Assembly: GCA_017450065.1 (NCBI GenBank)
Contig: JAFSYI010000098.1
Coordinates: forward strand, 1-42,735
Source of the DNA: Lachnospiraceae bacterium
GTDB taxonomy: Bacteria; Bacillota; Clostridia; Lachnospirales; Lachnospiraceae
Length of the DNA stretch: 42,735 nt
Direction of reading: 5' to 3'
Position 1 is the stretch's first letter. Every line of letters begins with the position of its first letter. Under the pieces are notes generated by a model that worked only from the letters and a program-made list of their open reading frames with translations, had not been told where the DNA came from and made no database searches. Position numbers and translations under genes: made by a program. This document shows, piece by piece, positions 1 through 42,735 of the stretch.

Positions 1-1
1 A

Positions 2-64
2 GACTATGAGATAATCACTGATATAAACATGAAAAAAGTTATCCGCGAATCAAAGAAAAGATAG
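2..64 (+). CDS. C-terminal end of an unidentified protein (cut by window edge)
   Basis: An open frame enters from the left edge and runs about 20 codons to a TAG at 62-64. Its polar, lysine-rich end (…INMKKVIRESKKR) reads like a normal protein C-terminus. No domain can be recognised in so short a piece. The frame choice rests only on its openness and composition, so the call is tentative. Confidence 0.4.
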   Translation, partial: DYEIITDINMKKVIRESKKR

Positions 65-354
65 TTATTGATTGATAAGCTGATATTTTCTTCAAAAAGT
101 ATGATTTCGTATAAGCACGAAATCTCTCAACAGTATATAAGACCAAAGGCTGCAAAGCCTGAAGCAGGGATAAATATGAACCATTCCATAATCCCCCAAA
201 AAATAGTTAGATATAGCTACACTTTTACTCATTATAAAATGCGAGGATAGCTCTTGTTTACTGGCTTTCCTCGCATTTAGACTGTCAAAGATGGAATTAT
301 AAAATACCAAGGGCTTTACGTCAATATTTGTTCAAATGTGACAAATTTGAAGTG
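65..354. other. Intergenic stretch, no gene recognised
   Basis: This 290-bp AT-rich stretch has no reading frame with convincing coding character on either strand. The only structured element is the hairpin at 237-279, which suits termination of minus-strand transcription arriving from the relic at 355-540. Confidence 0.5.
237..279 (-). terminator. Rho-independent terminator
   Basis: The arms AAATGCGAGGA (237-247) and TCCTCGCATTT (268-278) pair over 11 bp around a 20-nt loop. Read on the minus strand, the second arm runs into TTTTATAATG, a U-rich tail. It lies about 75 bp beyond the stop of the minus-strand relic at 355-540, so it is probably the old terminator of that gene. Confidence 0.6.
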
Positions 355-540
355 TTATTCAGACTTTACTATCTTGAAGGTAAAGGTCTTGCTTCCATAG
401 TATTTTACTCCGTTGATCATTACAGTTGCTTTTCTGGCGTTTAGGTTGTTTGAATAATCAACACAGAAATATGTTCTTCCCGAAGAAATGCAAAGGGCTT
501 CCTTCAGAGGGCAATTTCGGTTATACTTACAGTAAATCAT
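355..540 (-). pseudogene. Relic: C-terminal repeat of a secreted cell-surface protein
   Basis: The minus-strand frame ends at 355 with a segment reading VDYSNNLNARKATVMINGVK followed by YYGSKTFTFKI. This matches the pattern seen at the end of bacterial Ig-like repeat modules in clostridial surface proteins (…SYSNNxNAGxATVTIxGxGNYxGSKTxTFxI). Only the last part of one such module is present. The upstream sequence has no signal peptide or further repeats, and the plus-strand CPBP gene starts 64 bp beyond it. A terminator lies just downstream on the same strand. I read it as the stump of a larger deleted gene. The repeat similarity is from memory of the family, not from a search. Confidence 0.5.
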
Positions 541-603
541 TATCTTACGGTAGATATAAATCAGGTTTTCTAAATTTGATAAGCTCTGTCAGAAAGGATG
601 AAT

Positions 604-1446
604 ATGAAAACAAGAAATCACAAAATCTTAGACCATCCCATATTGGGATATTTTCTGTTAATGATTTTTTCATTTATCGTATCAAGTATTGTAAGCAATT
701 TCATTGACTCAAAATTGCTGGGTTCTCTGATTCCGGGTTATGCGATCAAAAGAGAAGTTGCCGGAATGGAAATTGTACAGGCAAACGGTCCGGGACATGC
801 CATCGGATCTGTCCTGGCTATAGGTTTGTTTTATATATGGTTCCGTCCCTCCTTTGATGGAATGCTGAAAAAGAAATATTTCCTTCAGGGGCTTATATTC
901 CTTGCACCGGTCCTTTTGATCCATTGGGTCGGAAGCATAGTGAGCTGGACTCAGTTTGGGACAGGAAGTGTTTTTCTGGCATTCCTAAGAGCTTTTGCTC
1001 CGGGATTCAGTGAAGAAACTGCTTTCAGGGGATTAGGAGTTGCAAATTATCTTAGGAAAGTCCAAACAGAAAAAGGCGTTGTAACGATCTTCTGGTTATC
1101 TTCAATCGTATTCGGATTAGCCCATGTAGCAAATGTTCTTGTAGGAGCACCTCTTTTGATCTCGGTTGGTCAGGCTGCTTATGCCATAGGTATAGGAATG
1201 ATTTTGGGCGCTGTTTATCTTCGTACCGGAAACCTGTGGCCTACCATACTCGGGCACATGAGCGTGGATTTCATGGAATTCATTCGGGGAGATCTAGGAA
1301 GTTCCGGAGGAATAATGTCAAGCATTGGAGTCGGCGACTGGATTACGATAGTTGCCGGAGTAATCGGGATAATCTTAGGTCTGTATCTTATAAGGCCTTC
1401 CAAACGTGCTGAAATAGTTAATCTGTGGAAAACAAAATGGTCATGA
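604..1446 (+). CDS. CPBP-family intramembrane metalloprotease (CAAX-protease-like)
   Basis: This 280-residue polytopic membrane protein carries the three motifs of the CPBP/Abi family: EETAFRG with Glu137-Glu138 (EExxxR), FGLAH with His174, and HMSVD with His218 and Asp222. These residues would bind the catalytic metal within the membrane. Family members include prenyl-protein proteases and bacteriocin self-immunity proteins; the substrate here is unknown. An ATG at 598 is in frame, but AGAAAGG (591-597) abuts it directly and gives the ATG at 604 a normal six-base spacing, so 604 is preferred. No bacteriocin gene is visible nearby. Its stop runs directly into the amide-hydrolase relic, so the neighbourhood downstream has been rearranged. 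Confidence 0.85.
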   Translation: MKTRNHKILDHPILGYFLLMIFSFIVSSIVSNFIDSKLLGSLIPGYAIKREVAGMEIVQANGPGHAIGSVLAIGLFYIWFRPSFDGMLKKKYFLQGLIFLAPVLLIHWVGSIVSWTQFGTGSVFLAFLRAFAPGFSEETAFRGLGVANYLRKVQTEKGVVTIFWLSSIVFGLAHVANVLVGAPLLISVGQAAYAIGIGMILGAVYLRTGNLWPTILGHMSVDFMEFIRGDLGSSGGIMSSIGVGDWITIVAGVIGIILGLYLIRPSKRAEIVNLWKTKWS

Positions 1447-1447
1447 A

Positions 1448-1747
1448 AATTTTTTTCTCCGGGAAGACTGGCAGGACTGCCATTTCTTTGTTTCGGATGC
1501 GGACGGTACACCGGATTACCATTGCGGTTATGGCCACGGTTACCACCGTTTTGTAACAATACTCGGACAGCTGGAGCGATACAAAGACACCTCTAAACAG
1601 GATTACTATACGATGATGCCGGAGTCTGCTGCGCTTGTGATCCTTCAAAGTGCAGTTCAGAATCCATACACAAACGCTTCCGGTATATCAATGACACAGT
1701 ACAGTGCGATCTACAATAATGAAAAAAGAACTGTTGAAGTTATGTAA
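1448..1747 (+). pseudogene. Relic: C-terminal part of a linear amide C-N hydrolase (choloylglycine hydrolase-like)
   Basis: One frame stays open from before the CPBP stop to a TAA at 1745-1747. It reads DWQDCHFFVSDADGT, then YGHGYHRFVTILGQLERYKD, and ends SMTQYSAIYNNEKRTVEVM. These are the features of the C-terminal half of linear amide C-N hydrolases: the (S)DADG segment, the GYGHGYxRF block and the final T(Q)YSxVYDNxxxTV strand. The N-terminal cysteine nucleophile region is gone. The DADG and YGHGY blocks are only a few residues apart, so an internal piece also appears lost. There is no start codon with a ribosome site. The identification is from recalled family patterns. Confidence 0.55.
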
Positions 1748-1805
1748 CAAGGAGACGGTTCCTCGGCGCGAAACCAGTCCTTTATGGCGGTTCTAATATG
1801 ATTTA

Positions 1806-2564
1806 TCAATTCACGTTAAATATGTCGATAAATCCTGTCTGAGCAAATATTTCTCGAACGACTTCGTTTACGCCGGACACAGACACGCCCTGTTCACTAC
1901 CCTTGTGCATTAAGAGAAGGATGCGTAATCCTGCCGAGGAAATATAATCAAGCCGGCCGCAATCTACATTGACAGCTACAATCCTATTATCGGCAGATAC
2001 CTTCTCCCAGAGTGCAAGAAGTTTCGGTGAGGTTATGGTATCAACTCTTCCGAAAAGCCTGATGTCAAGAGTTCCCCCGCTGACAGATGCATTAACATCG
2101 AAATCGGTTGTCTTTGAATCAGATGTATCCACTTCGGTACTGTCAATGGGAGTTATCTTCCAGTAAGCGCACTTGGTCATAGCCTGCTTTATAGCGGTTT
2201 GTTGTTCGGTGCTGAATTTAGAAAGCACCACAAGCTCCGGCATATTATCGGCGAGCACAAGTCGCTCGGCTTTGAGACCGTGTTTTGCAAGAAATTTCAT
2301 CACTCTGCCGATCTCGGCAGCGCAGTCTTTTTTAGCATTGACCATAATGCTCTGTCCGCCGACGGTCACATCGGACTTTTCTTCCGCCACACTTTTGGAG
2401 CGCATCAGTATTTCCATATAATTATCGGGGTACAGTGCTGTGACAATAAGCAGATACTGAATGCTGATCTCAGGATCTGCGGTTATCCAGCAACCGCCGT
2501 GCTTTACAAGAAGTTTCCGCACATTGTCACAGAACGTTCCCGCCTCGGGATCTGTGAGATACAT
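1806..2564 (-). pseudogene. C-terminal half of a methyltransferase-like/STAS protein, split by an internal deletion
   Basis: The final ~85 of 252 residues form a STAS domain (…LDYISSAGLRILLLMHKGSEQ…) with the phosphorylatable-serine signature YISSAGLR found in anti-sigma-factor antagonists. Before it lies a region beginning MYLTDPEAGTFCDNVRKLLV that resembles the C-terminal part of a class I O-methyltransferase-like fold. The coding frame continues upstream of the ATG (…CITTEGIF-MYLTD), so the natural protein was longer. The next piece upstream (2582-2815) ends in PEELIAVNLEISA and a stop in another frame. The SAM-binding core between the two is missing. GAGGG lies seven bases before this ATG, so the STAS half might still be translated. 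Confidence 0.6.
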
Positions 2565-2581
2565 AAAGATACCCTCTGTGG

Positions 2582-2815
2582 TTATGCAGATATTTCCAAA
2601 TTTACGGCAATAAGCTCCTCGGGAACCTTGATGCTTTCGGTGTTCTGTGTCTGATCGTAGCTCAGCCCGAGTTTTGATATGATAGCCGCTGCATCTTTAT
2701 CACCGGCTCCGGCGAGCTGAAAGAGCGTCATTTTTGCGGTGTTAAAGATTGGATTTGTGCGCTCCATAGTGTCGAAATCCACCGAAATGCTTTCGATGTT
2801 AAAGATGTTATCCAT
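2582..2815 (-). pseudogene. N-terminal fragment of the same methyltransferase/STAS gene
   Basis: The 77 codons open with MDNIFNIESISVDFDTMERT behind a perfect ribosome site (ACGGAGGATTAACT before the ATG). The frame ends at TAA immediately before the frame that continues into the STAS half. The reading suggests a deletion across the SAM-binding region with a frameshift at the junction near 2575-2590. The intact ribosome site and coherent residues suggest the loss is fairly recent. It could also be a short free-standing protein, but the fit to the downstream half makes that less likely. Confidence 0.55.
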
Positions 2816-2947
2816 AGTTAATCCTCCGTATTTTGAATTTTAAACCACGCCATCATAATGTTAGTAAACCATATTCTACCATTTTTTAAAGTATAAATAC
2901 TTCTTCGCAGCACACCCTTTCGCACCAGCGTGCTCATGTCTGTTGTC

Positions 2948-3101
2948 GCCAAGGCTGTAAACGATGATCGACAGCTTGCTTCGCAAGCCTTCCGGCAAGT
3001 AATAAAGCACCTCCTTTCAAGCAAGCTTGAGGAGGTGTTTCATTATTGCCGGTCGCCTGTCTGCGACTACGGCGACTGTCGATCATCGTTTTAGCTTTGG
3101 C
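2948..3101. repeat. Nested long palindrome (MITE-like or bidirectional terminator)
   Basis: The outer arms 2948-2974 (GCCAAGGCT…CGACAG) and 3076-3101 (CTGTCG…AGCTTTGGC) pair over about 26 positions with few mismatches. Inner arms 2992-3014 (CCGGCAAGTAATAAAG…CTCC) and 3031-3052 (GGAGGTG…TTGCCGG) pair again around a 16-nt loop, and CTTGCttcGCAAG forms a small side hairpin. The structure begins seven bases after the guaA stop. On the minus strand the inner hairpin is followed by CTTTATTAC, a weak U-rich tail. The inner arms contain a strong Shine-Dalgarno-like AAAGGAGGTG paired to its complement. No transposase is present. Confidence 0.6.
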
Positions 3102-3107
3102 TCGTTA

Positions 3108-4091
3108 TCACTCATATTCTATAGTCCCTGTAGGCTTGGGAGTGAAGTCGTAGAGGACTCTGTTCACGCCCTTTACTTCGGTTGTTATTCTCTCTACCAG
3201 GCGTTTCATGAGATTGAAGGGAATGTCTTCTACCTCTGCCGTCATGGCATCTGTGGTATTAACGGCTCTTATTATTACAGGCCATTCGAATGCTCTTGCT
3301 CCGTCCTTTATACCTGTAGATTTGAAGTCGGGAACCACGGTAAAGTACTGCCATACCTTGCCGGCAAGGCCGTTCTTTTCGAATTCTTCCCTTAATATTG
3401 CATCTGATTCGCGTACTGCCTCAAGACGGTCTCTTGTTATGGCACCGGGACAGCGCACTCCGAGTCCGGGACCCGGGAACGGCTGACGGTATACCATACT
3501 CTTCGGAAGACCAAGGCGCTCACCTATTACCCTTACTTCATCCTTAAAGAGGATTCTGATAGGCTCTACCAGTTCGAAATGCATATCCTCCGGAAGACCG
3601 CCCGCATTGTGATGAGCTTTTATTCCTCTTTCACTTTCAAGTATATCGGGCCAGATCGTTCCCTGGGCGAGGAATTCTATATTCTTAAGCTTACGTGCTT
3701 CATCGGAAAATACATTAATGAATTCACCGCCTATTATCATTCTCTTCTGCTCGGGATCCGTTACTCCTGCAAGTCTCTCAAGGAAACGGTCCGTTGCATC
3801 AACATATACAAGATTGGCTCTCATCTGATTCCTGAAAACATCTATTACCTGCTCGGGCTCACCCTTTCTTAGCAGACCATGATTAACATGAACGCAGATG
3901 AGCTGCTTGCCGATAGCCTTGATCAGCAGGGCAGCCACTACAGAACTGTCAACACCTCCTGAAAGCGCAAGCAGAACCTTCTTGTCTCCCACCTGTTCCC
4001 TTATTGCGGCATACTGGTGCTCAATAAACGCATCTGCCTGCTCAGGTGTGGTTATCCTGACCATATCGTCTGGTCTTCTTCCTTCACTCAT
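3108..4091 (-). CDS. guaA: GMP synthase, ATP-pyrophosphatase/dimerisation subunit without the glutaminase domain
   Basis: The 327 residues match the second and third parts of GMP synthase, which converts XMP to GMP. They start with an N-type ATP-PPase carrying the P-loop LALSGGVDSSVVA (about residues 41-53), then VHVNHGLLRKGE, then the dimerisation domain with QPFPGPGLGVRCPGAITRDRLE, ending in the expected KPTGTIEYE. The N-terminal class I glutamine amidotransferase of the usual ~515-residue bacterial enzyme is absent, and no such gene lies next to it. TGGAGGAAGAAT precedes the ATG, so this is a real start and not a truncation point. Either it uses free ammonia, or a separate GuaA-a-like subunit exists elsewhere, as in archaea. 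Confidence 0.85.
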   Translation of the reverse strand: MSEGRRPDDMVRITTPEQADAFIEHQYAAIREQVGDKKVLLALSGGVDSSVVAALLIKAIGKQLICVHVNHGLLRKGEPEQVIDVFRNQMRANLVYVDATDRFLERLAGVTDPEQKRMIIGGEFINVFSDEARKLKNIEFLAQGTIWPDILESERGIKAHHNAGGLPEDMHFELVEPIRILFKDEVRVIGERLGLPKSMVYRQPFPGPGLGVRCPGAITRDRLEAVRESDAILREEFEKNGLAGKVWQYFTVVPDFKSTGIKDGARAFEWPVIIRAVNTTDAMTAEVEDIPFNLMKRLVERITTEVKGVNRVLYDFTPKPTGTIEYE

Positions 4092-4409
4092 TATTCTTCC
4101 TCCATTTTCTGAAAATCTATATGCTGATTATTAAATTATTATTCTCCGAAGATACCTTCCAATTCCTATCGCCGGGTCGACATTCTTATTTCCAAGTCAC
4201 GGTCTCTCAAGCTGAATTATTATTTCCGGTTCACATCACTCAGTCTGATTCAGGTTACCGAAATCTTATGAATCCCCCTAACTTTGATCCCCGTAACTTT
4301 GCAAAATCTGTGCAAAGCATTTCATGCTCTTATCATCTCAAAAAATCATTTGATTTGCAATGCCTACTTTAAAAATATTGCAGCACGATATTGCAGCAAC
4401 GGCATGCAC
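4092..4409. other. Intergenic stretch upstream of guaA
   Basis: The 318 bp between the last polysaccharide-cluster gene and guaA hold no coding frame I trust. Just after the upstream stop, ATATTGCAGCA occurs twice in tandem (4375-4397). I looked for a purine riboswitch on the minus strand and saw none of its conserved loop sequences. No single promoter stands out, although the strong ribosome site of guaA implies transcription from here or read-through. Confidence 0.5.
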
Positions 4410-6350
4410 CTATTCATGAAGAAGTCTTACAACATGCATAGCTGCGGCATAGTAAGCTAGCAGGGTTCCCTGAAGCAATACCCTGTTACCTGAGTCACCT
4501 ATGCTCTCTCTTAATGCGTCATCCCTTGCAAAGCTCACGGCCAATGCAGTTAGCAGATATGCGATGAAGCACAGGTCTTCATACCCCAATCCCTTACCTC
4601 TGTTATTCCGTACCGTATGATCACCCCTGCCTGCGAAGGCTGTTTCTATTCCGGATGTTCCATTCGGGTTCTCTGTATCCACACGCGGCTTCCTGTCTGC
4701 ACTCTGTTCCGTACCTTCCGTGGTTCCGTCCGCAGCCTTTTCCGTATCTTCCGGGTTCCCGTCCGCAGCCTTTTCCGTATCTTCCGGGTTCCCGTCCGCA
4801 GCCTTTTCAGTACCTCCCGTGGTCCTGTCCGCAGCCTTTTCAGTACCTCCCGTGGTCCCGTCCGCAGCCTTTTCCGTACCCTCCGTGGTCCTGCCGTGCC
4901 ATGAAACCACAGCGCACATTACATATATGCCGATGATAAGCATGGGAAACAGTCCCCATCCGCTCTGATGGGATATATTGGCAGCAAAAGCCTTCATGTT
5001 CTCAACATACAGCGTTCTGTCATAAAGGAACAGAAGAACATTTATCATCACAAGACCGGCAGGTATCAGTATTCTGATATTTATAAAGAGCCTGTCGGCA
5101 ACCGCACCCCGTATGAAAAGCAGATATACGCCCACTCCCAACAGTGCCGCAAGCTGTATAGCCGCCTTGGTTTTAGTCAGAAATGTATAGGGTGCGATTA
5201 TCTTCATAATGCCGAAGATCCTGATATCATACAACAGTGAACATACAAATACCGGAAGTATGAAAGCGGTAAACAGCTGTCTGTTTGTATACGTTTTCAG
5301 CGTTGAAAAACAGAGCACCAGTACCAGCGCTACGATGCAGCCCTCCATTCTCATGAACGCCATCATGGTAAACAGGATCCCCTGCACGGCAAGATTACCG
5401 GGCGAAGGAGCTTCGGAATATCTCCGTGCAATATAAACGCATATGAAAATGAAGCACATAAAATAACCGTTAGACATTGACCATCTGCTCATTATAAGAT
5501 ACGGCATGGAGGTCATAAGTATTCCGGTAATGACAGCGATCTCTGTCAGGCATTCTCTTTTCCCGGCATCCTTACCGGCTGCTTCCTTTAATGAATATAT
5601 GAAGATCAGCAGCGTATTTATATTTAAAAACCACTGTATTCCGAACGCCTCATTAAATCCAAACATTGATGCGATGGTATTGAGCATTGCACTCGTCTGA
5701 CCCACATCTGTCAAAAATACATTGAACTGTTTTCTGTATTCACCAAAATGAACCAGTGCCGAAGGATACATGGAATAATAGTACAGAGAATCATTAGACA
5801 CACTCACCGGCAGGAGTCCCGATGTTGAAATAACAGCGATACATAACACCGTTATTAAAATCAGTCCGGCCGTTTTTCCACTTATGGCATCCTGTGAAAT
5901 CCTGCCCGTGTCACCCAACGAGGATTTACTCCCGGTAATGACATGGTATAATTTTGTGCTCCCGGAATATGAATCGCCGGAGGATGGTGATGCTTTACCC
6001 CCTGTAACGGCACGGCCTGATTCTGTGCTCCCGGAATATGAATCGCCGGAGGATGGTGATGCTTTACTCCCTGTAATGGCACGGCATAATACGGCAAATA
6101 CCGCAATCGTAATGAAAACGCTGATCACAGTCGGTTTAATATGCAGGATCAGCAGCATAAAAACGGTAAGCGAATAAACCGAAATCCCCACAGGAAATGA
6201 CAGCAGTATTTCAGGCACAGACAGCCTGCTCTTATTAAGAGCATAAATGATCAGATAACCTGCCAAAAACAGTATCATGATAGTGACAGTCTGCCTTATA
6301 AAGTATCCGGTTGCCATACTGTTAAGATACGAAGCTGTCATTTCACTCAT
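4410..6350 (-). CDS. Large polytopic membrane protein of the polysaccharide cluster (GT-C or polymerase-like)
   Basis: The 646 residues contain roughly ten or more hydrophobic segments. After the first few helices there is an external loop with SNDSLYYYSMYPSALVHFGEY, which recalls the acidic first loop of GT-C glycosyltransferases. The position, last in the cluster and coupled to the preceding gene by an ATGAGTGA overlap, fits a lipid-linked-sugar glycosyltransferase or a Wzy-type polymerase; no other polymerase candidate is present. Two inserts look foreign to the fold: a 23-residue repeat (about residues 90-145) and an 11-residue Glu/Lys/Asp-rich repeat (TEKAADGTTGG-type, about residues 485-545). 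Both come from in-frame DNA minisatellites. The exact function is not recognisable. Confidence 0.65.
   Translation of the reverse strand: MSEMTASYLNSMATGYFIRQTVTIMILFLAGYLIIYALNKSRLSVPEILLSFPVGISVYSLTVFMLLILHIKPTVISVFITIAVFAVLCRAITGSKASPSSGDSYSGSTESGRAVTGGKASPSSGDSYSGSTKLYHVITGSKSSLGDTGRISQDAISGKTAGLILITVLCIAVISTSGLLPVSVSNDSLYYYSMYPSALVHFGEYRKQFNVFLTDVGQTSAMLNTIASMFGFNEAFGIQWFLNINTLLIFIYSLKEAAGKDAGKRECLTEIAVITGILMTSMPYLIMSRWSMSNGYFMCFIFICVYIARRYSEAPSPGNLAVQGILFTMMAFMRMEGCIVALVLVLCFSTLKTYTNRQLFTAFILPVFVCSLLYDIRIFGIMKIIAPYTFLTKTKAAIQLAALLGVGVYLLFIRGAVADRLFINIRILIPAGLVMINVLLFLYDRTLYVENMKAFAANISHQSGWGLFPMLIIGIYVMCAVVSWHGRTTEGTEKAADGTTGGTEKAADRTTGGTEKAADGNPEDTEKAADGNPEDTEKAADGTTEGTEQSADRKPRVDTENPNGTSGIETAFAGRGDHTVRNNRGKGLGYEDLCFIAYLLTALAVSFARDDALRESIGDSGNRVLLQGTLLAYYAAAMHVVRLLHE
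4708..4890. repeat. 33-bp minisatellite inside the membrane-protein gene
   Basis: Five full 33-bp units start at 4708, 4741, 4774, 4807 and 4840, followed by a partial unit. Each ends in CGCAGCCTTT. On the coding (minus) strand each unit gives 11 residues, TEKAAD followed by a variable five (GTTGG, RTTGG, GNPED). Because the unit is a multiple of three, copy-number changes keep the frame. The insert lies in a hydrophilic segment between membrane helices. Confidence 0.9.
5919..6090. repeat. 69-bp tandem repeat inside the same gene
   Basis: The segment TGTGCTCCCGGAATATGAAT occurs at 5955 and again exactly 69 bp later at 6024, with partial copies on both sides (CCCGGTAATG at 5931 and CCCTGTAATGG at 6069). 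This makes about 2.4 copies. The coding strand gives a 23-residue unit containing KASPSSGDSYSGST. It is unrelated to the 33-bp array in the same gene, so two independent expansions have occurred. Confidence 0.9.
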
Positions 6351-7182
6351 CTGTGCTTACCTCCGTATCATAATATGACCTGGTCATTATATATATATCC
6401 TCTTCTTCCCTTCCATCGCTTCTGATAATGGCATTACCGTAGATATCCCTGTCCGGTGTCTGCCCGGGCGCAGGAGGTATGGCCATGGCACTGTTTCTGT
6501 TTTTGCCGTCCGCTGCTTTGTTTTTGGGCTGCCACAGTACAACGAGTTCATCCGCGGTAAAGACTGTTTTACCCTCGCTGTCGGTTTCCTCACATATATA
6601 TGCGCTTATATCGTTAAGGTACTCATAGAAATACCAGTAATAGTTGAAGTAATTGCCCGGCTCATCGATAAGATCGTTATACAGGAAACAGTATCTGAAC
6701 ATATCATTGGTATAACCAAGCCTTACAAAATCACTATCACGTTTTGCAGGATCCACATGCTTTTTATTTAAGGCATGATCCCCAACGATCCCCGCTTCCG
6801 CACGTTCAAGGAACCAATACATATTTCTTGTATGATAATAAGCATACAGAAATGATTTATTCTCCTGCTCCGTATCGTATACGGTATAGAAATCATCCTT
6901 CACATATACGGTCTTACCCTTAAACAGCTGCATAAGAAGGCTGTCGGGATATTCTCCGTCTTCAAGATAACGGGTCTGGTAGAATGACTGGTTCACCGGA
7001 TTTATCGCGGGCAGCACCTTGTCCATAAGGCGCACATTATAAAATATGCCCATAACAATAATGAGCACACCAAAGCATGCGAGTATCCTGCCCTTATATT
7101 CTCTTTTAATCCTGATAAGGATGGCTGCTGCAACAGCCATTCCGATCAAAACCGCATATCTCATTCCGCAAGTCTCACCCAA
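6343..7182 (-). CDS. Membrane-anchored protein of unknown function, polysaccharide cluster
   Basis: The ~270 residues begin with two hydrophobic helices (MRYAVLIGMAVAAAILI and a second ending MGIFYNVRLMDKVL), followed by a ~220-residue soluble part rich in Tyr, Asp and Asn that would face outside. I do not recognise the family. The open frame can start at TTG 7182 or at ATG 7164; the ribosome sites of both are weak, and an in-frame stop lies just upstream near 7213. It overlaps the next gene by eight bases (ATGAGTGA), so the two are translated together and probably act together in assembly of the surface glycan. Confidence 0.6.
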   Translation of the reverse strand: MGETCGMRYAVLIGMAVAAAILIRIKREYKGRILACFGVLIIVMGIFYNVRLMDKVLPAINPVNQSFYQTRYLEDGEYPDSLLMQLFKGKTVYVKDDFYTVYDTEQENKSFLYAYYHTRNMYWFLERAEAGIVGDHALNKKHVDPAKRDSDFVRLGYTNDMFRYCFLYNDLIDEPGNYFNYYWYFYEYLNDISAYICEETDSEGKTVFTADELVVLWQPKNKAADGKNRNSAMAIPPAPGQTPDRDIYGNAIIRSDGREEEDIYIMTRSYYDTEVSTDE

Positions 7183-7208
7183 ATCATAACCGGTAGATCC
7201 CTTATGAC

Positions 7209-7275
7209 ATTACCTGTCCTGAACAGCTACATTCTCCTGTTATTAACAGTCACATTATTGGTTATTAACAGTTAC
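7209..7275. repeat. Three imperfect ~22-bp tandem copies between cluster genes
   Basis: Copies at 7254-7275 (ending TTATTAACAGTTAC), 7231-7253 (TTATTAACAGTCAC) and 7209-7230 (TGTCCTGAACAGCTAC) share the pattern ATT…(C/G)TGTT/GGTT…AACAGYTAC. The first overlaps the stop codon of the flippase gene. The third resembles the ends of the dispersed inverted repeats described elsewhere in the window. Confidence 0.5.
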
Positions 7276-8756
7276 GATTTCTTCATAAGCTTTCGAAGCA
7301 TTGCCATGGCATAGCTCCACAGATCCGCAAGAGTCCTTCTGTTGATCACGCAGCATACAGCCAGCGCAGCTATCCCCGCAAAGGCAGTTATGACATTATC
7401 CTTTGTGACCGTTGCGTATCCTGCATAAGCCGAATACAGAAGAAGAGATATAACGAATTCCTTCATCCTGTATCTTACCGGATAACACTTCTTCGAATAA
7501 TAGGTACCTATTGAGAAATAAACTATATAAGTCACGGCCGTTGCAAGTGCCGCGCCGATCCCCTTGTATCTCGGGACCAACAGCGTGTTGCCGATAAGAT
7601 TGCATATTATCGCGACAAGCGAAGCATAATTAAAATACTTGATCTTACCCGTGAACTTAACTCCCTGCCCCGTCATTTCAAACATAATGCTTAGTATGGG
7701 CATAAGCGTAAGGAAGGGGATTATCGACACAGCCTCTCTGTAGTCCTTACCGAGTATCAGCACTATGACGCCTCTGAAGATCGTAAGCATAAAGGCCGCG
7801 CACATGCACAGGAACTGAACCCTGTCGAACATATCCGCAAAGAAGTCCTTGCACTCCTCCTCATCCTTCTCATACTTTTCCATGGCAACCGGTGACCAGA
7901 AGGCAACGAAGGTTATCTTGACCGTGAGTATGATGGTCATTATCTGCATCGCAGATCCATAAATACCGGTTTCGGAAAAATCATTAAATATCTTTATGGA
8001 CCACTTATCCATCGATGAAAGAAGCCACTCCATAAGGAGCATCGGGATAAAAGGAATTCCGTAGGCAAGCAGCTCATTTTGAGTGATCTCATGTGGCGTA
8101 ACCTTATCCTTTCTCGTTGAATACAGGTATCTGATCCCTGTTATAAGAGTCACCGTTCCGAGAGAAAGAGTCATCGCATACATGATCACGCGGAAGTCAC
8201 TTCCCCACAGCCATGCGAAAAGGATAATAAAAGATATGTTCAATACCTTGGACAGAATATTCAGGTTGGAATACAATACGCCGTTCTGTTCCATACGGAT
8301 GTTAAGGAAGAGGAATCTCTCAAACACGGATATCACCGTATAGGCAACCACCGGTATGATCACGCTGATCCCGGTTTCTCCGAACAGGAACATATTGAAG
8401 TATCCCGAGAAGATCACATAAACAAATGCCAGAAAGATTATAAGCACGAGCGGCGGCATCAGACACTGGACAAACAGAGTCTTCCTGTTAACGCCATCCT
8501 TATAGAAATATCTTATATATGCCTGATCAAGTCCCAGTATGGCAAAAATATAAATTACGGTAACCGCCGTAGTGAACATTGTCGTCTTACCGTATTCCTG
8601 TGTCTGCAAAACACGGGTGGTGAGCGGCAGCTGAACAAGCCCCAGCAGGAGCACTACGAAATTACCGTAAAAATATTTGATGAAGCTTGAAAGAAGTCCT
8701 TCCTTCTTCTCTTTTTCTTCCTTTATATCCTGTATATCCTGACCTTCCTTACCCAT
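7272..8756 (-). CDS. Wzx-type polysaccharide flippase (MOP superfamily)
   Basis: The 494 residues form a protein with about 14 hydrophobic helices. It has the MOP-family N-terminus (FIKYFYGNFVVLLLGLVQLP…TTRVLQTQEYGKTTMF), where YG follows the second helix. These proteins move undecaprenyl-linked oligosaccharide from the inner to the outer membrane face. AGAGGACCCCGGA precedes the ATG and sets the start. It is the second flippase of the cluster; the other is at 19493-20932. The two are different in sequence, so they are not a recent duplication. Confidence 0.88.
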   Translation of the reverse strand: MGKEGQDIQDIKEEKEKKEGLLSSFIKYFYGNFVVLLLGLVQLPLTTRVLQTQEYGKTTMFTTAVTVIYIFAILGLDQAYIRYFYKDGVNRKTLFVQCLMPPLVLIIFLAFVYVIFSGYFNMFLFGETGISVIIPVVAYTVISVFERFLFLNIRMEQNGVLYSNLNILSKVLNISFIILFAWLWGSDFRVIMYAMTLSLGTVTLITGIRYLYSTRKDKVTPHEITQNELLAYGIPFIPMLLMEWLLSSMDKWSIKIFNDFSETGIYGSAMQIMTIILTVKITFVAFWSPVAMEKYEKDEEECKDFFADMFDRVQFLCMCAAFMLTIFRGVIVLILGKDYREAVSIIPFLTLMPILSIMFEMTGQGVKFTGKIKYFNYASLVAIICNLIGNTLLVPRYKGIGAALATAVTYIVYFSIGTYYSKKCYPVRYRMKEFVISLLLYSAYAGYATVTKDNVITAFAGIAALAVCCVINRRTLADLWSYAMAMLRKLMKKS

Positions 8757-8803
8757 TCCGGGGTCCTCTTTAAATCTGTTTCCGTCTCCGGCTTCAATTA
8801 CCG

Positions 8804-9775
8804 TTATTTATCCGTATCTCCGTTACCGCTGTTTTCCCGGCTGTCCGCTCTTCCTGCCTTCTCTACCGTATCAATGATAAACGGAGGTCTGTTCCTGCTC
8901 GCATCAAGAGTTCTCCACAGATATTCACCGAGTATCCCGAGCATAAGAAGTATTGCTCCCGTTGAGAACAGCACAAGACACATGAGTGAAGCCCATCCCT
9001 GAATCGGAGTCCCTATAATCAGTCTCTCGAGTATCACTTCTATTATCCAGAGAAAAGATATGACTGCGCAGATCACTCCGACTCCCGACATAAAACGTAT
9101 CGGGAAATATGAGAAGCTCATCATGGAATCCATGACCAGCTTAAGCTTCTTTGACAGAGTCCACCTCGACTCACCGATCTCCCTGTCCTTACGGTGGAAA
9201 TATACCTTGTCGGACTTAAACCCGACCCACAGGACCTGAAGTGTAAGTGCCGAATTCTTCTCATCCAGCATCTCAAGCACGCCGATAACCTGTCTGTCAA
9301 GCAGGTAGCAGTCGAAGCCTCCCACAGGCATGTTTTTGTCAATGCACTTACGGACTATGCTGTAATACAGATTGGCAAAGAATTTCTTTACGGCGGAATC
9401 GTCACGCTCGGCTCTTACCGCAAGCACGACCTTATTGCCCTTTTTCCATCTGTCATACATTTCAAGTATAAGCTCGGAATCCTCCTGAAGATCGGCCTGT
9501 TTGGTAACGGCACAGTCTCCGGTACATACATGGAGTCCTGCCAGTATTGCCGCATGCTCACCGAAATTCCTGGACAGCCGCACGCACTGTACGTTCTCAT
9601 CCATATCCCTTATCCGGTTCATTATTTCCCATGAATTGTCTCCGGAACCGTCATCCACGAATACTATTTCGTAATCACCCAGCTTATGAAGTATCTTCTC
9701 CTTCATATCCTCGTACAGGAGCATCAAAGTGTCCGAATTATAGTACACAGGTACAACTATTGATATCTTACTCAT
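8804..9775 (-). CDS. Membrane-anchored family 2 glycosyltransferase (GtrB/ArnC/DPM-like)
   Basis: The N-terminal GT-A domain (about residues 1-225) shows the nucleotide-binding start ISIVVPVYYNSDTL, the DDG motif FVDDGSGDNSWEIM, and RLSRNFGEHAAI. Two C-terminal helices (around residues 235-290) anchor it to the membrane. This architecture is typical of polyprenyl-phosphate glycosyltransferases that charge undecaprenyl phosphate with a single sugar, which a GT-C enzyme then uses outside. That would fit the GT-C-like protein at 4410-6350. It overlaps the FdtA-like gene by eight bases (ATGAGTAA). Confidence 0.88.
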   Translation of the reverse strand: MSKISIVVPVYYNSDTLMLLYEDMKEKILHKLGDYEIVFVDDGSGDNSWEIMNRIRDMDENVQCVRLSRNFGEHAAILAGLHVCTGDCAVTKQADLQEDSELILEMYDRWKKGNKVVLAVRAERDDSAVKKFFANLYYSIVRKCIDKNMPVGGFDCYLLDRQVIGVLEMLDEKNSALTLQVLWVGFKSDKVYFHRKDREIGESRWTLSKKLKLVMDSMMSFSYFPIRFMSGVGVICAVISFLWIIEVILERLIIGTPIQGWASLMCLVLFSTGAILLMLGILGEYLWRTLDASRNRPPFIIDTVEKAGRADSRENSGNGDTDK

Positions 9776-10199
9776 TTCTGTCCTTATTTCCCCCGACCAT
9801 TTCTATATATTTATCATAATCCCGTATGTATTCGTTCCCGTCATAATGCTCGCTGCATAATACGAGCAGTACCGAATCAGGTGAAAAATCATACATATCC
9901 TTCCACAGCATCGTAGGAAGATACAGACCCATCCTCGGTCTGTTAAGCTCTACTATATCCGTTTCAAAGCCGTTATCGATCTTTACCTTGCTTGAACCCG
10001 AAACATTGATCAGCACGAACTCACTCTTTCTGTTCGCATGTCTTCCACGTATAACACTGTCATCGCTTCCGTAAATATAGAAGACTCTCTTCACGGTAAA
10101 AGGAACATCTATGCCGCCGCATTCCGCAACCACGAGATTGCCTCTCTCATCCCCGTATTCTCCGAATTCGATTATCCTGTATTGATCCTTAATATTCAT
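9768..10199 (-). CDS. FdtA/QdtA-like cupin (dTDP-sugar 3,4-ketoisomerase family)
   Basis: The 143-residue single-domain cupin resembles the FdtA/QdtA/WxcM sugar 3,4-ketoisomerases, which shift the keto group of dTDP-4-keto-6-deoxyglucose before transamination. Supporting blocks are ERGNLVVAE, VKRVFYIYG, IRGRHANRKSEFVLINVSG and MWKDMYDFSPDSVLLVL. The family's characterised members have HAH in the active site; here it reads HAN, so the second histidine is asparagine. AAGGA lies eight bases before the ATG at 10199, favouring it over the ATG at 10220. The adjacent aminotransferase is the usual partner. No rmlA or rmlB is in the window, so the precursor must come from elsewhere. Confidence 0.8.
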   Translation of the reverse strand: MNIKDQYRIIEFGEYGDERGNLVVAECGGIDVPFTVKRVFYIYGSDDSVIRGRHANRKSEFVLINVSGSSKVKIDNGFETDIVELNRPRMGLYLPTMLWKDMYDFSPDSVLLVLCSEHYDGNEYIRDYDKYIEMVGGNKDRNE

Positions 10200-10228
10200 T
10201 TCACAGTTCCTTATGATCATGTTTTTTA

Positions 10229-10253
10229 TAACTGTTCAGAACAGCACATAAAT
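10229..10253. repeat. Partial copy of the dispersed inverted-repeat element
   Basis: The 25 bases match one end and inner flank of the element at 25674-25839 with a single difference (TAACTGTTCAGAAC versus TAACTATTCAGAAC, then AGCACATAAAT in both). The piece also forms its own palindrome, CTGTTCAGAACAG. It sits between the aminotransferase stop and the FdtA-like start. The other end of the element is missing. Confidence 0.55.
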
Positions 10254-10258
10254 CTACA

Positions 10259-11353
10259 TCACACAAATGCATTCAGCACATCTATCGTATAGTCCTGCTC
10301 TTCCTTAAGCATACCATTATACATCGGAATACTCAACACTTCATCCGCGCAGGCCTCCGTTACCGGATAATCACCCTTCTTATGCCCCAGATACTCGTAT
10401 GCCTGCGCGAGATGAGGAGGTATGGGATAATGGATTATGGTTGATATTCCCTTATCCTTAAGATACTCCATCAGTCTGTTCCTTTCTTTGCATCTTATGA
10501 CATACTGATGATATATATGATCTGCTCCTTCTCTTACCCTTGGAAGCTCTATTAACGGATTGTTAAGCCTTGCATCGTATTCCGCGGCAATTGCCTGTTT
10601 CTCTTCGTTAAGCTCATGAGCGTGCTTTAATCTTACCTTCAGCAGGGCCGCCTGGATCTCATCAAGACGGGAATTCGTTCCGACAACCTTATTGTAATAC
10701 CTCTTCTCGCTTCCGTAGTTACGGTATATCCTCATTTCTTTTGCCAGAGCTTCATCATCCGTAACTATCGCCCCGCCGTCTCCGAAAGCGCCTATATTCT
10801 TGGATGGATAGAACGAGAAACAGCCTATGTCTCCAAAGGTACCTGTTATTGTACCTTTAAAGCCGGAGCCGTGCGACTGTGCGCAGTCCTCAACAAGACG
10901 CAGATCATGCTTCTTACAGATATCGGCTATCTTATCCATCTGCGATGCCTGACCGTAGAGATGAACGACAAGAACAGCCTTCGTCTTAGCGGTTATCTTT
11001 TCTTCTATCTTATCCGTGTCTATATTGAAATACTCATCCGGCTCAACAAATACAGGAGTCGCACCGTTAATGGTGATACCCATAACACTGGCGATATAGG
11101 TATTTCCCTGTACTATTACTTCATCTCCGCTGCCTATGCCAAGTATCCTGAATGCAAGCCAGAGCGCGTCAAGACCGTTTCCAAGGCCGACACAGTACTT
11201 AGCGCCGATATATTCCGCGAACTGCTCCTCGAAAGAAGACAGCTCCTTACCCATTATATACCAGCCCGAACGAAGCGTACGAAGCGCCGCATCCTCGAAT
11301 TCCTGCTGATATTTATAGAATCCCCTGTCCAGTCTGTTGGTCTGTATTTCCAT
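10259..11353 (-). CDS. DegT/DnrJ/EryC1/StrS aminotransferase (FdtB/QdtB-like)
   Basis: The 364-residue PLP enzyme shows the family landmarks: FEEQFAEYIGAKYCVGLGNG near the start, VHLYGQASQMDKI, VEDCAQSHGSG, the PLP lysine in CFSFYPSKNIGAFGDGGAI (around residue 190), and RLDEIQAALLKVRLKH. It would aminate the 3-keto-6-deoxy sugar made by the neighbouring cupin, giving a dTDP-3-amino-3,6-dideoxyhexose of the Qui3N or Fuc3N type. AGAGGATAGAAAG precedes the ATG. No acetyltransferase for the amine is visible in the window. Confidence 0.9.
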   Translation of the reverse strand: MEIQTNRLDRGFYKYQQEFEDAALRTLRSGWYIMGKELSSFEEQFAEYIGAKYCVGLGNGLDALWLAFRILGIGSGDEVIVQGNTYIASVMGITINGATPVFVEPDEYFNIDTDKIEEKITAKTKAVLVVHLYGQASQMDKIADICKKHDLRLVEDCAQSHGSGFKGTITGTFGDIGCFSFYPSKNIGAFGDGGAIVTDDEALAKEMRIYRNYGSEKRYYNKVVGTNSRLDEIQAALLKVRLKHAHELNEEKQAIAAEYDARLNNPLIELPRVREGADHIYHQYVIRCKERNRLMEYLKDKGISTIIHYPIPPHLAQAYEYLGHKKGDYPVTEACADEVLSIPMYNGMLKEEQDYTIDVLNAFV

Positions 11354-11480
11354 CTTTCTATCCTCTTATTTGTCTGTATGATACCTGAATACAGAGTAAT
11401 CATCCGTTGCTTTTGATCCACCGGGAATGAATAAATGATCCGCAGAAACCTCTTGAATACATTAGTGATCCAAGCCGGAT

Positions 11481-12704
11481 TCAATAAGTCTGCTTCCCGC
11501 AAATACTTCTGTAGAGGTTCACATGCCTCATCACGTGTATCTCCCTTGTATAGAGATTTCTGTATCTGTTATAGAAGAATTCCCTGTCCTTATCGAGCTC
11601 TTTTCTGTCATTCATCAGCTCAAGTATCCTCTTAACGAACTTATCCGTATCATCCTTGGTATATAGATTCTCTTCCTTCCCGATCACCTCCGGCAGTCCT
11701 CCTACGGATGTTGAAAGCACGGCGCATTTCCTGCTCATTGCCTCCACAGCCGCCTTACCGAAGGATTCAAACATTGATGACATTACAAACGCATCCACCA
11801 TATAATAGTAATCGGCGATCTCTTCCTGGGAAAGATCCTGCATATAGATGAGGTTATCCTCCCCTATTGTATCGCATATCCTATCCTTTATCCCTCTTAC
11901 TATTTTCTTATCCTGTTCCTCATAAACCGAGATGACCAGCGCAACCTTTATTCTCTTTTCACCGGTACCGGCCCTCTGTTTGGCGGAACCGGATTCCTTA
12001 AGCCCCGTATTCTCCCTGTCGATACCATCCTTAAGCGCCCTGACAAGCACAGGTACAAAGTCCCAGTCCTTTTCCTCCGATATCCTTCCGGCGAAACCGA
12101 TCACAAACTCGTTTTCCTTAATTCCGTATTTAATCCGCATTGCGCCGCGCTTATTGTCATCATATGTATCAAAAGCCCTGCCTATTGTATTGGGTATTAC
12201 GGTTACCGGAACCCTGATCCCTTTCTGAAGCCACAGATCCTTGTTGAACTGTGTAGTACATATCATTCCGGCAGCGCGCTTCATCGTCGCCTTTATGCAC
12301 ATCAGGGAATGCCTTCTGTAACCGTAGGCAAGTCCTCTGTCCGTGTAAACAAACGGGATATTCTTAAAGAATCCCGGACACCTCAAAAACCCGAATGTTA
12401 TAAGAGATTCAGACATCGAAACATGAATAAGATCCGGCTTCTCTCTCCTGATTATCTTACGGAAAGAACGGATCCGTGAAAGGAAGTTAACTATCCGCGC
12501 GGTCTTACTTCTCTCCCTGTTCTCATCCGACTTATATTCAACTATTTTAAAATCAAAATCCGTCCTGCGCTTTCCAAGAAGCTTCGGACATGCAACCACC
12601 GGCGTAAGTCCCTGTTTGACAAGACCGTCGCACAGTGTCCAGGTCGAAAGCTGCCCCCCTCCGGGCAGATCGATCGGATATTCCATAAGAAACAGTATTT
12701 TCAT
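11481..12704 (-). CDS. Family 4 glycosyltransferase
   Basis: The 407-residue GT-B enzyme opens with MKILFLMEYPIDLPGGGQLS, the glycine-rich acceptor-side loop of GT4 enzymes. The C-terminal half carries VIGFAGRISEEKDWDF and the donor-binding EX7E region FVMSSMFESFGKAAVEAMSRK. It would transfer one sugar from a nucleotide donor to the growing lipid-linked repeat unit at the inner membrane face. The start has GGAG close before the ATG. A 127-bp gap follows before the aminotransferase gene; I see no clear promoter in it. Confidence 0.9.
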   Translation of the reverse strand: MKILFLMEYPIDLPGGGQLSTWTLCDGLVKQGLTPVVACPKLLGKRRTDFDFKIVEYKSDENRERSKTARIVNFLSRIRSFRKIIRREKPDLIHVSMSESLITFGFLRCPGFFKNIPFVYTDRGLAYGYRRHSLMCIKATMKRAAGMICTTQFNKDLWLQKGIRVPVTVIPNTIGRAFDTYDDNKRGAMRIKYGIKENEFVIGFAGRISEEKDWDFVPVLVRALKDGIDRENTGLKESGSAKQRAGTGEKRIKVALVISVYEEQDKKIVRGIKDRICDTIGEDNLIYMQDLSQEEIADYYYMVDAFVMSSMFESFGKAAVEAMSRKCAVLSTSVGGLPEVIGKEENLYTKDDTDKFVKRILELMNDRKELDKDREFFYNRYRNLYTREIHVMRHVNLYRSICGKQTY

Positions 12705-12763
12705 TACTCCAAACCCCGATATATTAAGCCTGTCATAGGGGATCTGCCTGTCTGCAGTGCTCC

Positions 12764-13966
12764 CTATGACGGAAACCAGTTATTCTTAAGTATTCCTGCC
12801 GGCGAACACGGACCCTCCTTAATGCTGCATGGACGTCCGTCCGTCAGATCGTCGGCAAGTGTCAGAACATTCCGTGCCGCCACGGAAGGATTCCATAAGC
12901 GTGACATCTGCTCATATGCCGCGGTCCCGTACTGCTCGCACAGCTGTGGTTCCCTAAGCAGCTTTTCCAGCTGACCGGCGAGCGAATCAACGCTTCCGCT
13001 CTTGAAGATAAGCCCGGTCTTTTCATTCCTCACGAGCCACGGCGCGGCTCCCGGAGCATGAGATACCACAGTCGCGCACCCGGCATTTAATGCTTCATAT
13101 ATGACAGATCCCCATCCTTCAAGGAAGTTGGAAGTCATAACATAGATCTTGGCATCTGCCATTTTCTCCCTTGCCCCTTCGGGCGACAGGAAGCCGATAA
13201 ACGTAGTTATGTCCGATAATCCGTACAATTTGGCAAGCGTTCCGATCCTCTTCTTTTCTTTACCATCCCCGACAAATGTCAGTCTGAAATTATATCCTTT
13301 GGCCTTAAGCTGCCTTGCCGCCTTAATAAGCAGATCCGGTCTCTTAAGCCTGAGCATCCTGCCCTCCCACAGTATGGTGGGCATATCGGCATCTCCGGTC
13401 TCACGGTCCGCGCATATTCTTTTTCTGTCCATCAGTCTGGTAATATCATATTCCATATGCACCGGAAAGTATCCGAACTTGTAGCATTTCCCGGGATAGC
13501 TGTTAAACATCTTCCTGAAGTCCCACGCGGTATATGCGCTGGCTGCCAGAATATGGATATTCTTCTTCTTATTCCTGACATGAAGATGTAAATACTTCTT
13601 AGTAAGCCGCGGGATAAAGAATTTAATGAAGCCCTCCTTAAGAGGCCGTTCGGAATATCTGAAGATTATCCTATCAAGCGCAAGCCTCTCCTCTATGTAT
13701 ATTTCAGGTGCGGTTCCCATGACTACCAGATCGCTGTCACGTCCGAGCCGCAGAGCTTTCTCATGCGACTCATTATCCGTATATGTCCTTAACACATACG
13801 GAGGCACCTCCTCCTTGCCCCAGCCCATGGTCGCCCTGAAGCCCTCTATGGGTTCGGTCTCAACGAAGGTAAAGCCGTCGCCGAGAAGGGAATACCACTC
13901 ATCGCAAAGCGCTTTCTGATGATGATTATAATAATTGGAAAAAAATGTAAGAGTCTTTATCTCCAT
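12764..13966 (-). CDS. Family 4 glycosyltransferase
   Basis: The 400 residues have a GT-B layout with an atypical N-terminus (MEIKTLTFFSNYYNHHQKAL). The C-terminal donor site is clear: TILWEGRMLRLKRPDLLIKA, then LTFVGDGKEKKRI, then YVMTSNFLEGWGSVIYEALN, which is the EX7E motif. The opening FFSNYYNHHQ… resembles cluster glycosyltransferases that act with a partner. It starts only five bases after the GT2 stop and lacks a strong ribosome site, so translation is probably coupled. Confidence 0.88.
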   Translation of the reverse strand: MEIKTLTFFSNYYNHHQKALCDEWYSLLGDGFTFVETEPIEGFRATMGWGKEEVPPYVLRTYTDNESHEKALRLGRDSDLVVMGTAPEIYIEERLALDRIIFRYSERPLKEGFIKFFIPRLTKKYLHLHVRNKKKNIHILAASAYTAWDFRKMFNSYPGKCYKFGYFPVHMEYDITRLMDRKRICADRETGDADMPTILWEGRMLRLKRPDLLIKAARQLKAKGYNFRLTFVGDGKEKKRIGTLAKLYGLSDITTFIGFLSPEGAREKMADAKIYVMTSNFLEGWGSVIYEALNAGCATVVSHAPGAAPWLVRNEKTGLIFKSGSVDSLAGQLEKLLREPQLCEQYGTAAYEQMSRLWNPSVAARNVLTLADDLTDGRPCSIKEGPCSPAGILKNNWFPS

Positions 13967-13971
13967 TTATA

Positions 13972-14730
13972 TTAACCCACTATAAGCTTGGCAAGCTCCA
14001 CAAAAAAACACTCAAAAAAATAAAAAAAGGAATATCCGTTGTTTCTGTATATCCTGTATTTGATACCTACCCGTTCCATTGCTTTCCTGATATTTCTTTC
14101 ATGACTTGTCCCGTTCATGGTAAAGTCGGCAATAACGGTATTCTTAACAGTAATCCTTGCTCCGGCTTTTTTCAGCCTTAATATAAGGTCGTAATCGTCA
14201 TGGATAGATTCATTCCTGTATCTGAACCTTGAATACATTTCCTTTGTTATAAATGTTGTAGGATGATTCCAGTCACGCGATGTCGCATATCTGCGGTTTC
14301 TTGAATGCTTGACGAAGGTCCCGCCCGACGGCATATGCATCCTAAGATCCGCATAGAACAGATCAAAGCGCTCCTCCCTGTAAGCATTTACTACCGTTTC
14401 CACCGCACACGGTTCATACCAGTCATCGGAATTGATCATTCCTATTATATCACCCGAAGCCATTGATATGCCTTTATTCATTGCATCATATATGCCGTTA
14501 TCGGGTTCTGATACGATCCTGAAAGCGATCTCCTTATCCTCAAACGCCTTCCTGTAGCCTTCCGCGACCGCAACAGTATCATCCTTCGACGCACCGTCTA
14601 TAATAAGATACTCCATTGGCGGAACGCTTTGCGAGAGCACCGATTCTATTGTTCTTGAAACAGTGGCACTGCTGTTGTATGTAACTGTAATTATGGAAAT
14701 CCTGCAGCCGGCAGCACCGTCATTTATCAC
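13972..14730 (-). CDS. Family 2 glycosyltransferase
   Basis: The 252-residue GT-A enzyme shows ISIITVTYNSSATVSRTIES at the N-terminus, YLIIDGASKDDTV, DNGIYDAMNKGI and the metal-binding GMINSDDWYEP. This pattern is close to the WcaA/WcaE-like transferases of capsule clusters. The start codon is GTG (14728-14730) with GGAGG six bases upstream. It overlaps the preceding sugar-transferase gene by 11 bases, so expression of the two is coupled. Confidence 0.9.
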   Translation of the reverse strand: MINDGAAGCRISIITVTYNSSATVSRTIESVLSQSVPPMEYLIIDGASKDDTVAVAEGYRKAFEDKEIAFRIVSEPDNGIYDAMNKGISMASGDIIGMINSDDWYEPCAVETVVNAYREERFDLFYADLRMHMPSGGTFVKHSRNRRYATSRDWNHPTTFITKEMYSRFRYRNESIHDDYDLILRLKKAGARITVKNTVIADFTMNGTSHERNIRKAMERVGIKYRIYRNNGYSFFYFFECFFVELAKLIVG

Positions 14731-16174
14731 TGAAAGCCTCCGTTGATTCCTCTGCCCTGAATATCACAAGCACTGTCTGGAACAGAAGCTGTATATCCTT
14801 TATCAGGGAATAATTCTCAATATACATAAGATCAAGCATAAGCTTATCCTTGGAGCTTGTATTATATTTACCGAATATCTGTGCGTAACCCGTTAGTCCC
14901 GCCTTCATCCTTAATCTGTACCGGAACTCGGGAAGCTCCCTGGTATAATCCTCTACGTTTTCAAGCATCTCGGGGCGCGGACCCACAAGGCTCATGTCTC
15001 CTTTGACGATGTTCATAAGCTGTGGAAGCTCATCTATCCTGTACTTCCTGAGCACCCTTCCCACAGAGGTTATCCTGTCATCATCCTTTGTAGCCGATTT
15101 ATTCTCCACATTCTCCTTCATCGTACGGAACTTATATATCTCAAAGACCCGCCCGTTTGCTGTCGCCCTCTTCTGACGGAACAGTATGCTTCCTCCGTCA
15201 TTCTTCTTTATGCAGACCGCACTTATCAGCAGCACGGGACTTGTAAGTACAAGAAGCACCGATGCTATGATAAGATCCATAAGGCGCTTCACTATACGCT
15301 GCTCGAAGGTTATGAGATGGAACTGCCATGTAAAGAATGAGATATCATCTATGACCGTCTGCTCGGAATTATGCTCCAGTATATCTGCCACGCCCGGGTT
15401 AAAATATATATTCTTAAGATTCTGATAACACCAGTCGATGACTTCCTTCCTGATATCCACCGGTACCTCATACATAACTACCGTGTCTGCCTCGACTATC
15501 CTTTCCTTAAGATCCGGCGAGCTGCATTCAACAACATCATATACGCTGTAACGTTCACTGAATTCGGCAAGCGCCGAAGCCACTCTTCCGGCTTCATTTC
15601 TCGCATAGGACACATCATTAGATCCGGACTTCATTGACGGACCGGATCTATCCGCTGCCCCGGCGGTACCGGAAGTATCCCGTAAATCCGTCGCCGGATA
15701 AGTACCCTCCGCATCCGGGATGATTATCAGACACTTCTCCGCATCATTAAGCCAGAAATAGAACTTATTTCCCAACCGTACAAAAATAAAATGAATAAGG
15801 AACTGTATAATGATGACCGAAACCAGGATCCCGACATTCTCTATCTTAAATGTGGTATTGTTGGCTTCGTTCGTCTTCATTATCGTAAGCTCGAAATAGG
15901 TAATAAGATCGGTAAGTATTCCGGTCAGTATAAGGGAAAACAGGATATCCTTTCCCTTCTTCTTGCCTATGGCATAGCTTCCGTATGTCCCCGACAGAAG
16001 GAAAAGAATTATAGCATAGGTGGAGAGGGTTACGGCAGCCGTCCTTGACAGCTCTATTATTTCCCTGTTGTCTATCGCAAACAGCAGAAAGAATGCAGCA
16101 AAACAGGCCCCGTACATTAACAGCTTAAGGGCAAATATTATACTTTTCTGAAATTTTCTGCATAATTCCTTCAC
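14720..16174 (-). CDS. Undecaprenyl-phosphate sugar-phosphate transferase (WbaP/WcaJ type), initiating enzyme
   Basis: The 484 residues combine four N-terminal membrane helices, a central cytoplasmic CoA-binding-like domain, and a C-terminal bacterial sugar-transferase domain (from about residue 290). The last contains KRLMDLIIASVLLVLTSPVL, FEIYKFRTMKENVE, RKYRIDELPQLMNIVKGDMS and VGPRPE. This enzyme starts the repeat unit by putting a sugar phosphate on undecaprenyl phosphate. A ~40-residue Ser/Gly/Asp-rich stretch (about 165-200) looks like a disordered insert. The start is GTG with AAGGG about nine bases upstream. An apparent relic of a related gene lies at 26066-26146. Confidence 0.9.
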   Translation of the reverse strand: MKELCRKFQKSIIFALKLLMYGACFAAFFLLFAIDNREIIELSRTAAVTLSTYAIILFLLSGTYGSYAIGKKKGKDILFSLILTGILTDLITYFELTIMKTNEANNTTFKIENVGILVSVIIIQFLIHFIFVRLGNKFYFWLNDAEKCLIIIPDAEGTYPATDLRDTSGTAGAADRSGPSMKSGSNDVSYARNEAGRVASALAEFSERYSVYDVVECSSPDLKERIVEADTVVMYEVPVDIRKEVIDWCYQNLKNIYFNPGVADILEHNSEQTVIDDISFFTWQFHLITFEQRIVKRLMDLIIASVLLVLTSPVLLISAVCIKKNDGGSILFRQKRATANGRVFEIYKFRTMKENVENKSATKDDDRITSVGRVLRKYRIDELPQLMNIVKGDMSLVGPRPEMLENVEDYTRELPEFRYRLRMKAGLTGYAQIFGKYNTSSKDKLMLDLMYIENYSLIKDIQLLFQTVLVIFRAEESTEAFSDK

Positions 16175-16245
16175 ATTAATTATCCCTTGGTTTACTTCGT
16201 ATGTAACTGTTCTGTTTCGGATCCATCCAATACCTGCAGAAATAC

Positions 16246-17838
16246 TTACAAAACTTCATATACGTGCTGGATGTATTCCAGGAATCTGTATTCCTTACTG
16301 TAGAGCTGTGCCCTTCTTAAGCACATCTCCTTTGTATAGCATTGTCCGGATGATGAAAGTATCTTGTCTATCGCCGCCACAATGCCCTGTATGCTGTTTC
16401 TTTCAACCACCTCACCGCAGGTATTGTCAATACTCTCCGGACTGCCTCCCGCCTTGTAGGTTATTACCGGCGTTCCGCAGGCAAGCGCTTCCAGATTCGT
16501 AGTCGGAAACGTATCCTCCAGCGTAAGATTCACATATATATCCGCCATTGAATACAGCGCTACCAGCTCCTCTATACTGTCCGTCTTCCTGAGTCCTATG
16601 ATCCCGGGCGGAAGCTCTGATATCTGCCTGTCGTTAAGACCTACAAGGATGATCGCATACCTGTCCGTGAGCGATTTCTCAAGCAGGCTAAACTGTATAA
16701 GTCCCTTACGGTCCCTCCACGGATTGGCCACTCCCAGAAGGATCACCTTGTTCCTCAGCTCCAGACTGTTCTTGATCCTGAATATCAGATTATCGGAATC
16801 AGTCGTCTCCTGATACGGATAGAAGCTGCTTAAGTCGATACCCGTCGGTACGACCGTAACGGGGTATTCACGCAGAAACGACTGGCTCACCTTCTCCTTA
16901 AGCCATTCCGAAGGCGTAACCAGCATCATGTCGGGGATACCGGTAAACAGTCTTCTTTTGTCTTCATAATTGGCCTTGGAATTATCCACTCCGAACGACT
17001 TGGGATACTCCTTAAGCTGTTCGCATTTATAACAGCCGGATAACCATTTATTACATCCTATATATTCAAAATGGCTGCAATGTCCGGTAAAAGACCAGCA
17101 GTCATGCAGTGTCCAGATTATCTTCTTCCCGCATTTCTTCAGATAATCAAATAGTATCTGAATATTAAGATAATACCCATGGATATTATGCAGATGGATT
17201 ATGTCAGGATCATACTCCTTCACCATCGCGATAAAATCCTCGGTGGCTCTCCCCGAATAGAACCCGTGCCTGTCATTCAGCCTGCTCATGACCCCGTGGA
17301 TATACATATCGGTATCCGTGCCTATCCTGTATCCGCGTATATCCGGAGGAGCCTCTCCTCTTCCGTAGGCGGCAATGCATTCGTAGCCGTAATCCTCAAG
17401 CGTACGGTACAGTCCTGCCATCAGCCTTCCCACGCTTCCTGTCCCGCATACCGTGTTTACCATCAGGACCTTACGGCCACCGAATCCGCTCATCGAGGTA
17501 GCGTAATGAACGGCCTGGGATTCCATTACTTCCCGCGGTATATACGGAGCAGCAGGTATTGCGTTACCTGCAAAGGTATTATTCATATTGCCGTTAAGCG
17601 ACACTGCCGAAGCATCATGCTCCGAAGGCATCTGCATATTATACTGTCTGGCGTTTTCCTCAAGTATCAGCTGCTGCTGTTCCTGCTGCCTAAGCATTTC
17701 CTGCCGCAGCTGTTCCTGTTCTTCAAGATATGCCCGGTATCTCTCCTGCTCCTGCTGTTCCCATATAATCTGTGCATCCAGAAGGTCCTGCTCATATTCC
17801 TTCCGGACATCTATCATCTGAAAATCATCCTTCTTCAT
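16246..17838 (-). CDS. Family 4 glycosyltransferase with N-terminal coiled-coil extension
   Basis: Residues from about 125 on form a GT4 enzyme: VLMVNTVCGTGSVGRLMAGL, DIIHLHNIHGYYLN, IWTLHDCWSFTGHCSHF, a C-X3-C-like pair around CNKWLSGCYKC, and the donor site ADIYVNLTLEDTFPTTNLEA. This resembles WcaC-like transferases. The first ~65 residues are unusual: a strongly charged, Gln/Glu-rich stretch (EQQEQERYRAYLEEQEQLRQ…) predicted by eye to form a coiled coil, followed by a Ser/Asn/Ala-rich linker. The ordinary family is about 400 residues long. It starts eight bases after the stop of the cytidylyltransferase fusion. Confidence 0.88.
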   Translation of the reverse strand: MKKDDFQMIDVRKEYEQDLLDAQIIWEQQEQERYRAYLEEQEQLRQEMLRQQEQQQLILEENARQYNMQMPSEHDASAVSLNGNMNNTFAGNAIPAAPYIPREVMESQAVHYATSMSGFGGRKVLMVNTVCGTGSVGRLMAGLYRTLEDYGYECIAAYGRGEAPPDIRGYRIGTDTDMYIHGVMSRLNDRHGFYSGRATEDFIAMVKEYDPDIIHLHNIHGYYLNIQILFDYLKKCGKKIIWTLHDCWSFTGHCSHFEYIGCNKWLSGCYKCEQLKEYPKSFGVDNSKANYEDKRRLFTGIPDMMLVTPSEWLKEKVSQSFLREYPVTVVPTGIDLSSFYPYQETTDSDNLIFRIKNSLELRNKVILLGVANPWRDRKGLIQFSLLEKSLTDRYAIILVGLNDRQISELPPGIIGLRKTDSIEELVALYSMADIYVNLTLEDTFPTTNLEALACGTPVITYKAGGSPESIDNTCGEVVERNSIQGIVAAIDKILSSSGQCYTKEMCLRRAQLYSKEYRFLEYIQHVYEVL

Positions 17839-17846
17839 CTATATAA

Positions 17847-19493
17847 CTAATCCTCATCATCAAGGTCGTTAAGTATAAGATGTATCACCCTGTCCTGTCC
17901 CTTCGAGAAGTCCTTCATAAGCTGGAGCCTTCTCATCTCTGCTCTTACATTCGGGGTCATGATGAGCCACTTGATCGTTGAGATTATCGTATTATCATCC
18001 TGCTCCCGACCGATACCGAGATTAATAAAGCCGTTCTGTATGCCCGCAAAAACATGCTCCGCTTCCCTTTCATTCTGGGCCAGTACAACCGACGGAACGC
18101 CCATGCTCGCAAGCTCGAATACGGTACGTCCCTGTGATGTCACCGCAAGATCTGCCTTGCTCATATAGGTGCTTACACGGCTTGCATCAATATGCACGTA
18201 AATATTATTCTCTTCATCCGTAAGTATCTTATCCTTGTGGTCATAGGCAAAGCCCACAAGAAAATGGAACTTGATCTTTGGAAAATCTTTGTGCAGCTCT
18301 CTGGCCACGCCGTACAGCCTTCCTGTAAGATCCGAAGGATCGGCTCCGCCGAAGATAACGACTATATTTTCCACCTTCTCGGAGAACTCCGAAGGCTCCT
18401 CCTCAAGGAACTCATCCCTGATGCAGAAGTATCTGGATCCGTAGTATTCGTTGTGCAGCTTCTCGCCCTTTTCATACAGGGCGTTGATAACAGCGTCGGC
18501 ATACTTGGCTCCCGCTCCGACATCCTCGAAGTTCACGATCCTGCCGGCATATTTATTTACCATGGTCATATACTTAACTGTAGTGTCCAATATATCGTTC
18601 ACTAAAATATCAGGCTTCTCTCTCTTCAGCACCCTTTCGAAATCCTCTTCATCATCTATGATGATGAGGGGGAAATTAGACTGGTTGATCTTGTCAATAC
18701 CTATATCGCTGTCCCTGTCCGTAACAAATACTATATCATGACCTGTCAGCTTATAGGCCAGGGTAAGACATCTGTAGATATGTCCCATTCCGAGACGCAT
18801 CTTTCCGACCGTCCGAAACATTATCCTCTTACGCTTCAAAATGTTCTCGCACAGCACCCAGTCCGAATAGGTATCGATATCAACCGCCTCATCCTCGGGT
18901 ATCTCGAAGATATTGACCTTCTCTCCTATACGCCCCGTTTCTGTCACACATTCCCTGCGGGTTATCAGGAATCCGCCGGTCTCAAGATAATTGGGCGGAA
19001 GCTCCTGAGAGTTAAGACGCTTCTCATAATTCTTCGTTATCCTGCCGTCTCTTAATCCCCATGAAAGATGCGGCTTGTTCATCGCGCTTATAACGGTATC
19101 CCATTCTGATCTCTCGAAGAATTCTATGGCGTTCTTAATTGTTTCCTTCCTGAGAGTGGGAGAAGTGCACTGCATGGTGATAACGGTGTCGTATCTGCAC
19201 CTTAGCTTCTTCTCCATATAGGTTACCGCATGATAAATAACCGGATCGAGGGTCACGGAATCCGTGGCAAGCTCGGCCGGTCTGGCTATAACCTCAACAC
19301 CTCTCTTTTTTACTATGCCTCCAAGCTCCTCATCATCGGTCGATACCGCCACATCAACATCCATCGTCTCCTTAAGAGCCTTGGCATTCTCTATTGAATA
19401 AACTATAAGAGGCTTGCCGCACATTATACGGACATTCTTCCTCGGTATTCGTTTCGACCCGCCTCTGGCGGGTATTACTATTAATGTTTTCAT
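17847..19493 (-). CDS. Fusion of an acylneuraminate cytidylyltransferase-like domain and a PseG-like hydrolase domain
   Basis: Residues 1-225 match the CMP-sugar synthetases NeuA/PseF: LIVIPARGGSKRIPRKNVRI, PLIVYSIENA, VAVSTDDEEL and MQCTSPTLR. Residues from about 232 match PseG, a GT-B-like enzyme that removes UDP from 2,4-diacetamido-trideoxy sugars: MRLGMGHIYRCLTLAYKL with the expected histidine, VVIFGGADPSDLT, and VTSQGRTVFELASMGVP. In pseudaminic acid synthesis these are the fourth and last steps (hydrolysis, then CMP activation), usually separate proteins. PseB, PseC, PseH and PseI are not in the window. The start ATG shares one base with the upstream stop (TAATG). Confidence 0.85.
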   Translation of the reverse strand: MKTLIVIPARGGSKRIPRKNVRIMCGKPLIVYSIENAKALKETMDVDVAVSTDDEELGGIVKKRGVEVIARPAELATDSVTLDPVIYHAVTYMEKKLRCRYDTVITMQCTSPTLRKETIKNAIEFFERSEWDTVISAMNKPHLSWGLRDGRITKNYEKRLNSQELPPNYLETGGFLITRRECVTETGRIGEKVNIFEIPEDEAVDIDTYSDWVLCENILKRKRIMFRTVGKMRLGMGHIYRCLTLAYKLTGHDIVFVTDRDSDIGIDKINQSNFPLIIIDDEEDFERVLKREKPDILVNDILDTTVKYMTMVNKYAGRIVNFEDVGAGAKYADAVINALYEKGEKLHNEYYGSRYFCIRDEFLEEEPSEFSEKVENIVVIFGGADPSDLTGRLYGVARELHKDFPKIKFHFLVGFAYDHKDKILTDEENNIYVHIDASRVSTYMSKADLAVTSQGRTVFELASMGVPSVVLAQNEREAEHVFAGIQNGFINLGIGREQDDNTIISTIKWLIMTPNVRAEMRRLQLMKDFSKGQDRVIHLILNDLDDED

Positions 19494-20932
19494 TATTTAT
19501 TCTGCCTTCTTGTTTTTATGTACATAACAAGCTGCCGGATATCATCCTTCCTTACCGCAGCAAAAATACCCAATGCGGCAAATGCTACCGCATATCTTGT
19601 GACCGCCGTCCTTACTCCGTCACCGTAGAGCAGGCACATGGCTATTCCCAGTCCGCCGCAGATGATCATGGCAGTGAACATAAACATATTGGAATAGACC
19701 TTTTCCTTAAGCACATGGTTGACTGCAATATAATGGAACAGCATAAGTACCATATAGCTTGCCAGAGTAGTATATGCTGCCGCTATGTACCCAAACCTTG
19801 GTATCATAAGATAATTAAGCACATAATTTACAGCAGCCGCAAGAACCGAGCTCATCGCAATGATCGGCGTCTTCTTGTAAAACAGCTCAACATTCACATA
19901 ATTAGTGTAGAAATACTGAGCCAGTGTGCCCAGTGCCACGGGCGGTATCACCCATTTGGCCACCCAGTAGGCTCTCGCTCTCGGAGCCAGTATCATAAGC
20001 GCCTCGGGAGCCACGGTTATAAAGCCAAGCGTAAGGAAGCAGCCAAGCAGCACAAGCTTCTTCTGCATCGACCTTATCCGTTCCCTGCTGCCCTCATGAA
20101 GCTGCTCATTAAGCCACGGCAGCCACGCCTGTCCGATGGCGTTTGTAAATATCGCAAGGATGGTCGCTATGCTGTATCCGTACGTGTACAGACCGGCGTC
20201 CGCATCCGAGCATATATTCTTTATCATTATCCTGTCTATCTGAGCCAGTACCACCATCGCAAGGGCGTGGGGTATCATGGGTACGCCTATCCTCAGGGCA
20301 TATCTCCAGTACTTCGGATGGTAGAACAGCTTTCCCTTCCTAAGAAGCCTTATATAAAATACAGTGCCCATAAGGAAGGTAGGAAGTATGGTTCCCAGTA
20401 TCTTGCCGATATACCGCCTGTCATTAAAAAGATACATAAGGGCGATCGACAGTACCACAGTTCCGATACAGGTTATTAAGGATATAGCGATATTTTCCCT
20501 GTACTTATACTCGAATCTGCATTTCTCCTGCATATACTGGACCGAAGGATAGACCACCAGGTAGGCAAACATTGCCACCACAAGAGGTACCTCATAACCT
20601 ATCAGTCCCGATATGCGTTCCCGGAAAATCATTACGATTATAAGTACACAAAAAGCGAAGGAGCTTGATAAACCCTGCAATGCAGACAAATATTCATCAA
20701 GCTTCTCTCCGTAATCAATCTTAGCCCTGCCTATGCTGTAGACAACGCACAGGCAGGTCACTATATTAAATATTTCCACATACGAATTAAAGATGTTGGC
20801 CCGTCCGTAATTATCGGTAGTCAGCATGCTTGTGTATATCGGGCTTGTGATGATCGCCACGGCCCGTATGGCTATGCTTGACACCGTATACCAGATGCCG
20901 CTCTTTAAAACCTTGTTGGTACTTTTATTCAT
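19493..20932 (-). CDS. Wzx-type polysaccharide flippase (MOP superfamily)
   Basis: The 479-residue protein has about 14 hydrophobic helices and the MOP N-terminal pattern GIWYTVSSIAIRAVAIITSP followed by MLTTDNYGRANIF. It would export the lipid-linked repeat unit. Its ribosome site is weak. It begins 45 bases after the pgi stop, with no promoter evident between, so it is probably read from the pgi promoter. It is the first gene of the cluster; a second, divergent flippase lies at 7272-8756. Confidence 0.88.
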   Translation of the reverse strand: MNKSTNKVLKSGIWYTVSSIAIRAVAIITSPIYTSMLTTDNYGRANIFNSYVEIFNIVTCLCVVYSIGRAKIDYGEKLDEYLSALQGLSSSFAFCVLIIVMIFRERISGLIGYEVPLVVAMFAYLVVYPSVQYMQEKCRFEYKYRENIAISLITCIGTVVLSIALMYLFNDRRYIGKILGTILPTFLMGTVFYIRLLRKGKLFYHPKYWRYALRIGVPMIPHALAMVVLAQIDRIMIKNICSDADAGLYTYGYSIATILAIFTNAIGQAWLPWLNEQLHEGSRERIRSMQKKLVLLGCFLTLGFITVAPEALMILAPRARAYWVAKWVIPPVALGTLAQYFYTNYVNVELFYKKTPIIAMSSVLAAAVNYVLNYLMIPRFGYIAAAYTTLASYMVLMLFHYIAVNHVLKEKVYSNMFMFTAMIICGGLGIAMCLLYGDGVRTAVTRYAVAFAALGIFAAVRKDDIRQLVMYIKTRRQNK

Positions 20933-20977
20933 AGCTTTAGTTTGACTTCGGACAGCCTCAGGTCCCGGTTCCTTCTG

Positions 20978-22558
20978 TCAGATCCCGAATAAGTCACTGT
21001 ATACCTTGAGAGCTCCGTCTGTCTCATGCGCAAGCACCTTCTTGGCAAGAACCTTACCGAGCTGTACGCCCTCCTGATCAAAGCTGTTAACATTCCATAA
21101 GAAGCCCTGGAACATTATCTTATTCTCGAAATGCGAAAGAAGAGCACCCATTGCTTCAGGTGTAAGCTGATCTCCTATGATGATGCTGGAAGGACGGTTG
21201 CCTTCGAACTTCTTATTATTGTTTTCATCATCCTTGCCGCATGCAAACGCCACGATCTGGGCTGCAACATTGGCACAGAGCTTCTGCTGGCTTGTGCTTC
21301 CCTGGATATCCACATCCGTTCCTATCTGGCTGTTCTTAAATCCGATGAACTGAAGCGGGATTATATCCGTTCCCTGATGGAGCAGCTGGTAGAATGAATG
21401 CTGTCCGTTGGTTCCGGGCTCACCGAAGATCACGGGACCGGTCTTATAGCTTACAGGTTCCCCGAAACGGTTGACCGATTTACCGTTTGATTCCATGTCG
21501 GCCTGCTGGAGATGTGCCGGGAATCTTGACAGAGCCTGTGAATAAGGCAATACGGCCGTACAGTCATATCCGAGAACGTTTCTCTCATATACTCCGATAA
21601 GCGCATCCAGCATCGCGGGATTGGAAAGAGCATCCCTGCCTGCTGCCAGCTTATCTTCCTCAGCGGCACCGTCAAGGAAACGGGCAAACACATCAGCGCC
21701 AAATGCGATCGAAAGGATCGCTCCGCCGACTGCCGAACATGACGAGAAACGTCCGCCGATATAATCATCCATAAAGAAGGCAGCAAGATAATCGCTGCTC
21801 TTTGCAAGAGGAGATGTCTCCGAAGTAACGGCTATCATATGCTTCGAAGCATCAAGGCCTGCATTCTTAAGTGCATCCTTTACGAAGCTTTCATTGGTAA
21901 GTGTTTCAAGCGTGGTTCCAGATTTGGACACAAGCACGAAGAGTGAGTGCGCAACATCTATCCCGTTAAGGACTGCTGCGGCATCATCCGGATCCACATT
22001 GCTTATGAATCTGGCTTCAAGCTTGAAATTACCGGTCTTCTTTGCCCAGTTCTCAAGAGCAAGGTAGATGGCTCTCGGACCAAGATCGGAACCGCCGATA
22101 CCTATCTGAACTACGGTTGTGAACTTCTCTCCCTTTGCATTTGCTATCTCGCCGCTGTGAACCTTTGCAGCGAATTCAGCAATCTTTTTCTGCTGTCCCA
22201 CATAGAATTCACGCTTGTTTACATCATCGGCTATAACATCCTTTCCGAGCTGTCCGCGTGTAAGCTGATGGAGCACCAGTCTCTTCTCTCCCGTATTTAT
22301 TACGGCACCGTTATAGAGCTCTTCGAACTTTTCCGCCAGCTGCGCTTCTTCAGCCAGAGCCGCAAGACCCTTAAGGATATCATCATCCACAGCCTTGGCA
22401 GCATAGTTAAAGCTCATTCCGCATGCCATCGGCACGCTGTATTCCTTAGCTCTTTTCTCTCCGCTGTCTCCGGACATTACGTCCTTAACCGAAACCTTCT
22501 TAAGACTGCCAAGCTCTCCGAAGCTTTTAAGAGTATCAAGATTATTCCATGAAACCAT
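20978..22558 (-). CDS. pgi: Glucose-6-phosphate isomerase
   Basis: The 526 residues fit the long form of glucose-6-phosphate isomerase, which interconverts glucose 6-phosphate and fructose 6-phosphate. Signatures are VVQIGIGGSDLGPRAIYLAL, SKSGTTLETLTN, FMDDYIGGRFSSCSAVGG and GTNGQHSFYQLLHQGTD. It supplies both glycolysis and the nucleotide sugars needed by the cluster behind it. AGGAGGG lies seven bases before the ATG, and a strong promoter sits about 110 bp upstream. Confidence 0.97.
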   Translation of the reverse strand: MVSWNNLDTLKSFGELGSLKKVSVKDVMSGDSGEKRAKEYSVPMACGMSFNYAAKAVDDDILKGLAALAEEAQLAEKFEELYNGAVINTGEKRLVLHQLTRGQLGKDVIADDVNKREFYVGQQKKIAEFAAKVHSGEIANAKGEKFTTVVQIGIGGSDLGPRAIYLALENWAKKTGNFKLEARFISNVDPDDAAAVLNGIDVAHSLFVLVSKSGTTLETLTNESFVKDALKNAGLDASKHMIAVTSETSPLAKSSDYLAAFFMDDYIGGRFSSCSAVGGAILSIAFGADVFARFLDGAAEEDKLAAGRDALSNPAMLDALIGVYERNVLGYDCTAVLPYSQALSRFPAHLQQADMESNGKSVNRFGEPVSYKTGPVIFGEPGTNGQHSFYQLLHQGTDIIPLQFIGFKNSQIGTDVDIQGSTSQQKLCANVAAQIVAFACGKDDENNNKKFEGNRPSSIIIGDQLTPEAMGALLSHFENKIMFQGFLWNVNSFDQEGVQLGKVLAKKVLAHETDGALKVYSDLFGI

Positions 22559-22611
22559 ACATTTACCCTCCTGTAATATTGACTGTTATATTTTATTCTG
22601 TTAATTTGAAC

Positions 22612-22626
22612 CTGTTCTGAATAGAT
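22612..22626. repeat. Half copy of the dispersed inverted-repeat element
   Basis: CTGTTCTGAATAG matches the outer arm of the element at 25674-25839. No partner arm is found within 300 bp. It lies in the 5' leader of pgi, about 55 bp before the start codon. Confidence 0.45.
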
Positions 22627-22670
22627 GTTTTCCGATAATCAAACCCATTTCCTCAGATACCTGTTTTCTT

Positions 22671-22699
22671 AGTATACCTAAAATAAGCGGTTCTTGCAA
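22671..22699 (-). promoter_or_regulatory. Promoter of pgi and probably the polysaccharide cluster
   Basis: On the minus strand TTGCAA (22694-22699) is followed after exactly 17 bases by TATACT (22671-22676), with a G-rich AGG just before it. This is a near-consensus vegetative promoter. Transcription would start near 22664, giving pgi a leader of about 105 bases. Confidence 0.75.
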
Positions 22700-22932
22700 A
22701 TTTTTCTGCACAGATTACGAAAAATACAGATACATACATTATACCATACATTTTTTATTGTTTTTTCCAATTTACATATCTGCTCTCAAATAAGTGCGTT
22801 ATATTTCTTCTGCTCTTGTTTTTCTCAGCTGATAAGTTATCATATGATTATGATCATAAAAAAATATAATTTTGACCACCGGATCATTGTATGAAAGAGG
22901 TTCTACCTTCCCCTTATCAAAAGGAAAAAGAT

Positions 22933-23757
22933 ATGAGTTATTATACACTTAGAGACGGCGAAAAACTGTACTATGAGGATAAAGGACATGGTCAGGATAC
23001 GCTGATAATGATGCACGGATGGACCAGCTCACATGATATTTATACAAAGCCTGCGGAACTGCTGCAGGACAGGGCAAGATGCATAATATATGATCATCGC
23101 GGTCATAAAGGAAGCAGGGAGGCAAACAGCGGCAGCCCTGACATGGATACGCTTGCAGGTGATCTGAAGGACATTATCGGGGGACTTTCCCTCTCTGATA
23201 TAACGCTGCTCGGCTGGTCAATGGGTGCCGGCGTGATATTTGATTATGTAAGGCTCTATGGTTGCGAAAACCTGAAACGTATCGTTCTCTGTGATATGAC
23301 TCCCAAACTTATCAATGATGATGAATGGAATCTGGGTCTGCTTCAGGGAAGATATACAAAGGAAGATATGGAACGTGATGCAGGAAAACCTTTCTATCCT
23401 CTGTTTAAAGAATTTGTGACCGGAACCATTCCCATGCTTAAAAGAGTTCCCGGATTTCTCCTGAAAAGGCCTCTGCAAAAGGTTCTGTCTGAATGTAATG
23501 AACCCGTGCTGGAGAGTCTGGCGGCATCTATGGAGCAACAGGATTACCGGTCTGTTGTGGGACAGATCAAGGTTCCGGTCACTTATTTCTATGCGGATCC
23601 CGGCTCTCTGTTCTCACCGGAGCTTGCAGACTGGTATAAGGAGCATGTGAAGACGGAATACAATGCCGTCCGGTTTCCCAAAAGTACGCATATGTTTATA
23701 AAAGACTATCCTGAGAAGTTCGCAAAAGAGGTCAGAAAGGTCATTGACAGTCCCTGA
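22933..23757 (+). CDS. Alpha/beta hydrolase
   Basis: The 274 residues form an alpha/beta-hydrolase: the HG oxyanion segment MMHGWTSSHDIY, the nucleophile elbow LLGWSMGAGV with the serine, a likely acid in YADPGS, and the histidine in PKSTHMFI near the end. Substrates cannot be predicted; close relatives include esterases and haloperoxidase-like enzymes. An ATG at 22891 is in frame, but AAGGA seven bases before the ATG at 22933 decides for the latter. It is a single gene, followed after 136 bp by a VOC-domain gene. Confidence 0.88.
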   Translation: MSYYTLRDGEKLYYEDKGHGQDTLIMMHGWTSSHDIYTKPAELLQDRARCIIYDHRGHKGSREANSGSPDMDTLAGDLKDIIGGLSLSDITLLGWSMGAGVIFDYVRLYGCENLKRIVLCDMTPKLINDDEWNLGLLQGRYTKEDMERDAGKPFYPLFKEFVTGTIPMLKRVPGFLLKRPLQKVLSECNEPVLESLAASMEQQDYRSVVGQIKVPVTYFYADPGSLFSPELADWYKEHVKTEYNAVRFPKSTHMFIKDYPEKFAKEVRKVIDSP

Positions 23758-23893
23758 TATTTCCACGGACAACATTTGTTGACCTGAATGATACTCGCAG
23801 CGCATTTCTTGCCTGTTACATTGTTTTATGGTAAAATAAATTCGATAAATCCAATTAATCCAATTTAAATAATCATTATATGGAGGCAGTAAA

Positions 23894-24265
23894 ATGAAGA
23901 TTACAGGTTTTTGTCCGATCATTGTATCAAAGAATTGGGAAGAGATCGTGAAGCTGTTTGAGGATCTTGGTTTTGAAAAGTGTCACACTAAGACCGGGAT
24001 CGAGGGTGGCAATAATACAAACTATAACCTGAAGGATGCCAACGGAAACCGCATCAATGTTGCAAGCTCTGAGAAGATTCCTCAGGATCTTCTGGCGATC
24101 AACATGAATGTTGACGATTTCGATGAGACGTATGATTTCCTGATTTCCAAGGGTTTTGTTAATCCCCGTGGAGATAAGGTGACGGATACATCATCCTCCA
24201 GAGCAACATTGCTCGTTTCGCCATCCGGCTTTGCGATCAATCTTGTTGAGCACATCAAGAAATGA
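23894..24265 (+). CDS. VOC (glyoxalase/bleomycin-resistance fold) family protein
   Basis: The 123-residue protein starts MKITGFCPIIVSKNWEEIVK and has the two-half beta-alpha-beta-beta-beta layout of the vicinal-oxygen-chelate family. A first half ends near NRINVASSE; a second starts with LAINMNVDDFDETYDFLISK and ends LVSPSGFAINLVEHIKK. The metal ligands of glyoxalases are not obvious, so it may bind a small molecule instead. GGAGGCAGTAAA precedes the ATG, and a terminator follows at 24374-24426. Confidence 0.82.
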   Translation: MKITGFCPIIVSKNWEEIVKLFEDLGFEKCHTKTGIEGGNNTNYNLKDANGNRINVASSEKIPQDLLAINMNVDDFDETYDFLISKGFVNPRGDKVTDTSSSRATLLVSPSGFAINLVEHIKK

Positions 24266-24480
24266 TTCGCGGCTTTACGGCAGCGTATGAAAAGCAAGCA
24301 AAAGGATCCGGATATTCACCTCATAATTCATCTGATCCATTTTCGGGTGAAATGGCATATTATTACGGTACAAAGAGAGCAGGTCTGCATTAGATATGTG
24401 CAGTACACTGCTCTCACTTTTTCCTTTATGCAATATGATCATGTATATATTAGTCCAAGAAACAAATAGTTTCCGCTTTT
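24266..24480. other. Intergenic region after the VOC gene
   Basis: Apart from the terminator at 24374-24426 I see no gene in this stretch. The short frames present lack ribosome sites and recognisable residues. It leads into the MazG-like relic at 24481. Confidence 0.5.
24374..24426 (+). terminator. Rho-independent terminator of the VOC gene
   Basis: GAGAGCAG (24375-24382) pairs with CTGCTCTC (24408-24415) and is followed by ACTTTTTCC. The spacing after the VOC stop codon and the T-run on the plus strand fit termination of that gene. Confidence 0.7.
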
Positions 24481-24636
24481 CATGGATATTTTGATGATGT
24501 GGCAGCCACTGTGTCCGAGAAGATGATAAGACGGCATCCACATGTGTTTTCAGGTGTAACATACGATTCAAAGGAAGAACAGCATGCAGCCTGGGAGGCC
24601 ATTAAGGCGAAGGAGCGCAAGGGCTTCCTCACATAA
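24481..24636 (+). pseudogene. Relic: C-terminal piece of a MazG-like nucleotide pyrophosphohydrolase
   Basis: The open plus-strand frame reads DDVAATVSEKMIRRHPHVFS and ends WEAIKAKERKGFLT before TAA. SEKMIRRHPHVF is the highly conserved second motif of MazG, and WExIKxxE is its usual follow-up. The first motif, with its EExxE metal ligands, is absent and the frame has no start with a ribosome site. Only about 52 codons survive. The end overlaps the last codons of the YdcF-like gene on the other strand by eight bases. Confidence 0.65.
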
Positions 24637-25612
24637 GAAAGCGAAATATTGTGGCGGTGATTGCGCATAAGACCGCCGCCGCGATATGGATATGTCTGAA
24701 CATAACAAATATCGCAACAGTCTCACGGAAGAATGCGTTCGGCCAGAAATACCATTTGGTAGTGCTTCCGATAAGCTGTGCATCGATGCCTTCCCTTCTT
24801 GCAAGCATCCCGCTTCGTAATACATGATAATTCGTGGTCACTACGGCAATGTGTGCATCTTCTTTCAGGCTGTCTATTATCCTTTTTGAAAAGATCAGAT
24901 TTTCCCTTGTGTTCCGGGATTCTTTTTCGGCATAGACTTCATTATCTTCGGCACCGTGACTTATCAGATACATTTCCATTGCCGAACCCTCGCTGATGGG
25001 TTCATCATTCCCCTGACCGCCCGAAGGTACATAAACGGAAGATTTCGCGGCTTCCCATTCCTGTTCCCATGCAAAGCGTATGGCACGGTTGACTCTGCCC
25101 TTGATGAGAGGGCGAAGCTTTCCTTTTCTGCTTATCGAACAGCCGAGTATGATGATAAAGTCCCTGTCATATTCGGGCTTTATACGAAGAACTGCATATC
25201 CCATGATCCAAGTGGCCAGAATCGTGCACTCAAGATAGCATACGAACAGTCGTATGAAGAATACGACGGGTGTTGCGGGGATCGGAACCGTATCAAATCT
25301 GACCCAGAGGATATTTATGGTGATCAGATATAAGGTCATAAAAATGAAGCCCAGAAAATTGTGCAGTCTGAAGCCTTCGCGACTAAGCAGTACAACATTG
25401 CTTATGCTTATGAAAGAGAGAAGAAGGCAGACGGGAATACAGAGAAAACGTGCAGGCAGTCCGTAGGTCTCATCAAGCATCAGTGATACTATAAAGATAA
25501 CCGCTCCGGTCAACAGTATATTTCCGTATGAGAACGGATCGTTCATAAAGTATCTGCTCAGCATAAAGAGTAAAATGAGCATAAGTATAAGAAGGGATAT
25601 CTGCGTCATCAT
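24629..25612 (-). CDS. YdcF/SanA/ElyC-type membrane protein (DUF218)
   Basis: The 327 residues begin with about five membrane helices, followed by a DUF218 domain from about residue 165. Its landmarks are DFIIILGCSISRKGKLRPLI, RVNRAIRFAW, VPSGGQGNDEPISEGSAM, ESRNTRENLIFSKRI and VVTTNYHVLRSG. These proteins act in cell-envelope metabolism in a way that is still poorly defined. A last helix follows the domain. Two ATGs in a row begin the gene and the ribosome site (AGAGAA) is weak. The repeat element at 25674-25839 lies in its leader. Confidence 0.88.
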   Translation of the reverse strand: MMTQISLLILMLILLFMLSRYFMNDPFSYGNILLTGAVIFIVSLMLDETYGLPARFLCIPVCLLLSFISISNVVLLSREGFRLHNFLGFIFMTLYLITINILWVRFDTVPIPATPVVFFIRLFVCYLECTILATWIMGYAVLRIKPEYDRDFIIILGCSISRKGKLRPLIKGRVNRAIRFAWEQEWEAAKSSVYVPSGGQGNDEPISEGSAMEMYLISHGAEDNEVYAEKESRNTRENLIFSKRIIDSLKEDAHIAVVTTNYHVLRSGMLARREGIDAQLIGSTTKWYFWPNAFFRETVAIFVMFRHIHIAAAVLCAITATIFRFLM

Positions 25613-25673
25613 AATTCTCTGATCTTAATTCTTTGATATACCTATTATATACTATCATCATCAAAAAATCACG

Positions 25674-25839
25674 GTAACTATTCAGAACAGGCTCAAAATA
25701 CTTCGTATTTTTCGCTGCTTTGGATTCATCCAATACATAAATTTATAAAATATGCCCCTTACAAGCCCTAAAGGACTAGCTTCGCGTCGCAGCTTGACGG
25801 TTCATATTTTAAAATTTATGTGCTGTTCTGAATAGTTAC
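25674..25839. repeat. Inverted-repeat element, full copy (166 bp)
   Basis: Perfect 17-bp ends GTAACTATTCAGAACAG (25674-25690) and its complement (25823-25839) enclose a second near-perfect inverted pair: ACATAAATTTATAAAATATG at 25735-25754 and CATATTTTAAAATTTATGTG at 25803-25822. No protein is encoded. Read on the minus strand, the last arm is followed by CGTGATTTTTTGATGA, so the structure resembles a terminator or attenuator placed about 60 bp before the YdcF-like start codon. Confidence 0.75.
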
Positions 25840-26065
25840 AAATCACGAAAAAGAAAACATAAAGAAGCTTGATGAAATTGCCAGGTTTTGTGGCAGACAT
25901 TGATATTATGTGTTATATTCATATACTTGAATATTTGCATGATAAATGTAAAAGGATCCTGTGATGACGATAAGTGAACGAATTTTGTGACCTTTGTGAC
26001 CTTGGTACCGCAAACCGTTACGCTTTCCTGCGCTCTGCTGTGGCAGGGTACAGGAAAAAATTTTA

Positions 26066-26146
26066 TTACAAACAAGACATATAGATAATATCCAAAAGGC
26101 GCTTTATATAAAGTTCATAAAATCCACATTTTCTCCGTAACTCCAT
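26066..26146 (-). pseudogene. Relic: N-terminus of a bacterial sugar transferase
   Basis: An ATG at 26146, preceded by AGAGGAGAAGAGTGC, opens a 26-codon frame reading CGFYELYIKRLLDII before it degenerates to a stop. GFYExYxKRLLDII is the typical start of short PglC-type sugar-phosphate transferases, just ahead of their membrane helix. The ribosome site and the first ~20 codons survive; the rest is gone. The similarity is short, so the call is moderate. Confidence 0.45.
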
Positions 26147-26336
26147 GCACTCTTCTCCTCTTCTTAATGGATCCATTTCAATGTCAATCCAATGTATTTA
26201 ACGGACACATAACCATACGCTTCATTAGCTAACCATTTTCCATTGAAAACGCACAAAAACCGCCAAACCAGACTAGACATACTAGTGTATTGACACATTG
26301 ATATTTAAACTTACTTCCTTGGGGAAAGTTATATTT

Positions 26337-26393
26337 AACAGGGGACGGTTTATCGCCTTCGGATTATACCGAAATGATGAACCGTCCCCTGTT
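26337..26393. repeat. REP-like hairpin with GGGGACGGTT arms
   Basis: AACAGGGGACGGTT (26337-26350) pairs perfectly with AACCGTCCCCTGTT (26380-26393). Inside, TTCGG-ATTATA-CCGAA pairs again, giving one long stem. Similar ACAGGGGACGG-type sequences are dispersed in many Firmicutes, as I recall. It lies 15 bp past the acetolactate decarboxylase stop and may also end that transcript, although no strong T-run follows. Confidence 0.7.
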
Positions 26394-26408
26394 GTTTACT
26401 GTTGTATC

Positions 26409-27137
26409 TCAGCCTTGCTCCACATGCTTGATCTCATCTTTAGATGCATCTTTAAGTGCATAGGTGTCAAATGCCGCGTCTTTTGGAAGCTGTATCTCAA
26501 TACTGCTTCTCTTGGCAAGACGCACAAGTCCTTTCTTCAGGTTAAGGTCATACACATGTCCGCCCATTGTTCTGTCTTCGGTAATGAAGTGAAGGTGCCA
26601 GCCGGATGCATTGATCCCGTCCATGTAATCAGGGAAATATACTCCGACGATGCTTCCGCGTACCTGATCGAATTCAAAGGAGGTCTGGGTCTTCTCGAGC
26701 ATTGACTTAAGAGTGACATGATGCGATCTGTACGGTGCTTCCGAGCGTGCATATACCTTTTCAAACATACCGGTTATCTGAATGATATGCATGCTGTTAA
26801 GACCGAAATCTTCCTCTATCCGGTTGTTTAATTCATCCTTAAGGCTTGCCATATCGTAGTCTCCGGATATTTCGAATTCCCGGCATTTATCCATATAACC
26901 GACCGCCGAAAAGGGGACACCCCTGTCGTCTCCGGCTTCTTCGACAGCACCGTTCTCGGTGGCACGGTAACATTTACCGTCTATTGCTATCATTTCACCG
27001 TTAACGTCTTCAAACGTTCCGAGACCCGTCTCTCCGTGTTCCATCAGCTCCCTGACCGTTATTACGCCTCTTGTATAACCTAAGGCCAGTGCCTGAAGGG
27101 TTGATACCTGATACATCTTTGTCCGCTCGTTTGCCAT
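26409..27137 (-). CDS. budA: Alpha-acetolactate decarboxylase
   Basis: The 242-residue enzyme converts acetolactate to acetoin. The start MYQVSTLQALALGYTRGVIT and the metal-binding segment ASGWHLHFITEDRTMGGHVYD with its three histidines are characteristic, as are FDQVRGSIVGVYFPDYM and the length. GGAGGAACAGTTAT precedes the ATG. No acetolactate synthase or butanediol dehydrogenase is adjacent. Only about 44 bp separate the start from the hairpin behind the chemotaxis gene, with no clear promoter, so partial read-through from upstream is possible. Confidence 0.93.
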   Translation of the reverse strand: MANERTKMYQVSTLQALALGYTRGVITVRELMEHGETGLGTFEDVNGEMIAIDGKCYRATENGAVEEAGDDRGVPFSAVGYMDKCREFEISGDYDMASLKDELNNRIEEDFGLNSMHIIQITGMFEKVYARSEAPYRSHHVTLKSMLEKTQTSFEFDQVRGSIVGVYFPDYMDGINASGWHLHFITEDRTMGGHVYDLNLKKGLVRLAKRSSIEIQLPKDAAFDTYALKDASKDEIKHVEQG

Positions 27138-27180
27138 ATAACTGTTCCTCCTGTCTTTAGCCTATGTCTCTCTTTACCCT

Positions 27181-27213
27181 AAAGACCGTCCGGATGCGAT
27201 CCGGACGGTCTTA
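27181..27213 (-). terminator. Strong hairpin downstream of the chemotaxis receptor gene
   Basis: AAGACCGTCCGGAT and its complement (27182-27195 and 27199-27212) pair over 14 bp around GCG. On the minus strand the tail is TTTAGGG, short for an intrinsic terminator, so some read-through into budA is plausible. Confidence 0.65.
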
Positions 27214-27256
27214 TGATCATAATAGGTGCATTTCCAAATGCATTCACTGTAACTGC

Positions 27257-28969
27257 TTATACGGTAAAGAAGCTCAGATCCTCATTCAGATTATTCGCAA
27301 GACCCTTAAGGGCTTCGGCCGAATTGCTGATAACCTCGAAGGTTGCGTTAAGCTCCTGCATTGATGCAGTGGTTTCCTCTGTGGATGCCGCATTCTCCTC
27401 CGAGATCGCCGACAGATCCGAAATGATGCCAACCAGACTGTTCTTGGATTCATTAAGCGTATCCACTCTGTTGGAAATGCTGGAAGAGGAATCGGTAACG
27501 CTCAGTACATTCTCCTGCATGCTTATCATATCGTTCTTTGTTGATTCGATCTTCCTGGTCTGTTCTTCTATGGCTGCATTGAGCTCCTGAACGGTATATA
27601 CAGTCTTCTCGGATTCATCTATAAGCTTATCGATGATACCGTTTATGGTAACTGTAGCCTCCTGCGTTCTTGATGCAAGTGTGCCTATCTCGTCGGCAAC
27701 AACTACAAACCCGCGACCCGCTTCTCCTGCTCTCGCCGCTTCGATCGAAGCATTAAGTGCCAGCAGGTTGGTCTGCGAGGAAATATTGGTGATAAGATCG
27801 GAAGCCGCGGAAATATTCTTGGCAGCTTCATTGGTCGAACGTATCTGGGCATCTATGCTCTTCATGCTCTCAACGGTACTCTCGTTCTGCATCATAAGCT
27901 GATCGAGTGCCTGCATAGCTCTGGTGCTTGCCTCTCTCATACTCTCCGCATATGAACCCAACTGACCTACATTCGTGGTAATGCCCTCAATATCATTCCC
28001 TATGTCGGCGGTATTGTTGGCACTGGTCTGAACACTGTCTGCCTGACCTACGGCTCCCTTACTGATATCATCGATCGCCGATGTGACCTGATTGGAAGCC
28101 ATTGATGCCTGTGTTGCGGATTCCGAAAGCTCTTCTCCCGCCGCGGATACATCTCCGGACAGCTCCTTCGCGGAACCTATGACTTTGGTAAGCTCATCGA
28201 CCAGCGTCTGGGAACTCTCGGCTATCGTACCAAGCTCGTCGACTCTGTTGAGAGCATCCTCCGAGAAACTTACCCTGAGATCACCGGTTGACATCTGTAC
28301 CAGATTCTCCACTATATTGTTCATGGCATGCGCCGAACCCTTGTAAAGGAATATTCCTATACCTATAACAACGGCAACACATACCGCGGCAAGACCGACC
28401 ATGGTAAATATGATCTTCCTTATCGCCTTATTGATATCCGATGTCTTCCTGAAGGCTACCGTCATGCCGCCCACAGAACCATCGTCGGCAAGCACCGGTG
28501 CATAAACACCCGAATACTGCTCGCCTGCCACGATATAATTGGGACGGTAATAAGTCTGCCGGTTCTTTACCACAGTGTTATATATATCATCCGGAGCCGT
28601 GGTATCCGCGTTCTTTCTTCCGACCGGAGAACCGTTCACCGTTGTAATGGCTCTTATATTATCATAGAAGATGGCATAATCAAGACCTGTTCGTTCCTTA
28701 AGCGCACCTGTGAACTGTCCTTTGAATGCCGTCTCACCTTTCCACAGAACATCATCATCATCCAGGTTCCACTCACCCTCATACATTCTCTCTATCTCAT
28801 CCGCCATCTGGATGGATGCCGTCTTTAAAGTCTCCTCAACCAGAAACTCATAGGTACTTGACAGCTCGGTCGACGCAAACACTGTCAACAGAACCGCAAT
28901 GACCGTACATGCTATTACTGAGATAGTAATGATATGTAACACTAGCTTCCTGTTTCTCTTTTTTCCCAT
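27257..28969 (-). CDS. Methyl-accepting chemotaxis protein with a Cache-like sensor
   Basis: The 570 residues comprise an N-terminal helix (about 10-35), an extracellular ~150-residue sensor resembling a single Cache domain (…[17 protein letters not shown]…[17 protein letters not shown]), a second helix (about 195-220), a HAMP segment, and the cytoplasmic signalling rod. The hairpin tip [20 protein letters not shown] is conserved, with GT in place of the common RK. AGAAGGTG just before the ATG at 28969 rules out the longer frame from 29059. The promoter is at 29043-29071. Confidence 0.93.
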
Positions 28970-29002
28970 AAGACACCTTCTACCTTTCATTAATGGATTT
29001 AC

Positions 29003-29023
29003 TGCAAAAGATATACTTTTGCA
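29003..29023. promoter_or_regulatory. Palindrome in the chemotaxis-gene leader
   Basis: TGCAAAAG-ATATA-CTTTTGCA is a perfect 8-bp-arm palindrome between the promoter and the start codon. It could be an operator or an mRNA hairpin; nothing else in the window repeats it. Confidence 0.35.
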
Positions 29024-29042
29024 TAAAAAATATCTATATATT

Positions 29043-29071
29043 ATTATAATATATGTCACTTATGCACACAA
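29043..29071 (-). promoter_or_regulatory. Promoter of the chemotaxis receptor gene
   Basis: Minus-strand TTGTGT (29066-29071) and TATAAT (29043-29048) are separated by 17 bases. This is a vegetative-type promoter; I see no sigma-D (flagellar) type sequence here. Confidence 0.6.
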
Positions 29072-29097
29072 GCATTATTTATATTCTCCTGATGACG

Positions 29098-29126
29098 AGA
29101 TGACGAGGAACCCGTCCCCTGTCACT
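29098..29126. repeat. GACAGGGGACGGGTT repeat motif at the permease stop
   Basis: GAGGAACCCGTCCCCTGTCAC shares its core with the REP-like hairpin at 26337-26393. It overlaps the stop codon region of the permease gene. Only one arm is present, so it looks like a decayed or single-arm copy. Confidence 0.45.
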
Positions 29127-30042
29127 TTCCCGCCCCCACAGTAAGACCTTTAACAAGATATTTCCTGAAAAAAGGATATGAAATAATGATCGGGGCAATG
29201 ATAACGACTGCCAGCGCCATTCTGAAGGATTCAGAAGGCACCTTCGTCATTACCGAACCCGTAACGCCTTCATTGGAGGTAAGCACCGAGGCACTTTTCC
29301 CAAGATTATAGAGGACATACTGGAGAGTATAATATCGGCTGTGATTTGAATCGGTGTACAACAGGTTCTCATACCAGCTGTTCCAGTATCCGAAGGCCTC
29401 AAATATCCCGACTGTTATGAGTATCGGTCGCGACAGAGGTATCACAAACTGCCCGAATATCCTGTAGGTCGAAGCCCCGTCTATCCTTGCGGCTTCAAGG
29501 ATCTCCCCCGGGATATTATTGCTGAAATAGGTGCGCATGACTATTATATACCAGCTTGAGCACGCCGTGGGCAGCACAAGGGCAAACAGCGTATTCTTAA
29601 GTCCGAATATCTGTGTATTTACGGCATACGAGGCCGCAAGCCCTCCGCCAAAGAACATCGGCACCATGATCAACACAGTATATAGTCTTCGAAGCTTATA
29701 ATCACTCTGACTTATCGCATAAGCCATCGTACTTATAAGCATCAGTGACAGGACGGTTCCGGTTAAGGTGACCAATACCGTTATCCCGAAGGAGTTGAGG
29801 ATATATCCGGTACTTCTTCCAAGATATCTGTATGCATCAAGTGACCATTCCGCAGGAACAAAGCGGTATCCGTTCCGCGCTATCGATCCCTCCGACGAGA
29901 AGGAGATCACAGCAATAAACACAACCGGCATCAGGACAAAGCCTGATATTATCAGCATAAAGAGGCTTAAAAGCACATCCGTGACTTTACCAGGACCTCT
30001 TATACCTCCGGTTCCGACTTCTGTTCTTATGACTTTACTCAT
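29122..30042 (-). CDS. Sugar ABC importer permease (LplC/MalG type)
   Basis: The 306-residue six-helix permease has the type I importer pattern: an N-terminal helix LLSLFMLIISGFVLMPVVFI, the periplasmic block RFVPAEWSLDAYRYL, and the coupling-helix motif EILEAARIDGASTYRIFGQFVIPLSRP (EAA loop). In the LplC family this protein pairs with an LplB-type permease and a DUF3502-type binding protein for oligosaccharides. The start overlaps the upstream permease by four bases. No own MsmK-type ATPase gene is adjacent; such importers normally share one encoded elsewhere. Confidence 0.92.
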   Translation of the reverse strand: MSKVIRTEVGTGGIRGPGKVTDVLLSLFMLIISGFVLMPVVFIAVISFSSEGSIARNGYRFVPAEWSLDAYRYLGRSTGYILNSFGITVLVTLTGTVLSLMLISTMAYAISQSDYKLRRLYTVLIMVPMFFGGGLAASYAVNTQIFGLKNTLFALVLPTACSSWYIIVMRTYFSNNIPGEILEAARIDGASTYRIFGQFVIPLSRPILITVGIFEAFGYWNSWYENLLYTDSNHSRYYTLQYVLYNLGKSASVLTSNEGVTGSVMTKVPSESFRMALAVVIIAPIIISYPFFRKYLVKGLTVGAGK

Positions 30043-30977
30043 GTCACACCTCCCCCCGGATCTATCCGTTTGATCAACCGGTCAGCGATAAGGAGGATGA
30101 TGCAGCCGATACCGTTCTGCATAAGTCCCGCAGCGGCGCTGAAGCCGTAATTGGACTGCTCAGTAAGAGCCTTGAACACGAATACATCGATGGTCTGTGT
30201 CACCTGTTGAATGGATCCGGAGTTACGTGTCACCTGATAGAACAATCCGAAATCCGAAGAGAGGATATGCCCCAGATTAAGGATGACCAGCACGGTTATC
30301 ACGTTCTTAAGAGAAGGCAGTATCACATGCCTTATGACCTGCCTCACACCGGCACCGTCCACCGCTGCCAGATCGTACAGCTGCGGATCGATTCCCATGA
30401 TATTCGCATAGTACAAAAGCATCGAATATCCCGAACTCTTCCACAGCTCCACTACGACCAGGATGAAGGGCCATACCTCCGGCTCCATATAGAAATTGAC
30501 CGCCTCCGCACCGGCACTTCTTAATATCGTATTTATAAGGCCCTTGTCCGCAGACAGGAAAGCATATACGAAATAGCTGACGATGACCCACGAAAGAAAA
30601 TACGGAAGCAGCATGATCACCTGCACTGCCGATCTTATCCTTGCCGAACCGATATATGACAGGATGATCGCCAGTCCTACCGGTATAACCGTTCCCAGTA
30701 TCAGAAAAACGATATTATACAGAAGTGTATTCCTTATCACCTGCCACATCTGGGGATTAAGGAATAAGAAACGGAAATTATTTAACCCTGCCCATTCACT
30801 TCCGAAGAAGAGACTGTAGACAAAGCTCTTTCCGGGGATAAGCCTGTAGCGCTTGAACGCCATCACGATACCGAATAAAGGCAGATAGCAGAACAAGGCA
30901 TACCACAGAAGGGTCGGCAGCGATAATACAGTAAGTGCGGTATTCTTTTCACCGAATCTGTTTCTCTTATTCTTCAT
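30039..30977 (-). CDS. Sugar ABC importer permease (LplB/MalF type)
   Basis: The 312-residue permease has six predicted helices. Landmarks are LLWYALFCYLPLFGIVMAFK, LLYNIVFLILGTVIPVGLAI and the EAA loop DPQLYDLAAVDGAGVRQVIR with the conserved glycine. LplB-type proteins form a heterodimer with LplC for import of oligosaccharides. It overlaps the exporter gene before it by 11 bases, so translation is coupled. Confidence 0.92.
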   Translation of the reverse strand: MKNKRNRFGEKNTALTVLSLPTLLWYALFCYLPLFGIVMAFKRYRLIPGKSFVYSLFFGSEWAGLNNFRFLFLNPQMWQVIRNTLLYNIVFLILGTVIPVGLAIILSYIGSARIRSAVQVIMLLPYFLSWVIVSYFVYAFLSADKGLINTILRSAGAEAVNFYMEPEVWPFILVVVELWKSSGYSMLLYYANIMGIDPQLYDLAAVDGAGVRQVIRHVILPSLKNVITVLVILNLGHILSSDFGLFYQVTRNSGSIQQVTQTIDVFVFKALTEQSNYGFSAAAGLMQNGIGCIILLIADRLIKRIDPGGGVT

Positions 30978-33096
30978 TCCCTTCAGGTGCCTTTACAGCC
31001 ATCTCCTCCATAGCATATAATCTCCGGTATTCTTCGCATGAGGTCATAAGTTCCTCATGGCTTCCCTGTGCAAGTATCCTCCCGCCATCTACATAGAATA
31101 TCCTGTCCGAATCCACTACGGTTGACAGTCTGTGTGCTATCATAACGATCGTACTCTTACCGTGTATATTCGCAAGTGCCTGCCTTATCTTAGCCTGAGT
31201 GACGTTATCCAGCGCGCTGGTAGCCTCATCCAGCAGCAGTATGCTGCACTCACGCAGCAGACTTCTGGCTATCGCAAGGCGCTGGCGCTGCCCTCCCGAC
31301 AGATTCACTCCGCCCTCACCTATTACGGTATCATACTTATCGGGCATCGCTTCAATATCTTCTGCTATGCAGGCAAGCTCAGCCACCCTGCGCATCTCTT
31401 CATCGGTCAGATCCTCCCTGACCATCCTGAAGTTATCCCGTATGCTCATGCCAAAGATATAAGGTGACTGGGAAACTACGCTCATGCATCCGCGCAGAGT
31501 GTCCTGATCCAGCTCCTTCACATCAATACCGTCGATCATAACCGTACCGCTGAATGCCTCATACAGCTTACTGATGAGATTAAAGACAGTTGTTTTTCCT
31601 GAACCGGATCTTCCCACCAGAGCAACCGTTTCTCCGGCCTTGATCGTAAAATTCATATCAAACAACACCCATCTTATAGAAGAATTCATCGAATGGATAT
31701 TATAGGAGAACCTTACGTCCCGAAAGCTTATCTCACCGCGCACATTATCCGGTGATCTTGTGCCGTAGTGTTCCTTGGGAAAAACAGTATCATCCGTTAT
31801 ATCGCACAATCTCTCACAGGAAAGATTAAATTCGGTTATAAAATCAAGGATCGTCCCAAGCAGGGTTACCGCCGGAGTACCGAGACCCGAGTAGTAATTG
31901 AAGAGCACCAGCGCTGTGGCCACGGTAAAGGTACCTTCCCTGAGCAATAAAGCCAGAGTTAATGTATAGATAAACAATCCCCCTTCGCTGAAGAAATCCT
32001 CCACCAGCTTATACCGTATATTCCTGCCGTACCAGAACAATCTGGCGTTATTTGCTTCATTGATCCTAAGTCCCAGCTCCTTCCTGAAGGAATCCTCCGC
32101 GTGAACAAGCTTGATATCCTTGGATCCGCGCACCATCTCTCCTACTGTTGTAGTGTATCTTTCGTTGGCATTTCTGAACAGACGCCCGTTCTGTTTGGAT
32201 ATCTTCTCTCTGCGAAGCTCCATGAATATACGTACTGCGAAGATGACTGCTGTAAGGGCGAAGATCAGAGGACTGACTATCAGCATCGCACACAATATTC
32301 CGATGTACTGACATATCTGTGACAGATTATCCGCAAGAGTGTTAAAAGCTGTCGCAAGATTCGCGGTATCGGATGTAAGTCTCTGTATGAACAGCCCGGT
32401 TCCGTTATCATCCATACAACGGTTCGTTATCTTAAGGACGCTGTCGGAAATATCAGCCTCAAGGGCACTCAGAGTCCTGCTGTACACCACATTATACGCC
32501 ATGTTGCAGCCAAGAAGGACTGCACGGGATATATAGTTTACCGCAAAAAGAGCGATCGCCGTGTAAATGAGCCGTCTGAATGCGGAATCGGTAAATGCCA
32601 CTATGATCCTTGCACTGAGGATAGGGGCGATTATCATAAGAATAACGCTTATAAATTGAAGACCTACTGCAAGTAAAAGATACTTCTTATTCGGTGCGGT
32701 ATACTTCCATGCGAAGGAAAGATTATCTGCCAGTGTTTTCCTGACAGTAAAAGAATACTCAACGATATTGGCATCGTTAAGATACGCCCATCCCGGAGCG
32801 CTGCTCCAGTCATGAAGCACCTTGATAAGGATAAGTGAGTCGGATTCATTTATCGGATCATATCCTGTACCCGCGACATCAATGATCACCTTAAGCTTTC
32901 CCGACTTCTTCTGTATCTCAAGCTTAACCGGCGTCTGAGTTCCCAGTGCTTCCCTGTAAGACAGCAGGATCTCCTCCATGCTGAGCCGGAGCCTTAGCCG
33001 GTCATCCTTGGATATACCGTTTTTCTCAAGCACCGTACCAGCCTCTTTGACAAATCTGTTTATGCAGTTACGTTCCAATGTTCCTTTTAATATCAT
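30967..33096 (-). CDS. ABC exporter (TMD-NBD) with an N-terminal degenerate RsbW-like HATPase domain
   Basis: Residues about 1-115 look like a serine-kinase/anti-sigma HATPase fold: an N-box-like RLRLSMEEILLSYREALG and a G1-like VAGTGYDPINESD. The catalytic residues are altered: the Mg-binding Asn is Ser, and the Asp of DxGxG is displaced. Residues about 130-415 are a six-helix exporter domain. From about 450 there is a complete nucleotide-binding domain with Walker A GRSGSGKTT, signature LSGGQRQRLAIARSLL, Walker B ILLLDEATSALD and IAHRLSTV. It would work as a homodimer. It lies between the binding protein (four-base overlap) and the two importer permeases, an unusual position for an exporter. 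Its substrate is unknown. Confidence 0.85.
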   Translation of the reverse strand: MILKGTLERNCINRFVKEAGTVLEKNGISKDDRLRLRLSMEEILLSYREALGTQTPVKLEIQKKSGKLKVIIDVAGTGYDPINESDSLILIKVLHDWSSAPGWAYLNDANIVEYSFTVRKTLADNLSFAWKYTAPNKKYLLLAVGLQFISVILMIIAPILSARIIVAFTDSAFRRLIYTAIALFAVNYISRAVLLGCNMAYNVVYSRTLSALEADISDSVLKITNRCMDDNGTGLFIQRLTSDTANLATAFNTLADNLSQICQYIGILCAMLIVSPLIFALTAVIFAVRIFMELRREKISKQNGRLFRNANERYTTTVGEMVRGSKDIKLVHAEDSFRKELGLRINEANNARLFWYGRNIRYKLVEDFFSEGGLFIYTLTLALLLREGTFTVATALVLFNYYSGLGTPAVTLLGTILDFITEFNLSCERLCDITDDTVFPKEHYGTRSPDNVRGEISFRDVRFSYNIHSMNSSIRWVLFDMNFTIKAGETVALVGRSGSGKTTVFNLISKLYEAFSGTVMIDGIDVKELDQDTLRGCMSVVSQSPYIFGMSIRDNFRMVREDLTDEEMRRVAELACIAEDIEAMPDKYDTVIGEGGVNLSGGQRQRLAIARSLLRECSILLLDEATSALDNVTQAKIRQALANIHGKSTIVMIAHRLSTVVDSDRIFYVDGGRILAQGSHEELMTSCEEYRRLYAMEEMAVKAPEGNEE

Positions 33097-34697
33097 AAAT
33101 TACCCAGATATTCATCAAGCTGCCTCTGCGCTTCTTCCCTCACTTCGTCCAGTCCCGCAGCTTCCATCTGCTTTCTCATTTCAATGATCGTCTCATCCGT
33201 GTCGGACGTACCCGTAACGAATTCTGCGGAATAATTACTCCATATCGCATCAAGAGCAGCGATCTGCGCCTCAACAGGTGTCGGATCGAAGCTGAAGCCC
33301 TGTGTATCGCTTTCTTTTGCGTTCTTATAGCCTTCATAGACCTTAGTCCACTGATCCGGATCCGCAAGGTTATCCTTCCCCGCCGAAACCACTGATGCGC
33401 TTATGGCCGGTCCCGTTACGAAATTGTCCAGCATATAGTGTTCGCTGCCCTCGTCCGTCCTTATGACCGTATCCTCATAATAATTGAAATGCCTGCCTTC
33501 TATTCCGTAAGCAAGAGTGTCCCTGAATTCCCGATCGGTATACAGGAGCTCAATATATTTAAGACATGCCATTACATGCTCCTCATCGGCTGCGGCATTG
33601 ATGGCGGTCAGTGCACCCTGTTGTGTAGCTCTGGACATATTCGGACCTATGAATCTTACAAGTTTGACATTAAAGCCCACGGTATCGGGATCCGACCAGC
33701 CCTTGAACCCCGTCCAGGCAGTTCCGGTACGTATGGGGTTTCTCAGCGAGTACGGCACTTCCTCGGTTGTTGCCGCATCCGGATTGATGTATCCCTTCTG
33801 ATACCATTCGTGGAGCTTCCTTAACATGGCGATATATTCTTCATCATCGAACACCGGGATTATCTTAGTTCCCTCATCTGTACCTGCTTTACTGTAGGGT
33901 GTGACCAGATACCTGCTCACTATCCTTTCATGTACCTGAAACAGACCGCTCAATCCTCCGTTTGCGATATAGAGGGGGTAATCGTCCGGATTATCCTCTT
34001 TCCACGCCTTAAGATAGGGTTCCAGATCAGCGAAATCCATCTCCTCCGGAAGCTTCATACCCTTCTCGCCTTCGTAATAATCACTGTTCATACGGAAGAA
34101 TACCTCTGCACCAAGATCCTTAAGAAGCGGAACCCCATATATTTTGCCCTCGAGAGTTCCTATCTCCCACCATGGATCCACAGCCTCATATAACGCAGGC
34201 GTAACCTCCTTAACCAAAGACGAAATATCGTAAAAGTAGCCCCTTCCCGCATTAATGTCAAAATCATTGCACCAGTCGCAGCTGAAGGTCATATCATAAT
34301 ATTCACCGGTCTGAAGATCCAGATCGAACTGTTCCTCGTTCTTGAATATCATATTGACAGTAACGCCGATCTTTTCTGCGGATATCTCATTGGCTCTTGC
34401 AAGCACCTCCGGAAGTGCATCCGGTGCCTCACCCGTAGGCGAATACGTCCACCATGTAAGCTCTATCGGCTCCTTTGTTCCGGCAGCCTGTTCTGTTTTC
34501 GCACCTTCCTTACCGTCCGGTTCTGCCATGTTATCTTTACCATTTGCGGCTTCCCCGGTATCCCCGGCTTCCGCCCCGATGGCGGCAGCACTGTCGGATG
34601 TACTGCCCTGCGCACTACCCGCTCCCGATGCCGCGCATCCTGTGATTATTAGCGCCGATACAGCAACCATCACATATGTTATTATATTCTTCTTCAT
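33093..34697 (-). CDS. Sugar-binding lipoprotein of the importer (LplA-like, DUF3502-type C-terminus)
   Basis: The 534-residue protein has a lipoprotein signal peptide ending SALIITGC (Cys21), a Gly/Ser/Ala/Glu-rich linker to about residue 75, then a family 1 extracellular solute-binding fold beginning PIELTWWTYSPTGEAPDALP. The C-terminal ~130 residues (QGFSFDPTPVEAQIAALDAI … AGLDEVREEAQRQLDEYLGN) fit the DUF3502 pattern seen in LplA proteins. It would catch oligosaccharides for the LplB/LplC permeases. GGGAGGATATT precedes the ATG. Confidence 0.92.
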   Translation of the reverse strand: MKKNIITYVMVAVSALIITGCAASGAGSAQGSTSDSAAAIGAEAGDTGEAANGKDNMAEPDGKEGAKTEQAAGTKEPIELTWWTYSPTGEAPDALPEVLARANEISAEKIGVTVNMIFKNEEQFDLDLQTGEYYDMTFSCDWCNDFDINAGRGYFYDISSLVKEVTPALYEAVDPWWEIGTLEGKIYGVPLLKDLGAEVFFRMNSDYYEGEKGMKLPEEMDFADLEPYLKAWKEDNPDDYPLYIANGGLSGLFQVHERIVSRYLVTPYSKAGTDEGTKIIPVFDDEEYIAMLRKLHEWYQKGYINPDAATTEEVPYSLRNPIRTGTAWTGFKGWSDPDTVGFNVKLVRFIGPNMSRATQQGALTAINAAADEEHVMACLKYIELLYTDREFRDTLAYGIEGRHFNYYEDTVIRTDEGSEHYMLDNFVTGPAISASVVSAGKDNLADPDQWTKVYEGYKNAKESDTQGFSFDPTPVEAQIAALDAIWSNYSAEFVTGTSDTDETIIEMRKQMEAAGLDEVREEAQRQLDEYLGNL

Positions 34698-34777
34698 AAT
34701 ATCCTCCCTGAAATAAGATTGATCAAACCACTTATTAAATATTCCCTTCTCAAAGAATTCTGATTCATCAAAAAATC

Positions 34778-34912
34778 GTAACTATTCAGAACCCCATTCG
34801 CAAAGCCGTGCTTCGCACTTCGTTTGCTCATGTGGTTACTTCGCCATATACATACAATCCGGCATTCATGCAAGCATGTTCCGTCTTGTATGTGCATGGC
34901 TCTGAATAGACA
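34778..34912. repeat. Inverted-repeat element, second copy, in the importer leader
   Basis: GTAACTATTCAGAACC (34778-34793) pairs imperfectly with GGCTCTGAATAGAC (34899-34912). Inside, GCCATATACATACAA pairs with TTGTATGTGCATGGC. The flank TCATCAAAAAATC before the left arm is shared with the copy at 25674. In the importer transcript the last arm is followed by GATTTTTTGATGA, so the mRNA could form a terminator-like hairpin about 80 bases before the lipoprotein start. Confidence 0.65.
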
Positions 34913-34948
34913 AAAAATCTTTAAATAAATGCCCCTGACCATGGCTTA

Positions 34949-34977
34949 AGAATACCACAAATCAGGAGCATGTACAA
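34949..34977 (-). promoter_or_regulatory. Probable promoter of the importer operon
   Basis: Minus-strand TTGTAC (34972-34977) and TATTCT (34949-34954) are 17 bases apart, and the -10 is extended by TGG. Transcription would start near 34942 and run through the repeat element before reaching the lipoprotein gene. Confidence 0.5.
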
Positions 34978-35062
34978 ACGATATATATATCTTGATTTAC
35001 TCTCAACCTTACTCTCAACGCTCCGAGTTGAACGCTGATATTATTCGGAAATTATAGAATCC

Positions 35063-35096
35063 TGAATTTCATCAGAAATTCGGGATTCGTACTCGA
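35063..35096 (+). promoter_or_regulatory. Hairpin in the divergent region
   Basis: GAATCCTGAATTTC and GAAATTCGGGATTC pair over 13 positions with one mismatch around ATCA. No T-run follows on the plus strand. It may be an operator or a leader structure. A second hairpin, GGTtCTGCT-AAA-AGCAGgACC, follows directly. Confidence 0.4.
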
Positions 35097-35135
35097 CCAG
35101 GTTCTGCTAAAAGCAGGACCGTGTCATGCGGAACG

Positions 35136-35187
35136 CATGATTTCTGAATGCATTTCCTTGTTTGCATTCAGAAAGTCATGGTATAAT
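35136..35187 (+). promoter_or_regulatory. Probable promoter of the kinase/partner-switching operon, overlapped by a palindrome
   Basis: TTGTTT (35158-35163) and TATAAT (35182-35187) are 18 bases apart, and the -10 is extended by TGG. The palindrome CATGATTTCTGAATGCA … TTGCATTCAGAAAGTCATG overlaps the -35 and spacer. A repressor bound there would block this promoter. The leader to the start codon is about 95 bases. Confidence 0.5.
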
Positions 35188-35289
35188 AAACGGAAACGGA
35201 GTGCGCAGAAAGAAAAGCATATCCGGCAGCAACAGGCTATAATCGGAATATAATACGATTCCCGAAAATGAAACCGAGGAGGATAATAA

Positions 35290-36888
35290 ATGAATGTCAT
35301 CATCTATGACTTCGGTACCAGCAGCGTAAAAACCTGCCTTTTTAAAATAGATTCCGAAATCCGTCTTATAGCTGCTTCCTCTGCCGGTTATGCTCTTTAT
35401 GTAAGCGATGACGGAGGAGCGGAACAGGATACGGCGGAATGGTGGAATGCCATTTGTTCCACTACCCGGGATCTCTTTAGGATGTGTGACATAAAGCCCG
35501 AAGAAGTAGACGGGATTTCATTTTGTTCACAGATACAGGGCTCTGTTTTTGTGGATGAAAAAGGGAATGCCTTAAGACGCCCCATGAACTATCTGGATCA
35601 GAAAGGGGTAAAGGAATATAAGGAGTGCATGGGTAGCGGACTGATCAAAATATCCGGCTGCAATCTGTTCAAGCTTTTACGAAATCTCACCGTAAATTAT
35701 GCGGCGTCCGTCAGCGTCAAAGATCCCGTCTGGAAATATAAATGGGTGGAAAAAAATGAACCGGAAATATATAATAAAATTTATAAATGGCTGGATATAA
35801 ACGACTATCTTATAGCACGCTGCACCGGCAGGATCGTCCGTACCGCAGATTCGGCTTTTGCCACCTTCCTTTATGATACCCGCAAAGGCCGGGAAGGCTG
35901 GAACAAAGGACTATTAAAAATGTACGGTATCAATCCGCAACATATGCCGGATATTATCGACTGTACGGAAAAAGCCGGTGAGCTGACAAGTAAAGCCGCA
36001 GCTGATCTGGGACTTAAAGAAGGCATTCCTGTTTTCGCCGGTGGCGGCGATACTACCTTTGTAAGTATCGGTGCAGGCTCGGCAAACGTCGGAGATACAC
36101 ATATTTATGTTGGAACTTCAGGCTGGGTGTCAACATTTATGGATCATCAGGTGGTTGATATCAACGCCATGATCACCGGAGTACTCTCTGCCTGCCACGG
36201 TTATTACAATTATTATGCCGAACTGGAAACCGCCGGCAAATGCATTGACTGGATCAAGAACAACCTCATACAGGATAAAATAAACCTGGATAAATACGGC
36301 AATGAGCCCAACATCACATCGGAATTTGAAAGCTTTTTCGTTTATATATTCGATTATCTATCAGATGAGATCAGTAAATCTCCTCCGGGAGCAAACGGCG
36401 TGATCTTCACCCCCTGGCTTCACGGGAACCGGTGCCCCTTTGAAGATAACAACGCGGCAGGTATTTTCTTCAATATCCGGATCAATACCGGAACAAAAGA
36501 TATGTTACGCGCCGTGTTCGAAGGGATCTGCTACCATCTTCGCTGGCTTCTGGAATGCGAAGACAAAAAAGTAAAAACCTCCGACACCATCCGTTTTGTG
36601 GGCGGTGCTTCTCTCTCCCCGGTTCTGTGTCAGATGCTTGCAGACATAATCGGGCGAAAAACAGAAACCATAAACAATGCCCAGGAGGTAGGTGCCATGG
36701 GAGCTGCCATGGTTGTTGCATGCGGCATTCGGGGCGGTAATGTTTCGGAGCTTGCCGGGAAGCTTGTAAAACCAAACCATACATACGTTCCCGATATAAA
36801 ATACAGGGAAGTATACGAAAAAAATTATCGTGTTTTTAAAAAATTGTACAAAACCAATGCTTCCCACTTCAGGGAGCTCAATACATAA
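35290..36888 (+). CDS. FGGY-family carbohydrate kinase (xylulokinase-like)
   Basis: The 532-residue kinase has the FGGY two-domain fold: the N-terminal phosphate loop IYDFGTSSVKTCLF, GISFCSQIQGSVFVDEKGN, the second-domain GTSGWVSTFM, and the ATP-site signature FVGGASLSPVLCQMLADIIG with EVGAMGAAM. It phosphorylates a pentose, hexose or sugar alcohol; the closest recalled type is xylulokinase, but FGGY specificity cannot be read from sequence alone. GAGGAGGATAATAA precedes the ATG. The next gene follows after 25 bases, linking sugar phosphorylation to a phosphatase-based signalling set. Confidence 0.9.
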   Translation: MNVIIYDFGTSSVKTCLFKIDSEIRLIAASSAGYALYVSDDGGAEQDTAEWWNAICSTTRDLFRMCDIKPEEVDGISFCSQIQGSVFVDEKGNALRRPMNYLDQKGVKEYKECMGSGLIKISGCNLFKLLRNLTVNYAASVSVKDPVWKYKWVEKNEPEIYNKIYKWLDINDYLIARCTGRIVRTADSAFATFLYDTRKGREGWNKGLLKMYGINPQHMPDIIDCTEKAGELTSKAAADLGLKEGIPVFAGGGDTTFVSIGAGSANVGDTHIYVGTSGWVSTFMDHQVVDINAMITGVLSACHGYYNYYAELETAGKCIDWIKNNLIQDKINLDKYGNEPNITSEFESFFVYIFDYLSDEISKSPPGANGVIFTPWLHGNRCPFEDNNAAGIFFNIRINTGTKDMLRAVFEGICYHLRWLLECEDKKVKTSDTIRFVGGASLSPVLCQMLADIIGRKTETINNAQEVGAMGAAMVVACGIRGGNVSELAGKLVKPNHTYVPDIKYREVYEKNYRVFKKLYKTNASHFRELNT

Positions 36889-36913
36889 AACTGCCGTATT
36901 AAAAGGAGTATGC

Positions 36914-38323
36914 ATGGATACAAATAAAATTTTAAAAGATAACGAAATTGAGGCAAATCAGCTACTGACAAAGATCATTCTGGTTACCATCGGGATCGTT
37001 GCGATTACATGGCTTCTTTTTGAAACCGGTTTTTTCTACATTCGCGTTCAATTCCGCGGATTAATGATTTTTAATATACTGCTGCTTGCCACAGTTGCCG
37101 TTATAAGCCGGATCTACAAATATGAAAAGGGATGGATCAAGTATATCCTTATGGGATCCATGACCATAGTCTTTGCCGTTACCACCTCGGCACTGACTTA
37201 TAATGTTACCCTTTTGATAGTCATTCCGATCCTCATGTCCATACGGTATTTCAACAGAAAATACTCTGTCTTTATTGCCATCCTGTCGATCATCGTTTTC
37301 TATATTGCATATCTCTACGGGGCAAATCACGGGATGCTGGATATGAATTTTGTCCAGTATACTCCCGGTACCGTCATTGTTACAAACGATAATATGTGGC
37401 TGGATGATGCCGTCATTGATATCCCGTATGACCCTGTACTGATGCTCTTTAACACCACCGTCTCCAACTACTTCGTCAAACTTCTGCAGTTTATTATAAT
37501 CTCCGCAGCAAGTCTGGCGCTTGTGGTCTGTTGTCAGGGACTACTGCAAAAACAGAAGGAACTTACAGAAAGCACGGCAAGGATCGGAGCCGAACTGGAA
37601 CTCGCCGAAAAAATCCAGTCCGACATGCTTCCTACCATTTTCCCTACGTTTTCCGGACAAAAGGAATTTGATATTTATGCATCCATAACCACTGCAAGAG
37701 AAGTCGGCGGAGATTTCTATGATTTTTTTATGATTGACGACGACCATCTTGCGATCGTTATCGCCGACGTTTCCGGTAAAGGTATTCCCGCTGCCATGTT
37801 TATGATGACGGCCAAAACCACGATCAAGGACTATGCGCTGACGCACAACAGTACATCCGAAATATACACCATAGTGAATGACCGTCTGTGCGAAAACAAC
37901 GAAGCCGAAATGTTCGCCACATCATGGATCGGAATTCTGAATATAAGAACCATGATCATGCAGTATACCAATGCCGGTCACAACTACCCTGTTCTTATGA
38001 GAAAAGGGGAACCCTGTGAATTTCTGACAGATAAACACGGATTATTCCTTGCGGGCCTTGAGGGAACACAGTATACGCAAAGCGAAATACAACTTGCCTC
38101 CGGGGATCGTCTGCTGCTTTATACGGATGGTGTTACCGAAGCTCACAGTAAGGACAACGCAATCTACGGGGAAGACCGTTTAAAAAATCTCATCAACGAT
38201 ACCGCCGATGAACCCGGAGAAACTGTACTCTCCCGAATTTTAGACGATGTAAACCGGTTCGCCGAGGGCGCGGAGCAGTTTGATGATATCACCATGACAT
38301 TTTTGATGATCAAAGACTTTTGA
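36914..38323 (+). CDS. Membrane-bound SpoIIE-type PP2C serine phosphatase
   Basis: The 469 residues begin with six helices (TM1 about 20-42 to TM6 about 205-225), with an external loop of ~40 residues between TM5 and TM6 (TPGTVIVTNDNMWLDDAVID). A short coiled coil (QKQKELTESTARIGAELELA) leads to the PP2C domain with EVGGDFYDFFMI, VIADVSGKGIPAAMFM, LLYTDGVTEAHS and QFDDITMTF, so the metal-binding aspartates are present. It would dephosphorylate the STAS protein encoded next. AAAAGGAG just before the ATG at 36914 decides against the longer frame from 36830, which would overlap the kinase gene. Confidence 0.92.
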   Translation: MDTNKILKDNEIEANQLLTKIILVTIGIVAITWLLFETGFFYIRVQFRGLMIFNILLLATVAVISRIYKYEKGWIKYILMGSMTIVFAVTTSALTYNVTLLIVIPILMSIRYFNRKYSVFIAILSIIVFYIAYLYGANHGMLDMNFVQYTPGTVIVTNDNMWLDDAVIDIPYDPVLMLFNTTVSNYFVKLLQFIIISAASLALVVCCQGLLQKQKELTESTARIGAELELAEKIQSDMLPTIFPTFSGQKEFDIYASITTAREVGGDFYDFFMIDDDHLAIVIADVSGKGIPAAMFMMTAKTTIKDYALTHNSTSEIYTIVNDRLCENNEAEMFATSWIGILNIRTMIMQYTNAGHNYPVLMRKGEPCEFLTDKHGLFLAGLEGTQYTQSEIQLASGDRLLLYTDGVTEAHSKDNAIYGEDRLKNLINDTADEPGETVLSRILDDVNRFAEGAEQFDDITMTFLMIKDF

Positions 38324-38377
38324 TTTAATGTATGTTAAGATAAAAGAAAATACTGTAACTATTCAGGAGGAAAAGGA

Positions 38378-38683
38378 ATGGAACTGCAACTGGAAAGCAA
38401 AAAAGAAGGCAATGAACTGACGATATTATTAGTTGGTGAAGTTAATACCGGAACCGCTCCAAATCTCAAAGAACTGATCGATTCGGAGATTGCCGATTCG
38501 AACGTTATTATTTTTGATTTTGAAAAATGCGATTTCGTATCCTCGGCAGGACTTCGTGTTCTGCTTGCTACCTATAAGACTTTAAAAGCCAAAAAAGGAC
38601 AGATGAAGCTTGTCAACATAGGTCCCAATTTCAAAGAAGTGCTGAATATCACCGGTCTGGATAAGGTTTTCGGATGCAAGTAA
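38378..38683 (+). CDS. STAS-domain anti-sigma-factor antagonist (SpoIIAA/RsbV-like)
   Basis: The 101-residue protein is a single STAS domain: LTILLVGEVNTGTAPNLKEL, IIFDFEKCDFVSSAGLRVLL with the serine normally phosphorylated (SSAG), and KLVNIGPNFKEVLNITGLDK. Length and layout match RsbV/SpoIIAA. It is the expected substrate of the PP2C phosphatase before it and of the HATPase kinase two genes on. The ribosome site AGGAGGAAAAGGA is strong. Confidence 0.93.
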   Translation: MELQLESKKEGNELTILLVGEVNTGTAPNLKELIDSEIADSNVIIFDFEKCDFVSSAGLRVLLATYKTLKAKKGQMKLVNIGPNFKEVLNITGLDKVFGCK

Positions 38684-38715
38684 TGTATGTTTATAAGAAG
38701 AGGTAATTGTATTTT

Positions 38716-39342
38716 ATGAATGTGTATGATTTTGACGGTACAATATATTATCCTGACTGTGCCGTAAGCTTTGCACTCTGGTGCGTAAGAAAGCACCCTT
38801 CCCTGATTTTTACTTATCTTCCGAAGGCACTCGTAACCATAATCGGACACGGGATAGGAAAGGTCCCGAGATATGTTATGGAACGCACCTTTTTCAGCTT
38901 CCTTTGTAAAGTAAAGGATTTTGACGAGCAGATCGAGAGTTTCTGGGACAAACACGAGAAAAATATTTCCGACTGGTATCTTGCCCAGAAAAGGCCGGAC
39001 GATCTTATTATCAGCGCCTCTCCGAACTGCATCATCGAACCGATTGCCAGAAGACTCGGTGTTAACTACATAGCAACGGAATACGATCGTGACGTGGGCG
39101 CCTTCGTGGATAATCTGATGTATGCAAGAGAAAAAGCGGCCTACATTTTTGACCATGACTTTCCGGAGATCGAGAATTTTTATTCCGATTCACTTGCCGA
39201 CACACCAATGGCTCTTTGTGCCGAAAAAGCACATTTGATAACAAATAAGGCACAAACGGTAAACGACTGGCCGAAGCTTGATGTTGAAACCTTACAAAAA
39301 GTACACGAAAAGATCGAAAGTGGCTGGTCGGTTCATTTATAG
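38716..39342 (+). CDS. HAD-IB-type phosphatase (phosphoserine-phosphatase-like)
   Basis: The 208 residues fit a HAD phosphatase of the SerB/PGP-like group: motif I MNVYDFDGTIYYPD (two Asp at DFDGT), motif II LIISASP, a cap with FLCKVKDFDEQIESFWDKHE, and motif III/IV YSDSLADTPMA. It would hydrolyse a small phosphate ester; the substrate is unknown. TTG 38707 and ATG 38716 are both possible starts; AGAGG lies 12 bases before the ATG and only three before the TTG, so the ATG is preferred. It is not a usual member of partner-switching sets yet sits tightly between the STAS and kinase genes. Confidence 0.87.
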   Translation: MNVYDFDGTIYYPDCAVSFALWCVRKHPSLIFTYLPKALVTIIGHGIGKVPRYVMERTFFSFLCKVKDFDEQIESFWDKHEKNISDWYLAQKRPDDLIISASPNCIIEPIARRLGVNYIATEYDRDVGAFVDNLMYAREKAAYIFDHDFPEIENFYSDSLADTPMALCAEKAHLITNKAQTVNDWPKLDVETLQKVHEKIESGWSVHL

Positions 39343-39352
39343 CAGAAAACCA

Positions 39353-39769
39353 ATGAAAATAATTCAGGTAGATTCTACAATTGAGAACCTCTCTTCCGTC
39401 ATGGAATTCATTAATTCCGAACTGGATGACATTCATTGTCCCGAACAGATCGGGGCAAAGATCAAGCTTGCGATCGATGAGCTCTTCGGTAATATCTGTT
39501 TCTATGCCTATGATCCCATCCCCGGACCCGTTAAGATATGTCTGGAAAGTGAGACAGATCCTCCTGCCGTAGTTATTTCCTTTACAGACAAAGGAAAACC
39601 CTACAACCCTCTGGAAGCAGATGAACCCGATGTGGAATTAAGCGGCGAAGACCGGCCCATCGGCGGTCTGGGAATTTTTCTTGTTCAAAGCACAATGGAT
39701 GATATGAAATACGAATACAAAAATGAACAAAACATCCTGACGTTTAAGAAATATCTTAATGAAGACTGA
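39353..39769 (+). CDS. RsbW/SpoIIAB-like HATPase serine kinase (anti-sigma-like)
   Basis: The 138-residue protein has the HATPase_c fold of anti-sigma kinases: an N-box IKLAIDELFGNICFYAY with the conserved Glu and Asn, G1 ISFTDKGKPYNPLEAD, and G2 IGGLGIFLVQSTMDDMKYEY. It should phosphorylate the STAS protein and bind a partner that is released when STAS is dephosphorylated. The start at 39353 lies 10 bases after the HAD stop and has a poor ribosome site, so translation is probably coupled. No sigma factor gene follows, so the partner is unknown. Confidence 0.92.
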   Translation: MKIIQVDSTIENLSSVMEFINSELDDIHCPEQIGAKIKLAIDELFGNICFYAYDPIPGPVKICLESETDPPAVVISFTDKGKPYNPLEADEPDVELSGEDRPIGGLGIFLVQSTMDDMKYEYKNEQNILTFKKYLNED

Positions 39770-39812
39770 ATCGGGATGAGCATTACTGTCTTCCATAAAC
39801 AGTTCTGTCTCC

Positions 39813-41111
39813 CTATTCTTTCTTCATCCCATGATTCTTAAAGCTGCCGAGCATGACTGAAAGCGTTGTTACAAGCGGCAGATCCTTATCATCAAATACC
39901 ATTATCACGAAATTGTCAAAAATCATATCCCTTACAAACATACCAAGACTTGTAAGTCCGATTTTCTGGCTGATAGTCCCTATCAAAGCTCCGTTCCTGT
40001 ATACCCCGAACTGATCCCCTATAGTTGCTGTCATCTCACGGACCACAACCTCTCCATCCTTTGTCTTCATCCGGAATTTAGTGCGCAAAAGACGGAACAT
40101 CCATCTCATGCGGCCGTATTTCTCATCATTCATGTATATATCATAGGTCGGAAAAAGGATATGCCATATGATCCTCTTGCTTTTTACGATCTCGCAGCCA
40201 TCACGGACATCCTCCAATCTGAACGTCCAGAACGGGAATACTCCGTGAAGATAATATCTGGGATTCCCCTGCATGTCCAAAAGATTATATTTCTGATGCA
40301 TAAGGGCAAATATCTCGTCAAATACATAAACGTTCGGAATTTTACTCTCAAACAGGTCTGCAAAATCACAGGCTGCGCGTCCTGTTTTTGAGAAATTCTC
40401 AAACATGCTGATATAAAAATCAGGCAGCATACGTGATAAAAGATGATAGAGCTGTCCATTTCCGAAATCATCCCGATCCCACTGCGTATATACGATATGC
40501 GCCCCGGCAGCCTCCGGATCTGCAAGCATTTTCGTAAGAGGGCTTGCTCCAAATGTAAATGTCCCGAACAGATAGTATCCGAATAAAAATGAGCCCTTGT
40601 CCGTGGGACCGTATATTATACAGTCATCCTCGACATTCACGACTTTACCTATCCATGGTCTGCCCATTGGCGTGTCTATATCCTTAAACACGTTGTACAG
40701 CTCTTCTATGGACGCACTTACTTCATCACTCTGTTTAATGCCATCAACCGCATAATTCATTGCCTTATTGAAAGCATAATACTGCATGGCCAGCCCATAG
40801 ATCAGGTTCATGGTGAACAGTCCCAGGCCTTTTCCGTTGAAATCCTCTTTGATCAGCGAATAAACGCCAAAAACGATCATAGCAATTCCCGACAGAGAGA
40901 ATACAAGCTTTTTCGCTATAAGAAATGCTTTGCCCATCGGCCCGTTGAAAGCAATACCCAGCCTGAAATAACCAAAGCAAAAGGCCAGTGCGGATACCGC
41001 TACGATGATCCACGTCAGAAAAGATGTTCTTACGGGAAAGAATGCCATGATGCCAAACGCTATCAGCATCAACACCGCCCCGAGAGTGATATTAAACAGT
41101 TTTTTCCCCAT
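39813..41111 (-). CDS. Membrane protein with a C-terminal LURP-one/Tubby-like domain
   Basis: The 432 residues start with four helices (about 5-120). A large soluble region follows without recognisable motifs (FGYYLFGTFTFGASPLTKML, VYDFDEIFALMH-like stretches). The last ~120 residues (FPTYDIYMNDEKYGRMRWMF … GDQFGVYRNGALIGTISQKIG … DNFVIMVFDDKDLPLVTTLS) show the repeated beta pattern of LURP-one/phospholipid-scramblase-like domains. Function unknown; membrane-lipid or envelope sensing is a guess. GGAGG five bases before the ATG at 41111 excludes the in-frame TTG at 41123. A lipoprotein gene lies 44 bases upstream on the same strand. Confidence 0.7.
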   Translation of the reverse strand: MGKKLFNITLGAVLMLIAFGIMAFFPVRTSFLTWIIVAVSALAFCFGYFRLGIAFNGPMGKAFLIAKKLVFSLSGIAMIVFGVYSLIKEDFNGKGLGLFTMNLIYGLAMQYYAFNKAMNYAVDGIKQSDEVSASIEELYNVFKDIDTPMGRPWIGKVVNVEDDCIIYGPTDKGSFLFGYYLFGTFTFGASPLTKMLADPEAAGAHIVYTQWDRDDFGNGQLYHLLSRMLPDFYISMFENFSKTGRAACDFADLFESKIPNVYVFDEIFALMHQKYNLLDMQGNPRYYLHGVFPFWTFRLEDVRDGCEIVKSKRIIWHILFPTYDIYMNDEKYGRMRWMFRLLRTKFRMKTKDGEVVVREMTATIGDQFGVYRNGALIGTISQKIGLTSLGMFVRDMIFDNFVIMVFDDKDLPLVTTLSVMLGSFKNHGMKKE

Positions 41112-41155
41112 TGTTTCCTCCAAATCACTTATTATTGGCTTCCATCAATCACCCA

Positions 41156-41872
41156 TCAATCATCGCTATAGGTTTTGTTCATCTCGCTCACGCAGCGCCA
41201 ATAGATCGCTACTCTGTCCATTTCCGTCAGCTCTCCCGCGGCATCTCCCAACTCCATACCGATCGCAAAGCTGTCGGTAAAGATATTTGTACGCTCTAAG
41301 CTTATCTCACCAACTTTTTTCCTATCCATGTTATATACACCTGCTCCTTTGGTTGCCCATTCATGGTTCCAGTCATCATAAGGCTCGATGTAATAATTCC
41401 TCATATTGCCCCCGGTGTCCATAAAGATCATAACATACCATTCATCATCACCCTTAAACAGTGCTCTGTCCTGAGCGTATCCGAGGCGGTTTCCATCCAT
41501 ATCATAATAGGTATATGTTGTGCTGCAGGCATAATTCTCATCCTCTGCAACCTTATCCTCTTCATCATAATCGCAAAATGTTATATAGAACTGCTCCTTG
41601 CCGTCAACCAAATATGTTATCTTATTATTGATGAGTCCCTGCTCCCTTACTTCTCCCACATTCTGACCGTCTGCGATCACATCCGAGAAAGTATTCACAT
41701 CATCGATATCGCCGGTAAGCTGTATGGAGCTCGAATCCGCAAATGCACTCAATGCATCCTGTCCGCTAAGCCTCGGATACTCAGCGGCGGTGCTTCCGCA
41801 CCCGGTCAACCCGAACACTATCCCCATAACAGACACAAACATCACCAGGCTTTTTTTCCATCCGTTTAACAT
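41156..41872 (-). CDS. Lipoprotein, possibly LURP-one/Tubby-like
   Basis: The 238 residues have a lipoprotein signal peptide ending VFGLTGC (Cys about residue 25). The mature part contains YYDMDGNRLGYAQDRALFKG and VYNMDRKKVGEISLERTNIF, two strands of the 'x-x-D-x-x-G-x-x-x-G' kind also seen in the neighbouring membrane protein, which suggests the same fold in a secreted form. AAAGGAGATGTAAGT precedes the ATG at 41872. It is co-oriented with the membrane protein 44 bases on and probably works with it at the cell surface. The family assignment is weak. Confidence 0.7.
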   Translation of the reverse strand: MLNGWKKSLVMFVSVMGIVFGLTGCGSTAAEYPRLSGQDALSAFADSSSIQLTGDIDDVNTFSDVIADGQNVGEVREQGLINNKITYLVDGKEQFYITFCDYDEEDKVAEDENYACSTTYTYYDMDGNRLGYAQDRALFKGDDEWYVMIFMDTGGNMRNYYIEPYDDWNHEWATKGAGVYNMDRKKVGEISLERTNIFTDSFAIGMELGDAAGELTEMDRVAIYWRCVSEMNKTYSDD

Positions 41873-41894
41873 ACTTACATCTCCTTTATTTGCC

Positions 41895-41970
41895 AAATAC
41901 CTTTGATCTGATTCCCTCTTCCATTTTCCTTACGATTACCTCATCGTCCTTATCGACCATGCTTTTCTTC
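41895..41970 (-). pseudogene. Short C-terminal fragment of an unknown gene next to the MalT-like relic
   Basis: A second minus-strand frame overlapping the end of the MalT-like relic reads MVDKDDEVIVRKMEEGIRSK followed by VFGK and a stop. The residues look like a true protein end, but no longer gene can be joined to it. It may be the other side of the deletion that truncated the relic. Confidence 0.3.
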
Positions 41971-42434
41971 TCTCCAATCAAGCCAGACTGCAGCCTTTAA
42001 ATCCTCGGAATATCTTGTACCGTTTTCCATTCTCGATGCGTAGCAGTACAGAGCCCGCACATACCCATGAGATGCCTCGGTAAGAGGTGCCGCATCATCA
42101 GGATGAAGCTCTATCCCCCGATCCCTGAAGAATTCATCCACTTCCTTTTCCTCAAAGACAAAGTCACTCTCCCTTATCCTCACAAATCCAAGATCCATAT
42201 CCTCCCCCGCAAGATACGAGGGTACCGCACCCCGTGTAAGCATAACAACCTGCATTCCGCAGGTATGGAGCAGCGTCTTCAGGAATCTGACCGAATCATT
42301 CTCATAAAGCCACTGCATATCTTCAATAATTACGGTACTTCCCCTGTAATCATCAAACAGATCCGCATCACGGATATTCCCATCCGTGCAGTGAAGAATC
42401 AGTGGCTTTTTTCTCCGGTAATAATGGTAAAGTT
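41950..42434 (-). pseudogene. Relic: internal part of a MalT/LuxR-type STAND ATPase regulator
   Basis: The open minus-strand frame reads LYHYYRRKKPLILHC, then STVIIEDMQWLYENDSVRFL (Walker B-like hhhhEDxQ), LLHTCGMQVVMLTRGAVPSY, EKEVDEFFRDRGIEL and ASHGYVRALYCYASRMENG. This is the second half of the NTPase domain of large LuxR-family regulators such as MalT. The P-loop at the N-terminus and the whole TPR and HTH C-terminal parts are missing. A stop precedes it, and the neighbouring ATPase-nuclease gene begins immediately upstream, so an insertion or deletion removed the 5' part. Confidence 0.6.
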
Positions 42435-42449
42435 ATTTATGAACAGCCC

Positions 42450-42735
42450 CTATTCCTTCTTAAACCTCTCTATCCTGCATTCATGCTCCTTGGTCTTTTC
42501 GTCATAATTTATACCCACAAGGAGCATGTCACCGGCGTAAGACTCAAGTGAATCGAAGTATTTCTTATCCTTTATCTGGTCGATAGCACTGCCGGCGCAT
42601 TTATTGTGCTTAAGCTCTATGACAAGCGCAGGCATGTCGGGTACATAGGGAATATAAACAACATCGGCGAAGCCCTTGCCGCTAGTTACTTCTCTGATAA
42701 CTGTATACTTATTAAGGGCATAAATATACGCAAGA
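42450..42735 (-). CDS. C-terminus of a probable AAA-ATPase/PD-(D/E)XK nuclease-fold protein (continues past the window)
   Basis: The frame enters from the right edge and reads VTSGKGFADVVYIPYVPDMP, then ALVIELKHNKCAGSAIDQIK, DKKYFDSL, and ends HECRIERFKKE. The G(x)ADVV … hhIELK pattern is the PD-(D/E)XK core (here Asp followed by E-L-K), as in the DUF1703 domain at the end of a widespread family of AAA-ATPase-like proteins in gut anaerobes. The ATPase part lies beyond the window. These genes are often multicopy and mobile in distribution, and their role is not established. Confidence 0.75.
   Translation of the reverse strand, partial: LAYIYALNKYTVIREVTSGKGFADVVYIPYVPDMPALVIELKHNKCAGSAIDQIKDKKYFDSLESYAGDMLLVGINYDEKTKEHECRIERFKKE

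Follow-up and report, generated by a model that had tools for sequence, protein, structure and literature searches.

Partner switching is known mainly from the control of sigma factors, in sporulation and in the general stress response. The best-described relatives of the locus analyzed here are the Rsb and SpoIIA systems (i.e., RsbU/SpoIIE, RsbV/SpoIIAA, and RsbW/SpoIIAB). Like them, a gene cassette of a Lachnospiraceae bacterium encodes members of these three families, with intact active-site motifs and an acceptor serine, and a nearby ABC exporter carries a domain that shares the RsbW/SpoIIAB fold. In contrast to those systems, the host genome (88% complete) yielded no SigB/F/G-type sigma factor above the model cutoff, and the switch would act on a transporter that bears a dead version of the kinase domain. 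A STAS protein is also known to control an ABC transporter by direct contact, in the MlaB-MlaF pair (eLife 2020, PMC7367683), in which binding was weakened by a phosphomimetic change of MlaB at Thr52, the position that carries the phosphate in other STAS proteins. However, MlaB docks directly on the ABC ATPase domain, whereas the candidate receptor here is a separate dead kinase domain, and the available portion of that article gives no evidence of MlaB phosphorylation, whereas kinase and phosphatase genes lie near some of the loci described below. The CapK-CapS and VapK-VapS systems (EMBO J 2026, PMC13373217) likewise join a GHKL kinase and a STAS protein to a non-sigma output, but their STAS proteins control DNA binding or a toxin, and the accessible text of that source describes neither a transporter nor a dead kinase domain. 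SypA-SypE, BtrV-BtrW, and other switches are also built from partner-switching proteins, some with undefined STAS outputs, but the available part of the source (PMC8256260) does not speak of an RsbW-like domain carried by a transporter. Finally, SulP/SLC26 transporters contain a partner-switching fold within a transporter (PMC8256260, PMC7367683); they carry the STAS half, whereas the fusions described here carry the kinase half in a dead form. Among the openly accessible papers listed by a literature search, none concerned dead RsbW-like domains on transporters.

The window (i.e., the whole stretch of DNA that was analyzed, 42,735 nucleotides) contains two divergent gene groups (Table 1). On the minus strand, Pfam bore out the description in the earlier note of an LplA/LplB/LplC-type importer with an ABC exporter inside its operon: all of the genes are present, their families are as stated, and neighboring genes (the solute-binding protein, the exporter, and both permeases) overlap at their ends by 4 to 11 bases. 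The importer consists of a solute-binding protein and two BPD permeases, as expected for a CUT1/LplABC-type system that shares an ATPase from elsewhere, although the CUT1/LplA label of the lipoprotein is one that we take from its family. The exporter combines a TMD and an NBD in a single chain, as MsbA-type exporters do, and its Walker A, LSGGQ, Walker B, and H-loop motifs are intact (residues 495, 599, 620, and 653 in a motif scan). Because the host genome contains a MalK-type ATPase match elsewhere (a single one, at G000:C80), which may serve the importer, the exporter NBD need not power the importer, and we ruled it out as a necessary power source. The order of the importer operon with the exporter is preserved in relatives (loci L125 to L128; the contigs of L125 and L128 stop upstream of the operon). 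The exporter lies within a sugar-importer operon here and within a molybdate-importer-like operon in relatives. A scan of positions 34600 to 35400 yielded one promoter-like site, where shuffled sequence would give 2.5, and one terminator-like site, where it would give 0.3.

Table 1. Genes and domains of the two divergent groups, with window coordinates
Feature	Coordinates	Strand	Basis
Importer permease, LplC-like	29122..30042	-	Pfam BPD_transp_1
Importer permease, LplB-like	30039..30977	-	Pfam BPD_transp_1
ABC exporter, MsbA type, 709 aa	30967..33096	-	Pfam ABC_membrane + ABC_tran
Kinase-dead RsbW/SpoIIAB-like domain at the exporter N terminus (residues 1-120)	32737..33096	-	Profile, AlphaFold2, Foldseek
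Solute-binding lipoprotein, C-terminal DUF3502, CUT1/LplA-type sugar importer	33093..34697	-	Pfam PF12010 6e-23
FGGY carbohydrate kinase	35290..36888	+	Pfam FGGY_N + FGGY_C
Membrane PP2C/SpoIIE phosphatase, multi-TM N-terminus	36911..38323	+	Pfam SpoIIE 1e-48
STAS protein, anti-anti-sigma type, single-domain	38378..38683	+	Pfam STAS 2e-19; TIGR00377 above cutoff
HAD-IB phosphatase	38707..39342	+	Pfam HAD
Live RsbW-like serine kinase, HATPase_c_2	39353..39769	+	Pfam HATPase_c_2 1.5e-21

The plus-strand cassette is complete, and its five genes follow one another in the series described previously, with gaps of 22, 54, 23, and 10 bp when the more likely start codons are used (ATG at 36911 rather than GTG at 36830 for the PP2C gene and ATG at 39353 rather than TTG at 39278 for the kinase gene). 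The catalytic motifs of the phosphatase, the STAS protein, and the kinase are intact. The PP2C protein has five hydrophobic segments and the motifs GGDFYD, ADVSGKG, YTDG, and DDIT, which we take to be those of the metal site. The serine of the STAS motif SSAGLR, presumably the phospho-acceptor by assignment from RsbV/SpoIIAA, is conserved in 29/29 distinct STAS proteins (that of the window being counted through an identical copy in G026), and the RsbW-like kinase keeps all ATP-site motifs in the N, G1, and G2 boxes of an alignment. For the FGGY kinase, the nearest NCBIfam model is XylB (TIGR01312; 283 bits, below the cutoff of 380). As had been noted, no sigma factor was seen with this set: a Pfam scan that covered 33 ORFs of the window, other than smaller or overlapping ones, detected none. 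The host genome (G000; 88% complete) and two genomes that share most of the cassette (G026 and G088) also lack a SigB/F/G-type sigma factor above the TIGR02980 cutoff. The host does contain a 256-aa sigma factor, which has what we take to be the size of FliA and is a putative FliA. This genome has seven SpoIIE, six STAS, and three RsbW-type places. The mere presence of STAS and SpoIIE is not discriminating.

Residues 1 to 120 of the exporter had no Pfam match at E 0.1, and the proposal that they form a HATPase-like domain therefore required testing. In a profile-profile comparison (hhalign), this domain matched live RsbW-type kinases at 97.0%; a repeat run gave 96.6%, and none of its 100 column shuffles exceeded 9.9%. 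A chance resemblance was rejected because neither the column shuffles nor a reversed profile gave anything comparable. An AlphaFold2 model of the domain had a pLDDT of 90.0, and the top 15 PDB hits that Foldseek returned for it were all SpoIIAB, RsbW, or anti-SigF (UsfX-type) entries (e.g., SpoIIAB 1th8_A, with an E value of 3.8e-6). The model and the Foldseek matches exclude the absence of a HATPase fold, one part of an outcome that the earlier note had named as refuting; the N-terminal domain of approximately 120 residues has the SpoIIAB/RsbW anti-sigma-kinase fold. Searched against the sequences of solved structures, the dead-domain profile gave four matches (E values of 0.5 to 2.3), none of the RsbW/SpoIIAB family, and the profile of the live kinases found two, those of VraS and RsbW. 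Because the N-box Asn, the G1 Asp, and the GGxG motif are missing, with loss of the ATP-binding residues, the domain is an RsbW/SpoIIAB homologue and not an active kinase, in line with the earlier view that it is catalytically dead. The model of the full exporter had a mean pLDDT of 68.6 and a pTM of 0.49, for which reason the placement of the domain against the transporter was not read from it.

In Clostridia and Spirochaetes, at least four transporter classes include members fused to a dead RsbW-like domain; carriers include Blautia schinkii DSM 10518 (L139). Thinning of a set of 152 domains at 60% identity, class by class, left 95. Counting close relatives, many of them rabbit-gut MAGs, a partner-switching gene lies within 5 kb of 8/14 fused MATE genes versus 0/22 plain MATE genes and of 5/36 fused SDF genes versus 0/29 plain SDF genes in a genome sample. 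Sequence extends 5 kb on both sides of 24 of these 36 fused SDF genes (4 linked) and 22 of the 29 plain ones (0 linked). The MATE counts exclude fused loci reached through RsbW (e.g., L048), and 5 of the 12 loci used (L025, L087, L153, L154, and L163) were reached via a neighboring dead domain. From the SDF genome sample we excluded the loci of G099, one of which, a would-be positive, was first reached via its RsbW gene, together with the plain control of that genome (L219); the G099 locus found again by its domain sequence (L160) is outside the SDF gene counts and inside the counts of three-part loci. Among individual SDF loci, L208 has no scorable SDF ORF, L110 was scored as plain (its N-domain match lies upstream of a stop), L211 ("longN"; a 410-aa gene with no partner-switching gene) is in neither group, and the kinase of L087 lies just past 5 kb of the SDF gene and is uncounted there. 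In a second, uncontrolled SDF sample, 17/36 fused genes were linked to a partner-switching gene. Most linked loci are incomplete: a STAS gene, a PP2C gene, and a live kinase gene occur together within 5 kb at 1/36 fused SDF loci in one sample, 4/30 in the other, and 3/14 for fused MATE. STAS and dead-domain genes share an operon in, among others, L161, L087, L137, and L107. The MATE-borne domains are less degenerate, with the G1 Asp kept in 6/15, and the class of the window exporter (N-ABC) shows barely any linkage to partner-switching genes.

We consider it somewhat probable that the N-terminal domain of the exporter is a noncatalytic descendant of an RsbW/SpoIIAB kinase that serves as a docking module for a STAS protein, i.e., that partner switching here has a transporter rather than a sigma factor as its output. 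A membrane PP2C/SpoIIE phosphatase would sense a signal and dephosphorylate the STAS protein at the SSAGLR serine; the unphosphorylated STAS protein would dock on the dead domain and alter transporter activity, and a live RsbW-type kinase would rephosphorylate it, leading to its release. We infer STAS binding, its dependence on phosphorylation, its sign, and its effect on transport; the sign is uncertain, since phosphorylation promotes binding in BtrV-BtrW according to the part of PMC8256260 available. The docking of a STAS protein on the exporter domain, as put forward in the earlier note, fits the linkage of SDF and MATE fusions elsewhere, but the coupling to this particular cassette is unsupported. 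The exporter probably pairs with a member of the set of six STAS-domain proteins detected in the host genome, among which that of the neighboring cassette is a candidate that we do not favor.

That the STAS protein of the cassette itself docks on the exporter, tying sugar uptake or export to the signal of the cassette, would fit a window in which the dead domain, STAS protein, and kinase lie in divergent neighboring operons and in which an FGGY sugar kinase and a sugar importer form a plausible physiological unit. The neighborhood, however, is not preserved. Six relatives encode the exporter on sequence that continues for 7 kb or more upstream of it (the copy in G008 is degraded); STAS and live kinase genes were each found nearby in 0/6 and a PP2C gene in 1/6. 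The exporter occurs without an adjoining cassette in G035 and G009; conversely, PP2C-STAS-HAD-RsbW in G026 and FGGY-PP2C-STAS-HAD in G088 have no adjoining importer, and the search for the exporter domain, whose 145 genomes are taken as the same set, gave no match in either of them. In addition, FGGY adjoins HAD without partner-switching genes in the stretches examined of G010, G032, and G031. Conserved linkage of the two operons, whose absence from relatives the earlier note had named as refuting their coupling, was rejected as a general feature, since the exporters and cassettes of relatives occur apart, and docking of this STAS protein is in our estimate unlikely. The cassette may instead be a conventional switch acting on a distant sigma factor or transcription regulator, with the exporter domain unrelated to it. 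The retention of every catalytic motif by the kinase and the FliA-size factor of the host fit this account, but the lack of a SigB/F/G-type factor above the cutoff in the three genomes mentioned above argues against it, and we regard it as rather doubtful.

Two further alternatives concern the dead domain itself. RsbW and SpoIIAB act as dimers, and the dead domains have the kinase fold; a mixed dimer with the live RsbW-like kinase, serving membrane recruitment or inhibition in place of STAS binding, is therefore conceivable. Five fused SDF loci (L136, L138, L146, L148, and L151), however, have a STAS gene and neither a live kinase nor a PP2C gene within 5 kb, and we judge such a dimer quite improbable. 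The domain might also be a structural or ligand-sensing add-on that has nothing to do with partner switching, the linkage arising from shared use of regulatory regions. Consistent with this, no partner-switching gene lies near 31 of the 36 fused SDF genes of the genome sample or near the exporter in 5/6 N-ABC relatives whose upstream sequence is long enough, and a natural exporter homologue lacks the domain (L142; 575 aa, 40% identity). The contrast between fused and plain genes in both MATE and SDF and the occurrence of domains of the same family on four transporter classes point the other way and make an unrelated add-on improbable.

Returning to the STAS-docking reading, a wider proposition, which we hold tentatively and place just short of probable, is that partner switching in Clostridia and Spirochaetes is a general means of fast posttranslational transport control, in which dead domains on at least four unrelated transporter classes act as plug-in STAS receptors, so that one PP2C-STAS-kinase set could gate several transporters without a sigma factor; the window exporter would be one such receptor. 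If this is true, partner switching would in addition act directly on the transporters of amino acids, sugars, and drugs in bacteria of the gut and rumen, and it would help to explain the role of PP2C, STAS, and RsbW-type genes in genomes with no detected SigB/F/G-type sigma factor.

Every gene that the earlier note had placed in the two divergent operons is present. The minus-strand operon encodes, in order, an SBP (DUF3502), the ABC exporter, an LplB-like permease, and an LplC-like permease, and its neighboring ORFs share 4 to 11 bases. The plus-strand operon (here called the cassette) encodes an FGGY kinase, a PP2C/SpoIIE phosphatase, a STAS protein, a HAD protein, and a HATPase_c_2 kinase, with 10 to 54 bp between ORFs when the ATG starts at 36911 and 39353 are taken. 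Walker A, LSGGQ, Walker B, and the H-loop are retained in the exporter, as are the metal-site motifs of the PP2C, the phospho-acceptor Ser of the STAS protein, and the N, G1, and G2 boxes of the kinase; we take the identities of these residues to be those known for the families. Just after the kinase gene, on the opposite strand, lies a gene for a protein that had no Pfam match above the cut-off and no NCBIfam match. Elsewhere in the window are a second STAS-domain protein (STAS at residues 158 to 251; no Pfam match for residues 1 to 157) and a polysaccharide biosynthesis region with two flippase-type proteins (Polysacc_synt), glycosyltransferases, one sugar transferase, and FdtA-like and DegT-type enzymes.

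Coordinates of features in the window and in other loci
Feature	Source	Position	Strand
ABC exporter (dead domain, residues 1-120)	window	30967-33096	-
Cassette	window	35290-39769	+
436-aa protein, hydrophobic N-terminus	window	39813-41123	-
Second STAS-domain protein, 252 aa	window	1806-2564	-
Polysaccharide biosynthesis region	window	7272-20932	
Exporter pair, STAS, kinase	G000 C17 (L036)	10169-15005	
PP2C-RsbW fusion, NHLP-type exporter	G000 C90 (L037)	5762-13599	
STAS match	G000 C90	13333-13599	
Degraded exporter operon	G008 (L021)	9861-11338	
Molybdate-importer-like stretches with exporter	L129, L130	around 8600-13500	
FGGY remnant	G026 (L038)	2990-3198	
STAS-APH fusion	L088	10043-11233	
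STAS-APH fusion	L139	16736-17923	
STAS-APH fusion	L154	2756-4102	
GH3-family enzyme	L107	7123-8865	
GH3-family enzyme	L048	4577-6181	

The RsbW/SpoIIAB-like domain of the exporter had been described as looking catalytically dead, and comparison with related domains bears this out. The N-box Asn is present in all 35 domains of a group made up of 16 stand-alone, 18 PP2C-fused, and 1 otherwise placed, and on transporters in 5/70 N-terminal SDF fusions (N-SDF), 0/10 N-terminal ABC fusions (N-ABC), 1/22 C-terminal ABC fusions (C-ABC), and 4/15 C-terminal MATE fusions (C-MATE). Similarly, the G1 Asp is found in 34 of the 35 (the remaining one being a gap), 0/10 N-ABC, 0/22 C-ABC, and 6/15 C-MATE domains. 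Most of the transporter-borne dead domains retain the catalytic Glu and the G1 Gly and are therefore not decaying freely. In a tree of 95 domains, for which the software warned of few alignment columns for so many rows, the live kinases (100/99) and the C-ABC domains (100/94) each form a single clade, and the exporter domains fall inside the N-SDF domains (99/94); support was 84/87 for a smaller subgroup of exporter domains with L087 and just 49/0 for the exporter domains as one group.

When used alone as a query, the exporter N-domain matched 8 of 145 relatives' genomes (the window's own counted), carried by ABC exporters and SDF sodium:dicarboxylate symporters. A nine-row domain profile matched 51 of 397 genomes of the family, the weak matches being partly live kinases, and a scan of 84,980 species yielded 39 loci with the domain. 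In SDF symporters and ABC exporters, RsbW-like domains are fused to the N-terminus; in MATE transporters and in SBP_bac_3-permease-ATPase importers or their ATPase, the fusion is at the C-terminus. Literature searches, judged from titles and abstract openings, returned no report of RsbW-like domains fused to transporters.

The proposed linkage between exporter operon and cassette is not conserved. Six relatives (G035, G009, G018, G342, G008, and L129) offer 7 kb or more of sequence upstream of the exporter; within 6 kb, STAS and live kinase genes are absent from all six, and a PP2C gene occurs in one (L129, at 3.7 kb). L125, L126 (G035), L127 (G009), and L128 also have the SBP-exporter-LplB-LplC operon, and G008 has a degraded form in which the exporter lacks its membrane part, the N-domain abuts the ATPase domain, and the SBP is a 152-aa piece. 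Two kinds of importer operon, with different substrates, house this exporter type. In L129 and L130 (G018), an ABC ATPase on one side and an SBP_bac_11 protein on the other enclose it in a molybdate-importer-like operon, which in L130 is surrounded by molybdenum-cofactor genes. Importer parts flank the dead-domain exporter there, as they do in the sugar operon. The G226 (L085) copy sits at the end of a contig, preceded by an ABC ATPase, and that of G342 (L101) comes after an alpha/beta hydrolase gene; in G007 (L022), just 604 bases upstream are covered. As for the cassette, PP2C-STAS-HAD-RsbW in G026 is 94% identical to that of the window (STAS protein, 100%), preceded by GGDEF and EAL genes and by what is left of FGGY, a 111-bp remnant plus the gene's last bases, and G088 has FGGY-PP2C-STAS-HAD without an adjoining importer or kinase gene. 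The exporter-domain search gave no match in G026 (82% complete) or G088; the profile search matched a different, SDF-type fusion in G088. HAD and FGGY genes occur without partner-switching genes in the stretches examined of G010, G032, and G031. FGGY thus goes with HAD, and the cassette-exporter pairing in the window may reflect chance or a recent event.

Linkage of other fused transporters was scored as at least one STAS, PP2C, or live kinase gene within 5 kb. In the sampled genomes, 5/36 fused versus 0/29 plain SDF genes were linked (Fisher one-sided p = 0.046), and for MATE, the counts were 8/14 fused versus 0/22 plain (p = 1e-4); these p values are optimistic because the counts include related genomes. 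In the 84,980-species scan, whose loci were located by domain sequence alone and include no plain SDF control, 17/36 fused SDF genes were linked; counted by locus, the fractions were 5/36 in the genome sample and 16/30 in the scan. All three components lie within 5 kb of a fused SDF in L088, L137, L152, L160, and L161 and of a fused MATE in L087, L107, and L154; these eight loci are a minority of the linked ones. One operon in L087 encodes an SDF fusion, STAS, a MATE fusion, a GNAT-domain protein, PP2C, and a live kinase; L161 (titled Sphaerochaeta) has, in this order, STAS, a PP2C-kinase fusion, an SDF fusion, and an ABC-importer fusion at 12- to 40-bp spacing; and L107 has STAS, a MATE fusion, a GH3-type enzyme, PP2C, and a kinase. 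STAS and SpoIIE genes are present in all 32 tested genomes with dead-domain transporters; their absence would have counted as a refutation, although this is a weak test. STAS fused to an APH-type phosphotransferase is encoded near dead-domain transporters in L088, L139, and L154, and GH3-family genes share operons with STAS, a MATE fusion, and PP2C in L107 and L048.

A sigma factor, the canonical output of partner switching, had been reported missing, and no obvious one was found: the SigB/F/G model gave only sub-threshold matches in the window's genome (G000, 88% complete), the two strongest lying in 403- and 256-aa frames, and its cut-off was exceeded in 3 of 12 genomes tested (G148, G422, and G248). 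G000 has 7 SpoIIE, 6 STAS, and 3 RsbW-type kinase places, and its two kinases outside the window likewise adjoin ABC exporter genes. On contig C17, an exporter gene pair is followed directly by STAS and RsbW-like kinase genes, a layout also seen in G011 (L043) and G032 (L053). On contig C90, which also has a STAS match, a PP2C-RsbW fusion gene runs together with NHLP-type bacteriocin exporter genes (TIGR03796 above its cut-off, TIGR03797 slightly below); BLAST found similar loci in G032 (L052) and G035 (L051).

CapK-CapS represents kinase-STAS pairs with non-sigma outputs (PMC13373217), and MlaB-MlaF shows that a STAS protein is able to regulate an ABC transporter, the complex being weakened when the equivalent residue is changed to a phosphomimetic one (PMC7367683). 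A dead RsbW-like copy would serve as a STAS receptor without the ability to phosphorylate STAS. STAS binding, whether it would activate or inhibit, and the exporter's partner are putative. RsbW-fold domains bind unphosphorylated STAS proteins in canonical systems, whereas phosphorylation promotes BtrV-BtrW binding (PMC8256260), so the sign here could go either way. The natural occurrence of an exporter homologue that lacks the domain (L142, 40% identity) suggests that the dead domain is an accessory to the exporter. What the loci share is a kinase-dead RsbW-like domain carried by a transporter; partner-switching genes adjoin it in a subset of them, and the full set does so in eight.
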